The position numbers and the translations under genes are program-made. Positions 1 to 64,000 of a stretch of 64,000 bases of DNA are shown piece by piece. Within the stretch, counting starts at the first letter, position 1; every line of letters begins with the position of its first letter. Source of the stretch: Melastoma dodecandrum (lineage: Eukaryota; Streptophyta; Magnoliopsida; Myrtales; Melastomataceae); the NCBI GenBank assembly GCA_029817715.1, contig JARUPY010000534.1:188501-252500 (forward strand), read 5' to 3'. Under the pieces are notes generated by a model. The model saw only the letters and a program-made list of their open reading frames with translations, did no database searches and was not told the origin of the DNA.

Positions 1-1670
1 CTGTAGCTCCTCACAGGCGTCAAGTAGAAGCGTAGGAGGCCATTGTCGAGATTGTTTGGAGATTGCTTCACATTCCTGTTCCTCTGCCATAACTCGTCCC
101 TACCATTCATACCCAGGCTTTTGTTCTCGACGAAGCCCCCAATGAGCGATGGACCATCCCCATGGAAGGAGTTCCTCGCACTGACGAACCTCTGATTTGC
201 AGCACCATTTGCATCTCCCTGGGCAACTATCCTCAGCTTCCTCAAAGCTTCACTTTCTGTGGGTCCTTGTCGATGCCCAGATTCCTTGGTGGGGAAACTT
301 TCTTCGCTGCCAAGTTTGCTTTCACTTCTTCTCTGGATCAGATCCCATACTTTCCATGCCTTCCCCCACTTATGCAACTTCTTCAACAGCTTCTCATCGA
401 TATCGCCCACCACAGCATTGCCATCCTTCCCTTCCATCCGATCATCAACACTAGACTTGGAGCTCGATCCCCTCAGATCTTCCTCTGCGATCAATAATTT
501 CGCCCCATAAAACAACTCGTTAGCTGCGGGAGAGATCTTCCCATTCATCGCCAATTTCCTGTCATCTATCTCTGCCAAACTCCCTTTCCTAACAGAATTC
601 AACCGGTCAAGACTCCTCCTTCCCCTGTGCACAGATATCGGCCCATCGTAATAGTCTCTAGTTTGATCGCAGCCACCTGGACTCTTCCATGCTACCTCAT
701 CTACTGCATCAATCTTGCCCTCAACTAGCATTCTATTCCTAAACCCAACATCAATCACTCTCACGTCCTCGAGAAAGGATACCATGGGGTTCGAACTAAA
801 CTGGGGATATTGACAGCCCCTCCCTACCAAGCATCCGTCCCACGAAGCTCTTGGCTTATCCATGGAACTACGCAGGCCATCTAAAGAAAGCCTGCCTGCA
901 TCAACGGAGCGCCTAGGATAGGCGTCGCACGATCTGCGGCCAAGGCCGTAATCCCCAACCTCAGCTTGCATATTCCCGACACAGCTCAGATCGGCATTTC
1001 CTCTTCCTCTTCCTCTTCCACCCATGACCAGACCACTTCCATCAACACCGTGCCTTCGATCTGTTGCCGTCTCCTTATGGCGCCATTTCCTCAACTTCTT
1101 ACTAAAAGACGAAGCCACATCCCAGAAGCCTTTGGCGTTCCTGCCTTTGTGCTTCTTGCTCTCCCACTCCAAATCTATGAACTCCCTCACCGTCTTCCAT
1201 TCGCCCTCTGCTTCCTCGACTTGCGGCTGAGCATTGGGCTGCTCAACATTTCTAGCTTCATTTCGGCAAGAAACCCTAACACGCGGGCGGCTCTCAGTCA
1301 GCTCCTGTTGCTGCTCCGCTGACACCCCAAGCAGAGAGGAGGAGTCGGCCACATGGGGAGGGGGGCCGCCATCCTCGAAGACAAACAGATCGGAGAGGGT
1401 ATTGTGGGAGCGAGAGTCGCAGGAATTGCGGCGGGGCTGGGAGGGGTGAAAGGAACGGGAGGGGAGGGAGGAGGACCTGGTGCGGAGGAAGGAGGAAGGG
1501 TCGGGGGGATGGGAGAGGGGGTCGATGAGGGAGAGGCGCTCGCGGAGGCAGGAGGCGCAGAAACCAGGGGAGGGAGTGGAGGAAGGGTGGCGATTGCAGG
1601 AGTAGGAATGAAGGCCAGCGGTGGTGGTGGTGCTATTGCGGCGGCGATGGTGGTGGTTGGGGATAGTCAT
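1..1670 (-). CDS. OCTOPUS-like (DUF740/UPF0503) membrane-associated protein, 3' end beyond window
   Basis: One uninterrupted minus-strand frame runs from the ATG at 1668-1670 to the window edge (556 codons, no stop), so the C-terminus is missing. The start context is followed by a Ser/Thr/His-rich leader and then the family's cysteine signature FCASCLRERL at about residues 37-46. A basic/aromatic block (EWKTVREFIDLEW, about residue 155-170), repeated Ser-Leu-Asp/Arg motifs (RRSVDAGRLSLDG) and the conserved LLRFYLTPVRSY at the edge follow. Arabidopsis OCTOPUS is a polarly localised plasma-membrane protein that promotes phloem differentiation; relatives share these blocks. Function here is inferred from family only. 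The frame is rich in CT-biased codons at its 5' end. It is transcribed leftward, away from the thioesterase gene. Confidence 0.85.
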   Translation of the reverse strand, partial: MTIPNHHHRRRNSTTTTAGLHSYSCNRHPSSTPSPGFCASCLRERLSLIDPLSHPPDPSSFLRTRSSSLPSRSFHPSQPRRNSCDSRSHNTLSDLFVFEDGGPPPHVADSSSLLGVSAEQQQELTESRPRVRVSCRNEARNVEQPNAQPQVEEAEGEWKTVREFIDLEWESKKHKGRNAKGFWDVASSFSKKLRKWRHKETATDRRHGVDGSGLVMGGRGRGRGNADLSCVGNMQAEVGDYGLGRRSCDAYPRRSVDAGRLSLDGLRSSMDKPRASWDGCLVGRGCQYPQFSSNPMVSFLEDVRVIDVGFRNRMLVEGKIDAVDEVAWKSPGGCDQTRDYYDGPISVHRGRRSLDRLNSVRKGSLAEIDDRKLAMNGKISPAANELFYGAKLLIAEEDLRGSSSKSSVDDRMEGKDGNAVVGDIDEKLLKKLHKWGKAWKVWDLIQRRSESKLGSEESFPTKESGHRQGPTESEALRKLRIVAQGDANGAANQRFVSARNSFHGDGPSLIGGFVENKSLGMNGRDELWQRNRNVKQSPNNLDNGLLRFYLTPVRSY

Positions 1671-2085
1671 GTGCGGGGTGGGGGGGAGAGGTTCACGTCA
1701 ACTCTTCTCCAAAACACTTTCACTCCCCTAACTGACTTCACTTACTGACTCTTCCCCCGTTAAAAAGTCTTCCTTGATATTAAAAAAAAAGCCAAATGAG
1801 TAATTCTACTCAAACTTTATCCGTTTTTTCTTATATTCTGAAATTTGACCGTTATATCAATTATAATCACCGATAAACGAATACGTGGACGGAATCTTAC
1901 GTGTCGCTTAACCAAATCTTATGTGGCGCACATGTGACCGTTAACGTCGTCTGCCCATCGTTAAAGCGGTGACATAGCGTCAACGTGGAATAAAAAAATA
2001 TATATACCACCTCACCAATCTGAGGTAGACTTCCCAAATCACCTAACCCTATCCCGAATCCAAACCCTAACCGAACATCTTCCGG
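1671..2085. other. Intergenic, upstream of the OCTOPUS-like gene
   Basis: AT-rich sequence with C/T and A tracts that should hold the promoter of the minus-strand gene. No coding frame or RNA gene is recognisable. Confidence 0.5.
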
Positions 2086-2480
2086 GTCGCCACCGCTCGA
2101 CGGTCGCCTCCTCGCCGACACTGACCGGCCCGCCCTCTCCCTCCTCCTTTCCCCCTCCGCTTACTCCGTCGTCGCCTCCTCCCTCGTCCTCTAGCCTTCC
2201 TCTGGCTCCGGCTCTGACCCGCTCTGCCACTAACGTACAACACCTTCCTTCTCCAGCATTCCGACCCTCACCTACTCCTCGTCGCCCTTTCCTTCCCCCC
2301 CTCCTCTTCGGGCTCTACCTCTTGCACCTCCACCGCTCCCCAACCCACCCTCCCTCGCCAGGTTTGAGGCCGTCGTACTAGCCGTCTACTCCAAGGAGAT
2401 AAAGTCCCGCAGAGGAAAACCTAATTTGGTCGAGATTCCTTACCACTCCAACCCCTCACTTCTGGATTAGAGGTCCTGTC
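2086..2480 (+). pseudogene. Decayed hyccin-domain (FAM126-like) fragment
   Basis: Joining plus-strand frames gives pieces that resemble the plant hyccin (FAM126 homologue) N-terminal half: LDGRLLADTDRPALSLLL near 2097-2150, DPHLLLVALSF near 2262-2295 and FEAVVLAVYSKEIKSR near 2362-2412, ending near NPSLLD. At least one in-frame stop (2193) and frame changes separate the pieces, and no start or downstream exons are seen. Hyccin proteins are subunits of the PI4-kinase IIIalpha plasma-membrane complex. The match is from memory of the family and the region is low-complexity C/T-rich, so the call is tentative. Confidence 0.45.
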
Positions 2481-3025
2481 ACGTCCGCTCGAGCGACAGA
2501 ATGCGGTTAATGGTGGGCAGGTTGCGTTAATACTCACCTGGACGTCACGTAGGATTTCGTCCACATATTCGTTTAACTGTAATTGTAATTGATATAATAG
2601 TCGTGATGATATTTTAGAAAGTTAAAAATATATCGAAAAAATCGGATAAAGTTTGGAAAAAAAAAATGAAAGACTAAGATTTGGTGGGTTAGGGGGGCGG
2701 GGAAGGGACTCTGCTTTTTCGGCTGACACTGGCAAAGGGTAAGGGTGTGGATGTGGGTTTCTGACTTCGTCAAAACTGTCTTAAATTTATGACTTATGGT
2801 CTGAAGAAGAAGAAGAAGAAAGAAGTTGCAAGGTAAGAAGGTGATCGGAGCCCAAGTTCCCTTGTTTTTGGTTCAATATCAAAACAGGCCCTTTACCATC
2901 ATCCCCCCGTTTTTTTTGGTGGGATGGGAAAGGAAAGGCCCTTAGCACCCCCACCTCCCGTACAAGAAGCACAATCACCCTCGAAGCAAACACAAAGCCC
3001 CGATCGTCTGGACACAGATTGAGAT
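2481..3025. other. Intergenic, promoter/5' leader of the thioesterase gene
   Basis: AT-rich sequence with GAA repeats near 2803-2822 and a T8 tract near 2910. No gene seen. The thioesterase promoter should lie here. Confidence 0.45.
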
Positions 3026-3726
3026 ATGGAGGCGGCGAGGCGGCACCTGAGCGTGACGGAGGAGGAGTCTAAGAAGGTGAGTGGGATGGTGGTACCTCCT
3101 CACAAGTCGGGGGAGTATCCCAGTTTCTACGAGAACTTGAGCCTCAGGGGACTCCAAATCCACAGCGCCCTCCCCGGTCTCATCTCCTGTTCCTTCAAGG
3201 TCCCTCCCCACCTCACCGTAAGATCCCCCCCCCCCTCTCTATTCAGGCTTCCCTTCTATATTTATTATTATTCAGTACTCAATAATGCTTTGGGTTGGGT
3301 TGGGTTCAATCTGAGGGAGGGGTCAGGATAGGAGCGGTAACTTTGCCGCGGGTGCCATCGCCAACCTCATCGACGAAATCGGTTATGCAGCTGTTTACGT
3401 GGAGGGGACTCCCATGAGTGTTTCCGTCAATATGTCCATCGCTTACCTCTCCCCTGCCAAGGCCCATGTGAGTGTGACCTCTCCCCATCAGTGGCCCTCC
3501 TTCCTCTTTAGGGCATGAACCTAGTAAACCTAAGCGTTGCTGATGCTCTTTTCCAAACTCATGATGTGGGTGGGGGGTGTAGGACGAGCTGGAGATCACC
3601 TCCAAGGCCCTGGGACGAAGAGGGAGCTACTCTGGAACACTAGTGGTGCTGCGAAATAAGCAGACTGGCGAGGTTGTGGCTGAAGGTCGGCACTCCTTGT
3701 TCACCCCACCTGCTAGCAAAATCTGA
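3026..3726 (+). CDS. Acyl-CoA thioesterase 13-like hotdog protein
   Basis: Three exons, 3026-3217, 3327-3467 and 3583-3726, all GT-AG and phase 0, give 158 residues. The fold is a single hotdog thioesterase domain (PaaI/ACOT13 type). Exon 2 carries the signature region DRSGNFAAGAIANLIDEIG, where the usual HGG loop is replaced by a plant-type AAGA and the acidic DE pair lies on the long helix. Exon 3 holds the strands SYSGTLVVLRNKQTGEVVAEGRHSLF. The family hydrolyses medium/long acyl-CoA to free fatty acid and CoA. No transit peptide is evident; the C-terminal SKI looks weakly like a type 1 peroxisomal signal (inference). Length matches plant ACOT13 proteins. Confidence 0.88.
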
Positions 3727-4208
3727 GTATGTCCGTGTCTCCAGGATGGTTCAGCTTCAGATCGATCTCAGATTTTTTTTTTTTTTTTTTTAAAAAACAA
3801 CTATATGTGTGTGTGTATGTATAGACCTGATAAAGTAGCTGCTGGTGGTGGTGGTGGGTTGAAGGCAGCAGCTGAAATTAGCAAAAAAAATACCACCAAT
3901 GTGTAAAATATCTGCTGAGGACATACCTGTCGAGGTCCAGAGCTTCAGGACATTCATTCTTCAGGCGATTCGAATGGCATGCACGATTTTGGGGGAGTTT
4001 GGGTTCTGGATGAATGTTGTTAACTGGAAGAGGATCTTTACCCTTTTTGATGTCCCAATAATTTCAAATCCATACTTTCATTGGTTAGTTGGGGGTTCTG
4101 CTTTTGAGCCAATTCCAGAGTAAAAAGGTAAAATTTTTGTTTTACGATAAACCCACCGAACAACAAAGAGATCAGAAGTCACCCACCTTACCCAAGCAGA
4201 AGGAGGAG
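3727..4208. other. 3' UTR of thioesterase and promoter of PHT4 gene
   Basis: Contains a T-tract (about 3773-3790), a TG/TA microsatellite (about 3805-3822), GGT repeats near 3845-3856 and AT-rich DNA. No gene seen. Confidence 0.45.
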
Positions 4209-7032
4209 ATGATGATGAAGTCCCTCTTCCCTCTGAGTAGTAGTAGTCGGCCCTTTCCCTACGCGGACCCTCTTCATCGTTCCCGACTGCGCCTTCCTCC
4301 CGTCTCAGCTCACCTCCCCGACCTTCCGATTCGCAAGCCCTTGTTGCCTACCAGGAGGCCCTCCCTCATCCACCCGCTACCGCCTCCTTCCCTCCCCAAA
4401 TTATCCCCCCGGCTTAGGTTTTCCCGCCACGGTGCATCTACCGGTCCCCTTCGGCAGCAGCAGGAGGACGACGACGACGGAGGAGATGGCTCTTCTTCCA
4501 GCTTCCTGGAGTTCATTACTTCCGAGAGAGTCAAGGTGGTCGCTATGCTCGCCCTGGCCCTGGCCCTTTGTAACGCCGATCGCGTCGTCATGTCCGTCGC
4601 GATTGTGCCGCTCTCTCTTTCCAACGGCTGGTCCCGATCCTTCGCCGGCATTGTTCAGGTCCCTTACTTTCCGTTTACTTTTTTAATTTTCTGCTCTAGA
4701 CATGGGTTCTTTCGAATGTTCCTTCCCGCTGAAGAGGATATTTGATCCTCAGTCAGCTTTCCTCTGGGGCTACTTGGTATCGCCGATTGCTGGAGGGACT
4801 CTGGTTGACTACTATGGGGGTAAGGTTGTTATGGGATGGGGCGTTGCCCTGTGGTCTCTGGCCACTTTCCTTACCCCTTGGGCAGCCGAGTACTCTCTTT
4901 TCGCTCTCCTGGCCATGCGAGTGTTGCTTGGTGTAGCAGAAGGCGTGGCGCTTCCTTGCATGAACAAGATGGTTGCTAGGTAGTAGTGAGCAACAGCTAG
5001 TTCTATTTTGTTCAGTTCTTCCACATCATACCGAGTTGAGTTGATGATTTGATTGGATTTCTCTTCAGATGGTTTCCTCCAACTGAACGTGCAAGAGCTG
5101 TGAGTCTCGCTATGGCAGGCTTTACTCTTGGGAATGCGATCGGACTTATCCTTTCGCCCATTCTCATGTCTAAAGGTGGTATATTTGGGCCATTCGTTAT
5201 ATTTGGGCTGTTCGGTTTCCTTTGGGTCATCGTATGGTTGTTTGCAACATCGAGTTCTCCCAGGCAACACCCTCAGATTTCAAAATATGAGCTGGAGTAT
5301 ATTCTTGGTGGGACAGAGAAGTCTTTTGGGACGGTGAATAAAGCTAAGACCAGTGGCATGTTCCCTCCTTTAAAGCGTTTGCTCTCCCAAATGCCTACTT
5401 GGGCTCTTATGACTGCAAATGCCATGCACAGCTGGGTAATCTGCTCGGTTTTTTTTTTTTGGATAAGAACATATTAGCAGAAATGGAAGACCTGGGAGAA
5501 ACTAGAGGAAAGATATGCTTCGATCAGCGCATATGAAATGTCACGATTAAATGCTTTTATTTGCATAAATTCAGGGATTACCACTTGCTCAGTCGATCTT
5601 ATTCTTGCAGGGATTTTTTGTAATTCTTTCGTGGATGCCGCTTTACTTCAACTCGGTAATGATAATATTTGCTGGAATTTTTATTCTCTTTTTGTACTTC
5701 CTCTTGTCGAAATAGTTGTTAAAGATTCATAATTATTGTAGGTATATCATGTTGATTTGAGACGAGCTGCATGGTTTAGCGCAGCTCCATGGAGTGTGAT
5801 GGCTTTTGTTGGATATTTGGCCGGTATGTGGTCAGACTACTTAATACAGAGGGGAACAACTATCACTCTTACTCGCAAGATCATGCAGGTGGGGCTTCTG
5901 TCTCAAACAAATCTGAACATTTACATCCTTCCATACTGCTTTAGGCACTTGTCGTAATGCCTGCAGAAGACTAGTTAAAAAAATTTGTTGCAAAGGACAA
6001 AGGGGTATATTTTTTAAATTTCGTGAGACCTGTAAATACTATTTCTGATGTTTTATGCCTGGAATTGATTGGGAAGATATCTGGATGAAGTATTTTAGTT
6101 TTTCTCTTTTTTTTTTTGGTAGAAAGGGGAATTTATAGATGCAGATATAGTTTTTCTCTTTTCTCTTGAAATTTTTATCCTTTTGCAGTATGTCAAAAGC
6201 AATATGGCATATGATCTGGGTTTGGTTGTACGATTGTGTCTTCCAGTGCAAAATATGACGTATGAACGCCACCTTGTGTCTGGAAATATATAGTCTTTGT
6301 TAGATAAGTAGGCTTTTATATGTAGTTGTGAATATCGACTGAGTTACAATCTGCTCTTATCAGTCTATTGGCTTTATTGGGCCTGCAATTGCCCTCGTTG
6401 GCTTGACCACAGCAAAGAGACCATCAATGGCATCTGCTTGGCTTACCTTGGCAATTGCCCTAAAGTCTTTCGGTCACTCTGGCTTTCTAGTGAATATACA
6501 GGTTGGCTTATTGTTGGTGCTTTGATTATTTTCCTGTCTTTTCAATTTCTATCTTCCCTAACCTTGGGGAAACATTTTCCTTAATCGCAGGAGGTCGCCC
6601 CTGAATATTCTGGCGTTCTGCATGGTATGATTGCTTAATTTACCCCATTGTTATCCGTGTGTCTTGCATCACTTGTTAAATATGGAAAATCCATCACTTT
6701 ATCCCTCATTACCACAATCTTGATAGCGAGCAAGTGTGCAACATTAATGCGGCCTGTGTAGCCTCCTGCTGGAGGAGTTGAATGCATGATGTAGACGAGT
6801 TTGGCCTGTGTCTTTCCTTTATACAACACCTTTGTCTGTTGTAGGGATATCAAATACAGCTGGAACAGCAGCAGCAATTATGGGGACAGTAGGAGCAGGT
6901 TTCTTTGTTGAATTGGTGGGCTCTTTCCAGGGATTTCTACTGCTTACTTCGCTGTTATACGTCCTTGCTGCAATGATATGGAACATGTTTTCAAGTGGGG
7001 AGAGAATAAATTTTGACGAGGCAGGTACTTAA
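4209..7032 (+). CDS. PHT4-family anion/phosphate transporter, plastid-type
   Basis: Eight exons rebuilt: 4209-4658, 4753-4979, 5069-5435, 5611-5655, 5742-5888, 6364-6501, 6591-6624 and 6845-7032. Phases are consistent throughout and give 531 residues. The first ATG of three tandem ATGs was used. The N-terminal ~95 residues are Ser/Pro/Arg-rich and poor in acid, like a chloroplast transit peptide, followed by an acidic DDDDGGDG stretch. The rest is a major-facilitator (SLC17/PHT4) core with about 12 hydrophobic segments: ALALALCNADRVVMSVAIVPL, the loop RWFPPTERARAVS and GFFVILSWMPLYFNS. PHT4 carriers move phosphate (some ascorbate) across plastid or Golgi membranes. The exact paralogue was not assigned. 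Exon 4 is only 45 bp and exon 7 only 34 bp. Confidence 0.9.
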
Positions 7033-7859
7033 ACGTAATATTCCAACTTTGGGTCCATAAAAAGGAATTATGTCCTCTTACTTCCGACTCGTGTAGCATA
7101 TGCGTGAGATGGGACTATTGTTACCTTTTCATTTCTCTGGTGACTGGACTTTCTCTAATGACTTGACCTATATCCAACTTGTCCTCTTATAGATTCCTGA
7201 GGGAGGACTGTTGCAGCAACCCGCATGATTGGTGAGCCTGTCCGGATAACCTGCCGGGGGGCGACTAACTTACGTGCAGTTTGAAACTGGACGATGGTGA
7301 AGATTATATCCGGTTCAGATGCTCAGAGGTCAGGGAGAGAGCAAAGGAAATGTTGTAACAGCAATCTGAATGTAAGTAGTTATGGCCTTGTGGGGAGCAC
7401 CCATTTGCTGGCTTCGCTCGTCTGTCCGTCGAGAGCAGGGGAAGATCCCAAGTGTTCCTTGGGAGTAGGGCGTCCATAGGTGATATTTGATTTCGTCTAT
7501 GCAACGTGTGTATAAAAGATAAGAAGACCCACAAAGTTAGAAGAATGATTTGCCAAAGTTGCTGAAACCATGTATGAGTTCGTTTATAACGGTGAACATA
7601 TTCCGGGTAAGAAAGAAAGGGGAGAAGCCGGCTTGGGATATTGGTCAACGATTTTGACGGGGTCGTTCGTAACAGTGACCTCAACGACTGACTTCCAGCC
7701 AAGGCCAAATTGACTGGTCCAAAGGAAGACTGCCTCCTTGCCTAAGCCTGCCGTCCCAACTGGTCTCCCTGTCAAACATTCCCCCCACACCTTCATCTCT
7801 ATACGCATTGGATTTCGGAATGGTATGATATTCGTATTCTCCGTACGGACGATCCTAGC
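7033..7859. other. PHT4 3' UTR and CRCK promoter/5' leader
   Basis: No coding frame with family similarity. It should contain the PHT4 3' UTR and the promoter of the kinase gene. Confidence 0.4.
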
Positions 7860-10284
7860 ATGAAGAAAGCCAAGGGCTCCACCTCCGACGGCCTCCCCTC
7901 CGGCAGGAGGACTCCTATTTCTGATCCTCCGTCTCGCGAGATCCCTCCCCGCGGCCCTCTCAAGAGCTTCTTTAGGACTGCCGCTGCCAAGTTGTCCGGA
8001 GTCTTCCGCGTCTTCTCCTCCCGGAAGAGAAGCTCCCTCTCCACCAAGAATCACGAAGCATTTTCCAGCGATTTTCCCTCCCGACCGAGCTTGCCTGGTG
8101 AGTTTTTTTTAGGCTCTGGTTTTGGTGATACGGTTTCTGTCATTAATCGAGTTCCCTTGACGGGGATTTTCAATTTTCTCTTCCTTTTCTTCTTGGCAGT
8201 TTCGAGCGGCGTCTCTAGAGGAAGCAACGGAAAAAGCTCGTCCAAGAACAGATCCTCGTTTTCCTTCAGTTCGACTTCCACCGCTTCCAGCGCTCAGGTC
8301 GGTTCGATTGAATTCACCTTGCAAGAGATCGTGAAAGCCACTGCTAATTTTGCCGCTGCCAATGTGGTCGGGGAAGGCGCATTTGGAACAGTGTACAAGG
8401 GGAAACTGAAGGACGGATTGATAGTTGCAATCAAGCGTGCTCATAAGGTGTTGTCGTTGTCTTTGGTATCTTTTCGTTAAGAGGGAATAACATTAAAATG
8501 ATTCAACTACGTTCAACAGAACATATATGGACAGCCAGCATCAGCAGAATTCCGGAATGAAGTGCTTACTCTGTCAAAGATTGAGCACTTGAATCTGGTG
8601 AGGTTGTATGGATATCTTGAGAATGGAGATGAAAGGATTATAGTGGAGGAGTACATTGGGAATGGAAGCTTGCGGGATCACCTCGATGGTAAGTTTATAA
8701 GATCGGCCAGCATGAGGCTGCCAATATAGCTGTCAACTTCAAATGGCCGGGGGAGATTCAGACAATATGAACTAGGCTCATAGATCAAAGACCTCTGTGG
8801 TCTTACTGGAACTTCCTGATTCTAATCAATAATGGAAAAGTAGATCTAGCACTACAAGAATGGTAATGTTGAAAGAATGTTAAATTCTAAAGATCCCTTG
8901 GCTCCTTTGGCCATCCTTTATCTGTTGTCCATGCCATCTCTTAATGGTTTTATAGTTAACTACTTGATCTGTTTGACGTAATGCTCAACCGAGGGAGTCA
9001 TATGACTGACACTAGGGAGAATGTTCTGTGATGTCTTTTTCTTTCCTAATGACTGATTAAATTTTAATGAAGCAGGTAAAATAGGGGATGGGTTAGAAAT
9101 TGGAGAACGTCTGGACATTGCAATTGATATTGCTCATGCAGTGACCTCTCTCCACTCATATACAGGTAATATCATAAACTAGTAGTTACATCTGAACTAT
9201 GTGCTGTTATATTCTCCTTGAACTGGAGAAAGAAACATTCTAGCCACTGTCTATTAATGGGCCATTAGTTCTTATAATTTAACCCTGCTAGTTTGTTCCA
9301 GATCCTCAGATAATACACAGGGATATAAAGGCATCCAATATATTGATCACAGAGAAACTAAGGGCGAAAGTCGCTGATTTTGGATTTGCCCGTTTAGCTT
9401 CAGAGGATCCTGGTGCAACACACATATCCACCCAAGTCAAGGGATCAACAGGCTACTTGGATCCCGAGTATCTAAGGACCTATCAACTATCTGAGAAGAG
9501 TGATGTTTATTCCTTCGGAGTATTGCTCATTGAAATGATGACAGGGAGACACCCGATTGAGCCCAAACGGCAACCAAATGAGAGAGTGACCATAAAGTGG
9601 GTAAGTATTTTGAACATTTGAGTCCAGTGAACTTTCACTTTAGGTAATTAATTTTGCTGGCCTCAAAACTCTAAGGTATAGAACAAGGATATGTTTGGAG
9701 TTGTTTTCGTGGATTAGCATGAATCTTGATTTAGGACCATGCTGCAGACTGGGACACCTCTTTTCAAGTATACTGTGCTAGTTAAGGCTCAGGAACTGTA
9801 ATTATGTTTTCCTGTGCAGAAAACTTTAGTGGCACATGCTCGTTCATATTTTGTAATTGATGCAACAATGGACAGAGGAGTGGCTTGTTGTTAGAGGAAG
9901 TTAAATTATACCAGAAAGCATTTGTCAGTAAAACCTGGAGAATTTGCTTGTTGGCAGGCTATGCAGAAGCTAAAACAAGGGGACGCAGTTCTTGTAATGG
10001 ACTGGCGGTTACGGAGAAATCCTGCATCAATCATGGTGTTGGAGGAGGTGCTTAAAATTGCTCGACGGTGCATCGCTCCGACCAAGCAAACGAGACCTTC
10101 CATGAAGAAATGTGCGGAAGTGTTGGGGGCAATCCGCAAAAATTACAGGGAGAGAACTAACCTGGCTGTGTCATCCTCTGCTTCTCCCAGTTCCGCAAAT
10201 TATCCGACTAGGGATGTCAAGACTCAAAGACATATATCATTTGGCATAGAGGAGGGTGAGGGCCATAAGTTTGTGTCTGCCTAG
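7860..10284 (+). CDS. Calmodulin-binding receptor-like cytoplasmic kinase (CRCK-like)
   Basis: Six exons: 7860-8097, 8200-8447, 8520-8688, 9076-9165, 9302-9600 and 9958-10284, giving 456 residues. Phases agree at every junction. There is no signal peptide or membrane span, so it is a cytoplasmic receptor-like kinase. The N-terminal ~115 residues are basic and Ser-rich. The kinase domain has the glycine loop GEGAFGTVYKG (137-147), VAIK Lys158, HRD at 254-256 (RD kinase), KASN, and DFG at 274-276; the APE position reads LDPEY. Organisation and C-terminus match Arabidopsis CRCK1-3, which bind Ca2+/calmodulin and act in stress signalling. Intron 1 (102 bp) is a multiple of three without a stop, so retaining it would add 34 residues in frame. 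Confidence 0.9.
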
Positions 10285-10856
10285 TCGGAACCTGTTTCTT
10301 CTCCTGAAGCAAGTTCATTGGATATCCATTGGTGTCTGGGGCATCTGGAATTTGTTGCTTCGGCTTCCCTGGAATGAGGGCAGTGAGGTATTCGAAACTC
10401 GCCTTTTGGGTGATGGTAGCAGTTTTCGTGTGTGCATTAGCATGTCTATTTTGGTATATACGCGTCATTTTCAGTAGCATATGTATTTTGTTCACTGGTT
10501 GAATTGTTTTCAATGACAATGGGCCCCCCATTCAAAACGTCCATTGCAGTAGTGAAATGAATTTATATATTGGCCATCGTTCCTTCTTCCTGGTGAATGC
10601 TCTCCCCGTCCCGTGTCGTCGCTCCCGCAATCCTCGTTCCCAACACGCACCCAACATAGAAGGATCACAGCTACATTTCTAATTCCCCGAAAGCAAATTC
10701 AACTTCAGTTACACAGATCCAGGAGGATCACAAAAAAGAACCCACTCTGATAACATGACGATTAAAGTAAATTGTTCTAGGATTGTGACAGCCAGTTTAC
10801 CATATCACGTACAACACCACCCAACCTAAATGGACCATTACATCCACAGGACCCCA
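10285..10856. other. Convergent 3' regions of CRCK and SR45a genes
   Basis: The kinase (+) and the splicing factor (-) end toward each other across about 570 bp. No further gene is visible. Confidence 0.5.
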
Positions 10857-12476
10857 TCAAGAAGATGGGGATGCCGACCTGGGAGTGACTGACCTCGAAA
10901 CATCTCGGGAAGTTGCACTGACACTCCTGCCGCGAGAATCACTCCAAGAAGAGTGGCTGTCTCTGGAGCATCGTCGCTTGGAACTATAACTGTTCTTGCC
11001 ACCCCTAGCCCTCGGAGAAACACTGGGAGAGTAACTTCTGCTGGACCTTCTTCCTGAAGAGACACTCCTCCGAGGCAACGGAGAATAACTGCGAGAGTAG
11101 CTCCTCCATGAGTACCTACGTCGAGAGTAGCTTCTCCAATAGTGGTCATCAGATGGAGAGTAATCTCTGGTCCCATATGGAGAGTAGGACCGATCACGCC
11201 TGTAAAGTGGTGAACTTGACCTGGAATACGATCTGCGGCGACCATAATAGGGTGAATATGACCTCCTCCTTGAGTAGTATCTATAAGGAGGGGAGTATGG
11301 TCTATGGCTCCTGTAAGGACAGTACGATCTACTCCTACTGCGATCAGATGGCGACCTACTCCTACTATAAGGAGTAGGACTGCGACCACGTCTAGATGAG
11401 TAGCTTGGAGAGCGATGAGGAGAATAGTTTGGCGATCGTCTCCGCCCTGCCACCATTTAGTAGCAGTATTTAGTACTAATAGAACCCTACCGAACAACAT
11501 AATTGAAAAGGGGGTATCACGTTACCTCGGACACTCTTCAAGCCAAGGTACCTTCCAGGAGTCGGCGTCCGTCCCCTTCGCCTCTTAGCCTGGAATATGC
11601 CAAACGTCCATCTTAGATAAATTTCTATGGATACAAAAAGCTAAATGAGACATTCACCAACATTTTCCTCGACCCCAGCCAATAATGGGTCGTTATAAAA
11701 AACGCCATAAATAGTACTAGAGAAATGCAGGGTACACAACCCCATGTTGGCGTGTTTGTAAAGTTGGGATTTTGATTTGGTGAAGAGCTGCTACACACAG
11801 CTAACCTGTTGCCACAGAAAACTTCAAGTGCAACAAAGAGATTCAAAATCGACATGGCCAATACTTGGTATAGACAAGTAGTGAGCATATGAATGAATAA
11901 GAAAGAGTACTTCTTCGTGACTTTACCTTCTCAACAGTTATTACACGGCCCTCAAGCACCGAGCGGTTCAGATACTTGATACAGCGATTGGCCTCTTCAA
12001 CCGTAGACATAGTCACAAATCCAAAACCACGAGATTCTCTTGACCAGGGATCAACCACCAGATGCACATCAACAACCTAAAGCAGTTGCAAGATAAAGAG
12101 AGCATTAGGACACAAAAATGGATAGCAAGTCCGAAGGAATGGTAATCATCAACCCACCTTCCCCTCGCCAGCAAACTGATCTTCCAGAACTCTTTTGGTT
12201 ATTCGTGGAGACAGTCCTGTCACATATAAATTGTTTCCAGGATTCTCAACATCACTAGAATGGCTCCTGTCATTGCAGCCAATAGGAAAAACATCACTCA
12301 ACCATACTTGTATAGTAATGGCAACTATACGGCAACATAGATATAAATTCCACATCCAAAAGATTAGAATACCTTGATCTGCTCCTCGACCTCGAACTCA
12401 ACCTTGAAACAGACCTACCGTATCTCTTGTAAGGAGAAGAGCGTCGAGAGTATTCAGATCCTTTGGCATATGACAT
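10857..12476 (-). CDS. SR45a: Serine/arginine-rich splicing factor SR45a-like
   Basis: Minus-strand coding exons are 12373-12476, 12158-12266, 11927-12076, 11526-11589 and 10857-11446, giving 338 residues. The start ATG is the first codon after the acceptor of a 5'-UTR intron (donor at 13120). Order: a short N-terminal RS stretch (to ~residue 36), one RRM with RNP2 LYVTGL and RNP1 RGFGFV (~46-120), the linker RRRGRTPTPGRYLGL, and a long C-terminal RS/SY-rich domain of ~195 residues with repeated SYSP and RSYS units. This matches SR45a, an SR-like spliceosome protein alternatively spliced under heat and high light. The RS repeats make plus-strand shadow frames, which were ignored. Confidence 0.9.
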
Positions 12477-13310
12477 CTGCACACAGTCCAAATCTAAATG
12501 AAACGTATTTCCTCAATGAATCCCTTCTCGAGGTCATCAAACATGACCCAGATTCAAAATTCCCTAATCCACAAACCAAAAACCCCACCCCTGCATTTGT
12601 ATAGTAGCACAACACATGCAGTTCACGAATAGAAATATGGTCATGATAGCATTGTAGCTTGTTCTATGAATTCTCCGGCATAAGTCAGTCCTCATCGCAT
12701 GTTGAAAATGTAAAAAAGATCCATCAATTTCCGGGCCAGAGTAAATCATTCCCAGTCACCAAATCACAGAATTCACAAAAATCTATCACACGTCAGCCGT
12801 TTCAACCCCCCTCACTAATCCAAATGTTACGTGTTCCAAGAAGGTTTGCTAAACATAACAAGGAAAACTACAATAATTACGTAATCAACATGACAAGGAA
12901 AACTAAATAATCGTTGCTCCGGGGAGACATCCAACAAAACACCGCCTCATAAACAACGAAGAAATATAACTGTATCGAGAAGAATCAAGAGCCCTAATCT
13001 CCAAATCCGCCCTAACAGAGAACAATATTCGCCAACAGAACCGGCAGAATCAGAAAAACAAAAACCTAATCGACTATCACGAAAAACCACGAGGGGCGTC
13101 GGCAACAAAAGATAACTCACCGTTCTATAGGAATGGAAACAGCGTCAATGAAGCAAATGGAATCGGCCAATCGCCCCCCGTCCGAATCTTCACGATCCCT
13201 CGCCGGAGAGTTTCGCCACGGGCAAACGAAAGTGCTAGAATGATCTAGACGGGTGGGCGGGCTTTCTTTAAATAGTGGGGAGAGAAGCTTCCGGAGAGCC
13301 GGATCTGAAG
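12477..13310 (-). promoter_or_regulatory. SR45a 5' UTR intron and leader exon
   Basis: The acceptor (12477-12478) lies directly before the start codon. The donor GT at 13119-13120 ends a leader exon running upward from 13121. A TATTTAAA element on the minus strand near 13267-13275 could place transcription start near 13240. The ~640-bp intron has no coding signal. An intron abutting the start codon is a place where alternative splicing can control translation. Confidence 0.6.
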
Positions 13311-13618
13311 CCATTATTTAAATCCAATGTATAAATGAGTCGTGTTTTGGTTGGAAAATGAAAATGCCTCATCTTCCACGTGGCTGAACCTCAATGGCCG
13401 CTCCCATCATTTTATTTTACGTACCATTTCCGAAGCAAAATTTTATCCGAAAACATTTTTGGATCCCCAAAAAGGAAATTATATATAATTTAAATTAGGC
13501 AATGGCATACATACCCACTCTCTTACTGGTACGTGGGCACGGAGCGCCCACATCATCAGCCTCAGCCGACCAGAAAATCCAACCAAAAACGAACTGCCCG
13601 TCAGCACAAGCTTCTCCT

Positions 13619-14455
13619 TCACCCTATCAGTGTGCTGCGGATGCTGGAGGCCAGCATCTTCTGATGATGTAGATGCCGATTGCAGCAGGAGGGCCTGAGA
13701 TTGAGACTGCAGTTCCAGAGGGCCCAGGATTCGGATGCTTTTGTTTTGAGGTGGTGGAGGACCAGATGAATGGGGTTGATATTGGTGGTGCGGGCATATA
13801 ACCAACCGTAGGGAGGATAAACTGGAGGTAAACACTCTCCAGTAGGTGCAAGCATTCCTGCATGAGGGCAATGCTGCGGAGGCTGCAGTTCAGAGGCAAC
13901 AGAGTTCCCACCCGATCCAGCTGGACCACTGGAAGACCCTTCTTTGGAAGAAACCAATACACCCGCCCGTTGAGGAAGGGTAATATCCTCTATCAGGCTG
14001 ATGCAGCGGCATGACATTATAGTATTGGATATTAGCAGGGTCACTGTCCTGCATTTGCGTTTGTTGTTGAGATATGACCGCCTTAGGCAATAACCCACAG
14101 TGAGCCACCGCTGCCTGACAGCATCTGAGCTGTGTCACCTTCTGGCTTGGGAGCTTGAGGTCTACCCCACATCAACTTTAGCCTCAGACCCTTTACCACC
14201 AGCTTGTTGGAAAGCTCCTCAGCAGCCTTTTCAGCGCCTTCCCTGTTTGTGTATGTCACAAATGCACACAGCTCGTTGCAGCACCATCCTTACAGGTTCT
14301 ATCTCCCCATGGGCATAAAAATTATCCCTCAAAACCTGCTTGTTTACCCTTGTGTCAAGTCCACCAACATACAGGGTTCTGATGCTCTCATCCTCTGGAG
14401 GTTCCAACGAAGGCATTTCTCCAGCCTTACCGAGCAGCTTTAGAGGCACCGGATC
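13619..14455 (-). pseudogene. 3' fragment of an RBM22/MAC5-type CCCH zinc-finger RRM gene
   Basis: The minus strand begins at a DPVPLKLLGKAGEMPSLEPP-like block and contains the RRM start RTLYVGGLDTRV. It then frameshifts after VRMVLQRA and resumes in another frame as a KAAEELSNKLVVKGLRLKL-like block. Further shifts break the Pro/Gln-rich tail (PKAVISQQQ, then YYPSSTGG, then PPYGWL). In this family (RBM22/Cwc2, plant MAC5A and C3H4-type proteins) the protein binds U6 snRNA in the activated spliceosome. The N-terminal half with the CCCH finger is missing. Just upstream of the homology there is a branch-point-like CTAAC and a pyrimidine tract but no AG, as if an intron 3' end lost its acceptor. 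This fits a decaying native last exon better than a retrocopy. Confidence 0.8.
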
Positions 14456-15376
14456 ATTAATTATGAGATATCAAAAGAATAGTTAGCAAAACAGATGCAG
14501 GTTCCAAGCACAGACAGGACGACCTAAAATAATGTTTTCACAGTTATCAAACTAGCATTGACCTACTAGACAAGAGTTCTATAACGGCCATATAGAAAAC
14601 ATTGGAAACAACTCTTGAGAGAAGGCATTCTTGTGTATGGGGGATGCGAAGAGAGATAGACAGCTTCTATCTTCTCAAAATTAATGAATGGAGAAAGGTA
14701 CCGGCTAACCGAAACCAAACCAAAGACGTGTGAATAATGCTCATTAAAGGAAAGGAAAAGGGGTGTGTTCGTTGCAGTGTATGAGATCCTCCTGGCCGCT
14801 TAGAGTGCAGAAATCATGTTTCCTCTATTCTGCCTTGCGGTGGTCGTATCTGCCACGAAAGAAGGCGTGAAGTTCTCTACAAGAGGTGATATTTTGTCTG
14901 CAGACGCTTTCTCCCAATTTATGGGCCCGTCTCCTTATTTCTTCCGTCCAACTCCGACGGCTTTCCCGGGCCTGAGTTATATAATTTCGTGACTAACCAT
15001 AAACGCAAAGGCGGCTTCCAGATTTTTTTTTTTTTTATAAATAATAATGAACTCATAAAAAAAAGTCTCTACAAAAATATACTCCTGAAAATCACGCTAA
15101 CGCAAAAATGCCGTATATCATACATGCATGCCTAAAAGACCAAGTAAATAAATCTACTCCCGAGACAATGACGCATGAGTGACTTGTTTTTTGTTCGGCA
15201 GCTTCCAGATATTGTATGAACAGGAATAGGATCTGTCTGTGTAGTGTAAAATATAAGTAGCAGGGGCGAGGCATTTTCTCAGCCCAGATGATACATAGCC
15301 CATTCACCCCCTCCCTCCGGTTGCGGTACAAATACTAACACACTATTATACATACTTTTGGAAGGAGAGTTGCATA
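14456..15376. other. Intergenic, 3' flank of neutral ceramidase
   Basis: AT-rich with a T/A tract near 15022-15036. Only the ceramidase 3' UTR is expected. No gene or repeat family recognised. Confidence 0.4.
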
Positions 15377-18300
15377 CTAGGATACGACGAATGCGCTCGA
15401 GGAGCCTGTGAAATGCCGGATCGCACCCATGATCCCCTTCGCGGCACCAAAGTGCCTGATCCGGTACACACCTGGGGTTGCATGTGTGGGTATTCTCCAT
15501 TCTATGGTGGCCATACTCCGGGTGCTAAGTTTCGAAGGTCTTGACCACTTGAACCGCAGGCAGAAGTCGTCGTCGTCGAAAGCCGGTACCCACGTATCTT
15601 TGCCTTTGAGCAGCTCCACAAGGGAGAATGTGCCCTCTGTCATCAGGTCGTTCCTCGGGCAAGCAGACCAAAAGACCACCGTGACCATTTCACCTCTCTT
15701 GAACGTAGCATTCTTCGGAACGTCGGTTTTTACATCCCCAAACTTAACCCCAGCGGGGGTTCCATCCATCACAACCGGTGTCAACAAACTTATCTGTCTG
15801 TTCAAGAGATCCGGAGGCTGAGGGCCTGGTTCCACCGGCTGGCCTTTCACTAGTGAGCTTGCAAGCTTTGTCAACTCTTGAATGTAAGCACTTAGAGTGT
15901 GAGGACCATACAAAGTCGAGGCACCCTGCACGCAATCATATTAGAGCTTTTAACATGTGAGCTGAGGTCAACAAAGCAGCTAACCAAATTAGAAAATTTG
16001 ACGAGCAACTCTATTTTTTTGCATCAAGAAATAAAAAGAGAACGCTAGATCAACTGCCAGGATAAGCTATTCTACCACACAAATTTCTCCTTTGAACCTT
16101 GAGGATTCTCTTATGACAAGACAAATCAGTTTGTTTCAAAAGAAAGAAAAAAACAGTCAGCACTTGCGAAACGAATGCATGATGGAACGAGAAAAATCAG
16201 CACTCACCTCATAGCGTTGCACTTCATATTCTTCAAAAGTAGTTATGTACTGTGAATAGGTATTACTCAGCCCTGCTATAACCACGTGGACATCATCATT
16301 GAACTGACCGTTTCCACCACTGGTGAGCACAGTTTTTACAGCATCACGCAGACGCCTTCCAGCCATAGTTGTGAACTCTGCAAGTGGTGATCACTAACAA
16401 ATATATTAATGTGGTCAAGTGTAGGACTAACACAAACTGAAAAACTTCAGGCAGCAGTCCAGCTTTTTATGGAACCAATCATGCCAATTCAACTTTAAAT
16501 GCTGAAAAATGGACAATTTGCAATGGGCTAGCATAATCTGCCAACGCTTAAAAACGAATGCTTTGGAAAAGGCAAAATGAACAAGAAAGATAAACCCTGG
16601 AATTATCCCAATAACAGCGCACGTCGCATTTCGGTTACTGCATTGGCCGGAGGCACTCCCAGCTTCTGCTATGTCCACTAATATTTTTTTTAATAAGTAG
16701 AAGAATTAATGTAAATTAGAAAAAAGAGCCACCACCGGGGATTGAACCTGGGTCACTCGCGTGATAGGCTGGTACACCACTATACTACATAGACTTCATT
16801 ATCCACTAATATTTTCCCCTCCAGGAATATGGATTTTAGACAAAATCAAAATAAGAAAGATACCTCCGGGGACACTCAGAATGATGAGCTGCCCAATCCT
16901 AAGAATTTGAACAGGTAGAATAGAGGGCTGCAGTGAACACAAAAGAACATATAAGATCTCCAAATAATCTGAGGCAACCCCCCAGAAAGAAGCCTCAGTT
17001 CACATTTACCACTATCTCATACCACTTCATCCTTGAGTAATAGAGAATCGCACAGCTAGGCAAATTTTTAATAGGAGTCTACCACCCATGTATGTGAGAA
17101 ATTATTGTATGCATGGATGACAATTTTCATCGTGTTCATTCCAGTTAAAGAAGCATGCCCTCGAAGTAATAAATACTTGGCTGTTATTGCTACCTAATGG
17201 CAGAGACTGAGCCCTAAACCATGCAATGACCAAAAATACAGTCATTCTCGTACATAATTTTATGACTTCACAGAGTAATCTGTATGACAAAGTAAATAGG
17301 AAGCATTCCAGCTTACCGCCCAATCGTATGGCTGCTTCATTTCACCAGTGTCTAGCAAGATAGGTTTTGGATTTTGACAATCGACTTGTTCCTGGTTTGG
17401 AGTCTTCAGCAAGTTGCGTACCAACTTCCAAAAAGGATTTCCCTGACAAGAGAAGTGAACACCTAAAAGTCATAACCTCCTAAAAGAAAATGCAAGAAAT
17501 TAATAAACAGAGGCAGATGGCCCAAGGCAAGACTTGAGCTTGGAAGCCCTGAATTAGCAAAAACAAGCACCTGGTCATCTCCCTGTTTAAAATCAAAAGC
17601 TCCAGGTCCGTCAGTAGTTCCAGCAGCAAATGCGAATCCCATCGCAGCTGGACAAGTTTTAACCACTTTCGAACCTCCTCCATTCTCGGGTATTGTCACC
17701 TCAAGCTGGGAGAAATCCACATATGCATGTCGATAGTCAATGCCTCCCACCAACTTTTCAGATGCCTGGTTGAACAGATCCAAGGCTTTTTTGAATTGCC
17801 TCTCCCCTATGATCCGAGTGCTTTCAAATTCATCAGAGCTGCCACAGAAACCAGGGAACATATTACTTGATTTGGCCAATTCTATGAAATTTTTTCCAGC
17901 ATTGGCGGTAGGTACAAAATCATCTACCTTGGTCCACGGCCATAGCATAACTCGTTTTTGCCTCCACAAGTACTGTGATTAAAATCACAAGGCAAACCAC
18001 TATCAATGCAGAATGCCCCATGCACATTCGGGCTGACATCTCCACAGTTTGATTGACAAAAGGCAGCCACAAATTCTGGTTTTTCAGCACGCATAATAGC
18101 ATTCCTAACACGTCTAGAAGCGCTCAAGACCTTGGTTGCTGGTCGCCCAGAAGGAGACTGAAAGGAGGCAGCAAGCTCTAGCAATTCATGATCTGCAACA
18201 GAAACACCATATCATCCAGAGAAGTGTTAACAATGTTAATAAAAAACCAACAGATTAAAACATCCCCAAAAGCTAGAGCATCCATCTGTTGAAAGATTCT

Positions 18301-20164
18301 AAATAGAAATAAAGAAGTTAATCCGTCTTCTGATGAATACGACGTTTATTTGTGCATATTAAACAGCCTGAAAGACATTTCCCCATGCATATTTAACAAG
18401 TATTAACCCTGCACCTACAATCTCCAGTCGATGTAATGTCGAAGCGAAGCCATTTTTTCCGATATATGAAACATAAGCACAACATGCACCCCCAGTTTTT
18501 CCATATAGATCAGTAGTTAAAACAGGGGGTTCAAAAAGATAAAGACTGCTCACGGTTGCCGTGAAGATCAGGTATTATGGTTGAGACTCTTCTTGGAACT
18601 TCAGCCATATCAACGTTGTCAGAAGAGGACCCTTCCTTGGCATTATTATTAAACCAATCTTCCATAAAACGAGCAGCAGCGCCTTTGTTATCACCGCTGA
18701 TCAATGAGTTTGTACGACTCATTGATGTTCCATGAGTTGCAAACCAATTGAAGCTTCCAACTGGACCCCACTCGTCATCAACGAATTTCAGGAGAGTCAT
18801 ATCTTTATCCACGTTGTACTTGTACTTGTTGCGTTCTTCAGCAGGGTTATTGAGGTATGCACTAGGACTCCGATTTATGCCGGCATCCAAAAGCTCCCCT
18901 GTTTGATTTGTCGAGACAAGAAGGCACGACAAAGGATATCAAATATTAATAGTATATGACCTAAAATAATAGAAGAATAGTTCCAAGGTATATATGTTGC
19001 AGCCGTAGGCAAGACAAAAACTCTCAACCTAGGAAGGATGGAACCAAACGAGGGTAACTTACAAAAGCATGTCGGCGTCTGTCAAGTAATCTGGACAAAT
19101 TAAGTCATCCATAGCAGAAGTACGCAACCAGATGTCGGCCAGAAAAAGAAAGAAAGAGAACTCCAACAAAGAAGTAAAAGAGCAACTGAAATTGAAATGA
19201 AGTGTCATGCAACTTTGGGCCAGTCTTGTCCTTAGAGATGCAACATGAACCTATTTCTCCTGGTGCTTAAGATAGTAGGACAACTCTATTGCACTTGTTA
19301 ATTACTAATCCTACAGATACCGGCCCCTACAAAATAAATCATTCAAGGGAAGCAGCCTGAACTAACAGATCAAACAACTGCGGAAAAGAATGAGCAATCA
19401 ATTGGTTCAAGGAAGAAAATCTGAAAATATGTTAATCCATGAAGCTATTCTGCTCACCCTTGTTTACAAAAACCGATCCCGGTCTGAGGTTTTCATGAGC
19501 TTGGACGATGCTCTTCTCGATGCCATCCACGATGACATCAAAGGACTGGCGCACAAACCCCAGAGAAGTCACGATGTAAACCACGTATTGAAGATAGCCG
19601 CCGGGGCCGGCATGGGTGTGGATTCCGCTGATGGCGACATTGTTCTCGGTATAAAGATCTCCGTACCTGCCAACAATACAACATCCGAAACCCTGATAAG
19701 CTTCCAGGCTCAAACAATTCAATTGCCTTCCAATCAGTGCCTGCTTGCACGTCCCAAACCATAACAAACACGTAAGACTCCAAAAAAAGAAGCAAAAAGA
19801 AAGAGAGAGAGAGAGTTGAATCAGACCTGGCCTTGAGCCTCTCGAGGACTTTAAGAGTCACAATTTGGGAAGCCATACAGGCATCGAGATTGACAAAGAC
19901 GAGGCGCTTCCCCTGGGGCTCGGCGACGATGAAGGCCCTGGCTCTCAGGCGGAAGTGAATACCGGCAGCGACTTGCTCGGCGTTGGCGTAGCCCATGAGA
20001 TTGACGTCGGCGGCAGGACCGGTGATGTCGTAGCTGCCGAGACCGATCAAGTAATTGGAGTCGGGGGGAGAGGCATGGAAGCCCTGAAGAAGGGAAGAGA
20101 ACAAGAGCCAGGCAGCGATCCAACCCTTGGGAGACGGGTGGGTAGACAGGGGAAAAGTCTCCAT
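15377..20164 (-). CDS. Neutral ceramidase
   Basis: Nine minus-strand exons: 19827-20164, 19458-19666, 18554-18898, 17928-18192, 17571-17838, 17317-17442, 16864-16927, 16208-16377 and 15377-15925. All phases close and give 777 residues, the usual length for plant neutral ceramidases. The first ~30 residues contain a hydrophobic stretch (WIAAWLLFSSLL) typical of a signal peptide, so an ER/secretory location is likely. Landmarks: GSYDITGPAADVNLMGYA; the zinc-site region GIHTHAGPGG; FATHGTSM; the catalytic-Ser region QSNCGDVSPN; and a C-terminal Ig-like domain ending RHFTGSSSAFVVS. It hydrolyses ceramide to sphingoid base and fatty acid. It lies directly downstream, in tandem, of an IPC synthase gene that uses the same substrate. 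Confidence 0.93.
16728..16794 (-). pseudogene. tRNA-Asp-like pseudogene inside a ceramidase intron
   Basis: The minus strand reads GTCTATGTAGTATAGTGG, then CCTATCACGCGAGTGACCC and GGTTCAATCCCC, followed within about 10 bases by a T6 run that could end Pol III transcription. The A- and B-box parts match nuclear tRNA-Asp(GTC) closely. However, the D-arm is about four bases short, the anticodon loop reads ATC rather than GTC, and the anticodon and acceptor stems have mismatches. It is therefore a relic or the head of a tRNA-derived element, not a working tRNA. It lies in the intron between ceramidase exons 7 and 8, same strand. Confidence 0.7.
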
Positions 20165-21152
20165 GGAAGCTCAAAAAGAAAAAAGGAAGAAGAAATTAGT
20201 AAGTGGGGGGTCAGTGAAATGGCATTTTCCTTTGAGAGGGATAGGCTTCAAAGTTCGGAGGAGGAGTAGGAAGAGGAAGAGGAGACGGTGGTCGTGTTGG
20301 GTGGTGATTTGTTGGGGGAAGGGGGTATTCTTATAAGAGAGAGAGAAGGGAGGAAGAGGGGGGAGTGGGAGACGGAGAGGGCGAGGAGAAGCGAGTCTTC
20401 TGGGGGGACAAAAAAAGGGACGGAGGGGAGGAGGAAGACCCCCCAGAGGCAAAAAGCTGCTGACGTGGAGATGAGGGGAGTCCTCCTTCCTGATTCCTGT
20501 TCTTGTTTTAGGTTTTTGCTGACCCGACTGATATATAAATGGACAGCGACATTAAATTTCATTTTCTTTCTTTCTTTCTTTTTTTAAATATAAATCACAT
20601 TTTTTTGGGTTTTCCAAAAAAAAAAAAAAAAAACGACAAAGGCGAGGAAATTGCCTTAACCGCAACGTCCAGGCGACTGCGACCTCGTCTTTCATTTCTT
20701 TACGATTTATCCATCCATCCATCCACCCGTCGCTGGTACGAAGAAGATGGAAGACAAAAGACACATGCGCAAAATCACAGAATGTTTGTACAAAGTTTTG
20801 GTTTATCCCGGAGAGAGTCAAAGCTTGCTCGTTTCATTCCTCCCTAGGGTTCCTACTCAGTATACCACCATATGAAACAAGAATTCGGTCCTCTCTGGAA
20901 CCGAACCTCGCGGGTAAAAAATGACAAGGCCATCGCCGGCACAATGCAACCTTTACCCTTTCTTTTTTGTTTTAGTGAAAAAGCAAATGGCGATGGCTAA
21001 GCTCTTTATCTGATGTTCGTTTACTACTTCTCCAATGACTACTCTCTGTAGAGACTCTGCTGCACTCATAAAACAAAAGGCTTTGCTTCACCCCCCATAA
21101 ATCAAATCAAAGCAAGCTGTGAGAGCTCTGCCGCACGCCGTATCAGATCAAA
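20165..21152. other. Ceramidase promoter/5' UTR and IPC synthase 3' UTR
   Basis: Contains a GA-rich purine stretch (about 20240-20420), a T/A homopolymer pair (20574-20632) and AT-rich DNA. The ceramidase promoter must fit between 20165 and the end of the IPC synthase transcript. Confidence 0.5.
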
Positions 21153-23579
21153 TCAATCAGCCCCGTTCAAAGTAATCCCGTTCAATAGATTGTATTGCTC
21201 TTCTTTACCCTTCACCTCCCAATCCCTGGACACCACAGGAAGCATTTGCTGAGATGCACCCATGGATCTATCAGGCAATTCTGCAACCACCCAAGCAAAC
21301 AACAACAATTTACTTCCCTTGTGATGAAAATCTCATCATCAAAAAAAGAAGAGGAGTTCCCTTAAAAAGAGCAATTCTTCTTCTTCTTCCTAAATCCAGA
21401 TAGCAAGTCTTCACTAGTATCAAAACTCAAAACAAAGCCTCGACTAAATCAATGAGAGGTGCCCTGTTTGTTTTAGCCACGGGACGAAAAAAAGAACCAC
21501 ACATCTGCACTGCAGCTATGGGCATTTGATATTGCGAATGCATGCAGTAGCTGACCTGGCAATTTCTTGTCGACGAAGAAGATGACAAGAGTCACGGTAT
21601 ACCTGCAAATATAAAATGAGAAAATTCAGAAATCCACGGGGTCAGAAATGATAAATAATAACAACTGTTAAACTTTCTCCCCTACCATGCAACTACAACG
21701 TCCACTGTGTAGTGCTTGCGGGAAGCTACAATAAGCACGCTCTGAACAACAGCAAGCAACCAAGCACATTGCTTGATGAACCTGGACCACGTTGCATAGC
21801 TTTAGAGAAATAAAATGCTGATATCCAGGACTCTGAATTGGCCATCACAATCGTGCAACTCAAAGAACAAAAAGCAAAACATGATCCAGACGACATAACT
21901 CTTCAATTCTTGGTTTATTACCAAAATACGAACAGAAAAAGTGTGTTCCGGCCCAATGTCCGAATGGGGCAAGTGTACTTATCTACAATTACCTCTTCGT
22001 GCCATGTTTCTGGTAGGTGCTAACAAATGTCAGGGTAAAGATCATGTGTGATGAGAAAATCAGATCACCGCAGCCATAGAACACTCCCCGTGGAACTGCC
22101 AAAGGAAATAGTGGAATGAGCTACAGCAACTTGTAGCATATTACAAACAACATGAAACTTGGGGATCTGCATACAATTTATCAAAAGCACTTCGAAAGCA
22201 CTTCTTGGGGGAGGTAGCCTGGAAAGCTTTGAGCCCTAGACAATAAATCTTTGTCAAATGAAATGCAACCACATGCATGCTCCAGGGCAAAAAATGTACT
22301 CAAGAACTTTTTATACCTCCCGGCAATGATAATTTGGACCAGGCAACTGAGTCGAATAGAATGTAACAATCCGGAGAATTTGAGAAGCCTAAAAAATTAT
22401 TTACACATAAGAAACTCGGTAAGGATATATGGGCTGCCGATCTTAGTTACCAACTCTCAAGAGCCCAATTAATAAATACATAAGAACTTGCAAGGATGGA
22501 CAGCAACAGAAACTTCTACCTAGGATGGAAGAGATCCTAATTCAGTACAGATTCTTCATCAACTAATAGTTCCTCCACGATCAAGTAAGAAATTTCACTA
22601 GCATGAAATTATTGTGCAAAATTGTGTTTTTATCATACTCACAACTAGACAAGCAAGAACCCGGCACCAGAGCAAGACTGTATGTATTTTCTTGTTCTGG
22701 TATATGAAGGGGTGAAAGGTCCACTGCAACAGCAACATACCAGTTCCGCCATTAGAGATACATACCATGATTATTTAGTATGGCAGTTTGCTAACACGAA
22801 GAAAAAAATCCCGTAATCTTTTACCAAAACAAAGGAAATGAAGATGAAGGCAAATACTGTCTCGCTGATATATCCTTTTTCTTGACCGAGTTCCTAAAAA
22901 GCAAATTTCAGCATGGGAGAGCGCTACTTTTTGTATCGCTTTCAGCCACTAAAGATTCTTCTTACAGGAATAAGGTTAAAACCAATGTCATGGAGGAGCG
23001 GTCCAGGTCGGTGCAAGTAATGAACTCCTCGAGCAGCCAATCCATGTACGTACTGCAATTTTTGAAAAGAGAAACACAATTAATCAACATTCGGTAACCG
23101 CATACAGGGTGTCATCCCAGTCTTCAAAGACTCCTTTATCAGCTCCGGCATTTCACGGAATAGATAGCAAAGACCACCAGGAACCCAAAATTAAAACTCG
23201 GGACAGCGTAAAAGTAATGCCAGAACATTTACACAGCTAAAGCCCATATAGGTCAATACGAAATAACAAGGAAAGGAACCTCATATGTTCAACAAAGCAC
23301 ATGGCATACAAAAGCGAACCAAAAGAGAGAAGTGACATAACAGAAAGAACCTGAAAAATCAGTCCCCCAAGAAGGTACTTCCAGTTTTCAAAAAGAAGCT
23401 TAAGTTCGATGGACATCTCCGAGCAAATTTTCCTCCATAGCTTTTAATTAGACACAGAAACAACAAGAAGCTGATAATTAGAAAAGGGGAATGCTGCAGC
23501 ATCCATCTGAGAGAAAAAACAATTAGAAAAGAGAAACAGGGGAAACCTTGGGAGCCTCGCGAGCGAGATAGAACGGCAT
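21153..23579 (-). CDS. IPCS: Phosphatidylinositol:ceramide inositolphosphotransferase (IPC synthase)
   Basis: Eleven small minus-strand exons: 23547-23579, 23351-23440, 22966-23052, 22825-22893, 22643-22723, 22317-22388, 22175-22235, 21993-22095, 21686-21781, 21556-21602 and 21153-21280. All phases close, giving 288 residues. It starts [11 protein letters not shown] as in the family. About six membrane segments follow, with the conserved [35 protein letters not shown] (C2 motif) and [14 protein letters not shown] (C3 motif); the His-His-Asp catalytic set lies in C2/C3. The enzyme sits in Golgi/TGN membranes and transfers phosphoinositol from PI to ceramide. Arabidopsis ERH1 is a member. The C-terminal tail is shorter than in Arabidopsis. 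No single exon is long enough to stand out as an open frame. Confidence 0.92.
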
Positions 23580-25396
23580 CTTGTGCAGGGGACACTACAG
23601 TCTGTCGTTAATAGGAGGAAAAAACATAAAAGCTGGATGCAGATGCAGTGAGGGAGTGGGGTGGGCACCCTTCCTCAGTCTAGATAGAAAACATGGCATC
23701 CTTCTATTGTATCCCTCCAGTCTGCAATAACCGAGTCCCCACATCCAAGTCAAGAACTGAAGGGGGACTGGAGGAAAGAAAGTCAAAAACAAGACAGCAG
23801 AACGCATTGAACTTGGCGATCATGGGCGGAGGAGGTGCTTTCAGGGATGGGGGGGGGGTGTGGCTTTGGTCAAGTGTATGTGGGTGCTCCACGACCAAAA
23901 CACCGATCAGATTCAAATAATCCCCCGACCCGCGGATTCAGAAAGAAAGAAACAGAAGTTCACCGGAAGAGCAGGAGGGGGGAGGGTGGTCTGAGCATTC
24001 TGGAGAACAAATTTTTCTATAAAAAAAAATTAACCCTAAAAGAACAGAAAAAGAAAAGCATTCATTCATTCAGAAACCTTGTTAGAACTGAAGGCTTGAA
24101 ACCGGGAACCTCTCTTGATGAAGTTCAGTTTCCGGGGAGTAGTCAAATAAACCAAAACAAAAGAGAGAGAGAGAGAGAGGTGTAGGCAGTGTTTGACCAA
24201 GGTGGAATGGATTTGGGGATCCGGGACCTCTTTCTTCCTTACATGAGAAAAAGGAGTGGGCATTTGCAGCAGCAGCAGCAGCAGCAGCAGGGGGCGGTGG
24301 CGTAGTTTCTCGCTTCAGTTAATATGATCACATATAATAATTACACAGGCACAGAGCCTCCCCCGCAGGGGGGCGCTTCTTCTTCTTCTTGGTGCTTTTG
24401 GTTACTAAACGACAACATAAAAAAAACGCGTGTCAGTCAATCCTGACAATATAAAAAAAAAAGTAATAGCAAAAAGATATGTCTTCCCGGTTAAAGTCTT
24501 TGGTTTCGTCTTAACGGTTTTTCTTTTCAGACATCATCACCAACGCCAACCACCCCCTCCTCTTCTCCTTTCTTTCTTCTCCATCTCTTTTGGCATCGGA
24601 CTCTTCCGCCTTATTATATTCTTCTCTTCTCCCTCTTAAAATAACAACACAGAGAAAAGAGGTGGAGATTATGATGCAATAGTAGTAGGAATCATTAACA
24701 AAGAAAGTTGGAGTATGTCCGGATTTTGTTGGCACCTGTAATACTATTCTTTTCTTATAGGCAAAAAGTAATGTCACCAAACCTAACTCCGCTTGTTCTC
24801 TTCCCCATCCCCACCAAATCCAGTCAGTGTGTCTGCTTGTCTCTAATGTCAAGAGTAAAAAAAAAAAAAAAATACAGAGATTTCATGTCTTCTCAAAAAG
24901 GCCTGCCCTTGCCTTCTTTGGAGGCTAAGATTCTTCCCAACATGCTAATGTCCCTTTGGAACCAAACGGAAGGAAAAAAAAAAAAAATTGGCATATTCTT
25001 CTTCTTCTTCTTTCTGCCTTTGCGCAAGTGGTTCTTATTGGATTGACCCATGGAGAAATGCTTGCACTCCCAGAGGAGAGAATATTCATCCTTTGGTGCT
25101 TCACCAACCCACTTGAGTCGAGGTGAATGGAGCGAGTGGAATGCCCATCAGGAAAGTTGAAGATGGATGTTGACGACTAACGACGACTAGCCGGGGGTTT
25201 GGAAATTAATAATATGCACAGTTACAAGGTAGCCAAAAGGCACAGTCCCATACTCGTAGCCTCACACCATTCAGCCCTAGTCTTTCTGGTAAAGAATAAA
25301 AATGTAGCATCACCCATTTGATGAGGGAAGGGGAGGGGGGGGGGGGTTCTTCAAAGGTTATGTACAGCGGATGCTCTGGTGACCCGGCCACGGCTA
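23580..25396. other. IPC synthase promoter region and intergenic DNA
   Basis: No gene seen. It holds simple repeats: (GA)n at about 24164-24179, a GCA/CAG run at about 24266-24290, CTT runs near 24377-24390 and 24998-25012, A-tracts near 24857 and 24968, and a G-tract near 25331-25346. Confidence 0.5.
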
Positions 25397-28073
25397 CTAC
25401 ACTCTTCCCACTGGCGACAGAGGCGGATATGACACGTACTTAACAGATGTGCCATCTGCCTTACCATGTTCGCCAGGCTTTACTCTACCGGCCTGCGGTA
25501 GGATTGGTTCCTCATGGGACGACTTCCCTTCGCATAAATGGCTACCTTCCGAGGAGCCAATCAATTCTCTGCTGTCCAAGAATGCTACACATATTGAAAA
25601 GGCTTGCAACACCGAGAGGGATGACTTGAATTCAACGGAGTAAATTTTGTCCTTGAAGGGTGTCAAACTGAAAACAGGTTGCTCGTCCTCCTGCGCATCC
25701 GCCTGCGTAGATTAATTAAGTCAGATACAAATAATATCTTAGATGAGTAAGGCGAAGATAATTAGGATCGCGCGACATAACTGCGGGTTTACCTGAGAGA
25801 AGAGGGAGAATGAAACTTCCGCACTAGAAGAAGCTTCCCCCAAACTTTGCTTCCTGCAGACATGGTCATCACTGGATAATATCTTGAGCTTACAACCAAC
25901 ATCCCAACCCCCACAATCACAAGATCCCCCTGATCTCCAACGCTCAATCAATGACGAAGGTCCTCCATCACTTGGTAGGCTGTGAATTCCACTTGGGAGT
26001 ATCACCGTTGTGTTTCCAGACTCCCCAATGCCTAAGGCCGTCCGATCCTCAATATTTTCCGCAAGGTAAGGATCACTAGCACCTCGACATTGGTTCTGGG
26101 ATAGTCTCCGGCGTAGCGGGGTCTTCGTCACAATGGCCGCTAGCTCGTCATGTGGCTGGAAGTCGGGAGTGTTCTGTCCTTGCAGTGCTTTGTCAACACC
26201 AAGCAGAACAAATTCTCTCAGGCAGAAGTCCTCCTCAGGACACCATGACTTGTGTGATTCAATATCAGAAACCTTCATATGTGCAACGAAATCAGGGACA
26301 TAGTTGGACACTTTGCTTTTGAGGCCTTGGGTGATCCAACCACCATTCTTCTTTCTGACTTCACGGATTGTGAAGAAAGTATACGACCAACCTTGGTTGT
26401 CCTTCACTGAGGACCTGCTGTTTCTCATCGTGGCTGCAAGAATATCACTGTCATTGTCAACCGCAAAAGTAAGCAGTGGAAGGCCATTATTGGTTGCCAC
26501 TCTGAGAAGGGCTTGCACTATCACCGACCCATCCCCCCTCTTGTCTAAATGGGAATTATCATTCGTGTGGATCGTCCTGCAACCGGCTATGTCCTGCTTT
26601 GCCTTGTCCGACTGCAAGTTCATGGTTTCAGATTCCCCAGTAGCTCTTCCACTCGGAACATCCTTCAGAGAGGAACTTTTGGGCAGCGCATTGTCACAGG
26701 TACGAGAATCAGATGCCTTAGGCTTTAGTATTGGGTCCAACAACCTCCTCAAGGGGCTAGACCTTGACCTACCAGCAGAATTAGATTTTCGATGGACTGA
26801 AATATCTTGAGAAGCAAGGGGCTCAGCCTTCTCAATAAAGGACCTGGCAGAATCATGCTGATTCCCCGTAGCTCCTTCCCTCGAGCTGGTGTTCTTGACG
26901 ATTTTTACCATGCTGTGGCCTAAACGCCGAAGAGGGGAAGAGCTGCGTGCTTTTTCAGAGGAAGCATTTGCTTTCGAGTCAGATCCCCTCAAAAGCATTG
27001 GATCCAATTGTGGCGATCCAGCACTAGGCTTTCTTGCTTCCATGGTTGCAACTGCAGACCGGGTAACCGGTACCCTTGTCAAAGGAGGTGGCCGATGAAA
27101 TCCTTCGGGCTTGAGGTTTGAGACATCCATGGAGCCATGGCATTTCCCTGGTGGTTGCTTGAGAGGATCTAATTCCGATGAGATGGGTCTCGGAATCTCA
27201 GACCAGAATTTAGAACCACGCACTCCCCGGACATTTTCCGCAGGACCTCTCCGACTCCGACTTGTCTCTAGGATCCTCTTTCCTGCATTCACCTGTGAAT
27301 CTGGTAGCCGAGTAACTGCAGATTCAGAGCAACCTTGTTTAGAAGCACCTCTAGGCATAAGGAGGACCACCTTATTAGGCTTCTCAGGCATCTCTGGACC
27401 AGTAATAAGCCTCCTCGGTGCTTGAAATGACTCTAATCTGCTTCCACGGTCACTTTCCGGAAACTTCTCGACATTCTTCCTGAGGAACCCCACTGCATGA
27501 CCTTCAATACAGGGTGCAGTCCCATTATTTTGACCCTCAGCTTCAACAGCCCGAGTCTTCCCATGCAACTTATTCATTCTCTCGGCATGATTGTGTGTGC
27601 TATTTTCACAAAGTGGGTCTAAGAGATGAGGATCTCTGCCTTTGGGAGAAGCTAGCAGATGGGATTGAAGAGTTAGGCGGGGCATCGTTTGCTGAATTGG
27701 AGAACAACTCCGACCTCTACACGAGTTGCTCGACGAAAGCTCTGTTGAGAACAACAAAGAGGTACTGCTGCAAGACGTAGAGTACCCGGTATTTCTAGGC
27801 AACACCTGTTTATGCCTTATGGCTGTTTTAACATTTCTCTAGACGACCCCAATCCAGTACCCCGACGCTAAATGTCCTCTCCTGAACAGTTTTGGGTCTC
27901 CTCAGAAAAGCAGGCAAATTCGACATGTACTTCACCAGCTCATCATCATCGTTACTATCGGCCTCAATCCTTGGACTGCTTGCATAGTCCGAAGAACCAG
28001 ACTGCATAACCGAATGATGGAAATCAGCGTAAGACAACTTAGCATCCGTATGAAATCTCTCCTGCAGCTTCAT
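25397..28073 (-). CDS. DUF3527-domain protein, reading frame interrupted near its N-terminus
   Basis: Minus strand: ATG at 28071-28073 (MKLQERFHTDAKLSY), then a frame to 27828; the main frame 25793 to about 27805; then a GT-AG intron and a last exon 25397-25702. The N-terminal block ends in the family motif VGVLDWGRLEKW, but here Trp is TGT followed by TAA. One extra base a few codons on puts the downstream part (HKQVLPRNTGY) into another frame. The long middle is Ser/Arg-rich with SSPLRRL repeats. The DUF3527 domain follows (SVIVQALLRVATNNGLPLLTFAVDNDSDILAA, GWSYTFFTIREVRKKNGGW, GGSCDCGGWDVGCKL) and ends with the exon-3 VEFKSSLSVLQAFSICVAFLD block. Biochemical function is unknown. Either the gene is freshly broken or the assembly has an error. 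Confidence 0.8.
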
Positions 28074-29779
28074 AGTTTGCACAGCGGCTGACCCAGCAGT
28101 GGTCTGGACTTAAACCAGCGCGGCAGCTCTGCAGATGGCGAAAGAAATCCAACATTATCAACTCGTTGAAAGAGTAATAAACTACCAACTGGAGATTATG
28201 ATTGCGAGTAAACAGAAGCAGATCAACAACATCCTGATTGATTGGTAAACAATAGCCACAGCGGACAACTAACTACAAGGGCTACACTACCCAGAGGCGG
28301 CCCTCCAAACATGGATCTGAAACCTGGTAACCCTCCAGTATCCCGCCATAACAACCAAGTAATAGGGAAGAAAACAGCCAAACACAGTGAGCAAAAATAC
28401 GCAGGAGGATAAATCAGGTGACAGAAAAGCTACAGAGACCCATGCCGAGGACGACTACATCCATAAATTGGAGTGAGGACAATCTGAACAACATGACACG
28501 CCGATACTTGGAAAAAAAAAAAGAATTACCCATATATAATGTTTTTGCGATTTTTGGTACAGCTGCATTGATGGCAGGAGGGGGAGATCCATCGAAGAAA
28601 ACCCAATTAGGACAAAATGAAAAAATTTGAAAAGATAAAAACAGAGGACAACGACCCTTCCTGAATATTAAGCATAGGACAAGATCACCTGGCTGATTCG
28701 AGAAAAGGGAGAACGGGGTCACCTGGCTGATTCGAGAAAAGGGAGAACGGGGAGTCAGTCCAATATCCCCATCCGCCCACTGCCAATTGGAGTGCAGGAA
28801 GGGAGGAAAAAGAAGCAAATCAACCAGTTCGTTCTAGTCCATAATGCAGACATCCCGTTGCTTTTCAACCCAAAAAACAAGCAGACACCAGGGAGAGAGA
28901 AGAGAAAAGGAGTTGGCTTTCTGCAAAACCAAAGAAAAAGAAGAGTAACCCACTTGGGGAGGAAGCTCATACTCCAATCCCCCAAGGCTTCAGCTTTTTC
29001 TCCTGCATTTGGTACTTGCTATTATTTAATCACCTCACTCAACTTCACAAACAAACACACCTAAAAATGTTTAAGCGATCAAGAAGTGGTGGTGAGGAAG
29101 AGAGTTCAGTTTCAGGGGGTGTCGTCAAAAAAGTCAAACATCTCCTCATGTGGGGTGGGATAGGGATCGGACGGCCATAAATACATCTCCCGAAGCGGTC
29201 ACCGTCACACCCCCACCATCCATCCCTACACCCTTTCCTCACCCCCTCCCCGGGTCAAAAGCCGGTGTTTAAAAGGATTCAATCCCCCCCCCCCCCCCAA
29301 AAGAAAAAAAAAGACCAAAAGTTAAAAAGAAAAGCGCCGGAAATATTTAACAAACAAAAAACGAAAAGAAAATTGTGATCGCCACCATAACCAATTAGAC
29401 AGAGAGTCCTCATACGATTACTTCCTCAGCCTCCTTCTTGGCCGAGGCCACAATTACTACAGAAGGATCCGAAATCGGAAAACTCTCCCAAACTCGAGAA
29501 GAGGGTGAGGCCGGTCGCTGATTGCCGGGCCCATCGGAAGAGGCCATCGATGCTGAATGGTTCTTCCATTGGTGATGCGGAACTTCTCTCAAGTTCGGGG
29601 CTCCCCCGGGCAGGCAGGCATTCGTGGGAAGTGTTCTCTTTCTCAATATTGAGAGAAAAAAAAAAGACTCCCGGGAACGGCCCATGAGTACTCCAATTCC
29701 CTACAGGAGCCCAATAAGTACTCCGCTCACAAAAACTCGAAAAACAATGGGTCCAATTAGGCCCCCAGCTTTGTTTCTT
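28074..29779. other. DUF3527 upstream region and intergenic DNA
   Basis: Leader/promoter of the minus-strand DUF3527 gene. Includes a perfect 34-bp tandem duplication (28685-28752) and a C15 tract (about 29284-29298). A minus-strand frame at about 29410-29881 overlaps the heat-shock promoter, matches no family I know and is not called. Confidence 0.4.
28685..28752. repeat. Perfect 34-bp tandem duplication
   Basis: Two identical adjacent 34-base copies beginning TCACCTGGCTGATTCGAG, at 28685-28718 and 28719-28752. Confidence 0.9.
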
Positions 29780-29787
29780 TTCTAGAA
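29780..29787 (+). promoter_or_regulatory. Heat-shock element core upstream of small HSP
   Basis: TTCTAGAA is a perfect TTC-nn-GAA pair, extended by a 2/3-matching third unit (CTC at 29790-29792). It lies ~70 bp upstream of a TATA box and ~165 bp upstream of the HSP start codon, a normal place for heat-shock factor binding. Confidence 0.7.
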
Positions 29788-29857
29788 GTCTCTTCCCCTC
29801 CCGCAGAACAATCCGGAAAGTACAAGAAAGCCCCTGCCCCTTCCTCTGTAAAGTTTG

Positions 29858-29866
29858 TATATATAA
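29858..29866 (+). promoter_or_regulatory. TATA box of small HSP gene
   Basis: TATATATAA at 29858-29866, about 87 bp before the ATG at 29953, following the heat-shock element. Confidence 0.75.
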
Positions 29867-29952
29867 GCACGGCCAAACCACAATTGATATCCATCAATAT
29901 CAACACTTCATGAAACATTCCCCCAACCCACAATTTCCCAGTCCCATCGATC

Positions 29953-30432
29953 ATGTCTCTGATTCCCAGCTTTTTCGGCGGCCGGAGGAGCGGCGGCAGC
30001 AGCAACGTCTTCGATCCCTTCTCCCTTGACCTCTTCGATCCCTTCAAGGACTTCCCCATCTCTTCCTCATCCGACTTCTTCCGCGACAACACCGCCTTCG
30101 TTGGCACTCGCATCGACTGGAAGGAGACCCCCGAGGCTCACGTCTTCAAGGCCGACCTCCCTGGAATGCGCAGGAACGAGGTTAAGGTCGAGATCGAGGA
30201 CGATCGGGTTCTTCAGATCAGCGGGGAGAGGAACGTCCAGAAAGAGGACAAGACCGACACCTGGCACAGGGTCGAGAGGAGCAGCGGCAAGTTCCTTAGG
30301 AGGTTCAGGCTCCCTGAGAACGTCAGGATGGAGGAGGTCAAGGCTCAGATGCAGGACGGCGTGCTGACGGTTACAGTGCCCAAGGTGAAGGAGAAGAAGC
30401 GGGCCGTCAAGGCCATACAGATATCTGGTTGA
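29953..30432 (+). CDS. Class I cytosolic small heat-shock protein (HSP20)
   Basis: Intronless, 159 residues, starting [10 protein letters not shown] as cytosolic class I proteins do. The variable N-terminal arm (to ~48) includes [15 protein letters not shown]. The alpha-crystallin domain (~50-142) begins [20 protein letters not shown] and includes the beta-strand block [17 protein letters not shown] and the GVLTVTVPK strand. The short tail contains a class I-type IxI-like IQI near the end. It is an ATP-independent chaperone that forms oligomers and holds unfolding proteins. A TATA box and a heat-shock element upstream predict strong heat induction. Confidence 0.95.
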
Positions 30433-31136
30433 GACTTGGCTTCTTGCCGAGGGTTCCCCTGTTTCGCTGTTTTAGTGCTTGCCAGCAATGTGCCTGAGTC
30501 AGTGTTCTGCGGAACTTTAGGGTTTTGTGTTTCTGTGCCTAAAAGTGTGTGTGTGTGTGTGTGTGAGATGCGAGTCCTGTCGTTGCTGGAGTCGCCGTTA
30601 GTTGCCTGTCTTCCTCTGTAAAAAGAAAATGGAATCTTGGTTTTATGGAGATATAAACTGACCGAGTCTTGTGTCATTAATCGATATTAACTACCCATCT
30701 TCTGCAATCTCCATCTTCACAAGTGCATTCTGGGAGCTCGATTTGCCAAATGATAGCAGTTTTGCTGTCTCCATCTGTCTCAACACAAATGATTCCAAAA
30801 TGCATGATTTCTCCCGTACTTCACAGACAATGTTTCTGCAGATTTTGCTGTTCATCCTTGCACAGATATAGAGAATCGTGAACATGCCACAATCCAGGTT
30901 GGTCCTTAATTTGATTTCCTATTTTTATATCGCTCGTGCAAAAGTGCTAACTTTCTTGACGCTTCTGCTTTTTATATCCTCCTTTTCTCCTTTAACAATG
31001 TCCCCATCAGGATCTATTTTTCTCAAAATTGGTTTTTGTGGAGTGTTTAGACGCTCTAATTTGTCCAAAGCTACCTTGCTTTCTCTCAGTCTTATTGTCA
31101 AATGCTTGCACTACAGAGAGAGGAACAGAAGAGTGA
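30433..31136. other. HSP 3' UTR and intergenic DNA
   Basis: Contains a (GT)n microsatellite at about 30545-30564 and AT-rich DNA. No gene seen. Confidence 0.45.
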
Positions 31137-32350
31137 ATGGCTAAGCAAGAACGAGGCGGCAATGGCAGACTGCTGCTGGTCCTGGGTCCCTTTCAAGGTC
31201 AGCTCACTCCTCTGCTTCAACTGGATGCCACCCTCCATTCAAGGGGTTTCTCCATCATGATGTTTCGCAGTCACACACAATTCAACAGCCTGGATCATTC
31301 GGCCCATCCCGACTTTGGCTTCATCTGCTCGAACGATGACGTGTCGGGGAACGATCGCCGCTCAGGGAATTTGATGGGGGGCCGATCAAACTCAATGCAA
31401 GATGCTGTGAAGTCTAGTTTTCAGAAGGTTTAAGCAGTTATTTTGGAAAACGAGGGGCATGGTCAAGATGTCAAAGGCATCATCTGTCTTTGATCCCATC
31501 ATGTACTACACTGAAGCGGTCGCTCACCATCTGAACATTCCCAGATTTTCTCTCATCACAAATAGTGCTGCAGCTTCTTTAGCTCGCTCCATCCTCCCCC
31601 AGCTAGAATCTCAAGGGTTGATTCCTTTGCCCGGAATGTTCATTCACTTTGATTAAGCGCTTACTTCAGATTCGCTGTTTCTCTTTTCAGAATCAGGTGC
31701 TGATTGATGGTTGCTTATTCTAAAAGTGGGGATTCCCCACTTTGTGGAATCTAAAATTTGTCTCACTTTTCACGATTAGCATCTTATTCTTGTGCATCGA
31801 ATTCATTTTTCTTTGTGGATCTATTGATTTATTAGATTCCATAAAGCAGGACAAGGCACTCCGAAGACTTCAGCAATCTCTTGCGGCTAATCCAGCTTAC
31901 AGTTAACATGAGGACTTCCCACATTATGTAAGGGTTCCTATTAACCACGAGCTTAATGGAAGAGGATGAAAGCTGCATGTCTTGGCTCGACAAGCAAAAG
32001 CATAACTCAGTAATCTATATCTGCTTGGGAAGCGTGGCATCCATGACCTCCAAGCAAATGGAAGGCCGTTCTTGTGGGCGATCAGTGCATCCATTCCAGG
32101 ATCGAAATGGATCGAGTTAAGCGACAGAGTTCAAAAAACTGTCAAGGTTACGTTGTGAAAGGCAACGCCGAGGAAAGTACTGGCTCACAGAGCAGTGGGG
32201 GGCCGGGGGGGTTGTTTTTGGAGCCATTTTGGGCAGAATTCGACCCAGAGGTGGTCGGAAGCATGGTGTTTGGGAAGGCGGCGGTGCAGGCATTGGAGGA
32301 GAAAACCACGGACCCCCTCGGCCCATATGCGTCGACTGAACTCTTAAAAA
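31137..32350 (+). pseudogene. UDP-glycosyltransferase pseudogene (UGT76-like)
   Basis: Plus-strand pieces match a family-1 glycosyltransferase in order: GRLLLVLGPFQGQLTPLLQL with FSIMMFRSHTQFN (31140-31300), a stop at 31431-31433, VFDPIMYYTEAVAHHLNIPRF (about 31486-31545), then [25 protein letters not shown] and WIELSDRVQ remnants (about 31965-32130) and VLAHRAVGG with FWSHFG (about 32175-32240), part of the PSPG UDP-sugar box. Several frameshifts and stops and a deletion in the acceptor domain separate them, so no enzyme can be made. The SLGS and DKQ motifs suggest the UGT76 group. Confidence 0.82.
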
Positions 32351-32761
32351 TTCAAAAGGAAGGCAGCCCGATACACCACGCTTGGGCAAAACCCAGCAAT
32401 CCGGAGACGGAGACGAGGGACCAAATCAATCAGGCCAGACTGACTGTTTTCACGTGAGTTGTCCATAAATATGGCCTCGATTGATACCCAAGACAACAAT
32501 TATATATATATTCCCAATTTCAATTAAAGATTTTAATTTTTTTTTAAATTAAAATTTTGGTCCGTCCGTCAATTCCATGTTAAAAAAATCCCAACTCCTC
32601 CTGAGGTTTGGTTGGCCACCGCCCGTTTACTTTTTTTCTCAGATCAATTTTTCTGATTTCTTGGCTGCCGATTCCGCTCTTTGTTAAAAATTACGGATTG
32701 GGATTCCATATTTTGGGAATTGACTTTAGGGTTAGCTGGATCGCTCTCTGTTGCAGGAGTT
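32351..32761. other. Intergenic, promoter and leader of RABA2 gene
   Basis: AT-rich DNA with a TATATATATA stretch near 32504-32512 and poly-T/A tracts near 32538-32550. No gene seen. Confidence 0.4.
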
Positions 32762-34264
32762 ATGGCAAGGGTTGGAGATCACGAGTACGACTACCTTTTT
32801 AAGATCGTCTTGATCGGGGATTCCGGCGTCGGCAAATCCAATATTCTCTCTCGTTTTACCAGGGACGAGTTCTGCCTCGAATCCAAGTCCACTATCGGCG
32901 TCGAATTCGCCACCAGGACCCTTCAGGTTTTTGGGATTCTGGGACATAATTGTCATCTGCTTCCCCGTTTGAGCGTTTGACCACTTTTTTTTTTTTTTTT
33001 TGCTTCTCGTTGAATTTGCTTGTCATGTGATGATGTTCTTTCTGATTAGGCTGGGATACTTCTTGATTTGTCTTATGACCATTAGATGCCTGGGATGCTT
33101 GAGTTTGTGTTGTTAATGGAAAAACTGGAATTAGCCATTCCGTTTCCTCGTTGGGAACATTTAGTAAATGAACACATGATTCGAAATTTTGTTTGAAATG
33201 TGATCGTCGTATAAGAAAGAGTAAAATAACATAATGCTTAATCAGAGAATATATTTACAAAAAGCCGTGGATGTTGCAGAGTATACTCAGAGAAAACATC
33301 AAAGCAAAAAACAACAGACTAAGAATAAGGTGGCAGCCCAATTAGTGTGATTGTGTTGATGAGTTGATGTTAATTTTCAGACCGAAAAATGTCTGCTTTT
33401 AGAGGCATATTCTGATTAGGATTTGGTCAAGACTGCAATACCTATCATGTTTCTCTGTCTTTTTCGGTTGCCTCACTTTATTGGTGATTCTTCTTGCAAC
33501 GCGGGCCGGCCCCTACTCCAGTTTGTTTATGACTTAGTGGGCATATATAGCTCGAGCGTTTTGTTCTTCAAAAATTTTCTAATCAGCATGTATCATCCGA
33601 TGAATATTTACAAACTAAAAAAGCTTTGTTATCTGAGGTGTTCGTGCTGCCGAGTAATTGGTCCACGGTAATCTTCTTGAACAATCATCAGGGATCTGTA
33701 GTAATCTTGAGAGATTGTCATTTTCTAACTTGGTACTTATATCTGATTATCATTAGGACAAGCATATATCTTTTGCAGGTCGAGGGAAAGACGATAAAGG
33801 CACAGATATGGGATACTGCTGGTCAAGAACGCTACAGGGCCATCACCAGTGCTTACTACAGGGGAGCAGTGGGTGCACTCCTTGTCTACGACATAACCAA
33901 GAGGCAGACCTTTGACAATGTCCAGAGATGGCTTCGTGAGCTGAGGGACCATGCGGACTCTAACATCGTGCTCATGATGGCCGGCAATAAGTCTGACTTG
34001 AACCATCTGAGGGCAGTGCAAGAAGGGGATGGGCAGGCATTGGCCGAAAGGGAGGGCCTTTCGTTCCTGGAGACTTCCGCGCTGGATGCCACAAATGTGG
34101 AGAAAGCATTTCAGACTATTCTGGGGGAGATATATTACATCACCAGCAAGAAGGCATTGGCTGCACAGCAAGCAGCCGCTACCAGTCTGCCCGTCCAAGG
34201 TACGACAATAAACGTTTCTGATTCATCAGGGTTTGCAAACAGCCGAGGCTGTTGCTCTACTTGA
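32762..34264 (+). CDS. Rab GTPase, RABA2 (Rab11) type
   Basis: Two exons, 32762-32926 and 33779-34264, joined in phase 0 through an 852-bp intron, give 216 residues. G-motifs: P-loop GDSGVGKS (19-26), effector region [15 protein letters not shown] (66-71), NKSD (125-128) and ETSA. The C-terminus ends CCST, a double-cysteine motif for geranylgeranylation. [20 protein letters not shown] and the [14 protein letters not shown] block point to RABA2, which works at the trans-Golgi network/early endosome and the growing cell plate. The split after Gln55 is the usual position for plant RabA genes. Confidence 0.93.
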
Positions 34265-35315
34265 TGTCTAGAAATGCCGGGGGGTGTTGTTATGTCTAGC
34301 ATGATGGAGGTAGTGTGCAGTCTTTGAATTTTCATTTGAGGTTATGAAAAAGGAACCTGGGGAGTGGAACTAGATTTTTAACCATCAATTTGGTTGTACA
34401 CTTTGCGATCATCTCTGGTTTGATACAGCGATGTGGGAACTGACAGGAGACTTTTTGTCTTTCTGGAGTATTCCAAGTTTTGTATCTATGCAAATTACAG
34501 GTGACCTCCTCCATATGGAATGCAAGGTTATCTTTCTTTCTTTTTTTTTTTTTTTTTTTGGGGTCCTAAGCAGTGTCCAAATGTCTGTTTTTGGTAGTCC
34601 CAAATAAATAAGGTGAGGGCATACCAAAAACAGCTGTATAATAATAAAGATTGACAAACAACGAATCAAGGGGGAAAGGAAACATTGGCTTGTACAAAAA
34701 CGATGAGCAATGTCTGGAGATGAGATGACACCATCATCTGTGGTGTCACATACAGAGAAGGGGGACATTGTCCTTGTGATTGGTATGCTTATGAAAGATT
34801 TGTTTTGGGTTTTTTTTGACCCCGAGATTACTAAAAATATGGGTGGTCGTCGTACTCGTTAGGACATTGAATTCGATTGGACCAACAAGAGATGAGGAAA
34901 ATGCGATGGGTGTTGGGATTTTGAAAATTCAAACACGGCGTCCGCCTCCTCTCCCATTTTCGTTTTTTTCTTTTACCATTATATATCCAGTCAATAACGA
35001 CGACTATAAAAAAAAAAAAAACGCGCTCCTCCTTTTTAAGCAGCAAAAGTAAAACATCCAAAAACGATGACATAATCCATAAAAAAAGCCTCCTAAAAAC
35101 CCAATACAAAACCTTCGTCCGGATCCAATCATTAGAGGCCACGTGGACACCAATCAACGCGTCCCCTGCTGAAATTTAAACACGACTCTTCCTTCCTTGT
35201 TCCCTTCGCCTCTTTTAATCACATTTCATCCGCGCCTCTTATCATTTTCCTCTAATTTCTCTCAGATCTCTAGTAGACCTTCATTCCTTCCCTCTTCAAG
35301 GGGAGAGGGGGGAAT
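34265..35315. other. RABA2 3' UTR and RING E3 promoter/leader
   Basis: Includes T-tracts (about 34540-34558), AT-rich DNA and a C/T-rich leader before 35316. No gene seen. Confidence 0.45.
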
Positions 35316-36341
35316 ATGCCTTCCGGATCTACCACCGGCGCCTTCTGGTGCTACAGATGCACCCGCTTCGTCTCTCCCTTGTCCCACGAGGGTGACGACT
35401 CCCTCTCCTGCCCTCGCTGCAGTGGCGGCTTCATCGAACACATCGACTCTCATGCCTTCCCTCCTTCACGACTCCTCCCCCCTTACTCTCCCACCCACCG
35501 TCCCCGCCTCCGCAGGATGCCCGCCGGGGCTACTACCTCCAATTACAACCCGGTCGTTGTCCTCCGTGGTCCCACGACGGCCACGGATACCGTGTCTGAA
35601 TCCCAGAACGCTTACGAGTTCTTCTACGATGATGGTTCCGGCTCGGGCCTACAGCCGTTGCCGTCGACCATGTCCGAGTTCCTGCTTGGTTCTGGGTTTG
35701 ATAGGTTGCTGGAGCAGCTGGCTCAGCTAGAGCTGGCAGGGTTCAGCCGGCCCGAGAATCCGCCGGCTTCTAAAGCGGCAGTGGAGTCAATGCCCAGGGT
35801 TGCCATTGGTTCGGACCACCTGCTTGCCGAGCTCCACTGCGCGGTGTGCAAGGAACAGTTTGAGCTGCGCGATGAGGCGAGAGAGATGCCGTGCAAGCAC
35901 ATGTACCATCAGGGATGTATCCTTCCGTGGCTGGCGACGAGGAACTCATGCCCGGTTTGCAGGCACGAGCTGCCCACAGAAGCGAACGAGAACGCGGAAG
36001 GGGCAGTGGGGATGACGATATGGAGGCTGCCGGGGGGAGGGTTCGCAGTGGGGAGGTTCAGGAGGGAGAGGGAGAGGGAGAGGGAGACGCCGCAACCGGC
36101 GGTGTACACGGAGGTGGAGGGGGTTTTGGGAGGGGAGAGCGGGGAGTGGGGGACGAGGTCATCGAGAGGGAACAGCGAAAGGGGAAGTGGTGGGTTTGGG
36201 AGTATGATGAGGAACTTCCTTGGGTTCCTGAGGGGATCGGAGGGGAGGAGGTTCCGGCGTAGTCAAAGTAGTTCGGGTTCGGTGATAGGCCGGCACGTCA
36301 GGCGGCGGGGGAACGGGACTTTTTTGGTCATGGATGACTAA
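35316..36341 (+). CDS. RING-H2 E3 ubiquitin ligase with N-terminal zinc ribbon (RDUF type)
   Basis: Intronless, 341 residues. The N-terminal zinc ribbon has Cys12/Cys15 (FWCYRC) and Cys32/Cys35 (CPRC). The RING-H2 domain spans about 175-215, with the ligand order C-x2-C ... C-x-H-x2-H ... C-x2-C visible in CAVC, MPCKHMYHQGC and CPVCR. The C-terminal basic Ser/Gly/Arg region has a DUF1117-like start (VGMTIWRLPGGGFAVGRFRR) and a reiterated RERERERE stretch. Such ligases (AtRDUF1/2, RING1-like) add ubiquitin to targets in stress and ABA responses. Target unknown. The stop lies ~450 bp from the retrotransposon insertion. Confidence 0.92.
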   Translation: MPSGSTTGAFWCYRCTRFVSPLSHEGDDSLSCPRCSGGFIEHIDSHAFPPSRLLPPYSPTHRPRLRRMPAGATTSNYNPVVVLRGPTTATDTVSESQNAYEFFYDDGSGSGLQPLPSTMSEFLLGSGFDRLLEQLAQLELAGFSRPENPPASKAAVESMPRVAIGSDHLLAELHCAVCKEQFELRDEAREMPCKHMYHQGCILPWLATRNSCPVCRHELPTEANENAEGAVGMTIWRLPGGGFAVGRFRRERERERETPQPAVYTEVEGVLGGESGEWGTRSSRGNSERGSGGFGSMMRNFLGFLRGSEGRRFRRSQSSSGSVIGRHVRRRGNGTFLVMDD

Positions 36342-36792
36342 AAATTTTAAAAATACAATTAAATCAATTGTTTTTTTCCTAATATTCTTTCTTTCTTTAG
36401 GAATTCTATCTTTGGTTTGGTTTTTGTGGGAAACGATATGTTTCTTTATTCTTTCTATATTAAATCCGTTCATGCAACCAGAGCATTGACTAGGCAATTT
36501 TTATTATTTTATTTACGAAGGCCTGCCTGCCAGCACACCATTTATTTCTAAAGCAAGAAAGAGAGGCGTAGGCGGAGGCTTCCTTGTTTGTTGGTGCAAG
36601 AGGATTGTAGCCTTGTTAGTTTAAAAAAAAACCTTAATGAAATACTATTCGAATTTTAAAAATACTTAAAATATTATTTATAAATTACGATTTAAAATCG
36701 CGATGAGAGTCCATTAGGCACAAACCTCTCTCTACTGGTATAAGCCAAAAGACGTGTTGATTCTAAAACAGTGATGTTCTTGAGAATGCGAA
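36342..36792. other. Short flank between RING gene and retrotransposon
   Basis: 3' UTR of the RING gene and AT-rich DNA up to the target-site duplication. No gene. Confidence 0.5.
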
Positions 36793-36797
36793 GACGG
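36793..36797. repeat. Target-site duplication, left copy (GACGG)
   Basis: GACGG immediately precedes the TG of the left LTR and is repeated directly after the CA of the right LTR (49683-49687). Confidence 0.93.
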
Positions 36798-37822
36798 TGT
36801 TCGCGCACGAAACGGATCGCGTTGGAAATATTTGGCAAAGGACTCACAGTAGTTATATTGTGGTCGCCAGTAAGAAGATGCACTAATTTATACAGAAATA
36901 ATGCAAGTCTTACAATCTTTAGAGAATTAAAAGAAAAGGGCTTACAGCCATTAAAAGGGAAAAAGGGAAACGGTGGTGACGATGCGGGATCTTGTAGCGG
37001 CGGAAAACGCGTGACGAAGGCCTTGGAAGCTCGTTTCGTCGGAGGTGGTCGCTGGCGGAAGGTCGTGACGAAGGCCTTGGAAGCTCGCTTCGTCGGATGT
37101 GGTCGCTGGCGGAGAGTTGTGACGAATGCCCTACGAGCTCACTTCGTCGGTGGAGTTGCTGGCGAAGGATTGACGGCAAAGGCCCTACGAGCTCACTCTG
37201 TCGGTGGAAGGGTAGTTGACCTATAAACCGGGTCAGGGCATCTAATTCCTAAGGTTGACGAACAAACTTCAGAGTTTTGGCTGTGTATGGTCGTGCTTTT
37301 TCTTGAAAAATTCCTCTGCTATTTATAGAGGACTTGTACGTGTTTAACACGTAACAGATAGATCGTGTTATAGATCGTGATCCCTAATGTCGTGGGAGTG
37401 TCTCAACAACCCCCTTGATATATGGGATCACGTTCCTGGATATTTAAGATCAGTTACGATCCTTAACAAACGTGATTGAAAATGAATAAATTTATTTCAA
37501 CTTCGTCGACTTGACTGATCTGTACGGACTGCGATCGACTTGGTCGACTTTATCCAGGATTCCATCGACTTGACCCTACTAGTAGACCTAGCTACTGTTG
37601 AGTCATCTTGATTGGCTTTGATCATCATATTCCTTCATCGTGAGTCGACCTAGTCGACCCCGTTTATAAGTCGATCTAATCGACTTCGTCATAAATCGAC
37701 CTAGTCGATTTCGTCGTGAGTTGGCCTAGACGACTACATCTTGGGCCGACTTGGAGTGTGACTTGAGGGATTACTGGGTTTCTGTTCTAAAACCAGGCCC
37801 AAAATTAATTGACATGTCAACA
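36798..37822 (-). repeat. 3' LTR (left copy)
   Basis: Begins TGTTCGCGCACGAAACGG and ends GACATGTCAACA on the plus strand. Compared with the right copy it has 9 extra bases in a GTCGACC repeat and lacks one base near 37290. It contains a ~53-bp tandem repeat (37011-37215) and a GTCGAC-rich cluster (37498-37745). Confidence 0.95.
37011..37215. repeat. ~53-bp tandem repeat inside LTR, about four units
   Basis: Units begin GTGACGAAGGCCTTGGAAGC or a variant and run through TTCGTCGGAGGTGGTCGCTGGCGG. The first two units are nearly identical; the third and fourth diverge (CCTACGAGCTCACTTCGTCGG). The same array is in the other LTR at about 48879-49077. Confidence 0.85.
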
Positions 37823-37824
37823 TA

Positions 37825-37836
37825 AGCCCCCCTTTT
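37825..37836 (-). promoter_or_regulatory. Polypurine tract
   Basis: On the minus strand AAAAGGGGGG lies four bases before the LTR start, the expected site for plus-strand DNA priming. This confirms the element's minus orientation. Confidence 0.85.
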
Positions 37837-37876
37837 ATGCTGGGTTGGCTATGCCGACTCAGCAGAAATCATACCC

Positions 37877-37884
37877 TATATAAA
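37877..37884 (+). promoter_or_regulatory. TATA box for the antisense PMD gene
   Basis: TATATAAA lies 137 bp upstream of the PMD start codon, outside the LTR and on the opposite strand to gag-pol. Nothing in gag-pol needs it, so it is read as the cargo gene's own core promoter. Confidence 0.65.
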
Positions 37885-38020
37885 GGAGGGTCATCGTCCT
37901 TTTCCCGCACTTTTCTTCCTTGCTCAACACTTCTCCATCTTCTCCAAGAAATCAGAAACCCTCGCTTCCTAGAAAAACTCTTCGTCTCCCTCCTCAAAAA
38001 CTCTTCCGATCCTTAAAAAG

Positions 38021-41000
38021 ATGTCGACTTTTAAGGCTTTCGAGCTCTATAATCTGCGTGCGGGGCCAACCGGACCCGTTCCGGTCGCAGAGGATCAGGG
38101 ATCGGGCGTCACTCTCGGACTTATCCTGCCGGAGCATTTTTTCCCGGGGACGGTGCCGCTCAACTACCTCGTCACTGAGAAGCCCATTCCGATTTGCCAT
38201 CCCAACTTCGTCGATCCCCTCAACTGGGAAGGTCAGGGATCCTTCATGTGTTTTCCTTCTGCATCTAAATCTGAGATGGTGGAATGGCTCGAGATGTGGG
38301 AGGAGCACTTCGCAGAGAGGTTTAGGAGTCAGAAAATCTTGAGGTTCTTCAGAATGTCCGTGGCAGACAAGAACTGTGATCCTAGGGTTTGCTCGGCCAT
38401 GCTGCCTTTCTGGAATTCTGCTGTCAATTGCTTCTATTTCCCGGAGGGTCCCATGTCTGTTACATTGGCAGATGTGAAGATTTTGACCAGGTGCAAAGTC
38501 AATAGTCTCCCTGTTCGTCAATACTCTCAGGCAGGTGATATTAATCCCAAGGGCGCCCTTCAGTACATGGAGGTGGTAAACAGGCACTTAAAAATGGCCT
38601 CAGCAGGCAGAGAGCCTAATGAGAAGTTGTCGACCGAAGGTTTTGGCGCCCGGGAAGAGGTCGAGTTTCTCAGCATCTGGTTAAGCAAATTTGTTTATTG
38701 CTTCCCTGGGAAGAAGGTCAGCCACACTTCTTATGCAGTGGCCAACTTTCTGAGGGAGGCCAATGAAGAAATCTCTTGGGGCCCCTTCATTTTGGGTCTT
38801 CTTTACCATGATCTGGACAGAGCGACGACTCAGATCAAGCCATTTCCAAAACATCCAGCGGGAGGGTTGCTCTGGTTAGTTCACCTCTGGTCAGCTATGT
38901 GGATGCCAGGATTGACTGGGTTTAAGGGCCCTGCTTCGCCCCTCGAGTCTGTCTATTATGGAGAGACCATCTTGGAGCAGTGCTGCCAGCGGAAGGATCA
39001 ATGGCTGATGACGTCGATCACTGGCCACATGAAGCACATCGTCGACTTCGGCAGAGCAGATCGACGCAACTGGGCACCCTTTCCAGGCGGCAAGACATTT
39101 GCTCAGGAAATTAAGCTTCAAGCTGCTCGTGGCTTCTGGAACGGGGTATTGACCCGCAGGGACCTACCAGTTATCTTTGACGGCTACCTGACCTTTGAAG
39201 CCTATAACCCTCAGCTGTGTGCAAGGCAGTTTGGGTTCATCCAGGGTGTAGCGGTTCCACTTGCCGACCCTACTGGTGGCTTGTGCGGGGACAGGATGAA
39301 GAGAATCGTGTGCAAGCCGATCTCCCCGAAGACCCTCGACTTGCTCAACAGCAAGGCGCAGCTCTCCCAGATAGAATTCCCATCTGGTACTTCCGCCTGT
39401 TTTGCCACACAGTTCTTCACTGTGCTGTGGTCGACTACTTATGAAGAGCTGCGGGCTTTGATGCATTTCTTGGAGGTCTCCAAAGAGCCTGATTTTTACA
39501 TAGGCGACGCGCATATCAAAGCAAAAGGTAAAGACTTAGCTTGATTTTAAAAGTATTGGGTTCTTAGTATTAATCGTGAGCTTTCTCCTTTTCAGGATCA
39601 ATGATGCCTCAGGGCTCTGGAAAATCCAAGCCTAAGGCTCCCCTTGCCCCCGCTCCTTCTAGACTCAAGTCGACTGGCAAGGGGAAAGCTAAGGTGGCGA
39701 GCCCCAGGAAGACAGCTGCAGGTGATCCCTCTAAGGCTCGACCTAAAAACGCTCCAAAGCGCAAGGCGGCCGAGGCAAGAGATCTTGAAGAGATGCCTCT
39801 ATCCCAGAGGAGGAGACTGGTGAAGGTATCATCTTCAGTGGCGGCTCCTCTTCCCAAGTCGCTGACTACCGTAGCGGCGACTTCTTCTTCGAGGTCGCCA
39901 GCAGCGGTGGCTCCATTCAGATCACCAGTAGTGAGTTCATCATCTGCTGCGGTGCCTGCGACCTTAACGACGGCCGACATCACTCGAGGAGCGACTACAG
40001 AGGTATGATTCTACTGATTCTAATTCATCTTGAGCTTCTTTATCTAACCCGCACTATATTGCCTAGGGCGAAGCGTCAACCGGAGGTGGTGACCAACCTA
40101 CTCCGGTTGTGTTCGAGACAGGTGCAACGGCTTCGATCGCCGAGGTGAGCTCGACTCCCTACTAAGATATATCACTCTAGTTCATATATGAACCTTGGTT
40201 TTATTACACTCTACTCTAGGAAGAGCAGGCTCCTGAAGTCTTGCTACAAGAAGGAACCGCTATGGTTTTAGTCGATCCTCCAACTCGGTCGACGCGAGAG
40301 GGGGCACCACCTCAGTCGATGCAAGAGGAGGAGGAACAAGGCGTTCCTTCTTCTTCAGTCCCCACTCCTGCACCACCAATGGTACTTGTTCTTCTCTCAC
40401 ACGGAGCATGGCGTTGTTATCGCGATTCTAACCGCGACACTTCACAGGCTCGTCCGAAGAGAGTGAAGACGACTGCTGGTCACAAGAAGGCTCCTACTCC
40501 CTCCACTTCTTCGGGCGAAAGTCCTGAGGATTTACTACCTTCAGAGGTAAGTATTCGATTGCATGGAGGTGTCGACTTTTCGGGATGTTGTATCTTAGCA
40601 ACATTTCATTTCTTATTCTGCAGGGTCCTGCTGCAGCGACCTCGACTAGCGACCCATGGGTGAAGCTCCACCAGGACATTGAAGAATTCTGCCAACTTCT
40701 GCTCATTGACCCCTTAAGCGTCGACGAGTTTAGGAGGATGCAGAAGCTACTGAAGGAGATCGAGACATCCCCTCGGGTTACGGACGAAATACTGGGGGCC
40801 TGCAAGAGCTTTAGGTCGACGTATTGGACCCGCTGGAGGGATTACTACGCCGACCTGCTCGCCTACGACTCGACCGACTCGAAGATTCAGTCGATCACTG
40901 AAGCTCGAGGGCAGGCCTCTAAAGCTGCACAGGACGCCCGCCAACATTTGGACGATGTGCAAGAGAGGCTGACCGAGGCAGAGAGACAGATAGAGTTGAA

Positions 41001-41073
41001 GGCCAACTCTGAGAAGGATAGAGAAAAGGTCGTCGACCTTTATGCCCAGCGAAACAGAGTGAACGCGAAGTGA
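38021..41073 (+). CDS. Plant mobile domain (PMD, MAIN/MAIL-like) protein gene carried antisense in the retrotransposon
   Basis: Six exons: 38021-39527, 39596-40002, 40067-40144, 40220-40381, 40448-40546 and 40624-41073. All five introns are GT-AG, 64-77 bp, and keep phase, giving 900 residues without a stop. The first ~500 residues resemble the PMD fold: FWNSAVNCFYFPEGPMSVTLADV, EFLSIWLSKFVYCFPGKK, GPFILGLLYHDLDRA and LLWLVHLWSAMWMPGL. Then come a basic Lys/Pro/Ala-rich linker (KSKPKAPLAPAPSR, PKRKAAEARD; likely nuclear), an acidic/Ser-Pro stretch and a C-terminal helical region (about 750-900) with a coiled-coil-like end (DDVQERLTEAERQIELKANS). PMD proteins such as Arabidopsis MAIN and MAIL1 act in TE silencing and genome stability; many others are TE-borne. 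It converges with pol, whose end is ~200 bp away. The role here is unknown. Confidence 0.85.
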
Positions 41074-41271
41074 CGAGCTCGTAAATCCCTTATCCTCGAT
41101 TTCAGAGAAGTTGGCGGGTTATGGAGTCTAGACTTGTAGCCAAAGAACAACGCAATTCGATTATTTTTGCTTTTCTGAACAAATCAAGTATCTTATGTCT
41201 CGAATGAATTTCTGCCCACCACGCTAAATTCATTCTTCCAAACAGCGCTACTGAAGCCTAGCGCGATTTTC

Positions 41272-44200
41272 TTAGGAATTAAGCGCTTCCCAAATTAATG
41301 GAGTCCTTTGTCTTAGGATTTTATGATGAGCTTCCCAGATAGTCGCGCGGTAGGATTTAAGATATTTACCATTGACCTTCAATGGATGCCTATCCCCTTC
41401 TCTGGTCATAAGTCGATACGTATTAGATGAGTATGTCTCGCACACTTCATACGGACCCTCCCAATTAGGAGACCACTTACCCAAGACTTGGTAAGTGGTA
41501 GGATCATCTTCCATACTAAGTCGCCCACTTTGAAGCGCTTATGGACAACCTTTTTATTATAGTAACTAGCAATTCTTTGCTTATGTACTTCGAGTCGGTC
41601 TATTACGTCGAGTCGCTTCTTCTCCAATTCTTCTAAAGCGAGGTACATTGCCTCGTCTTGCAAGTCAGGATGAGCTACCCTGAGCGACTTGTATCGAGTC
41701 TCAATAGGTAGGACAGCATCTTGCCCATATACCAGCGAAAAAGGGGCTTCTCCTGTGCTGTCTCTCTTGGTGACTCTTAGAGCCCACAAGGTGTCCTGCA
41801 ATAGTTCGTGCCATTTTCTTGGATTTGCACCAACCATTTTCTGAATGTTATTCTTTATGAGCTTATTAGTAGCTTCAGCTTGTCCATTCGACTGGGGGTA
41901 ATAAGGTGTCGAATTAGTGATTGAAAAGCTAAACTCAGCAGCGAATTCACGCACCTTCTCATTATTGAAAACGGTGCCATTGTCTACTACGATATTCTGG
42001 GGAATCCCAAATCTATAAATGATGGAGGATCTGATAAAATCGATCACCTCTTTGTGATCAATTTTCTGGTATACTTGAGCTTCGACCCACTTGGTAAAGT
42101 AGTCAGTAGCGACTAGAATGTAGGCATCGCCTTTACTCGAGTGTGGGTGAATCTCCCCGATTATATCTAAAGCCCAAGACCTAAACGGCCAAGGCTTGAT
42201 GACTGAGACTAAATCGGACGCTGGGGCCCTTGTCACCGGACCATGTTTTTGACACTCTTGGCACCCCCTAGCCATTTCTATGCAATTCTTTAGCATTGAT
42301 GGCCAGTAAAAACCATGTCTTTGGATAGTCCAAGACATTTTGGTGCCAGATTGGTGAGACCCGCATAAACCCTGGTGAGTCTCCAACATAATTGGGGTCG
42401 CTTCGTCTAAGTCGACGCTCCTTAGTAGGACCCCTTCTTTGGTCTTTCTGTAAAGTACCTCATCTATAAGGGTGTACGACAAAGCCTGAGTCTTGATTCT
42501 TTGGCTCGCCTTTTGTGTTGGGGCGGAGAGGAAATCGGTGATTGGCCTCCTCCAATCTTCATCGCTTGCCATTATGTCCAGAGTGAACGCGTCGCCTGGG
42601 GGAGCTAGGTGGGAAGCTATTTCTGGGACACAATCGCTTCCTCTTTTGGCTTTGTACCCTGAAGCCTTTTGGGCTAAGTCGTTAGCAATTGTGTTTTCAT
42701 CCCGGCCTACAAAGAGGAAAGAAATTGCTTCAAACCGCCTGACTAGCCTTCGAGCGACTTGATGATAGGATGCGAGTTTCTCTTGACATAGAGAGTCGTC
42801 GTTCATCTGGTTAACAACCAGTTGAGAGTCCCCCATTACTCTGACTTTCCTGGCTCCCAAGGCTAATAATTCCTTCAAGAGCGTGATCAACGCTTCATAC
42901 TCAGTCGCATTGTTTGTATGAGTCGCCGACAAACGATATGCTAGGCGAACGTCCTTTCCTAGTGGCGAAAGTATGTGGAGGCCTATGCCTACGCCGGATT
43001 TCGCCGAAGATCCATCAAACCAAGCTTGCCAGACATCCTCGAGGGATTCCTCTTGATCGATTAATGTAGATGAATCGTGGTTTACTAAGAAGTCGGCTAA
43101 GGCCTGCCCTTTCACCGACTGTTGAGGTTTGAAACGCAGATCGTATGCGGATAGGACCAAGCTCCATTTACTAATTCTTTCGGTCAATAAGGGACTTTCG
43201 AAAAAATATTTTATGACTGGAGACTTGGCAATAACATGAACCTCTTGGGATCCGATATAATGTCTCAGCTTCTTAACAGCATAAAAGACTGACAGGCATA
43301 ACTTCTCCTTAATTGTATAGCGCTTTTCTGTAGCAGTTAGTTGTCTTGACAAATAGTAGACTGCTCTTTCGGTTTTGTCCTCCGCCTCTTGGGCTAACAT
43401 GGCACCGATGACTGATTCAGTCGCTGCCACGTAAAGCAAATAGGGTTTTCCTATCCGAGGAGGGGCAAGCACATGCGGCTTTATTAAGTACTCCTTTAAG
43501 CCTTCAAATGCTTTTTGGTGTTCATCGCTCCACACAAAATTTCCCTTCTCCTTTAGTAAAGTTGAGAAAACTTCTGTCCGTCCAGCGACGTTACCAATAA
43601 ATCGCCTTAGATAGTTGACCCTTCCTAAGAAAGCCTGTAACTGCTTCTTATTACTTTGAGGGTTCAATCTTTGAATGGCATTGACTTTATTCTGGTCGAC
43701 TTCTATGCCACGTTGATGGACTAGGAACCCTAGGAAATGTCCTGCTCTGACTCCGAAGGCACATTTGAAAGGGTTTAGTTTGAGCTGATGCTTTCTCATT
43801 TGAATGAAAGCATTTCTAAGGTCATTAATATGTGATTTCTCATCTTGCGACTTGACCACTATATCATCTATGTATACTTCGACTGTTTTGTTAATCAAGG
43901 CATCAAATATAGCGTTCATGGCTCGTTGGTAGTTGCCTCAGCGTTTTTGAGTCCGAATGGCATGACTACCCATTCGAAAATGCCTAAGGGACACCTAAAC
44001 GCAGTTTTATGGATATCCTCCTCAGCTAGAAAGATTTGGTTATATCCTGAGAAACCATCCATGAAGGACATAATTTGGTGCCCTGCAGTCTTGTCGACTA
44101 AGTCGTCTGCGATAGGCATGGGGTACTCATCCTTTGGAGTGGCACGATTCAAGTCTCTGAAGTCGATGCAAACTCTAATCTTACCATTCTTCTTAATGAC

Positions 44201-45983
44201 GAGTACTATACTGGATATCCATTCGGTGTACCTCGATGTCCTTATATATCCAGCTTTAAAGAGCTTCTTGACTTCCTCGAATACTGCTTGAGTGACTTCA
44301 TGAGTCATTCTCCTCGGCGCCTGTTGGACTGGTTTAAATCCTGTTTTGATTGGTAACTTGTGTTCCACAAGTCGGCGATCTAGGCCAGGCATCTCGGTGT
44401 AATCCCAAGCGAAACAGTCTTTAAACTCTTCTAGAGTAGCTTTGATAGAATTGAAAAGTTCTTTATTTATTGAAGAATTGATGAAAACAATTCGAGGGCT
44501 TGAAGTCTCGCCTAAATTGACACCTACGAGTGAGTCACATGGCATCATCAGTGATTCACGACTCTGGACACCACCTAAATCGGTGTCGACGTTATTACAT
44601 GACCTAGCTTCAAGATTGATGTTGCTTATTTGGCACCCTACTTTCCTAGACATCCTAACATGCTTCTGAAGTCGCTGTAGGATATCAGCGACTGCATGAC
44701 CTTTCTCCTCACTGTCCATACATCCCTTCGTGTAGGAGTCTATCGGGCTCCAACTCCGTCGCAGTGCTCTCTTGGCACTTAGGCGCTTCTCCCTTGTTGC
44801 CGCTTGGGCTGTTGTTCGTCTCGCTTCCAACCTTGGTCGTGACTACCTCCTGCAGGACCTCGTCTATGTCTTTGTCTGTGAAGTCGGGCCCCCATCCTGT
44901 TGGCACAATCGGTCCTTCGTCAGGCTTGGGGTGAGAGGTGCCATAGCTTACGATGAAGTCGAACTTCCTAGAAGGTTGACCTAAGGGTCCGACTGTGGGG
45001 TCTCCCAGCTTCTAGCGCTGGTCCAGAGTAAGGTCCTTGACTGTCTTACACGTCTCTGCATGCAAAATACCCTTGTCACAACAGGAGTCTTCATCAGCCT
45101 TAACGATTTCTATTTCGGAGTCAAGCCATAAGATTAACTCCCTATGCAAAGTAGATGGAATCGCGGCGGCCTTATGAAGCCAATCGCGTCCTAAAAGCGC
45201 ATTAAATGAAGGGGTTATATCGATTACAAAGAAAGCAGTTTCCTGCTCGTGTCTCCCGACGCCTAGGCGCACGGAGCATATGCCCAGGAACTCAGATTTT
45301 CTCCCATTGAAGCCACTTACAGCTACGTCGGTTCGCACCAACTCGCTAGGCTTGTACCCAAGTAATCTAAACTTGGCGAGGGGAAGAACATTGACAGTGG
45401 CGCCATTGTCTATTAAGACTCGACCCACTAAGACACCATCAAAGGTGGCTGAGATATACAGCGAATGCATATGCTGTTTCATGCGATCTGATGGTTTCCT
45501 CAACCAGTGCAGAGGGAAGCCAGAAGGAAATGTAATGACTTTAAAGTCGAGAGTTTTACCTTCCGGTGCCTCCGACTTGTCGTTGCAGGCGAACTCCGCA
45601 GGGAGGGTAAGAGCGTTGCAGCTCACGAGGGGCCCTTGCTCTGCGTTGAAGTCGCAGGGCTTATCTCCTCGTAGAGGAGTGTAGTCGAAGCTCGAGCCTG
45701 GGTCTTCCGAGTAGTCAGTAGACTCGACACGCTCGGGCTCTGCAACTTGTTTCCCTGTGGCGTGGTTCCCGCCAAAGGGTGGCATCACAGGGGTCATTCT
45801 TGGTTTCTTCTGGGCGTGACTTAGACGCCTTTCTTTTCTCTTTTGAGCCCTTACGGGAAGCGTAAGCTTCCTTTCCGCCTTCTGCCATTGAGACGAAGGG
45901 TTAAGTGCTTTGACGAACCTTGGTTTCTTAGAACCAAAAGGGAGTCGACTTACCTCCACAAACCTTCCGTCGGCTGGGTCATA
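41272..45983 (-). pseudogene. pol: Disrupted pol (protease, RT, RNase H, aRNase H, integrase)
   Basis: Order on the minus strand: protease with LIDNGATVNVLPL (~45410); RT from LPIKTGFKPVQQAPRRMTHE through FGLKNAEAT and the active-site YIDDIVV (~43865); RNase H (GAMLAQE); a second archaeal-type RNase H (WFDGSSAKSGVGIGLHIL, NNATEYEALI, MGDSQLVVNQM); integrase zinc region (HQGLCGSHQSG ... CQECQ) and DDE core (WALDIIGEI, VVDNGTVFNN, QSNGQAEATNK); then the GPYEV tail. Lesions: TGA at 45984-45986 before the protease, TAG at 45012-45014, a frameshift between 44709 and 44830, a one-base loss near 43934, and another frameshift near 41505. It cannot make a full polyprotein. Confidence 0.9.
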
Positions 45984-48620
45984 TCATACCTGCACAGGGT
46001 TATCTGCTAGCCTATTCGAAGAGGGCTTGTTAGGGTTCGAATTACCTGAGCCCTCCGGACGGACTGCCTTCACCAGCATCTCCCCTTTTGCGGATAAGTC
46101 GACGAGCCGCATGAAGTAGTTAACGCAGCATGCTGTGCAGAGCTGGGTGATGAGTATGCGGTTGTGAGCGATCAGCTTGCACTTTTGGCACAACAGCTTT
46201 TCGTCCAGGAATTGGGCAATAGGTGGCCCCCTCCGCAGTTCCTGAGGATCAACTGTCTGCGACGCGTAGCGGGGCCTGCGATTCACGGCCTGCTGAGGTT
46301 GGTCCGCTTCCTTATGCTCCTCTACCGGTCTAATCTCCTTGACAGGGGTAGTTCTAGTGTACCCCTGTTTGATAACCCTTTGGCCAGACGAGTCTATGAA
46401 CTCCAGTCGCCGTGCCGGGCGTTCTGTTCCTCGGGCGACTGCCTCTCCATTCCCCTTGTGACCATGGGGGCCTCCTCTTCCTCCTCGCAAGGCTAATCGG
46501 CGATCTGCGCTAGGAGGGCTTTTGTGGGCGTGAGAAGATCCTCGGGGAGTGTTCAGCGACATTGCTGCTTCCTCGAACGGGGTCAAGTCGTACCACCCCT
46601 CCGTCTTGCTGTCCAGTAGGTACTTTTTGAACGTGTGGCACTGATCCGTAGTATGAGTGTCGTTCAAGTGCCAGTGGCATAGCCACTTCTCCCTTCCTTT
46701 GGGCAGAATAAAGACCCCACGCTCAGCCAGTCGCTTCATCAGGGCATTAGCCACCAGAGTCTCGCCGGTTGCTTGTAAGTCCTGCGAGGGTACAGCAGAG
46801 TCGTTAATAACTTCTAAGAGATTAACCTCAGTATCAAATATGTCAAACGTATGAATGGCGACTTCGTCCCCGAATGGATTATCATCCACCACGGCGACTT
46901 CATCGACCTCGGGAAAACGGAGCTCTTTAGACTCTATTAAATCCTGGATGATATTTCTAAAGGACAAACAGTCCTTGGTAGCATGGGTGAAGGACCCATG
47001 CCACTTGCAGTAATTCCTATTCTTTTCCCTCTCTATCTGAGGGACTCGATGGCCGGGCTTAAGCCTAATCCTTTTCCTTTGATAAAGCCAGTCGAATATA
47101 GCGTCGACTTTATCCGTGTCGAAAGAATATTTTCTTTCCTCGGCATTCTTTTGGGATGCCTTAGCTTTGGAATTCTTCTTAGTCAGGGGATCACATATAG
47201 TCGACTCTCCCTTGACGAATTCCGCCACGTCGACTTCATAAGTGTCAACTTGGTAGGCTCGAGTCAGCTGAGCTTCCTCTGTAAGGAGCTGATAATACTC
47301 AGTAGCCCTCCTTGCTAAGTCATACAGGTCAGCAAAGCGCTCGCCCTGCAGCTTTTTCCGAAACGGGATAGTCAGCGCATTTAATGCGAGAAGTAACTGA
47401 TCCTTCTCCGGTATGGGGGGTGTACACCGTAGTAGGGCCTTCCTAAGTTTCATTAGAAACTGCCCTGGGTGTTCTCCGTTAGCCTGTTTAAGGCGCATTA
47501 CTTCAAACATCGACATGGGGGTGTCCAGTCGAGCAAAGGTTTTAACGAACATAGACTGCATCTGAGTCCACGAGGCTACTGACCCTGGCGGCAAACTCGC
47601 ATACCATGTAAAGGCATCTCCTGTTAACGAGTTAGGGAAGAGCTTTAGTTTCCAAAAGTCGTTCCCAGCCGTCTCACCAAGTTGGTGAGTGAAGCGAGCG
47701 ACGTGCTCGAGTGGGGTCATTTCATCTTCACCCGAAAAACGAGTAAAGTCGGGCACCTTATAACCTCTAGGTAAAGGGAAATCCCTGTCGACATATGCAG
47801 GATAGGGAGACCTGTACAAACAGAGATCGTCTCGCCGAGCTATTCCGGGGACGACTTGCTCTATAACCTGAGTTATGGCCTCCCTCAAGTCTGGGGGTAC
47901 ACCGTCTACTGGGACCTGCGCTGGAGGTCGAGTCGACCTTATCGGGCTGTATGGAGATCTTTCCCCCATTGCCTGATTCGCTGGATTCGTCATGTAGAAA
48001 GAAGGCTCCTCCCGAAAGTTTCCACCTCGGGATCCGAGCTCATAGGGGTCTCCAGTCGCGTCGATTACAGGTTCTTTTCCAGGGCGACGAGACGGAATAA
48101 AATCCTCCCCTCGATCCGTTTCCTCTTGAAAATCCTCTGCCTCATTCCAATACGTATTCGTTGGTCGATTACGTGAAGAAGAGGGTCGACCAGGGGGGAA
48201 CAGATTCCCGGGTTCGAAAAGAGTATTCGTCCTTATCTCAGATTGCTCAAAAGTCACGTTACGTGGCCCTTGAGCAGTCCGTCGAGCGTCTGTCATGAAC
48301 GTAGACTCCCTAAAGGGGGCTTCTCTCATATGAGGTCTTACTCTTTCCTCGTTTCTCGGGCCAGAAAGACGCCCTATTAGTGTTTGGACATCTATTAGAA
48401 TATCCTTCATAGTAGTCAACTCCTGACGCACATCTCCCAGTTCCTTGTGGAACTCCAGTCTTGAAATAAATGCAGATGGGGTATGTGAATCAAAGGTGGA
48501 CTGGTTTGTAGCTGCCTGGCCTCCTAGGGCCGGCGCTGGCAAGTCCATTCCTGGAGGAAGTTCCTGATTTTCCCCATCTAAGGGATTCTGAGACTCACGG
48601 CTTCGAGTATTTCTCGGCAT
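45984..48620 (-). CDS. gag: Gag polyprotein of Tat-type retrotransposon
   Basis: Open frame of 878 codons from the ATG at 48618-48620, ~45 bp inside the 5' LTR. The N-terminal third is charged and low in structure. The retrotransposon gag domain follows around residues 270-450 (LEHVARFTHQLGETAGNDFW, DAFTWYASLPPGSVASW, MFEVMRLKQANGEHPGQFL). Two zinc-finger-like modules, YCKWHGSFTHATKDC (~538) and LCHWHLNDTHTTDQC (~648), may bind RNA. It ends at a TGA that is in frame with the protease coding DNA beyond, so it may once have been continuous with pol (Arg CGA to TGA would explain it). Confidence 0.88.
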   Translation of the reverse strand: MPRNTRSRESQNPLDGENQELPPGMDLPAPALGGQAATNQSTFDSHTPSAFISRLEFHKELGDVRQELTTMKDILIDVQTLIGRLSGPRNEERVRPHMREAPFRESTFMTDARRTAQGPRNVTFEQSEIRTNTLFEPGNLFPPGRPSSSRNRPTNTYWNEAEDFQEETDRGEDFIPSRRPGKEPVIDATGDPYELGSRGGNFREEPSFYMTNPANQAMGERSPYSPIRSTRPPAQVPVDGVPPDLREAITQVIEQVVPGIARRDDLCLYRSPYPAYVDRDFPLPRGYKVPDFTRFSGEDEMTPLEHVARFTHQLGETAGNDFWKLKLFPNSLTGDAFTWYASLPPGSVASWTQMQSMFVKTFARLDTPMSMFEVMRLKQANGEHPGQFLMKLRKALLRCTPPIPEKDQLLLALNALTIPFRKKLQGERFADLYDLARRATEYYQLLTEEAQLTRAYQVDTYEVDVAEFVKGESTICDPLTKKNSKAKASQKNAEERKYSFDTDKVDAIFDWLYQRKRIRLKPGHRVPQIEREKNRNYCKWHGSFTHATKDCLSFRNIIQDLIESKELRFPEVDEVAVVDDNPFGDEVAIHTFDIFDTEVNLLEVINDSAVPSQDLQATGETLVANALMKRLAERGVFILPKGREKWLCHWHLNDTHTTDQCHTFKKYLLDSKTEGWYDLTPFEEAAMSLNTPRGSSHAHKSPPSADRRLALRGGRGGPHGHKGNGEAVARGTERPARRLEFIDSSGQRVIKQGYTRTTPVKEIRPVEEHKEADQPQQAVNRRPRYASQTVDPQELRRGPPIAQFLDEKLLCQKCKLIAHNRILITQLCTACCVNYFMRLVDLSAKGEMLVKAVRPEGSGNSNPNKPSSNRLADNPVQV

Positions 48621-48665
48621 TCTTTTTTTTTTCTCAACGTACTCCCACTGTGGTCGCGAAAAACG

Positions 48666-49682
48666 TGTTCGCGCACGAAACGGATTACGTTGGAAATATT
48701 TGGCAAAGGACTCACAGTAGTTATATTGTGGTCGCCAGTAAGAAGATGCACTAATTTATACAGAAATAATGCAAGTCTTACAATCTTTAGAGAATTAAAA
48801 GAAAATGGCTTACAGCCATTAAAGGGGAAAAAGGGAAACGGTGGTGACGATGCGGGATCTTGTAGCGGTGGAGAACGCGTGACGAAGGCCTTGGAAACTC
48901 GTTTCGTCGGAGGTGGTCGCTGGCGGAAGGTCGTGACGAAGGCCTTGGAAGCTCGCTTCGTCGGATGTGGTCGCTGGCGGAGAGTTGTGACGAAGGCCCT
49001 ACGAGCTCACTTCGTCGGTGGAGTTGCTGGCGAAGGATTGACGGCAAAGGCCCTACGAGCTCACTCTGTCGGTGGAAGGATAGTTGACCTATAAACCGGG
49101 TCAGGGTATCTAGTTCCTAAGGTTGACGAACAAACTTCAGAGTTTTGGCTGTGTATGGTCGTGTCTTTATCTTGAAAAATTCATCTGCTATTTATAGAGG
49201 ACTTGTACGTGTTTAACACGTAACAGATAGATCGTGTTATAGATCGTGATCCCTAATATCGTGGGAGTGTCTCAACAACCTCCTTGATATATGGGATAAC
49301 GTTCCTGGATATTTAGGATCAGTTACGATCCTTAACAAACGTGATTGAAAATGAATAAATTTATTTCAACCTTGTCGACTTGACTGATCTGTACGGACTG
49401 CGATCGACTTGGTCGACTTTATCCAGGATTCCGTCGACTTGACCCTACTAGTAGACCTAGCTACTGTTGAGTCATCTTGATTGGCTTTGATCATCATATT
49501 CCTTCATCGTGAGTCGACCCCGTTTATAAGTCGATCTAATCGACTTCGTCATAAATCGACCTAGTCGATTTCGTCGTGAGTTGGCCTAGACGACTACATC
49601 TTGGGCTGACTCGGAGTGTGACTTGAGGGATTACTGGGTTTCTGTTCTAAAACCAGGCACAAAATTAATTGACATGTCAACA
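48666..49682 (-). repeat. 5' LTR (right copy)
   Basis: 1017 bp, same TG...CA ends as the left copy. Serves as the promoter LTR for minus-strand transcription, with TATAAATA at 49189-49196 on the minus strand. The tandem ~53-bp array is at about 48879-49077. Confidence 0.95.
49189..49196 (-). promoter_or_regulatory. LTR TATA box
   Basis: The minus strand reads CTCTATAAATAGCAG, a consensus plant TATA box oriented to drive gag-pol; the same motif is in the left LTR. Confidence 0.7.
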
Positions 49683-49687
49683 GACGG
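49683..49687. repeat. Target-site duplication, right copy (GACGG)
   Basis: Matches 36793-36797 exactly. Confidence 0.93.
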
Positions 49688-50217
49688 CTAACCCCGCAGC
49701 AGTTAAGCCGGCCGATGATTCCGCCTCCCTCGTGTTTGTTTAACATTGACCACCATGCATAACTGACCCCAACCAAGCAGCCGACTCCGCATTCTCCAGT
49801 CAGCGCTGGCGACGCTGCATTCCCAAAACACCTGCCCTCTCCTCAAATCCCCCTCTCTCGCCGCGTCAGTCACAGTCATCCTCCGTTTCTCCTTCTCCGG
49901 GGGAGGCGGGAATGGGCAAGGGATCACTTCTGGGAAAGGTTGTTCTCGACTCTATTCGACGAGTCACCGGAAGTGGAGGATCGATCGAGAGAGAGAGCAA
50001 GGCCTTGAGTCGTGGAAGGGGGATGTCACGCAGTTGCTGATTCAGTTGATAGGGAGGGAATGTCATGGAGGGAAGGAAGAGGTTTTGAATGCGTAAATAT
50101 GAAAAGGAAACATAAATTCTTAATAAACAAACGTCCACGGCAGATAAAAAACTCGATTTCCTGCTGTTCGGTCCACCGTCATCAATACGTCTTAGGCTCA
50201 ACCCAAGAACTGCGGGA
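49688..50217. other. Promoter/5' leader of UVR-NTF2-like gene next to the insertion
   Basis: About 530 bp between the retrotransposon and the start codon of the next gene. It must hold the core promoter. Minus-strand frames here are shadows without family similarity. Confidence 0.5.
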
Positions 50218-51060
50218 ATGATCTCTGCGTCGTCCGCATTGGTTAGCGTGCCCTGGCTAACCAATCCCCTTGTGTTGCCGCGTACGTCTCTCCATGGGAA
50301 GGCGACTGCAGTTCCGGTCACCCCCATTGGTCCCCATCTGTTATCGCTGTCGCTGTATGGCTGCCAATGCGGTATTCTCGGAGCTCTCCCTATTGAATGC
50401 CACCTGTTTGTTGAAATTCCTCTTCCGATTGGGAGGAGAGGCTTGACTTTAGTTTAACAATGGCTCTGTGTCTTCGGGGAAACAGGCGTTGATGGAGGGC
50501 GTCGAAGGTCATTTTCTTCGAGAATTCGCTGCGAAAGAAGCCGAGAATCAGGGGGTTACTCTAGCGGTGAAAGCACCCTGGTTGATCAGCTACTGTTAGA
50601 ACGGGAGTTACAGATTGCCATCGAGGAGGAAAACTATGCGAAGGCTGTGAAAATCAGGGACGATCTCAAGAGTCTTCAAGAGGATAGCAAAAAGGCGGTT
50701 ATGGCGGCAAACGCTGAATTCTACAACTCGTTCAAAAACGGGGATGTGGGCGCCATGCAGGCCCTTTGGTCCAAGGGAGATCACGTTTGCTGCGTGCATC
50801 CTGGTGCACTTGGCATTTCCGGACATGAAACAGTCGTTGATAGTTGGATTCATGTGTGGGCAAATTACGAGTTCCCTTTGGAGGTCGAACTGCGAGAAGT
50901 CAGAGTTCACGTGAGAGGGGATGTCGGTTATGTTACTTGTGTTGAGTTGGTTAAGACGAGAGGTAGTAGTTGGGGTGGTCAATTCGTGACCAATGTGTTT
51001 GAACGAATCAATGGGAAATGGTTCATCTGTGTCCATCATGCTTCGCCTGTCGACTTCTAA
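50218..51060 (+). CDS. UVR-domain plus NTF2/SnoaL-like protein, probably plastid-targeted
   Basis: Two exons, 50218-50371 and 50486-51060, joined in phase 1 over a 114-bp GT-AG intron, give 242 residues. This intron is needed because the exon-2 frame runs into a TAA upstream. The first ~50 residues (MISASSALVSVPWLTNPLVL...) are Ser/Leu-rich and low in acid, like a chloroplast transit peptide. A UVR-type helix pair follows (LLERELQIAIEEENYAKAVKIRDDLK, ~85-115). The C-terminal NTF2-like fold (~120-242) shows NAEFYNSFKNGDVGAMQALW, HPGALGISGHETVVDSW and FERINGKWFICVHHASP. Plant proteins with this pair exist, but the ligand or activity is unknown. Confidence 0.82.
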
Positions 51061-51354
51061 GAAGCATGAAAATGATTGTTGTGGCATTGTGCACGAATGA
51101 GATACTGCTTTAGCTCTTCCTGGAATACATTTTTCTCGAAAAGAACACTGCATTTTGATTTTCATTTTTTGTCAAGACTACCTTCTTAAGGTCCCAAATC
51201 AGGAAGCACAAGGCGTGTCCCTGAGCGCAAAATCTCGTTCCACCAAAGACTTTGATGTTTCAAGCGTCAAGACACGGAACAGCCTGATTGTGACAACAAA
51301 AACTTATTTACAAAGCAAAACAATCGAGAAAGAAATAACTGTTTCTGCCAGAGA
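51061..51354. other. Convergent 3' ends of UVR-NTF2-like and DnaJ genes
   Basis: Short AT-rich gap between two converging genes. Confidence 0.5.
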
Positions 51355-52901
51355 TCATAAGCCGAGCTGCTTCTTCAGCTGAGCAAGAGTTGCCTCTATC
51401 TCATCAATGTTATCCGCAATACTGCTGCTTTCCTTGACATCCTTGCCTCTATCTTGCCCGGGATCGCCGTTCTGTGGTGATTCATAAATCGGTTCAGTTT
51501 GATCCTCCGAATCAGTAATACTGAGCTCCTTCTCCAGAAATTCCACAAACTCTTCGCCGATTTCCTGGGACAGCCCCCAAGGAAAAAAGGTGAGATTCCT
51601 CAAAAACTCGCAAAAAGATTCAGATGAAGAGGAAACATCAAACGTTGCCCAGAAATGTCTGTCTGTGAGTAACCAGGAAAGGAAGTTCTTACTGCTAATT
51701 CTTCCCATAGGCTCTTTGGTTTCCCCTGAGAAGAGACACTTGATTCCCAGTTGCGGAATTCATCTTGCAGATCTCTGAAGAAGTCCTCTGCAAGACCAAG
51801 GGACGCAAGTAAGAATACCCTCCCTGGGCTAACTCTCAGGAAGGCCAGAACATAAAAAGGCAATTAATGTAGCAGGGCATCCAAAAAAGTATCGGGGGTC
51901 AGTAAAACGAGGGTGTTATTATCTACCTAAAGTCATTTGAACATCCCTGAAAAGTTCACCTGCAGAGCAGAAGGGTTTATAATAAACGACCATGAGAGAT
52001 CATCCAACCTTAAAGTGAAGGCAGCAAATGGATACGATGAAAGATTTATCAAATACAGATTAACGATGGGAATCTATCACTGGGAACTCAATTTATCGAG
52101 TAAAATCGCCGGCCGAAGAAGAGGATCAAGGCACTGTAATAATAGGGCAAGTGCATTTGCAAGAACAGAACTTCAGAGATGACAAGTTAGCGGCGCTACT
52201 TCTATATGTCGAACGACGGAGGCATTTGCCAAAAATGAGAGTGGAAGCGAGAAATCCAAGGTAGAGGCTTTCTACCGAGTCCGTAAAACTCGTCTTCAGG
52301 GGTTGTGTTTGTGCTACTTCCTCCACTCCTTTGAGAAGTGGAGTAGGAAAAGCCAGATCTTCCATCTTTCGATTTGAGAAGTTTATTGTAAGCATGCTTG
52401 ATCCTCATGAACTTTTCCTGGGCATTCGCCTTGCAGAAAACCAGCATCAACATCATCTAACCGAGTTTGAAAACAAAAATTGATGTATCGAAAAGATTCG
52501 GACAGGGAATTCACCTCCTTATTGACATCGGGGTGGAACTTAAGGGCGAGCCTCCGGTAAGCCCTCTTGATTTCGTCGGGGGTCGCGGAAGGAGAAACAC
52601 CCAGGACTTCATAAGGAGACTCGGCCCTTGGACTAGCTCTCGTCAGGGGCCACCTCCTCCTCCTTTTGTTCTTGGAGGGAGGAGAAATGAACCGCTGTTG
52701 CCTCGGATCGGACAACAACAGCCCCCCATGGGAGAGAAATCCGACAGAAGGAAGGTAGAAATATTCCGAAGGGGTCTGGGAGCGGAGGAGGGCACAACTA
52801 CAGTACGGAGAGGAAGATGGGGAGGGGATGCAAGTGTGTGGCGGAGAAGCTAAGGAGCGAAGGGGTGATCCTCCTCCATGAACGACAACACCAGTCAGCA
52901 T
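51355..52901 (-). CDS. DnaJ (HSP40 type III) protein, probably chloroplast
   Basis: Four minus-strand exons: 52515-52901, 52276-52429, 51693-51787 and 51355-51564, phases closing to 281 residues. The ATG at 52901 was chosen as the first in the frame. The N-terminal ~90 residues are Ser/Pro/Arg-rich without acid, like a transit peptide. The J domain (~103-165) has SPYEVLGVSPSATPDEIKRAYRRLALKFHPDV; the HPD motif is split from the rest by an intron after NKE. The C-terminal part, EDFFRDLQDEFRNWE, KPKSLWEELAEIGEEFVEFLEKEL and a coiled end (IDEIEATLAQLKKQLG), is typical of a plant plastid DnaJ group. There is no Gly/Phe or zinc-finger region, so it is type III. It should stimulate an HSP70; the client is unknown. 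Confidence 0.88.
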
Positions 52902-53727
52902 GTTATTCACCAAAATGGGTAAAAGCCGTTGTAATAAAAACAACAAAAGAACCTCTTTCTGTTTTTTATGTAAGAAGAAACGGGAAAAAAACTCCTGGGT
53001 CTTTCAGGCATCTGCATCGTTAATTAGTGGGTTCCGGCGGTTATTCTATCCAGGATCAAAGCAGCACAATCTGGTTTGCTGCGTTTGAGAACCTTTTTTG
53101 GCTTCTCTGCCTGATTGAATGCAGGATCAAAGCAGCACAATCCCGAGGTTTCGGTATCAAACAGTCCTGACAGCGGACATCAGAAGCATTAACAAATCTT
53201 GCTAAGCCTATGTTGTTGTTCTCCATGCACATGGCAATCTGTAAAATGAGCTGGGTAGCTTTCTGGAAAGCGGCATGGTAAAACAATGACTAAGACTAGA
53301 AGATCAGAAGATAACACCAACAGAGTAGCCATTACTAAGAACAGTCTTAAAACGAAACTGTTATTATACATCGGGAAAATTTGTAGACCCAACTAGAAGA
53401 TCAACAGCCCTCTTACGTTTTTTATACAGTCGCTCCACCATAAGCTACCTCACTTGTCACCGCATCACCAAACTTTACATCCTACCGGGTTATCCTCCGT
53501 TGGTCGAGGGTGCGGGACATTTTCTTTTATGTACTGCAGCAAGATCACATCTCCATACAAACTCACAAACTACATAATGTACAGATCCTTCCGCTAAAAA
53601 CGGCTTTATTTTCAGCAGCTCAACCCGCTCTAGAAGATAGACAGAGCCATGCTTTAGACCAGGAGAAGAAACGGAAGAAGCTTGTGCTTAGCCTCAGTTA
53701 GCTGTACATCTGGCCTTCCAATGACCC
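52902..53727. other. DnaJ promoter side and Pumilio 3' UTR
   Basis: No gene. A 19-base GATCAAAGCAGCACAATC repeat occurs twice (about 53055 and 53122). Confidence 0.5.
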
Positions 53728-56700
53728 CTAAGCAGGCTGTGGAGACTGAGCAGCAATTCTCCTTTCTGCATATCATCATGCATAGTTAGAGAAACAGCAA
53801 ATGGATAATGGAGAAAGAGCCAATGGATAGGAAACGTGACCGAGTAGATAATCCCCAGCAGAGGCATACGAATGCAGACGGTCATCCTACTGCTTGGCAT
53901 TTTCAAGAGTATATCTGACAATCCTAATTGCAAGTGCTATCAATTGCAAAAAGAAAACCTATACCTCCAGCAGCAACAAGCTTCTCAACACGTGCCACGA
54001 TATGCTTTCCATAGGTGTACTTCTTCAATGCATTCAAATGAACCTTGACTCGGGAGAGAATCAGCTCACGCTGCTGATCATCGCAAGTTTCTAGAACCTT
54101 TTGAACGACATAATTGGCGAATTGATCCTTCATCATTGCCTGAAAGCAATAGCAGATTTGGACATCAGAAAACCATCTCAATCCAGAAGATAAAAATTTA
54201 AATTCATTATAATAGCCAACTACACGAGCATACATCCAGTTAACAAGAAGTTATGGATGATAGGAAATCAGTTATGACAAGCAGGCGATGGAGCAAACCT
54301 GAAGGGGTTCATTCTCATCCGTGGTTCCGAGCATCTCATTAACCATCAGCTGGCGCTCTGCTGGTCCACCAAATGTTAAGCATTTCTCCACTACATTGGA
54401 TGCGAATTTCTGCTGACTCATGGAGACAATCTTTCCAGCTAATTCCTCAATAATTACAGATCGTTCGTGAGGTTTTCCATGCTCCAAGACATGCTGGTTA
54501 ATATAGAAAAATAAATTAATTAGACATACTTCACATTAAAGCGACTAAACTGTTTCTGTAGTTCCTACCATAGAAGAAAAGTAGAAAGCAATCGTGACGC
54601 TAACCAAAGGATTCTTGTCATGCTAAAAGGATATCACACCAAAAAACAAATAATAGAAGAGTCAACCAATGGACATGAGAGCTCTACACAAAAAAAAATT
54701 ATTACGCATAATGAATTCACATATATAAGGCAGCATATCAGAACCAATTATTGTCCAAGGTCATCAATACCAGGAAACAAGACTTCAAGTGATGGTGGAA
54801 GATTCAAACACAAGGAACTCAAAGTAAGAAGCAAAATAGAGACCTGAATTACATAATTTCCATACTGATCTTGAGCCAGCATGCTGACAGACCCTAAAAT
54901 CTCATCCATTACTTTACTTTCAGTTTCCGGGTTCTTGCAATGCTCCAGTACTCTCTGCAACAAAAATGAAAGGTCACGCGGGTTTGGACTAGCTTCAAGA
55001 TTCCAGTAGAAGATTAAAAGAAGTAAAGATTCCCCTTTAAGGTAGGCAGCTGGAGTAACATACTTGAACCACACGGCATCCATAGGGATGAGTTGAAAGG
55101 GTTACAATCTGATCAAAGAATGTGGAGATGATAAAGTGAATGGACTCCTCAGGAACACATTCAATGCACTTCTGGATGACATGGTTTCCATTCTGATCAC
55201 GTACACATCTCATAACATGTCCATCAAGTTCCTCAACCATTTTAATTTTCTGATCAAGATCAACAACTTCGATTGCCTGGAAATATGGACAAGTATTCCA
55301 ACCCATATGTCATAAGCTTTTTTATGCAAATAAAAGACAGGTAAAAAACGATCTCATCATATATATTTATCCATACTATCAGTGATATCGAGAGCCTTGC
55401 CTTACTGAACAAATTTGTTTGGAGATGGATGTCTCACTCGATATTAGAAGCAAAAAGGCAATACAACAGAATATTCATAAAAAACAGCCAAGATAGAACA
55501 ATTAAATACAATGCCCAAATATATTACGGAAAAGAAGCGACGAATAGAAAAGTTGGAAAAGAAAAGCAATGGCATGCATGTAGGTTGAGCAGACACCGTA
55601 CCAGGAACCAATAGGGGGATTAAAAAGAGCAAATGTTACCTTCGGAATCACTTACAGCCATCCATTTGAAGAGTAAAAGTGTCAATACACATCCGAAAAA
55701 CTTATTAAGGAAAAGAAGCGATGAATAGAAAAGGTGGACAAGAATAGCAATGGCATCCATGTAGGTATAAGCAGACATAGTAACAGGAACCCAAAAAGGG
55801 ATTAAAAAGCAGCAAATGTTACCTTCTGAATCACTCTACAACCATACATTTGAAGACTGAGAGTCAATACATGTCCGAAAAGCTTATTAGCCAGCTCTCT
55901 TCTCTGGGAAACGAGGGCATGCTCAAAAAACTGCAACAACAGAACTGTCTGTAAAGTGCACCACAGAAAACTTGATATTCAAAGATCAAATGCATCACTG
56001 GTGTACCTTCTGAATGACATAATTGCCAAAAACATCGGTCATCAAAGCTAGAGCCTGGGGCATGATTTCTTGATAGACCATAGTTTTCTCTGCTGTAGTA
56101 GCAATCTCAAGTTTCTGTTGGATAAATCTGCTTCCATATTGATCCGCACTATCCAGATAAATATTTTAAAATGAGAAAAGGAATCTTATAACGGCACAAT
56201 AAAAATATAGTCCACTGAAATAGGTTCATCATAAAAAAATTATTTATGATGTACCTGAATTCCACTACATGACTTGCAATATCTGAGAGTTCAAAACATT
56301 TGGTCTTATTACTCTTAAATTCTTCTAAAAGTGATGAGGCAAAGCTTTCGCTAGCATGATATCCTGCATCCAAGTGCCAGCCCCCCATTTTACTACTAGA
56401 AAAGCTTCTCATCCCCGAGAACCGCATAAGGTCAGTGTGCCTCAAGGGACTCCCAGGTCCAGCTGGAGAGTTTAGCATAACAGAACCTCCCAAGGGACTT
56501 CCAGGGTAGGACAAGCCAGAAATGGATGTGTGATTGCCAGGATAACCGTGTCGATCTGAACCTCTGGGCTTAGCACCAAAAGAGACATTGTACTGAGACT
56601 TCTCAGGGCTGAGCAGCGTTCCGAAATAAGGACTTTGCATGTCAAGCATATTCATGTAAGAGTTTCCTAAATAGTTGTCCATGGAAGGATCATTCAGAGT

Positions 56701-58816
56701 ACCAAGTTGTGCCACGGCATAGTCAGATGCCCTTAAATACTGGAGATACATGGGATCAAGGAAAGGGGCTTGAAGAGCAGAACCAGAAGTTGCCATTCTA
56801 TTGATACTATTGGGCTCACTAACTGTGCCAGCTATGCCGCCTCCAAGAATTGTGGTGTCCATTCCTGGGATTCCCATAGCAGATGCAGCCGCAGCATTTT
56901 CATATAATGGAGGCAAAGCACCAGTTCCAAGCTGCCCAACCATCGCAGATGCCAGTGCAGGATCAAGGGAGAAGCCATTTAACCCACAGTTTGGAAAGGA
57001 AGAACCAGAAACATCCACTTGATGGTATTGAGCAGGATACCCTGCTCCGCCATTTAGAATGGAGGTTGGTGATCCCTTTGTGTATGCACTCCTAGAGGCT
57101 GGCGGAGAATTTTGGTGTTCAACTTGCCTGTCAACCATAAAGCTTGGCTTCATGGAGTCAGGCCGGCGGCCATTGCTCTTTCCAGCATCGGTATATAAAA
57201 CCTTAGTGGCATATGGAGCCATATGAGGATGCCCAGACTCAGTATTCTTCATGTACGCAGACAGATCGTGCTGGTTATCATCTCTATTAAGGCTGTAGAG
57301 GTAATCCTGGTGATTTTCCACAGCTTGCTCGATCTGTGGATGCAATTGACTTTCTTCTCCTTTCACCCCGTTCTTTGACAGGTTCAGAGCAGATAATGCA
57401 GCGACTACATCTGCAGAGTCATCAGCACTTCCAGAAACGACATTGAATGAATTGGAGGCAGTAACTTGTCTCTTTTCAGCTGCATTTCCTCTTCCTGCTC
57501 CAATTGGAGTTGGACAAGGACTTGGCGCTCTTGCCACGAGTTGCGGATCGGGAGTATTGCTCCGTGACAAAGAAGCGCCGACAGCATATGAGTATGAGGG
57601 AGCAGCAGTATTTTGCACAACTTCCACTTTACTAGAGATATTGGCATCAAGATTTTCCTCGAAGGCGTTACGACTAGATGGACGAGAAGGAACACCATTT
57701 ACTGTGGTAGCTATACCCACATCATCCTGCCAAGAAATTAACTCATTATGACGGGAAGAAAGGAGAGTAACCAATTTTTTTTATAACTAAGAAGTTCCTG
57801 GGCCAATTTAAGGGCTCTGCACGACTCAAAATCCAGTACATCCCCTTAAAGTCGTCACAAGACCATGCAGCCCACGATGACCGGGTAAGTCAGGTCCATC
57901 AAAGCCAAAGCTTGGCAGGTACCCCTGGACGCAAGTGGTAAGATTCAAATCTAGAATCTTCAGGTGAATCCTCACTGCCCTGACCACTGGAGTGTCCCAT
58001 TGGAGACAGGATTGACCAATTTGATGGGTCAAATAAGGAACTTCCACCGAAAACATCCAGCAATAAAAAAAAAAACAATCCAACAATAAAAACTATAAGC
58101 ATTCTACAAAACTATCCAACATAACAACAACCATGTGTCATCCAAAGTGTCAGCTAAGAAGACAGACAGGGAAAACACGTTACAACAATCACCTGGAGAA
58201 TCTCAGCAATGCTCTTCTGCTTGTTCATCAGTCTTAACCCCGAAAGGCCAATCAAACCATCACCGCCCCACTCAGCCGGTGCATGTGCTATCTCGGGGAT
58301 AGATTCGGCATCTTGCTTCACAGCATCAAAACCAGGCGGGGTCGAAAAGAGTGATCTTCCAGCGCTATTATCGGGCCTATTCACTTTCCTTGCATCTCCA
58401 ATGTCCCCCAAAGACGGCCCTCCTTTGAGCCTCTGAGCAAACCTCCAGTCTTCTTTCGAAAGCAAAGGAGGGGGAAGCCGTGGATTCAGGTTCACGTTGG
58501 AGTAATAGTACGACAAGTATGCAGGGTTAGACCTAAGCTCCTCCTCGGACGCAAAGCCATTGCCGTTTTTTGCACCAGGAAAACCGGGAAGGCCAGCTCC
58601 ACCGCCATTCCCAAACAACCCACCTACCGCATTCAGTGAACCCTCAACAGTAGGAGGAGCAGAGCCATACCTATGTATGTTAAGCTCCCTTTCATGGTTA
58701 GTGTCATCATGATCCCGCTGTTCACGAAGCAAAGATGCTATCTCCTTCTCCAAATCCTCTCCAAAGGATCCATCGTTGCTGCCTAATGTTGGCCTTCCAC
58801 CCAATTCAGACAACAT
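53728..58816 (-). CDS. Pumilio/PUF RNA-binding protein
   Basis: Nine minus-strand exons: 58193-58816, 56255-57726, 56007-56148, 55823-55930, 55064-55276, 54844-54954, 54299-54493, 53965-54139 and 53728-53765. All phases close to 1025 residues. The start [12 protein letters not shown] matches family members. The long N-terminal region (1-~690) has the NABP-type Gly/Ser/Asn-rich blocks ([24 protein letters not shown]). Eight C-terminal PUM repeats carry base-reading triplets: SRFIQQ, NYVIQK, CRVIQK, NHVIQK, CRVVQ, NYVIQ, SNVVEK, NYVVQK. That is the standard code for a UGUA-type site. Cytoplasmic mRNA decay and translational repression are known for the family (group of Arabidopsis PUM1-6). Confidence 0.94.
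55537..55895 (-). repeat. Tandem duplication of exon 4 end plus intron, inside Pumilio gene
   Basis: Two ~180-bp units: the downstream unit (about 55719-55895) contains the true 3' end of PUM exon 4 and its donor; the other (about 55537-55715) is a diverged copy with a decayed exon end (TCACTTACAGCCATCCATTTG versus TCACTCTACAACCATACATT) followed by its intron start. Confidence 0.8.
57770..58022 (-). mobile_element. SINE-like insertion in Pumilio intron 1
   Basis: A ~237-bp block lies between 8-bp direct repeats ACCAATTT (57770-57777 and 58015-58022). Read on the minus strand it ends with an A-rich tail (TTATAAAAAAAATTGG) and has a degenerate Pol III-like box (GATTTGAATCTTACC). These are SINE traits. 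No coding frame. Confidence 0.5.
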
Positions 58817-59219
58817 TTTTATAACACCGACCCGATCACCCCTCACACCCAGGTCGCGATCATCTCTTTAAACATCTACACATGGAAAAATCTCAGAATG
58901 AACAATCGGGTCCACAGAATCTGAAATTGATGTCAAAACCAACCCCAAGATCAGAACTTCAGCTCACACAACCTATCATCGATAGATATGCACAAGCAAC
59001 CACAAAGATTTGGCTCCGTCCCAGCTGATCAAAATCGAAACTTTGCCGTTCAGGAGCAGCAGGGCAGCCCACAAACCCAACAGCTGAGAAAACCAAAAAA
59101 TTTAAGCAGAAAAATGGCAAGAGAACCAAGAGTAATCTAACCCAGAATTAACCGGGAAGGAATCATCCATCCAAAACCCAATTTCCAAGGGGCCTCAGCT
59201 CAAAAACTCAGGGACGTGA

Positions 59220-59253
<34 letters not shown>

Positions 59254-60593
59254 AGGAACATGGTCGAAACCGCAAGAACATGAGTGAGAGAAAGGCGAGG
59301 GGGTGGGGATGGATGAAGATAAAAAGGTCATTCATGAAGAGGAAAAGGACGTCGATGGAATAATTCCGGCGGCTATTTGGTCCTTCCTTCTTACAAGAAC
59401 CCTTTGGGTTTTGCCTCGTGTAATGAACGTAGTAGACACAAGTATTAAATATTACCGTGCTTGGTTACGATGTTTACACTAAAAAAAAAAATGGGAGGAA
59501 AACGCACTCTGCAATCAATTTCATATAGTCTTTATAGAAGAAACTCGTTAATTAATAAAAACGATAAAAAAAAATAACTAACTAATTCATTTCTGATTTA
59601 AGAAGACGTTCCTTTCCTCGTCCAATTTATGATGACCGAATGGCCAGTAAGAAATGAAGTCCCCCTCCCTCCCCCCTCTTTATTTGCAGATGGAATGGAT
59701 AGAGGCGGAGAAGACAGAGACAATTTATATATGTATATAATTAATATACATAGAGGCGTAGAAGCCAGACACAAACTTGGGGAGTAGTTTCGGGGGCGAT
59801 AAGATGGGTCGGTTTCTGAGTCTTTCAATGCCCAGTCAGTCCAGTTCCCCTCCTCCCTCCTCCTTATAGATTTAGATTATTTCCTTTCTCTTCTTCTCTT
59901 ACCAGAGGGCGTTGCTCCCCTAACCTTGAACCTTGGTCCTTCTGTCCCTTCCTGTGTGTTTTCAGGCACAGGCAGAGAGTTTAAAAGAGACACAGACACA
60001 AACCAGAGAGACACAGAGACTGCATCATTTGATTTGATCTTCCTTATATACAACAACAACAGCAACAACAAAACACTTAAAATAAAATCTCCCCCCCCCC
60101 CACCCCACCACCACCACCAAATCCTGCCGAGGATTTAGGATTTTATACTATCCTTAAGGGGCTTCTGTTCGGTCTGATTCGTGATGGCAGGGCAGGGTTT
60201 TATTAATCTTCAATTATTTTGGGATGCACTTAAAAAACTTTGCTTTCATTTAAACCCAAAATGATAAAAGAAAGGAATGGAAACAAAGATGGGGGGTTGG
60301 CTTTCGCATTTGGTTTGTCTTCATGAGAGAGGGAGAAGGACAAGGACTCTTTCTTTAACCCATCGCCTCCTTCATTTGGTTTTTACGTTGAAAAGAAACA
60401 ACCCCCTCTCTCTAATATTTGCAGTACAAAAAAGATAAGAGAATCATCATCATCCATCGTATTAGGACGAAGTTTCTTTTGTACTACCAAACTATTGATT
60501 CAATCTTCCCGTCGTTATTAAAACCTCAAAAATAGAAGAAAAAGGAGACCCCCATTTCCCAAAAGTCTGTTCATCCTCCTCCTCCCCCAAACA
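58817..60593. other. Divergent promoter region of Pumilio (-) and ZIP (+) genes
   Basis: Contains the Pumilio leader (up to about 59300), a perfect G30 run at 59223-59252, AT-rich DNA near 59480-59580, an (AAC/AGC)n stretch near 60050-60072, and a C-tract at about 60090-60106. No gene seen. Confidence 0.5.
59223..59252. repeat. Homopolymer G30
   Basis: Thirty consecutive G on the plus strand (C on the Pumilio sense strand), in or near the Pumilio leader. Confidence 0.9.
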
Positions 60594-61691
60594 ATGGCTT
60601 ACCCCCAGCAGCAGCGACTTCCCCTCCTCCTCCTATGTCTCCTTCTCCGTTGGTCTTCGGTTAACGGACATGGCGGCGGCGGCGGCGGCGATGAAGCAGC
60701 CGTCCCCACCGACCTGCACTCCAGGAGCCTTGTTTTGGTTAAGGTATGGTGCCTCCTCATCCTCCTGGTGTCCACCTTCGCCGGCGGGGTCTCCCCTTAC
60801 TTCTTCAGGTGGAACCAGAGCTTTCTCCTCCTCGGCACTCAGTTCGCCGGCGGGGTTTTCCTGGGGACCTCTCTTATGCATTTCTTGAGCGACTCCAGCG
60901 CCACTTTCGCCGATCTGACCCCCAAGACTTACCCTTTTGCGTTCATGCTGGCGTCTTCCGGGTACCTCCTTACCATGGCCAGCGACTGCCTGATCATGTA
61001 TGCGGTTAGGAACACCCGGGGAGAAGGCCGCGTGGAAGTCGAAAGAGGAGACTTGGTTGAGCAGAACGGGAAGCAAAGCAGCTCCGATTATATCAATCCG
61101 GTGTTTTTGCGAACGTCCACTGTTAGCGACACTATACTGCTAATCCTGGCTCTCTGCTTTCACTCAGTGTTCGAGGGTATCGCTATCGGGGTCTCAGGTA
61201 TACTTTGTTCATCCTTGTTCGAAACACCGTAGGGATAACACGAAAGCAGACCCGAGGCACCCCAATTTAGTTTGGAAACTTATCAATCCTCCCTCGCAGA
61301 TACAAAAGCGGATGCGTGGAGAAACCTGTGGACTATATCCTTGCACAAGATATTTGCAGCAATCGCCATGGGCATAGCACTCCTGAGGATGCTGCCCAAG
61401 AGACCGTTCCTGCTGACGGCAGCCTACTCCTTTGCCTTTGCAGTCTCCAGCCCGATCGGCGTTGGAATCGGGATTGCCATCGATGCAACTACCCAGGGAC
61501 GCGTGGCCGATTGGGTCTATGCCATATCGATGGGATTAGCCTGCGGGGTCTTCATTTACGTGGCCATCAACCATCTGATAGCCAAAGGTTTCAAGCCTCA
61601 GGGAGATTGTCGTTTTGACACTCCCTTCTTTAAGTTCTTAGCCGTTTTACTGGGCGTGGCAGTGATCGCTGTTGTCATGATTTGGGATTGA
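60594..61691 (+). CDS. ZIP metal transporter (ZIP2/ZIP11-like)
   Basis: Two exons, 60594-61197 and 61300-61691, joined in phase 1, give 331 residues. A signal-like leader ([17 protein letters not shown]) is followed by a short HGGGGGGDE stretch. Eight membrane segments follow; TM4 carries the metal-site motif [18 protein letters not shown] (His..Glu..) and TM5 the paired [15 protein letters not shown]. The C-terminus, [21 protein letters not shown], is the family end. The TM3-TM4 loop is acidic and basic but has almost no His, unlike the His-rich loops of IRT/ZIP1-type proteins. Plant ZIP2/11 proteins import Zn or Mn at the plasma membrane. Confidence 0.92.
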
Positions 61692-62251
61692 GCATGTGTT
61701 TTCTGGGAGCACTTATCAAACCATTCGAATATGCAAATCGAATATGTATACGATTTCATCCCCTCTGGCTTGCAGTAGACAGGAACTTGCTACAAAAAGT
61801 GAAGCTATAAAATCGGCGTGATGAATCTATCTAATCCATGCTTGCTTTCTCCTGGCAATATCTCCGTTTCTGTGAGGAGCCCCTGAGGGAGCTGTGGCAG
61901 AGGGTGAGCATGAGGAGTTACAGTTCCTCGCATAGAAGCTCCAGATGATGGGAACAGCCTCCGATGCTTCAATGACGCACATTGTTGTCCGGCTGGGTTT
62001 GGGTTTGGCTTTCCGGGATGCTTAAATTAACAGACAGAACAATACTTTGAATGACAAAGTTCATCAGAACAAACTGGACATGACTGGAGTGATGTTATGC
62101 TACACACGCAAACTGTCTCTAAACTAATACAATCAATAACCAGTTTAATTTCTTCTACCTTCAGCTAAAGGTAGAGGGGAAATAGAAAACAGCAGAAAAT
62201 TGCAGATACAAGGCGTCAAACTATGAGACTAAGAGGCCTATCTCAAAAGTT
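61692..62251. other. Convergent 3' ends of ZIP and GRAS genes
   Basis: Two 3' UTRs facing each other; no gene. Confidence 0.5.
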
Positions 62252-64000
62252 CTATGCGGGTACCCAACCGGAAGATGCGAAAAGGATTCGACCTTTCCAT
62301 CCCTGCAACATCCACTGCCCATCTACGTCGATCACGAAATCCTCATGATATTGTTCCGTCAACTTGAACCTTACTTTCCTCATGAGCACAGGATCCAGCT
62401 GAAGTTGCTTGAACCCGGCTCTCATGACACGAATCTGCCACTGCTTGTATGTCTCCGGCCTCTCTACTCTCTCTGATCCCTCGCAGGCCAGCACATTGCC
62501 GACTTCCCTCCCAAAGAACTCCTTCTCATACAATGACCTCACCTGATCCTCCTGGCTTAGGTTATAATCGAAAGCATCGAACATTGAAGAGTAGTGGAAC
62601 AAAGCCTCACGAAAACGTGTTACGAAGAAAGGTGCGTTAAAGGATCCATTCACGACTGCCTGCATAAACATATCCGGCTTGATCTTTCTGATCAGGTTCA
62701 GGACCGTATCCCTGGGATTGTTCACAGCTACCGTCTGATCAAGCAGATGCTTAAACCGAAACAACGTGTTCACAGCAATGGTCTCGTTCTTTCGTAGTTT
62801 GAGGTCCTCAATTCTAATTGTTTCCCATTTTTTAGCAATAGCATTATACTCAAAAGGAACACCGAATCGCTCACAGTACTTTGCCAACATTTGTCCCGTT
62901 GCCTGAACTCTTTCTGCTGGCCGGAAACCACGCTCTGGCAGCTCTATCCCCGTAATCCGCAGTCTGGGCGGCCCTCCAGCCCTCTTAGCAAGACGAAAGA
63001 TGAGCGGTGGCCACTGGAAACCGTATAAGATCCCAAAATCAATCACATGAAGGGTGGTAGCCTTCTCCGCCAAACTCAGTATATTATGATTGGCAAAAAT
63101 GCATGCCAGTTTCTGGTAAGGGCACGCTGAACGATAGAGATGATGGGCCTTCAAAGAATCAACAGCAGACATCTTACAGTCAAGAGCTGCGTAAATCCGA
63201 GTTCCAGTGCCAGACAAACGGGCCTCAAGTGCATTCACAAAATAGTGAGCCAACCGCTGAGTACCATTGCCAGACACCGAAGAATTCTGTCTTATCTGCC
63301 TTATATAATCCTCCACAGTTCTTCTGTCGTCAGTTGACACGGCTTGAGCACAAAGTGTTAAGAGAGCTCTCAGATCCACGGCCTCTGCCCGGTTACTGCT
63401 CGGTTTCTTACCACGCACCTTCTCAACTTTGAGTACATCGGCATGTCCATTTTGTTCTATAAGCTTCGGGGGTTTCTCTCGATGAGGTTCTCCTTTTTTA
63501 AAATCCGGCCTCCTCCCTTGGTCATGACAAAGCAAAATCTTATCGAACATCTCGGAGAGCTCAGTATCATCAACAGAAACAGCCGACTGCTTGTTACTTC
63601 TCTCTTCGGACTCAATGCTCTCCCTCTCGTGGTTCTTCTTTCCCCTGTCTGCGCTAGCCAGAGGTGGTGAACTAGTACCATCCAGGCTCGATAAAGTCGA
63701 ATTATCTACAAAATCTAAGAAAATCTGATAGTTTTTCGGAAGGAACCTCCTAGCTTCTTCTACCCCCTTCTCGAACTGCATTATCGACTCTCTCTCCCCC
63801 TCAACAGGCCCCCTCGAGATGTTTTTATAGTCTGCATTCGTGTTCGACAAGTAAGCAGGCTGCGAAGCACTGGTATCTGCAGGGGAGGACTCTAAAACGA
63901 AATTATCGGGCATGGTAACTTGTGAATCGTGATATCTGCTATCCGAGAATTCACCTTGAGATGGCGTATCAACAGAGTTTTCCACGCTAGCGAAGCTATA
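62252..64000 (-). CDS. GRAS-family transcription regulator (LISCL/SCL14-type), 5' end beyond window
   Basis: One uninterrupted minus-strand frame to the window edge (582 residues seen; the true start is outside). The N-terminal part has the LISCL features LSPADTSASQPAYLSN-like (SSPADTSASQPAYLSNTNAD) and a FEKGVEEARRFLP motif. The GRAS domain shows LHRI (AVDLRALLTLCAQAVSTDD), VHIID (LHVIDFGILYGFQWPPLI), PFYRE (NGSFNAPFFVTRFREALFHY) and SAW (LFASSGWVPA). In Arabidopsis, SCL14 of this clade partners TGA bZIP factors to switch on detoxification genes. DNA-binding partner here is inferred only. Confidence 0.92.
   Translation of the reverse strand, partial: YSFASVENSVDTPSQGEFSDSRYHDSQVTMPDNFVLESSPADTSASQPAYLSNTNADYKNISRGPVEGERESIMQFEKGVEEARRFLPKNYQIFLDFVDNSTLSSLDGTSSPPLASADRGKKNHERESIESEERSNKQSAVSVDDTELSEMFDKILLCHDQGRRPDFKKGEPHREKPPKLIEQNGHADVLKVEKVRGKKPSSNRAEAVDLRALLTLCAQAVSTDDRRTVEDYIRQIRQNSSVSGNGTQRLAHYFVNALEARLSGTGTRIYAALDCKMSAVDSLKAHHLYRSACPYQKLACIFANHNILSLAEKATTLHVIDFGILYGFQWPPLIFRLAKRAGGPPRLRITGIELPERGFRPAERVQATGQMLAKYCERFGVPFEYNAIAKKWETIRIEDLKLRKNETIAVNTLFRFKHLLDQTVAVNNPRDTVLNLIRKIKPDMFMQAVVNGSFNAPFFVTRFREALFHYSSMFDAFDYNLSQEDQVRSLYEKEFFGREVGNVLACEGSERVERPETYKQWQIRVMRAGFKQLQLDPVLMRKVRFKLTEQYHEDFVIDVDGQWMLQGWKGRILFASSGWVPA

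Follow-up and report, generated by a model that had tools for sequence, protein, structure and literature searches.

The window, as we call the whole stretch of 64,000 nucleotides analysed, carries a spliced plant mobile domain (PMD) gene inside a retrotransposon. Very probably, it is an accessory gene of a Tat-lineage Ty3/gypsy family and not recent cargo. Selection acts on the spreading family, and not demonstrably on the insertion in the window.

The six exons (38021-41073, forward strand) join into 900 residues and a stop codon, and all five introns are GT-AG. Introns 1, 2, 3, and 5 bring in a stop if retained; intron 4 brings none. The other two forward frames of the coding sequence contain 35 and 41 stops. 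The window protein scores 85.1 bits against the PF10536 profile (E 6.9e-24). This exceeds the curated cut-off of 34.9, so the protein belongs to the plant mobile domain family. Seven Melastoma relatives score 82-96 bits. The Melastoma candidum protein P0001 (918 aa) matches the window protein from one end to the other, over the exon junctions, with gaps in the linker. Since P0001 spans the junctions and GT-AG is kept in 26 to 31 of 31 copies of the gene, depending on the intron, the splicing has independent support. An earlier note on this DNA had described a PMD gene of six exons and five GT-AG introns, antisense inside a Tat element, and proposed a profile search as a check. The gene model, the profile match, the P0001 alignment, and the copies bear out this description.

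The linker is rich in lysine and arginine. From its sequence, the product of exon 6 is probably helical. The TATA box upstream of the ATG, TATATAAA, is exact in 27 of the 31 copies and one base off in the other four. It is likely the antisense gene's own promoter. A bacterial-type promoter scan of the gene leader, of a kind unsuited to plants, gave nothing. The AlphaFold model of exon 1 with eight relatives was unusable (pLDDT 31.9), and a comparison of the PMD family profile with solved structures gave no match at E up to 1.

Table 1. Features of the PMD gene and of the element that holds it (window positions).
Feature	Position	Strand	Remarks
Target-site duplication GACGG, left copy	36793..36797		
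3' LTR	36798..37822	-	1025 bp, TG...CA
Polypurine tract (presumed)	37827..37836	-	adjoins 3' LTR; assigned from general knowledge of LTR elements
TATA box	37877..37884	+	starts 144 nt upstream of the PMD gene ATG
Exon 1	38021..39527	+	N-terminus and plant mobile domain (PF10536, residues 110-413); PMD-part DN/DS 0.110
Intron 1	39528..39595	+	GT-AG in 31/31 copies
Exon 2	39596..40002	+	low-complexity basic linker; DN/DS of exons 2-5 0.501
Intron 2	40003..40066	+	GT-AG in 31/31 copies
Exon 3	40067..40144	+	spliced gene model
Intron 3	40145..40219	+	GT-AG in 26/31 copies
Exon 4	40220..40381	+	spliced gene model
Intron 4	40382..40447	+	GT-AG in 29/31 copies
Exon 5	40448..40546	+	spliced gene model
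Intron 5	40547..40623	+	GT-AG in 29/31 copies
Exon 6	40624..41073	+	C-terminal part; early end and in-frame deletion in window copy; DN/DS 0.206
Rest of RT, RNase H, additional RNase H (PF13456), integrase (PF17921, PF00665)	41406..43937	-	frame broken near 41.5 kb
Reverse transcriptase start	43916..44842	-	frame differs from protease (family feature); broken near 43.93 kb in window copy
Protease frame (PF13650)	45012..45983	-	
Gag frame (PF03732)	45984..48755	-	border stop with protease absent in 14/18 siblings
Primer binding site	48642..48659	-	complementary to 3' end of tRNA-Arg(TCG); imperfect in window
5' LTR	48666..49682	-	1017 bp
Target-site duplication GACGG, right copy	49683..49687		

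The host element is a 12.9-kb Tat-type Ty3/gypsy retrotransposon that reads on the reverse strand. The PMD gene runs opposite to gag-pol and sits after pol, before the 3' LTR. The LTR pair differs by 23 substitutions over 1016 aligned sites (K2P 0.023). What defines Tat elements is a second RNase H domain, which in the Ogre/Retand position follows the first and precedes integrase (PMC6317226). The element shows this order in a single frame: RT_RNaseH at residues 163-265, RVT_3 at 333-425, and integrase at 512-681. Its primer binding site is a likeness to Ogre, for which a tRNA-Arg primer is reported (PMC9289625). The site is perfect in 17 of 20 siblings, which are all those where it was located. 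The matching tRNA end occurs at six places in the genome, and ARAGORN calls four of them tRNA-Arg(TCG). However, the frames show no intron-like gap of the kind that separates protease and RT in Ogre. In the window and in 5/5 siblings, the two stop-to-stop frames lie in different registers and share 131 nt, so we do not file the element as a certain Ogre. Likewise, Retand also has an antisense ORF after pol and before the 3' LTR, but Transposase_28 (PF04195) gave no match in the sequences scanned: window exon 1 (E up to 0.1), P0001-P0007 (E up to 1), and window 40528-41073 and P0014 (E up to 10).

The layout recurs through the genome. Exon 1 has at least 46 matching copies (46 scored, of 15972 first-look candidates). 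The sibling set consists of the 30 loci that best match P0001; with the window, it makes 31 copies. Among the 20 siblings with a downstream piece, 18 present gag on the strand opposite to PMD, with another LTR match as far away as expected. One LTR match, in L001, measures only 305 bp. L011 and L018 show neither gag nor a second LTR within the fetched piece. The LTR K2P values of the 18 siblings are 0.003-0.026. Seven copies, each on its own contig, are near-identical, with 4-20 substitutions over 3171 nt. They keep all five introns, and their spliced gene is open for 939 codons in 7/7 cases. In L002, L008, and L013, introns 2-5 diverge by 0.26-0.39 from the window while the splice sites stay. 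Some copies have lost or misaligned splice sites at introns 3-5.

We estimated DN/DS between the copies of exon 1, a check that the earlier note had also proposed. The median is 0.133 over 465 pairs, not near 1; the pairs are not independent of each other, and the choice of copies by their best P0001 match favours well-kept ones, which lowers both DN/DS and stop counts. The value is 0.49 at DS<0.04 (9 pairs), 0.138 at DS 0.2-0.3 (187 pairs), and 0.138 at DS 0.3-0.5 (165 pairs). Low values in the diverged copies and values of about 0.5 in the closest ones mean that purifying selection acted while the family spread, with drift after insertion. The claim that the cargo is under selection therefore stands for the family and not demonstrably for this single insertion. 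The gag genes of 18 copies give 0.097 (DS 0.3-0.7, 55 pairs), and PMD exon 1 of the same copies gives 0.153 (39 pairs). Within the gene, the PMD module and the C-terminal part are conserved, and the basic linker between them is loosely constrained (Table 1). In 15 of 171 copy pairs, gag DS is below 0.1 but PMD DS is above 0.25; the reverse occurs in none. The PMD modules look to have been exchanged between element backbones, and this looks new.

The functional product could instead be the antisense RNA: transcripts that converge in the 3' part of the element would regulate it through double-stranded RNA. The conserved TATA box on the opposite strand agrees with this idea, which is raised in a review of antisense ORFs (PMC7264820). 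Nevertheless, selection acts on the amino acids (DN/DS of 0.11 in the PMD part). We consider an RNA function in place of the protein very unlikely; an added RNA role is compatible with a protein-coding accessory gene.

The copy in the window is an ageing family member with its own damage. It had been called intact. However, its stop (41071-41073) lies 22 codons short of the P0001 end and 23 short of the end in the seven young copies. About 23 residues of P0001 near the C-terminus are absent by an in-frame deletion. The gag-pol frame had been described as broken, and it is indeed interrupted four times in about 7.5 kb. The first interruption is a stop at the gag/protease border, where 14 of 18 siblings read through; in L003, L014, and L015, too, the frame ends only a few codons away. 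The second, a stop after protease, occurs in 0/5 siblings (L060 has its own stop nearby). The third, a frame break in RT, is absent from all three sibling pieces that reach the site. The fourth, near the integrase end, is read from the window copy only. On the other hand, the frame change from protease to RT is present in 5/5 siblings examined, so this part of the breakage is a normal family feature.

The contrast between a dead gag-pol and an intact PMD gene had been taken as a sign of selection, of recent capture, or of a service to the host or the element in trans. The PMD gene has one early stop in a coding sequence of 2.7 kb. Given five interruptions in total and a length ratio of 2.77, the chance that at most one falls in PMD is about 0.6. 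Its damage per length resembles that of gag-pol, and the contrast is not significant. The gene is open from the ATG to the end of exon 6 covered in 11 of the 31 copies, the window included. The other 20 are not open throughout by the transferred gene model, some perhaps because of misalignment in the variable linker. We dropped the idea of an unusually well-kept frame in the window copy; the sibling gag-pol comparison and the openness counts speak against it.

A rival reading is a neutral relic, with a frame open by chance since insertion and a protein that does nothing for the family. For the window copy alone this is adequate: one early stop is already present, and after simulated neutral decay from insertion onwards, the gene is still open and spliceable in a fraction of 0.28 of 4000 runs without indels and of 0.04 with one indel per ten substitutions. 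At the family level, however, DN/DS is about 0.13, the splice sites are retained, and 7/7 near-identical copies are open, which makes this explanation highly improbable. Just as improbable is a DNA transposon, such as a PMD-bearing MULE, that inserted into the element and then became part of it. PMD is present in MULE elements (PMC5418596), and an ancient insertion could have lost its ends. But no flanking inverted repeats of at least 14 nt were detected in 37700-41600, and the one 15-nt pair lies within exon 1.

Another rival is that a host PMD gene was captured recently and retained through host selection or as domesticated cargo at this locus. It would fit the host-like splicing and a frame open almost throughout beside a broken gag-pol, but it is barely credible: gene, position, and orientation are common to the siblings examined, exon-1 DS between copies reaches about 0.55, three other PMDs compared (of 139 matches in the genome, the top profile hit among them) are only 20-26% identical to this one, and the window copy has lost its C-terminus. 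The earlier suggestion of recent capture falls with it.

For the accessory gene of the family, we propose the following mechanism. The gene would be transcribed from its own promoter, against gag-pol. The genomic RNA used as template for reverse transcription holds the gene in antisense, where its splice sites give no splice signal. The multi-intron gene can therefore be copied, introns included. The protein would probably enter the nucleus and act in trans for the family. Its target would most likely be the transcription or silencing of family copies, perhaps through a PMD/PP7-like pathway; we regard this last step as possible but doubtful. A more specific version is unlikely: the protein would interfere in trans with host PMD-based silencing of the MAIN/MAIL1/PP7L type, the antisense intron-bearing layout would permit expression while the genomic RNA is off, and the swapping of PMD modules between backbones would let versions be tried against the host. 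The anti-silencing role is a conjecture, already voiced for PMDs captured by MULEs (Ikeda et al. 2017, PMC5418596). The PMD-C host proteins MAIN and MAIL1 are linked to silencing of transposable elements in Arabidopsis (PMC5418596, PMC7156037). Together with PP7L, they form a near known system: MAIN and MAIL1 share the PMD domain with the present protein, but those are host genes. The 7/7 near-identical, fully open copies and the many other PMD loci of this genome make the role of Gypsy PMD proteins, and their meeting with the host PMD silencing pathway, testable.

Both Gypsy elements with PMD genes and Tat elements with antisense ORFs, the latter mentioned in the earlier note, are already published. 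The wider protein searches returned Melastoma proteins only (7, then 10), and published work is the source for the spread in other plants; a search of viral contigs gave no relative. Gypsy retrotransposons carry PMD-A1/A2 genes (Ikeda et al. 2017, PMC5418596), and 57% of Ogre elements have eORFs with pfam10536 (Neumann et al. 2019). These and the present gene are PMDs encoded by Tat-group Ty3/gypsy elements, alike by domain and element type. Accessory ORFs that lie antisense, after pol and before the 3' LTR, are reported as Grande gene23, RIRE2, and Retand ORF4 (Vicient and Casacuberta 2020; Vicient 2025), with an own promoter for gene23 (PMC7264820). Position and orientation are alike here, and they are kept through the family. 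In contrast, 97% of Retand clusters encode Transposase_28 in the antisense ORF (PMC11963269), where the present gene encodes a PMD. The listings from our literature search describe no spliced antisense PMD gene, and the portions of these sources consulted make no mention of five introns in such ORFs; the main text of PMC11963269 lacks the word intron. The conserved spliced antisense layout looks new, as the earlier note had supposed, and the antisense orientation is a simple reason for a multi-intron gene to persist in an element copied through RNA. Compared with the Ogre eORFs, the long PMD frame here makes up exon 1 alone, and five further exons complete the antisense gene. In the published survey, an eORF had to be a single frame of 250 codons or more, which would leave out the short exons. 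Such surveys see mainly exon 1, and the records may understate both the size and the conservation of accessory proteins in plant retrotransposons.

The six-exon structure claimed by the earlier note for the PMD (plant mobile domain) gene was confirmed. Its plus-strand exons encode 900 residues, and a profile search matches PF10536 at residues 110-413 (85.1 bits). The introns measure 64-77 nt. With the start of exon 1 taken one base late, their G+C content is 0.32-0.39 in four of five and 0.50 in intron 4, and that of the exons is 0.52-0.62. In the protein collection, the nearest relatives come from Melastoma candidum and are labelled "hypothetical proteins". P0001, a 918-residue relative from this species, aligns with the window protein end to end, with gaps in the linker region. 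The pieces of P0001 matched on the window break at the intron borders. Reading through into intron 2 gives Val-stop immediately, and two Melastoma gene models (P0003 and P0005) terminate exactly at this point. Judging from the sequence, intron 2 retention could produce a shorter protein.

Features of the window element and its surroundings
Feature	Positions	Strand	Remark
ORFs left of the element	29914-36341		resemble a small heat-shock protein, part of a Rab GTPase and a RING protein (sequence likeness)
Element	36798-49682	minus	target duplication GACGG on both sides
Mosaic stretch	36798-41037		see text
PMD exon 1	38021-39527	plus	
PMD exon 2	39596-40002	plus	
Val-stop in intron 2	40003-40008	plus	
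PMD exon 3	40067-40144	plus	
PMD exon 4	40220-40381	plus	
PMD exon 5	40448-40546	plus	
PMD exon 6	40624-41073	plus	
RT frame break	near 43.93 kb		
Protease/RT frames	44710-45011		out of phase, 131-nt overlap

The gene belongs to a family. We searched the source genome with P0001; of 15972 first-look candidates 46 were scored, and all 46 match exon 1, so that at least 46 matches exist. The 30 best P0001 matches, a choice biased to well-kept copies, were compared with the window. Downstream pieces of 20 of these loci were analyzed, and 18 carry an opposite-strand gag followed by a second LTR match. Neither was seen in the downstream pieces of L011 and L018. The LTR pair match of L001 is only 305 bp.

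The two LTRs of the window element measure 1025 and 1017 bp and are bounded by TG/CA. They show 23 differences in 1016 aligned sites (K2P 0.023) and two gap events. Assuming 1.3e-8 to 7e-9 substitutions per site and year, the element is about 0.9 to 1.65 million years old. The LTR K2P of the siblings is 0.003-0.026 (n=18). The primer site matches the tRNA-Arg(TCG) 3' end. It was found in 17 of 20 siblings, each time with a perfect match, whereas the match in the window is imperfect. The tRNA end itself occurs at six places in the genome, four of them called as tRNA-Arg(TCG). The domain order (gag, protease, RT, RNase H, second RNase H-like domain, integrase) is the same as in the Tat arrangement, as defined in PMC6317226.

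The earlier note contrasted an intact PMD gene with a dead gag-pol. Neither the intactness nor the contrast was borne out. The window frame stops 22 residues before the end of P0001 and lacks about 23 P0001 residues near the C-terminus. Seven near-identical copies have 939 open codons and a longer C-terminal end. Among 46 genomic matches to exon 6, 43 extend to P0001 residue 917 or 918, and 35 of these 43 have no internal stop (counts from a table that reads through stops). In gag-pol, 14 of 18 siblings read through the window stop at the gag/protease border. Because L003, L014 and L015 likewise close within a few codons of this border, and P0008 (a Melastoma gag model) terminates just beyond it, the stop may be less than unique; L006 closes well before it. 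The stop after the protease is shared by none of five siblings, although L060 has its own nearby. The frame change from protease to RT occurs with the same overlap in all five (L057-L061) and is therefore normal for the family, which needs frameshift or splicing for Pol. The RT frame break was not found in the three sibling pieces reaching its position (L058, L060, L061). Inspection of the window sequence itself adds a break close to the end of the integrase. With up to four interruptions in about 7.5 kb of gag-pol and one stop in 2.7 kb of PMD, the damage is not different.

We simulated neutral decay since insertion. Without indels, 0.28 of the runs kept the PMD gene open and spliceable; with one indel per ten substitutions the fraction was 0.04 (0.52 and 0.18 at half the divergence; 0.15 and 0.005 at 1.5 times). 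Since this indel rate is close to that of the LTR pair, a fully open gene would be somewhat unusual under neutral decay, yet the window copy is not entirely open. Through the exon-6 part covered, 11 of 31 copies are open and 20 are not, under a window model transferred via alignment, in which the variable linker may make some copies look broken wrongly.

The proposed selection on the gene stands at the family level, as the sibling dN/dS values suggest, and not as special selection on the window copy, given the open-copy count and the similar damage in gag-pol. The pairs are non-independent, so the dN/dS figures are descriptions, not tests: exon 1 had a median of 0.133 (Nei-Gojobori; 465 pairs, all 31 copies), with 0.49 in the 9 closest pairs and 0.138 at dS 0.2-0.5. 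For gag, 18 copies were compared, the window among them; L011 and L018, where gag was not seen, and L019, whose longest piece was short, were left out. Gag had 0.47 at dS<0.05 (14 pairs) and 0.097 at dS 0.3-0.7 (55 pairs). PMD exon 1 of the same copies gave 0.49 (4 pairs) and 0.153 (39 pairs). By region, for pairs with dS 0.1-0.7 (401-433 of 465), the values were 0.110 in the PMD, 0.141 in the N-terminus, 0.182 in the rest of exon 1, 0.501 in exons 2-5 and 0.206 in exon 6. Stops are present in PMD exon 1 of 7 and in gag of 15 of the 18 dated siblings; as copies were chosen by PMD score, this difference carries no inference. Anti-silencing, suggested in the earlier note, is a conjectural function of the gene.

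A TATA box, TATATAAA, begins 144 nt upstream of the PMD ATG. Of 31 copies, 27 carry it unchanged, and L020, L026, L027 and L028 deviate by one base. In L022, the TATA segment (32 nt) is in tandem duplicate. GT-AG is retained for introns 1-5 in 31, 31, 26, 29 and 29 of the 31 copies; introns 2-5 of L002, L008 and L013 diverge 0.26-0.39 from the window. The seven near-identical copies each lie on a contig of their own. In their 21 pairwise comparisons over 3171 nt, 4-20 substitutions and no more than one gap column separate them, and none has lost any of the five introns. This near-identity speaks for recent copying with introns. In the genomic RNA that is reverse transcribed, the introns of an antisense gene would not act as splice signals. 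Because of the antisense orientation, the introns would survive copying without special assumptions.

Parts of the element probably differ in their history. From L007 and L008 the window is separated by a gag dS of about 0.10 and a PMD exon-1 dS of 0.31-0.33. Among 171 pairs (19 copies), 15 combine gag dS<0.1 with PMD dS>0.25, and none shows the reverse (gag dS>0.25, PMD dS<0.1). The others are near in both (17), far in both (49) or in between (90), and the two distances correlate overall (Spearman 0.57). Introns 2-5 with the intervening exons place the window 0.31-0.36 from L008 and 0.03-0.05 from L026. The first LTR half is nearer L008 (0.060 versus 0.159 to L026), the second nearer L026 (0.064 versus 0.085 to L008). 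In the protease-RT piece, L008 and L026 both share 96-97% identity with the window. The simplest reading of these sequences is recombination between backbones, in which either part may have moved. On this reading the window element, L008, L026 and L013 are mosaics: backbones that hardly differ in gag and RT carry PMD modules up to 36% apart in introns.

The earlier note had listed recent capture among several options; such capture from the host is unlikely. Other PMD genes in the genome reach 335 bits (139 matches from 117 scored of 2690 candidates). Three of them, top match included, align locally with the window protein at 26, 20 and 25% identity at best, the 20% alignment with a non-significant E-value. 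Many of the 139 matches have near-equal scores, and further repeated PMD families probably exist in Melastoma dodecandrum. An old origin would fit the PMD-A1/A2 clades, made up exclusively of Gypsy according to PMC5418596.

PMD genes are reported in 57% of Ogre elements (PMC6317226) and, for ten species, in consensus Gypsy elements (PMC9289625). The portions consulted of the reports on Gypsy PMD genes and antisense ORFs (PMC6317226, PMC5418596, PMC9289625, PMC11963269, PMC7264820) showed no antisense PMD gene made of several exons and keeping its splice sites conserved. The eORF survey required 250 or more codons in a single frame (PMC6317226), so multi-exon PMD genes would show as one exon. 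In Retand, antisense ORFs between pol and the 3' LTR are common and mostly carry Transposase_28 (PMC11963269). For Grande gene23, a review describes a promoter belonging to the gene itself and a product located in the nucleus; it also urges authors to search for antisense and spliced transcripts (PMC7264820).
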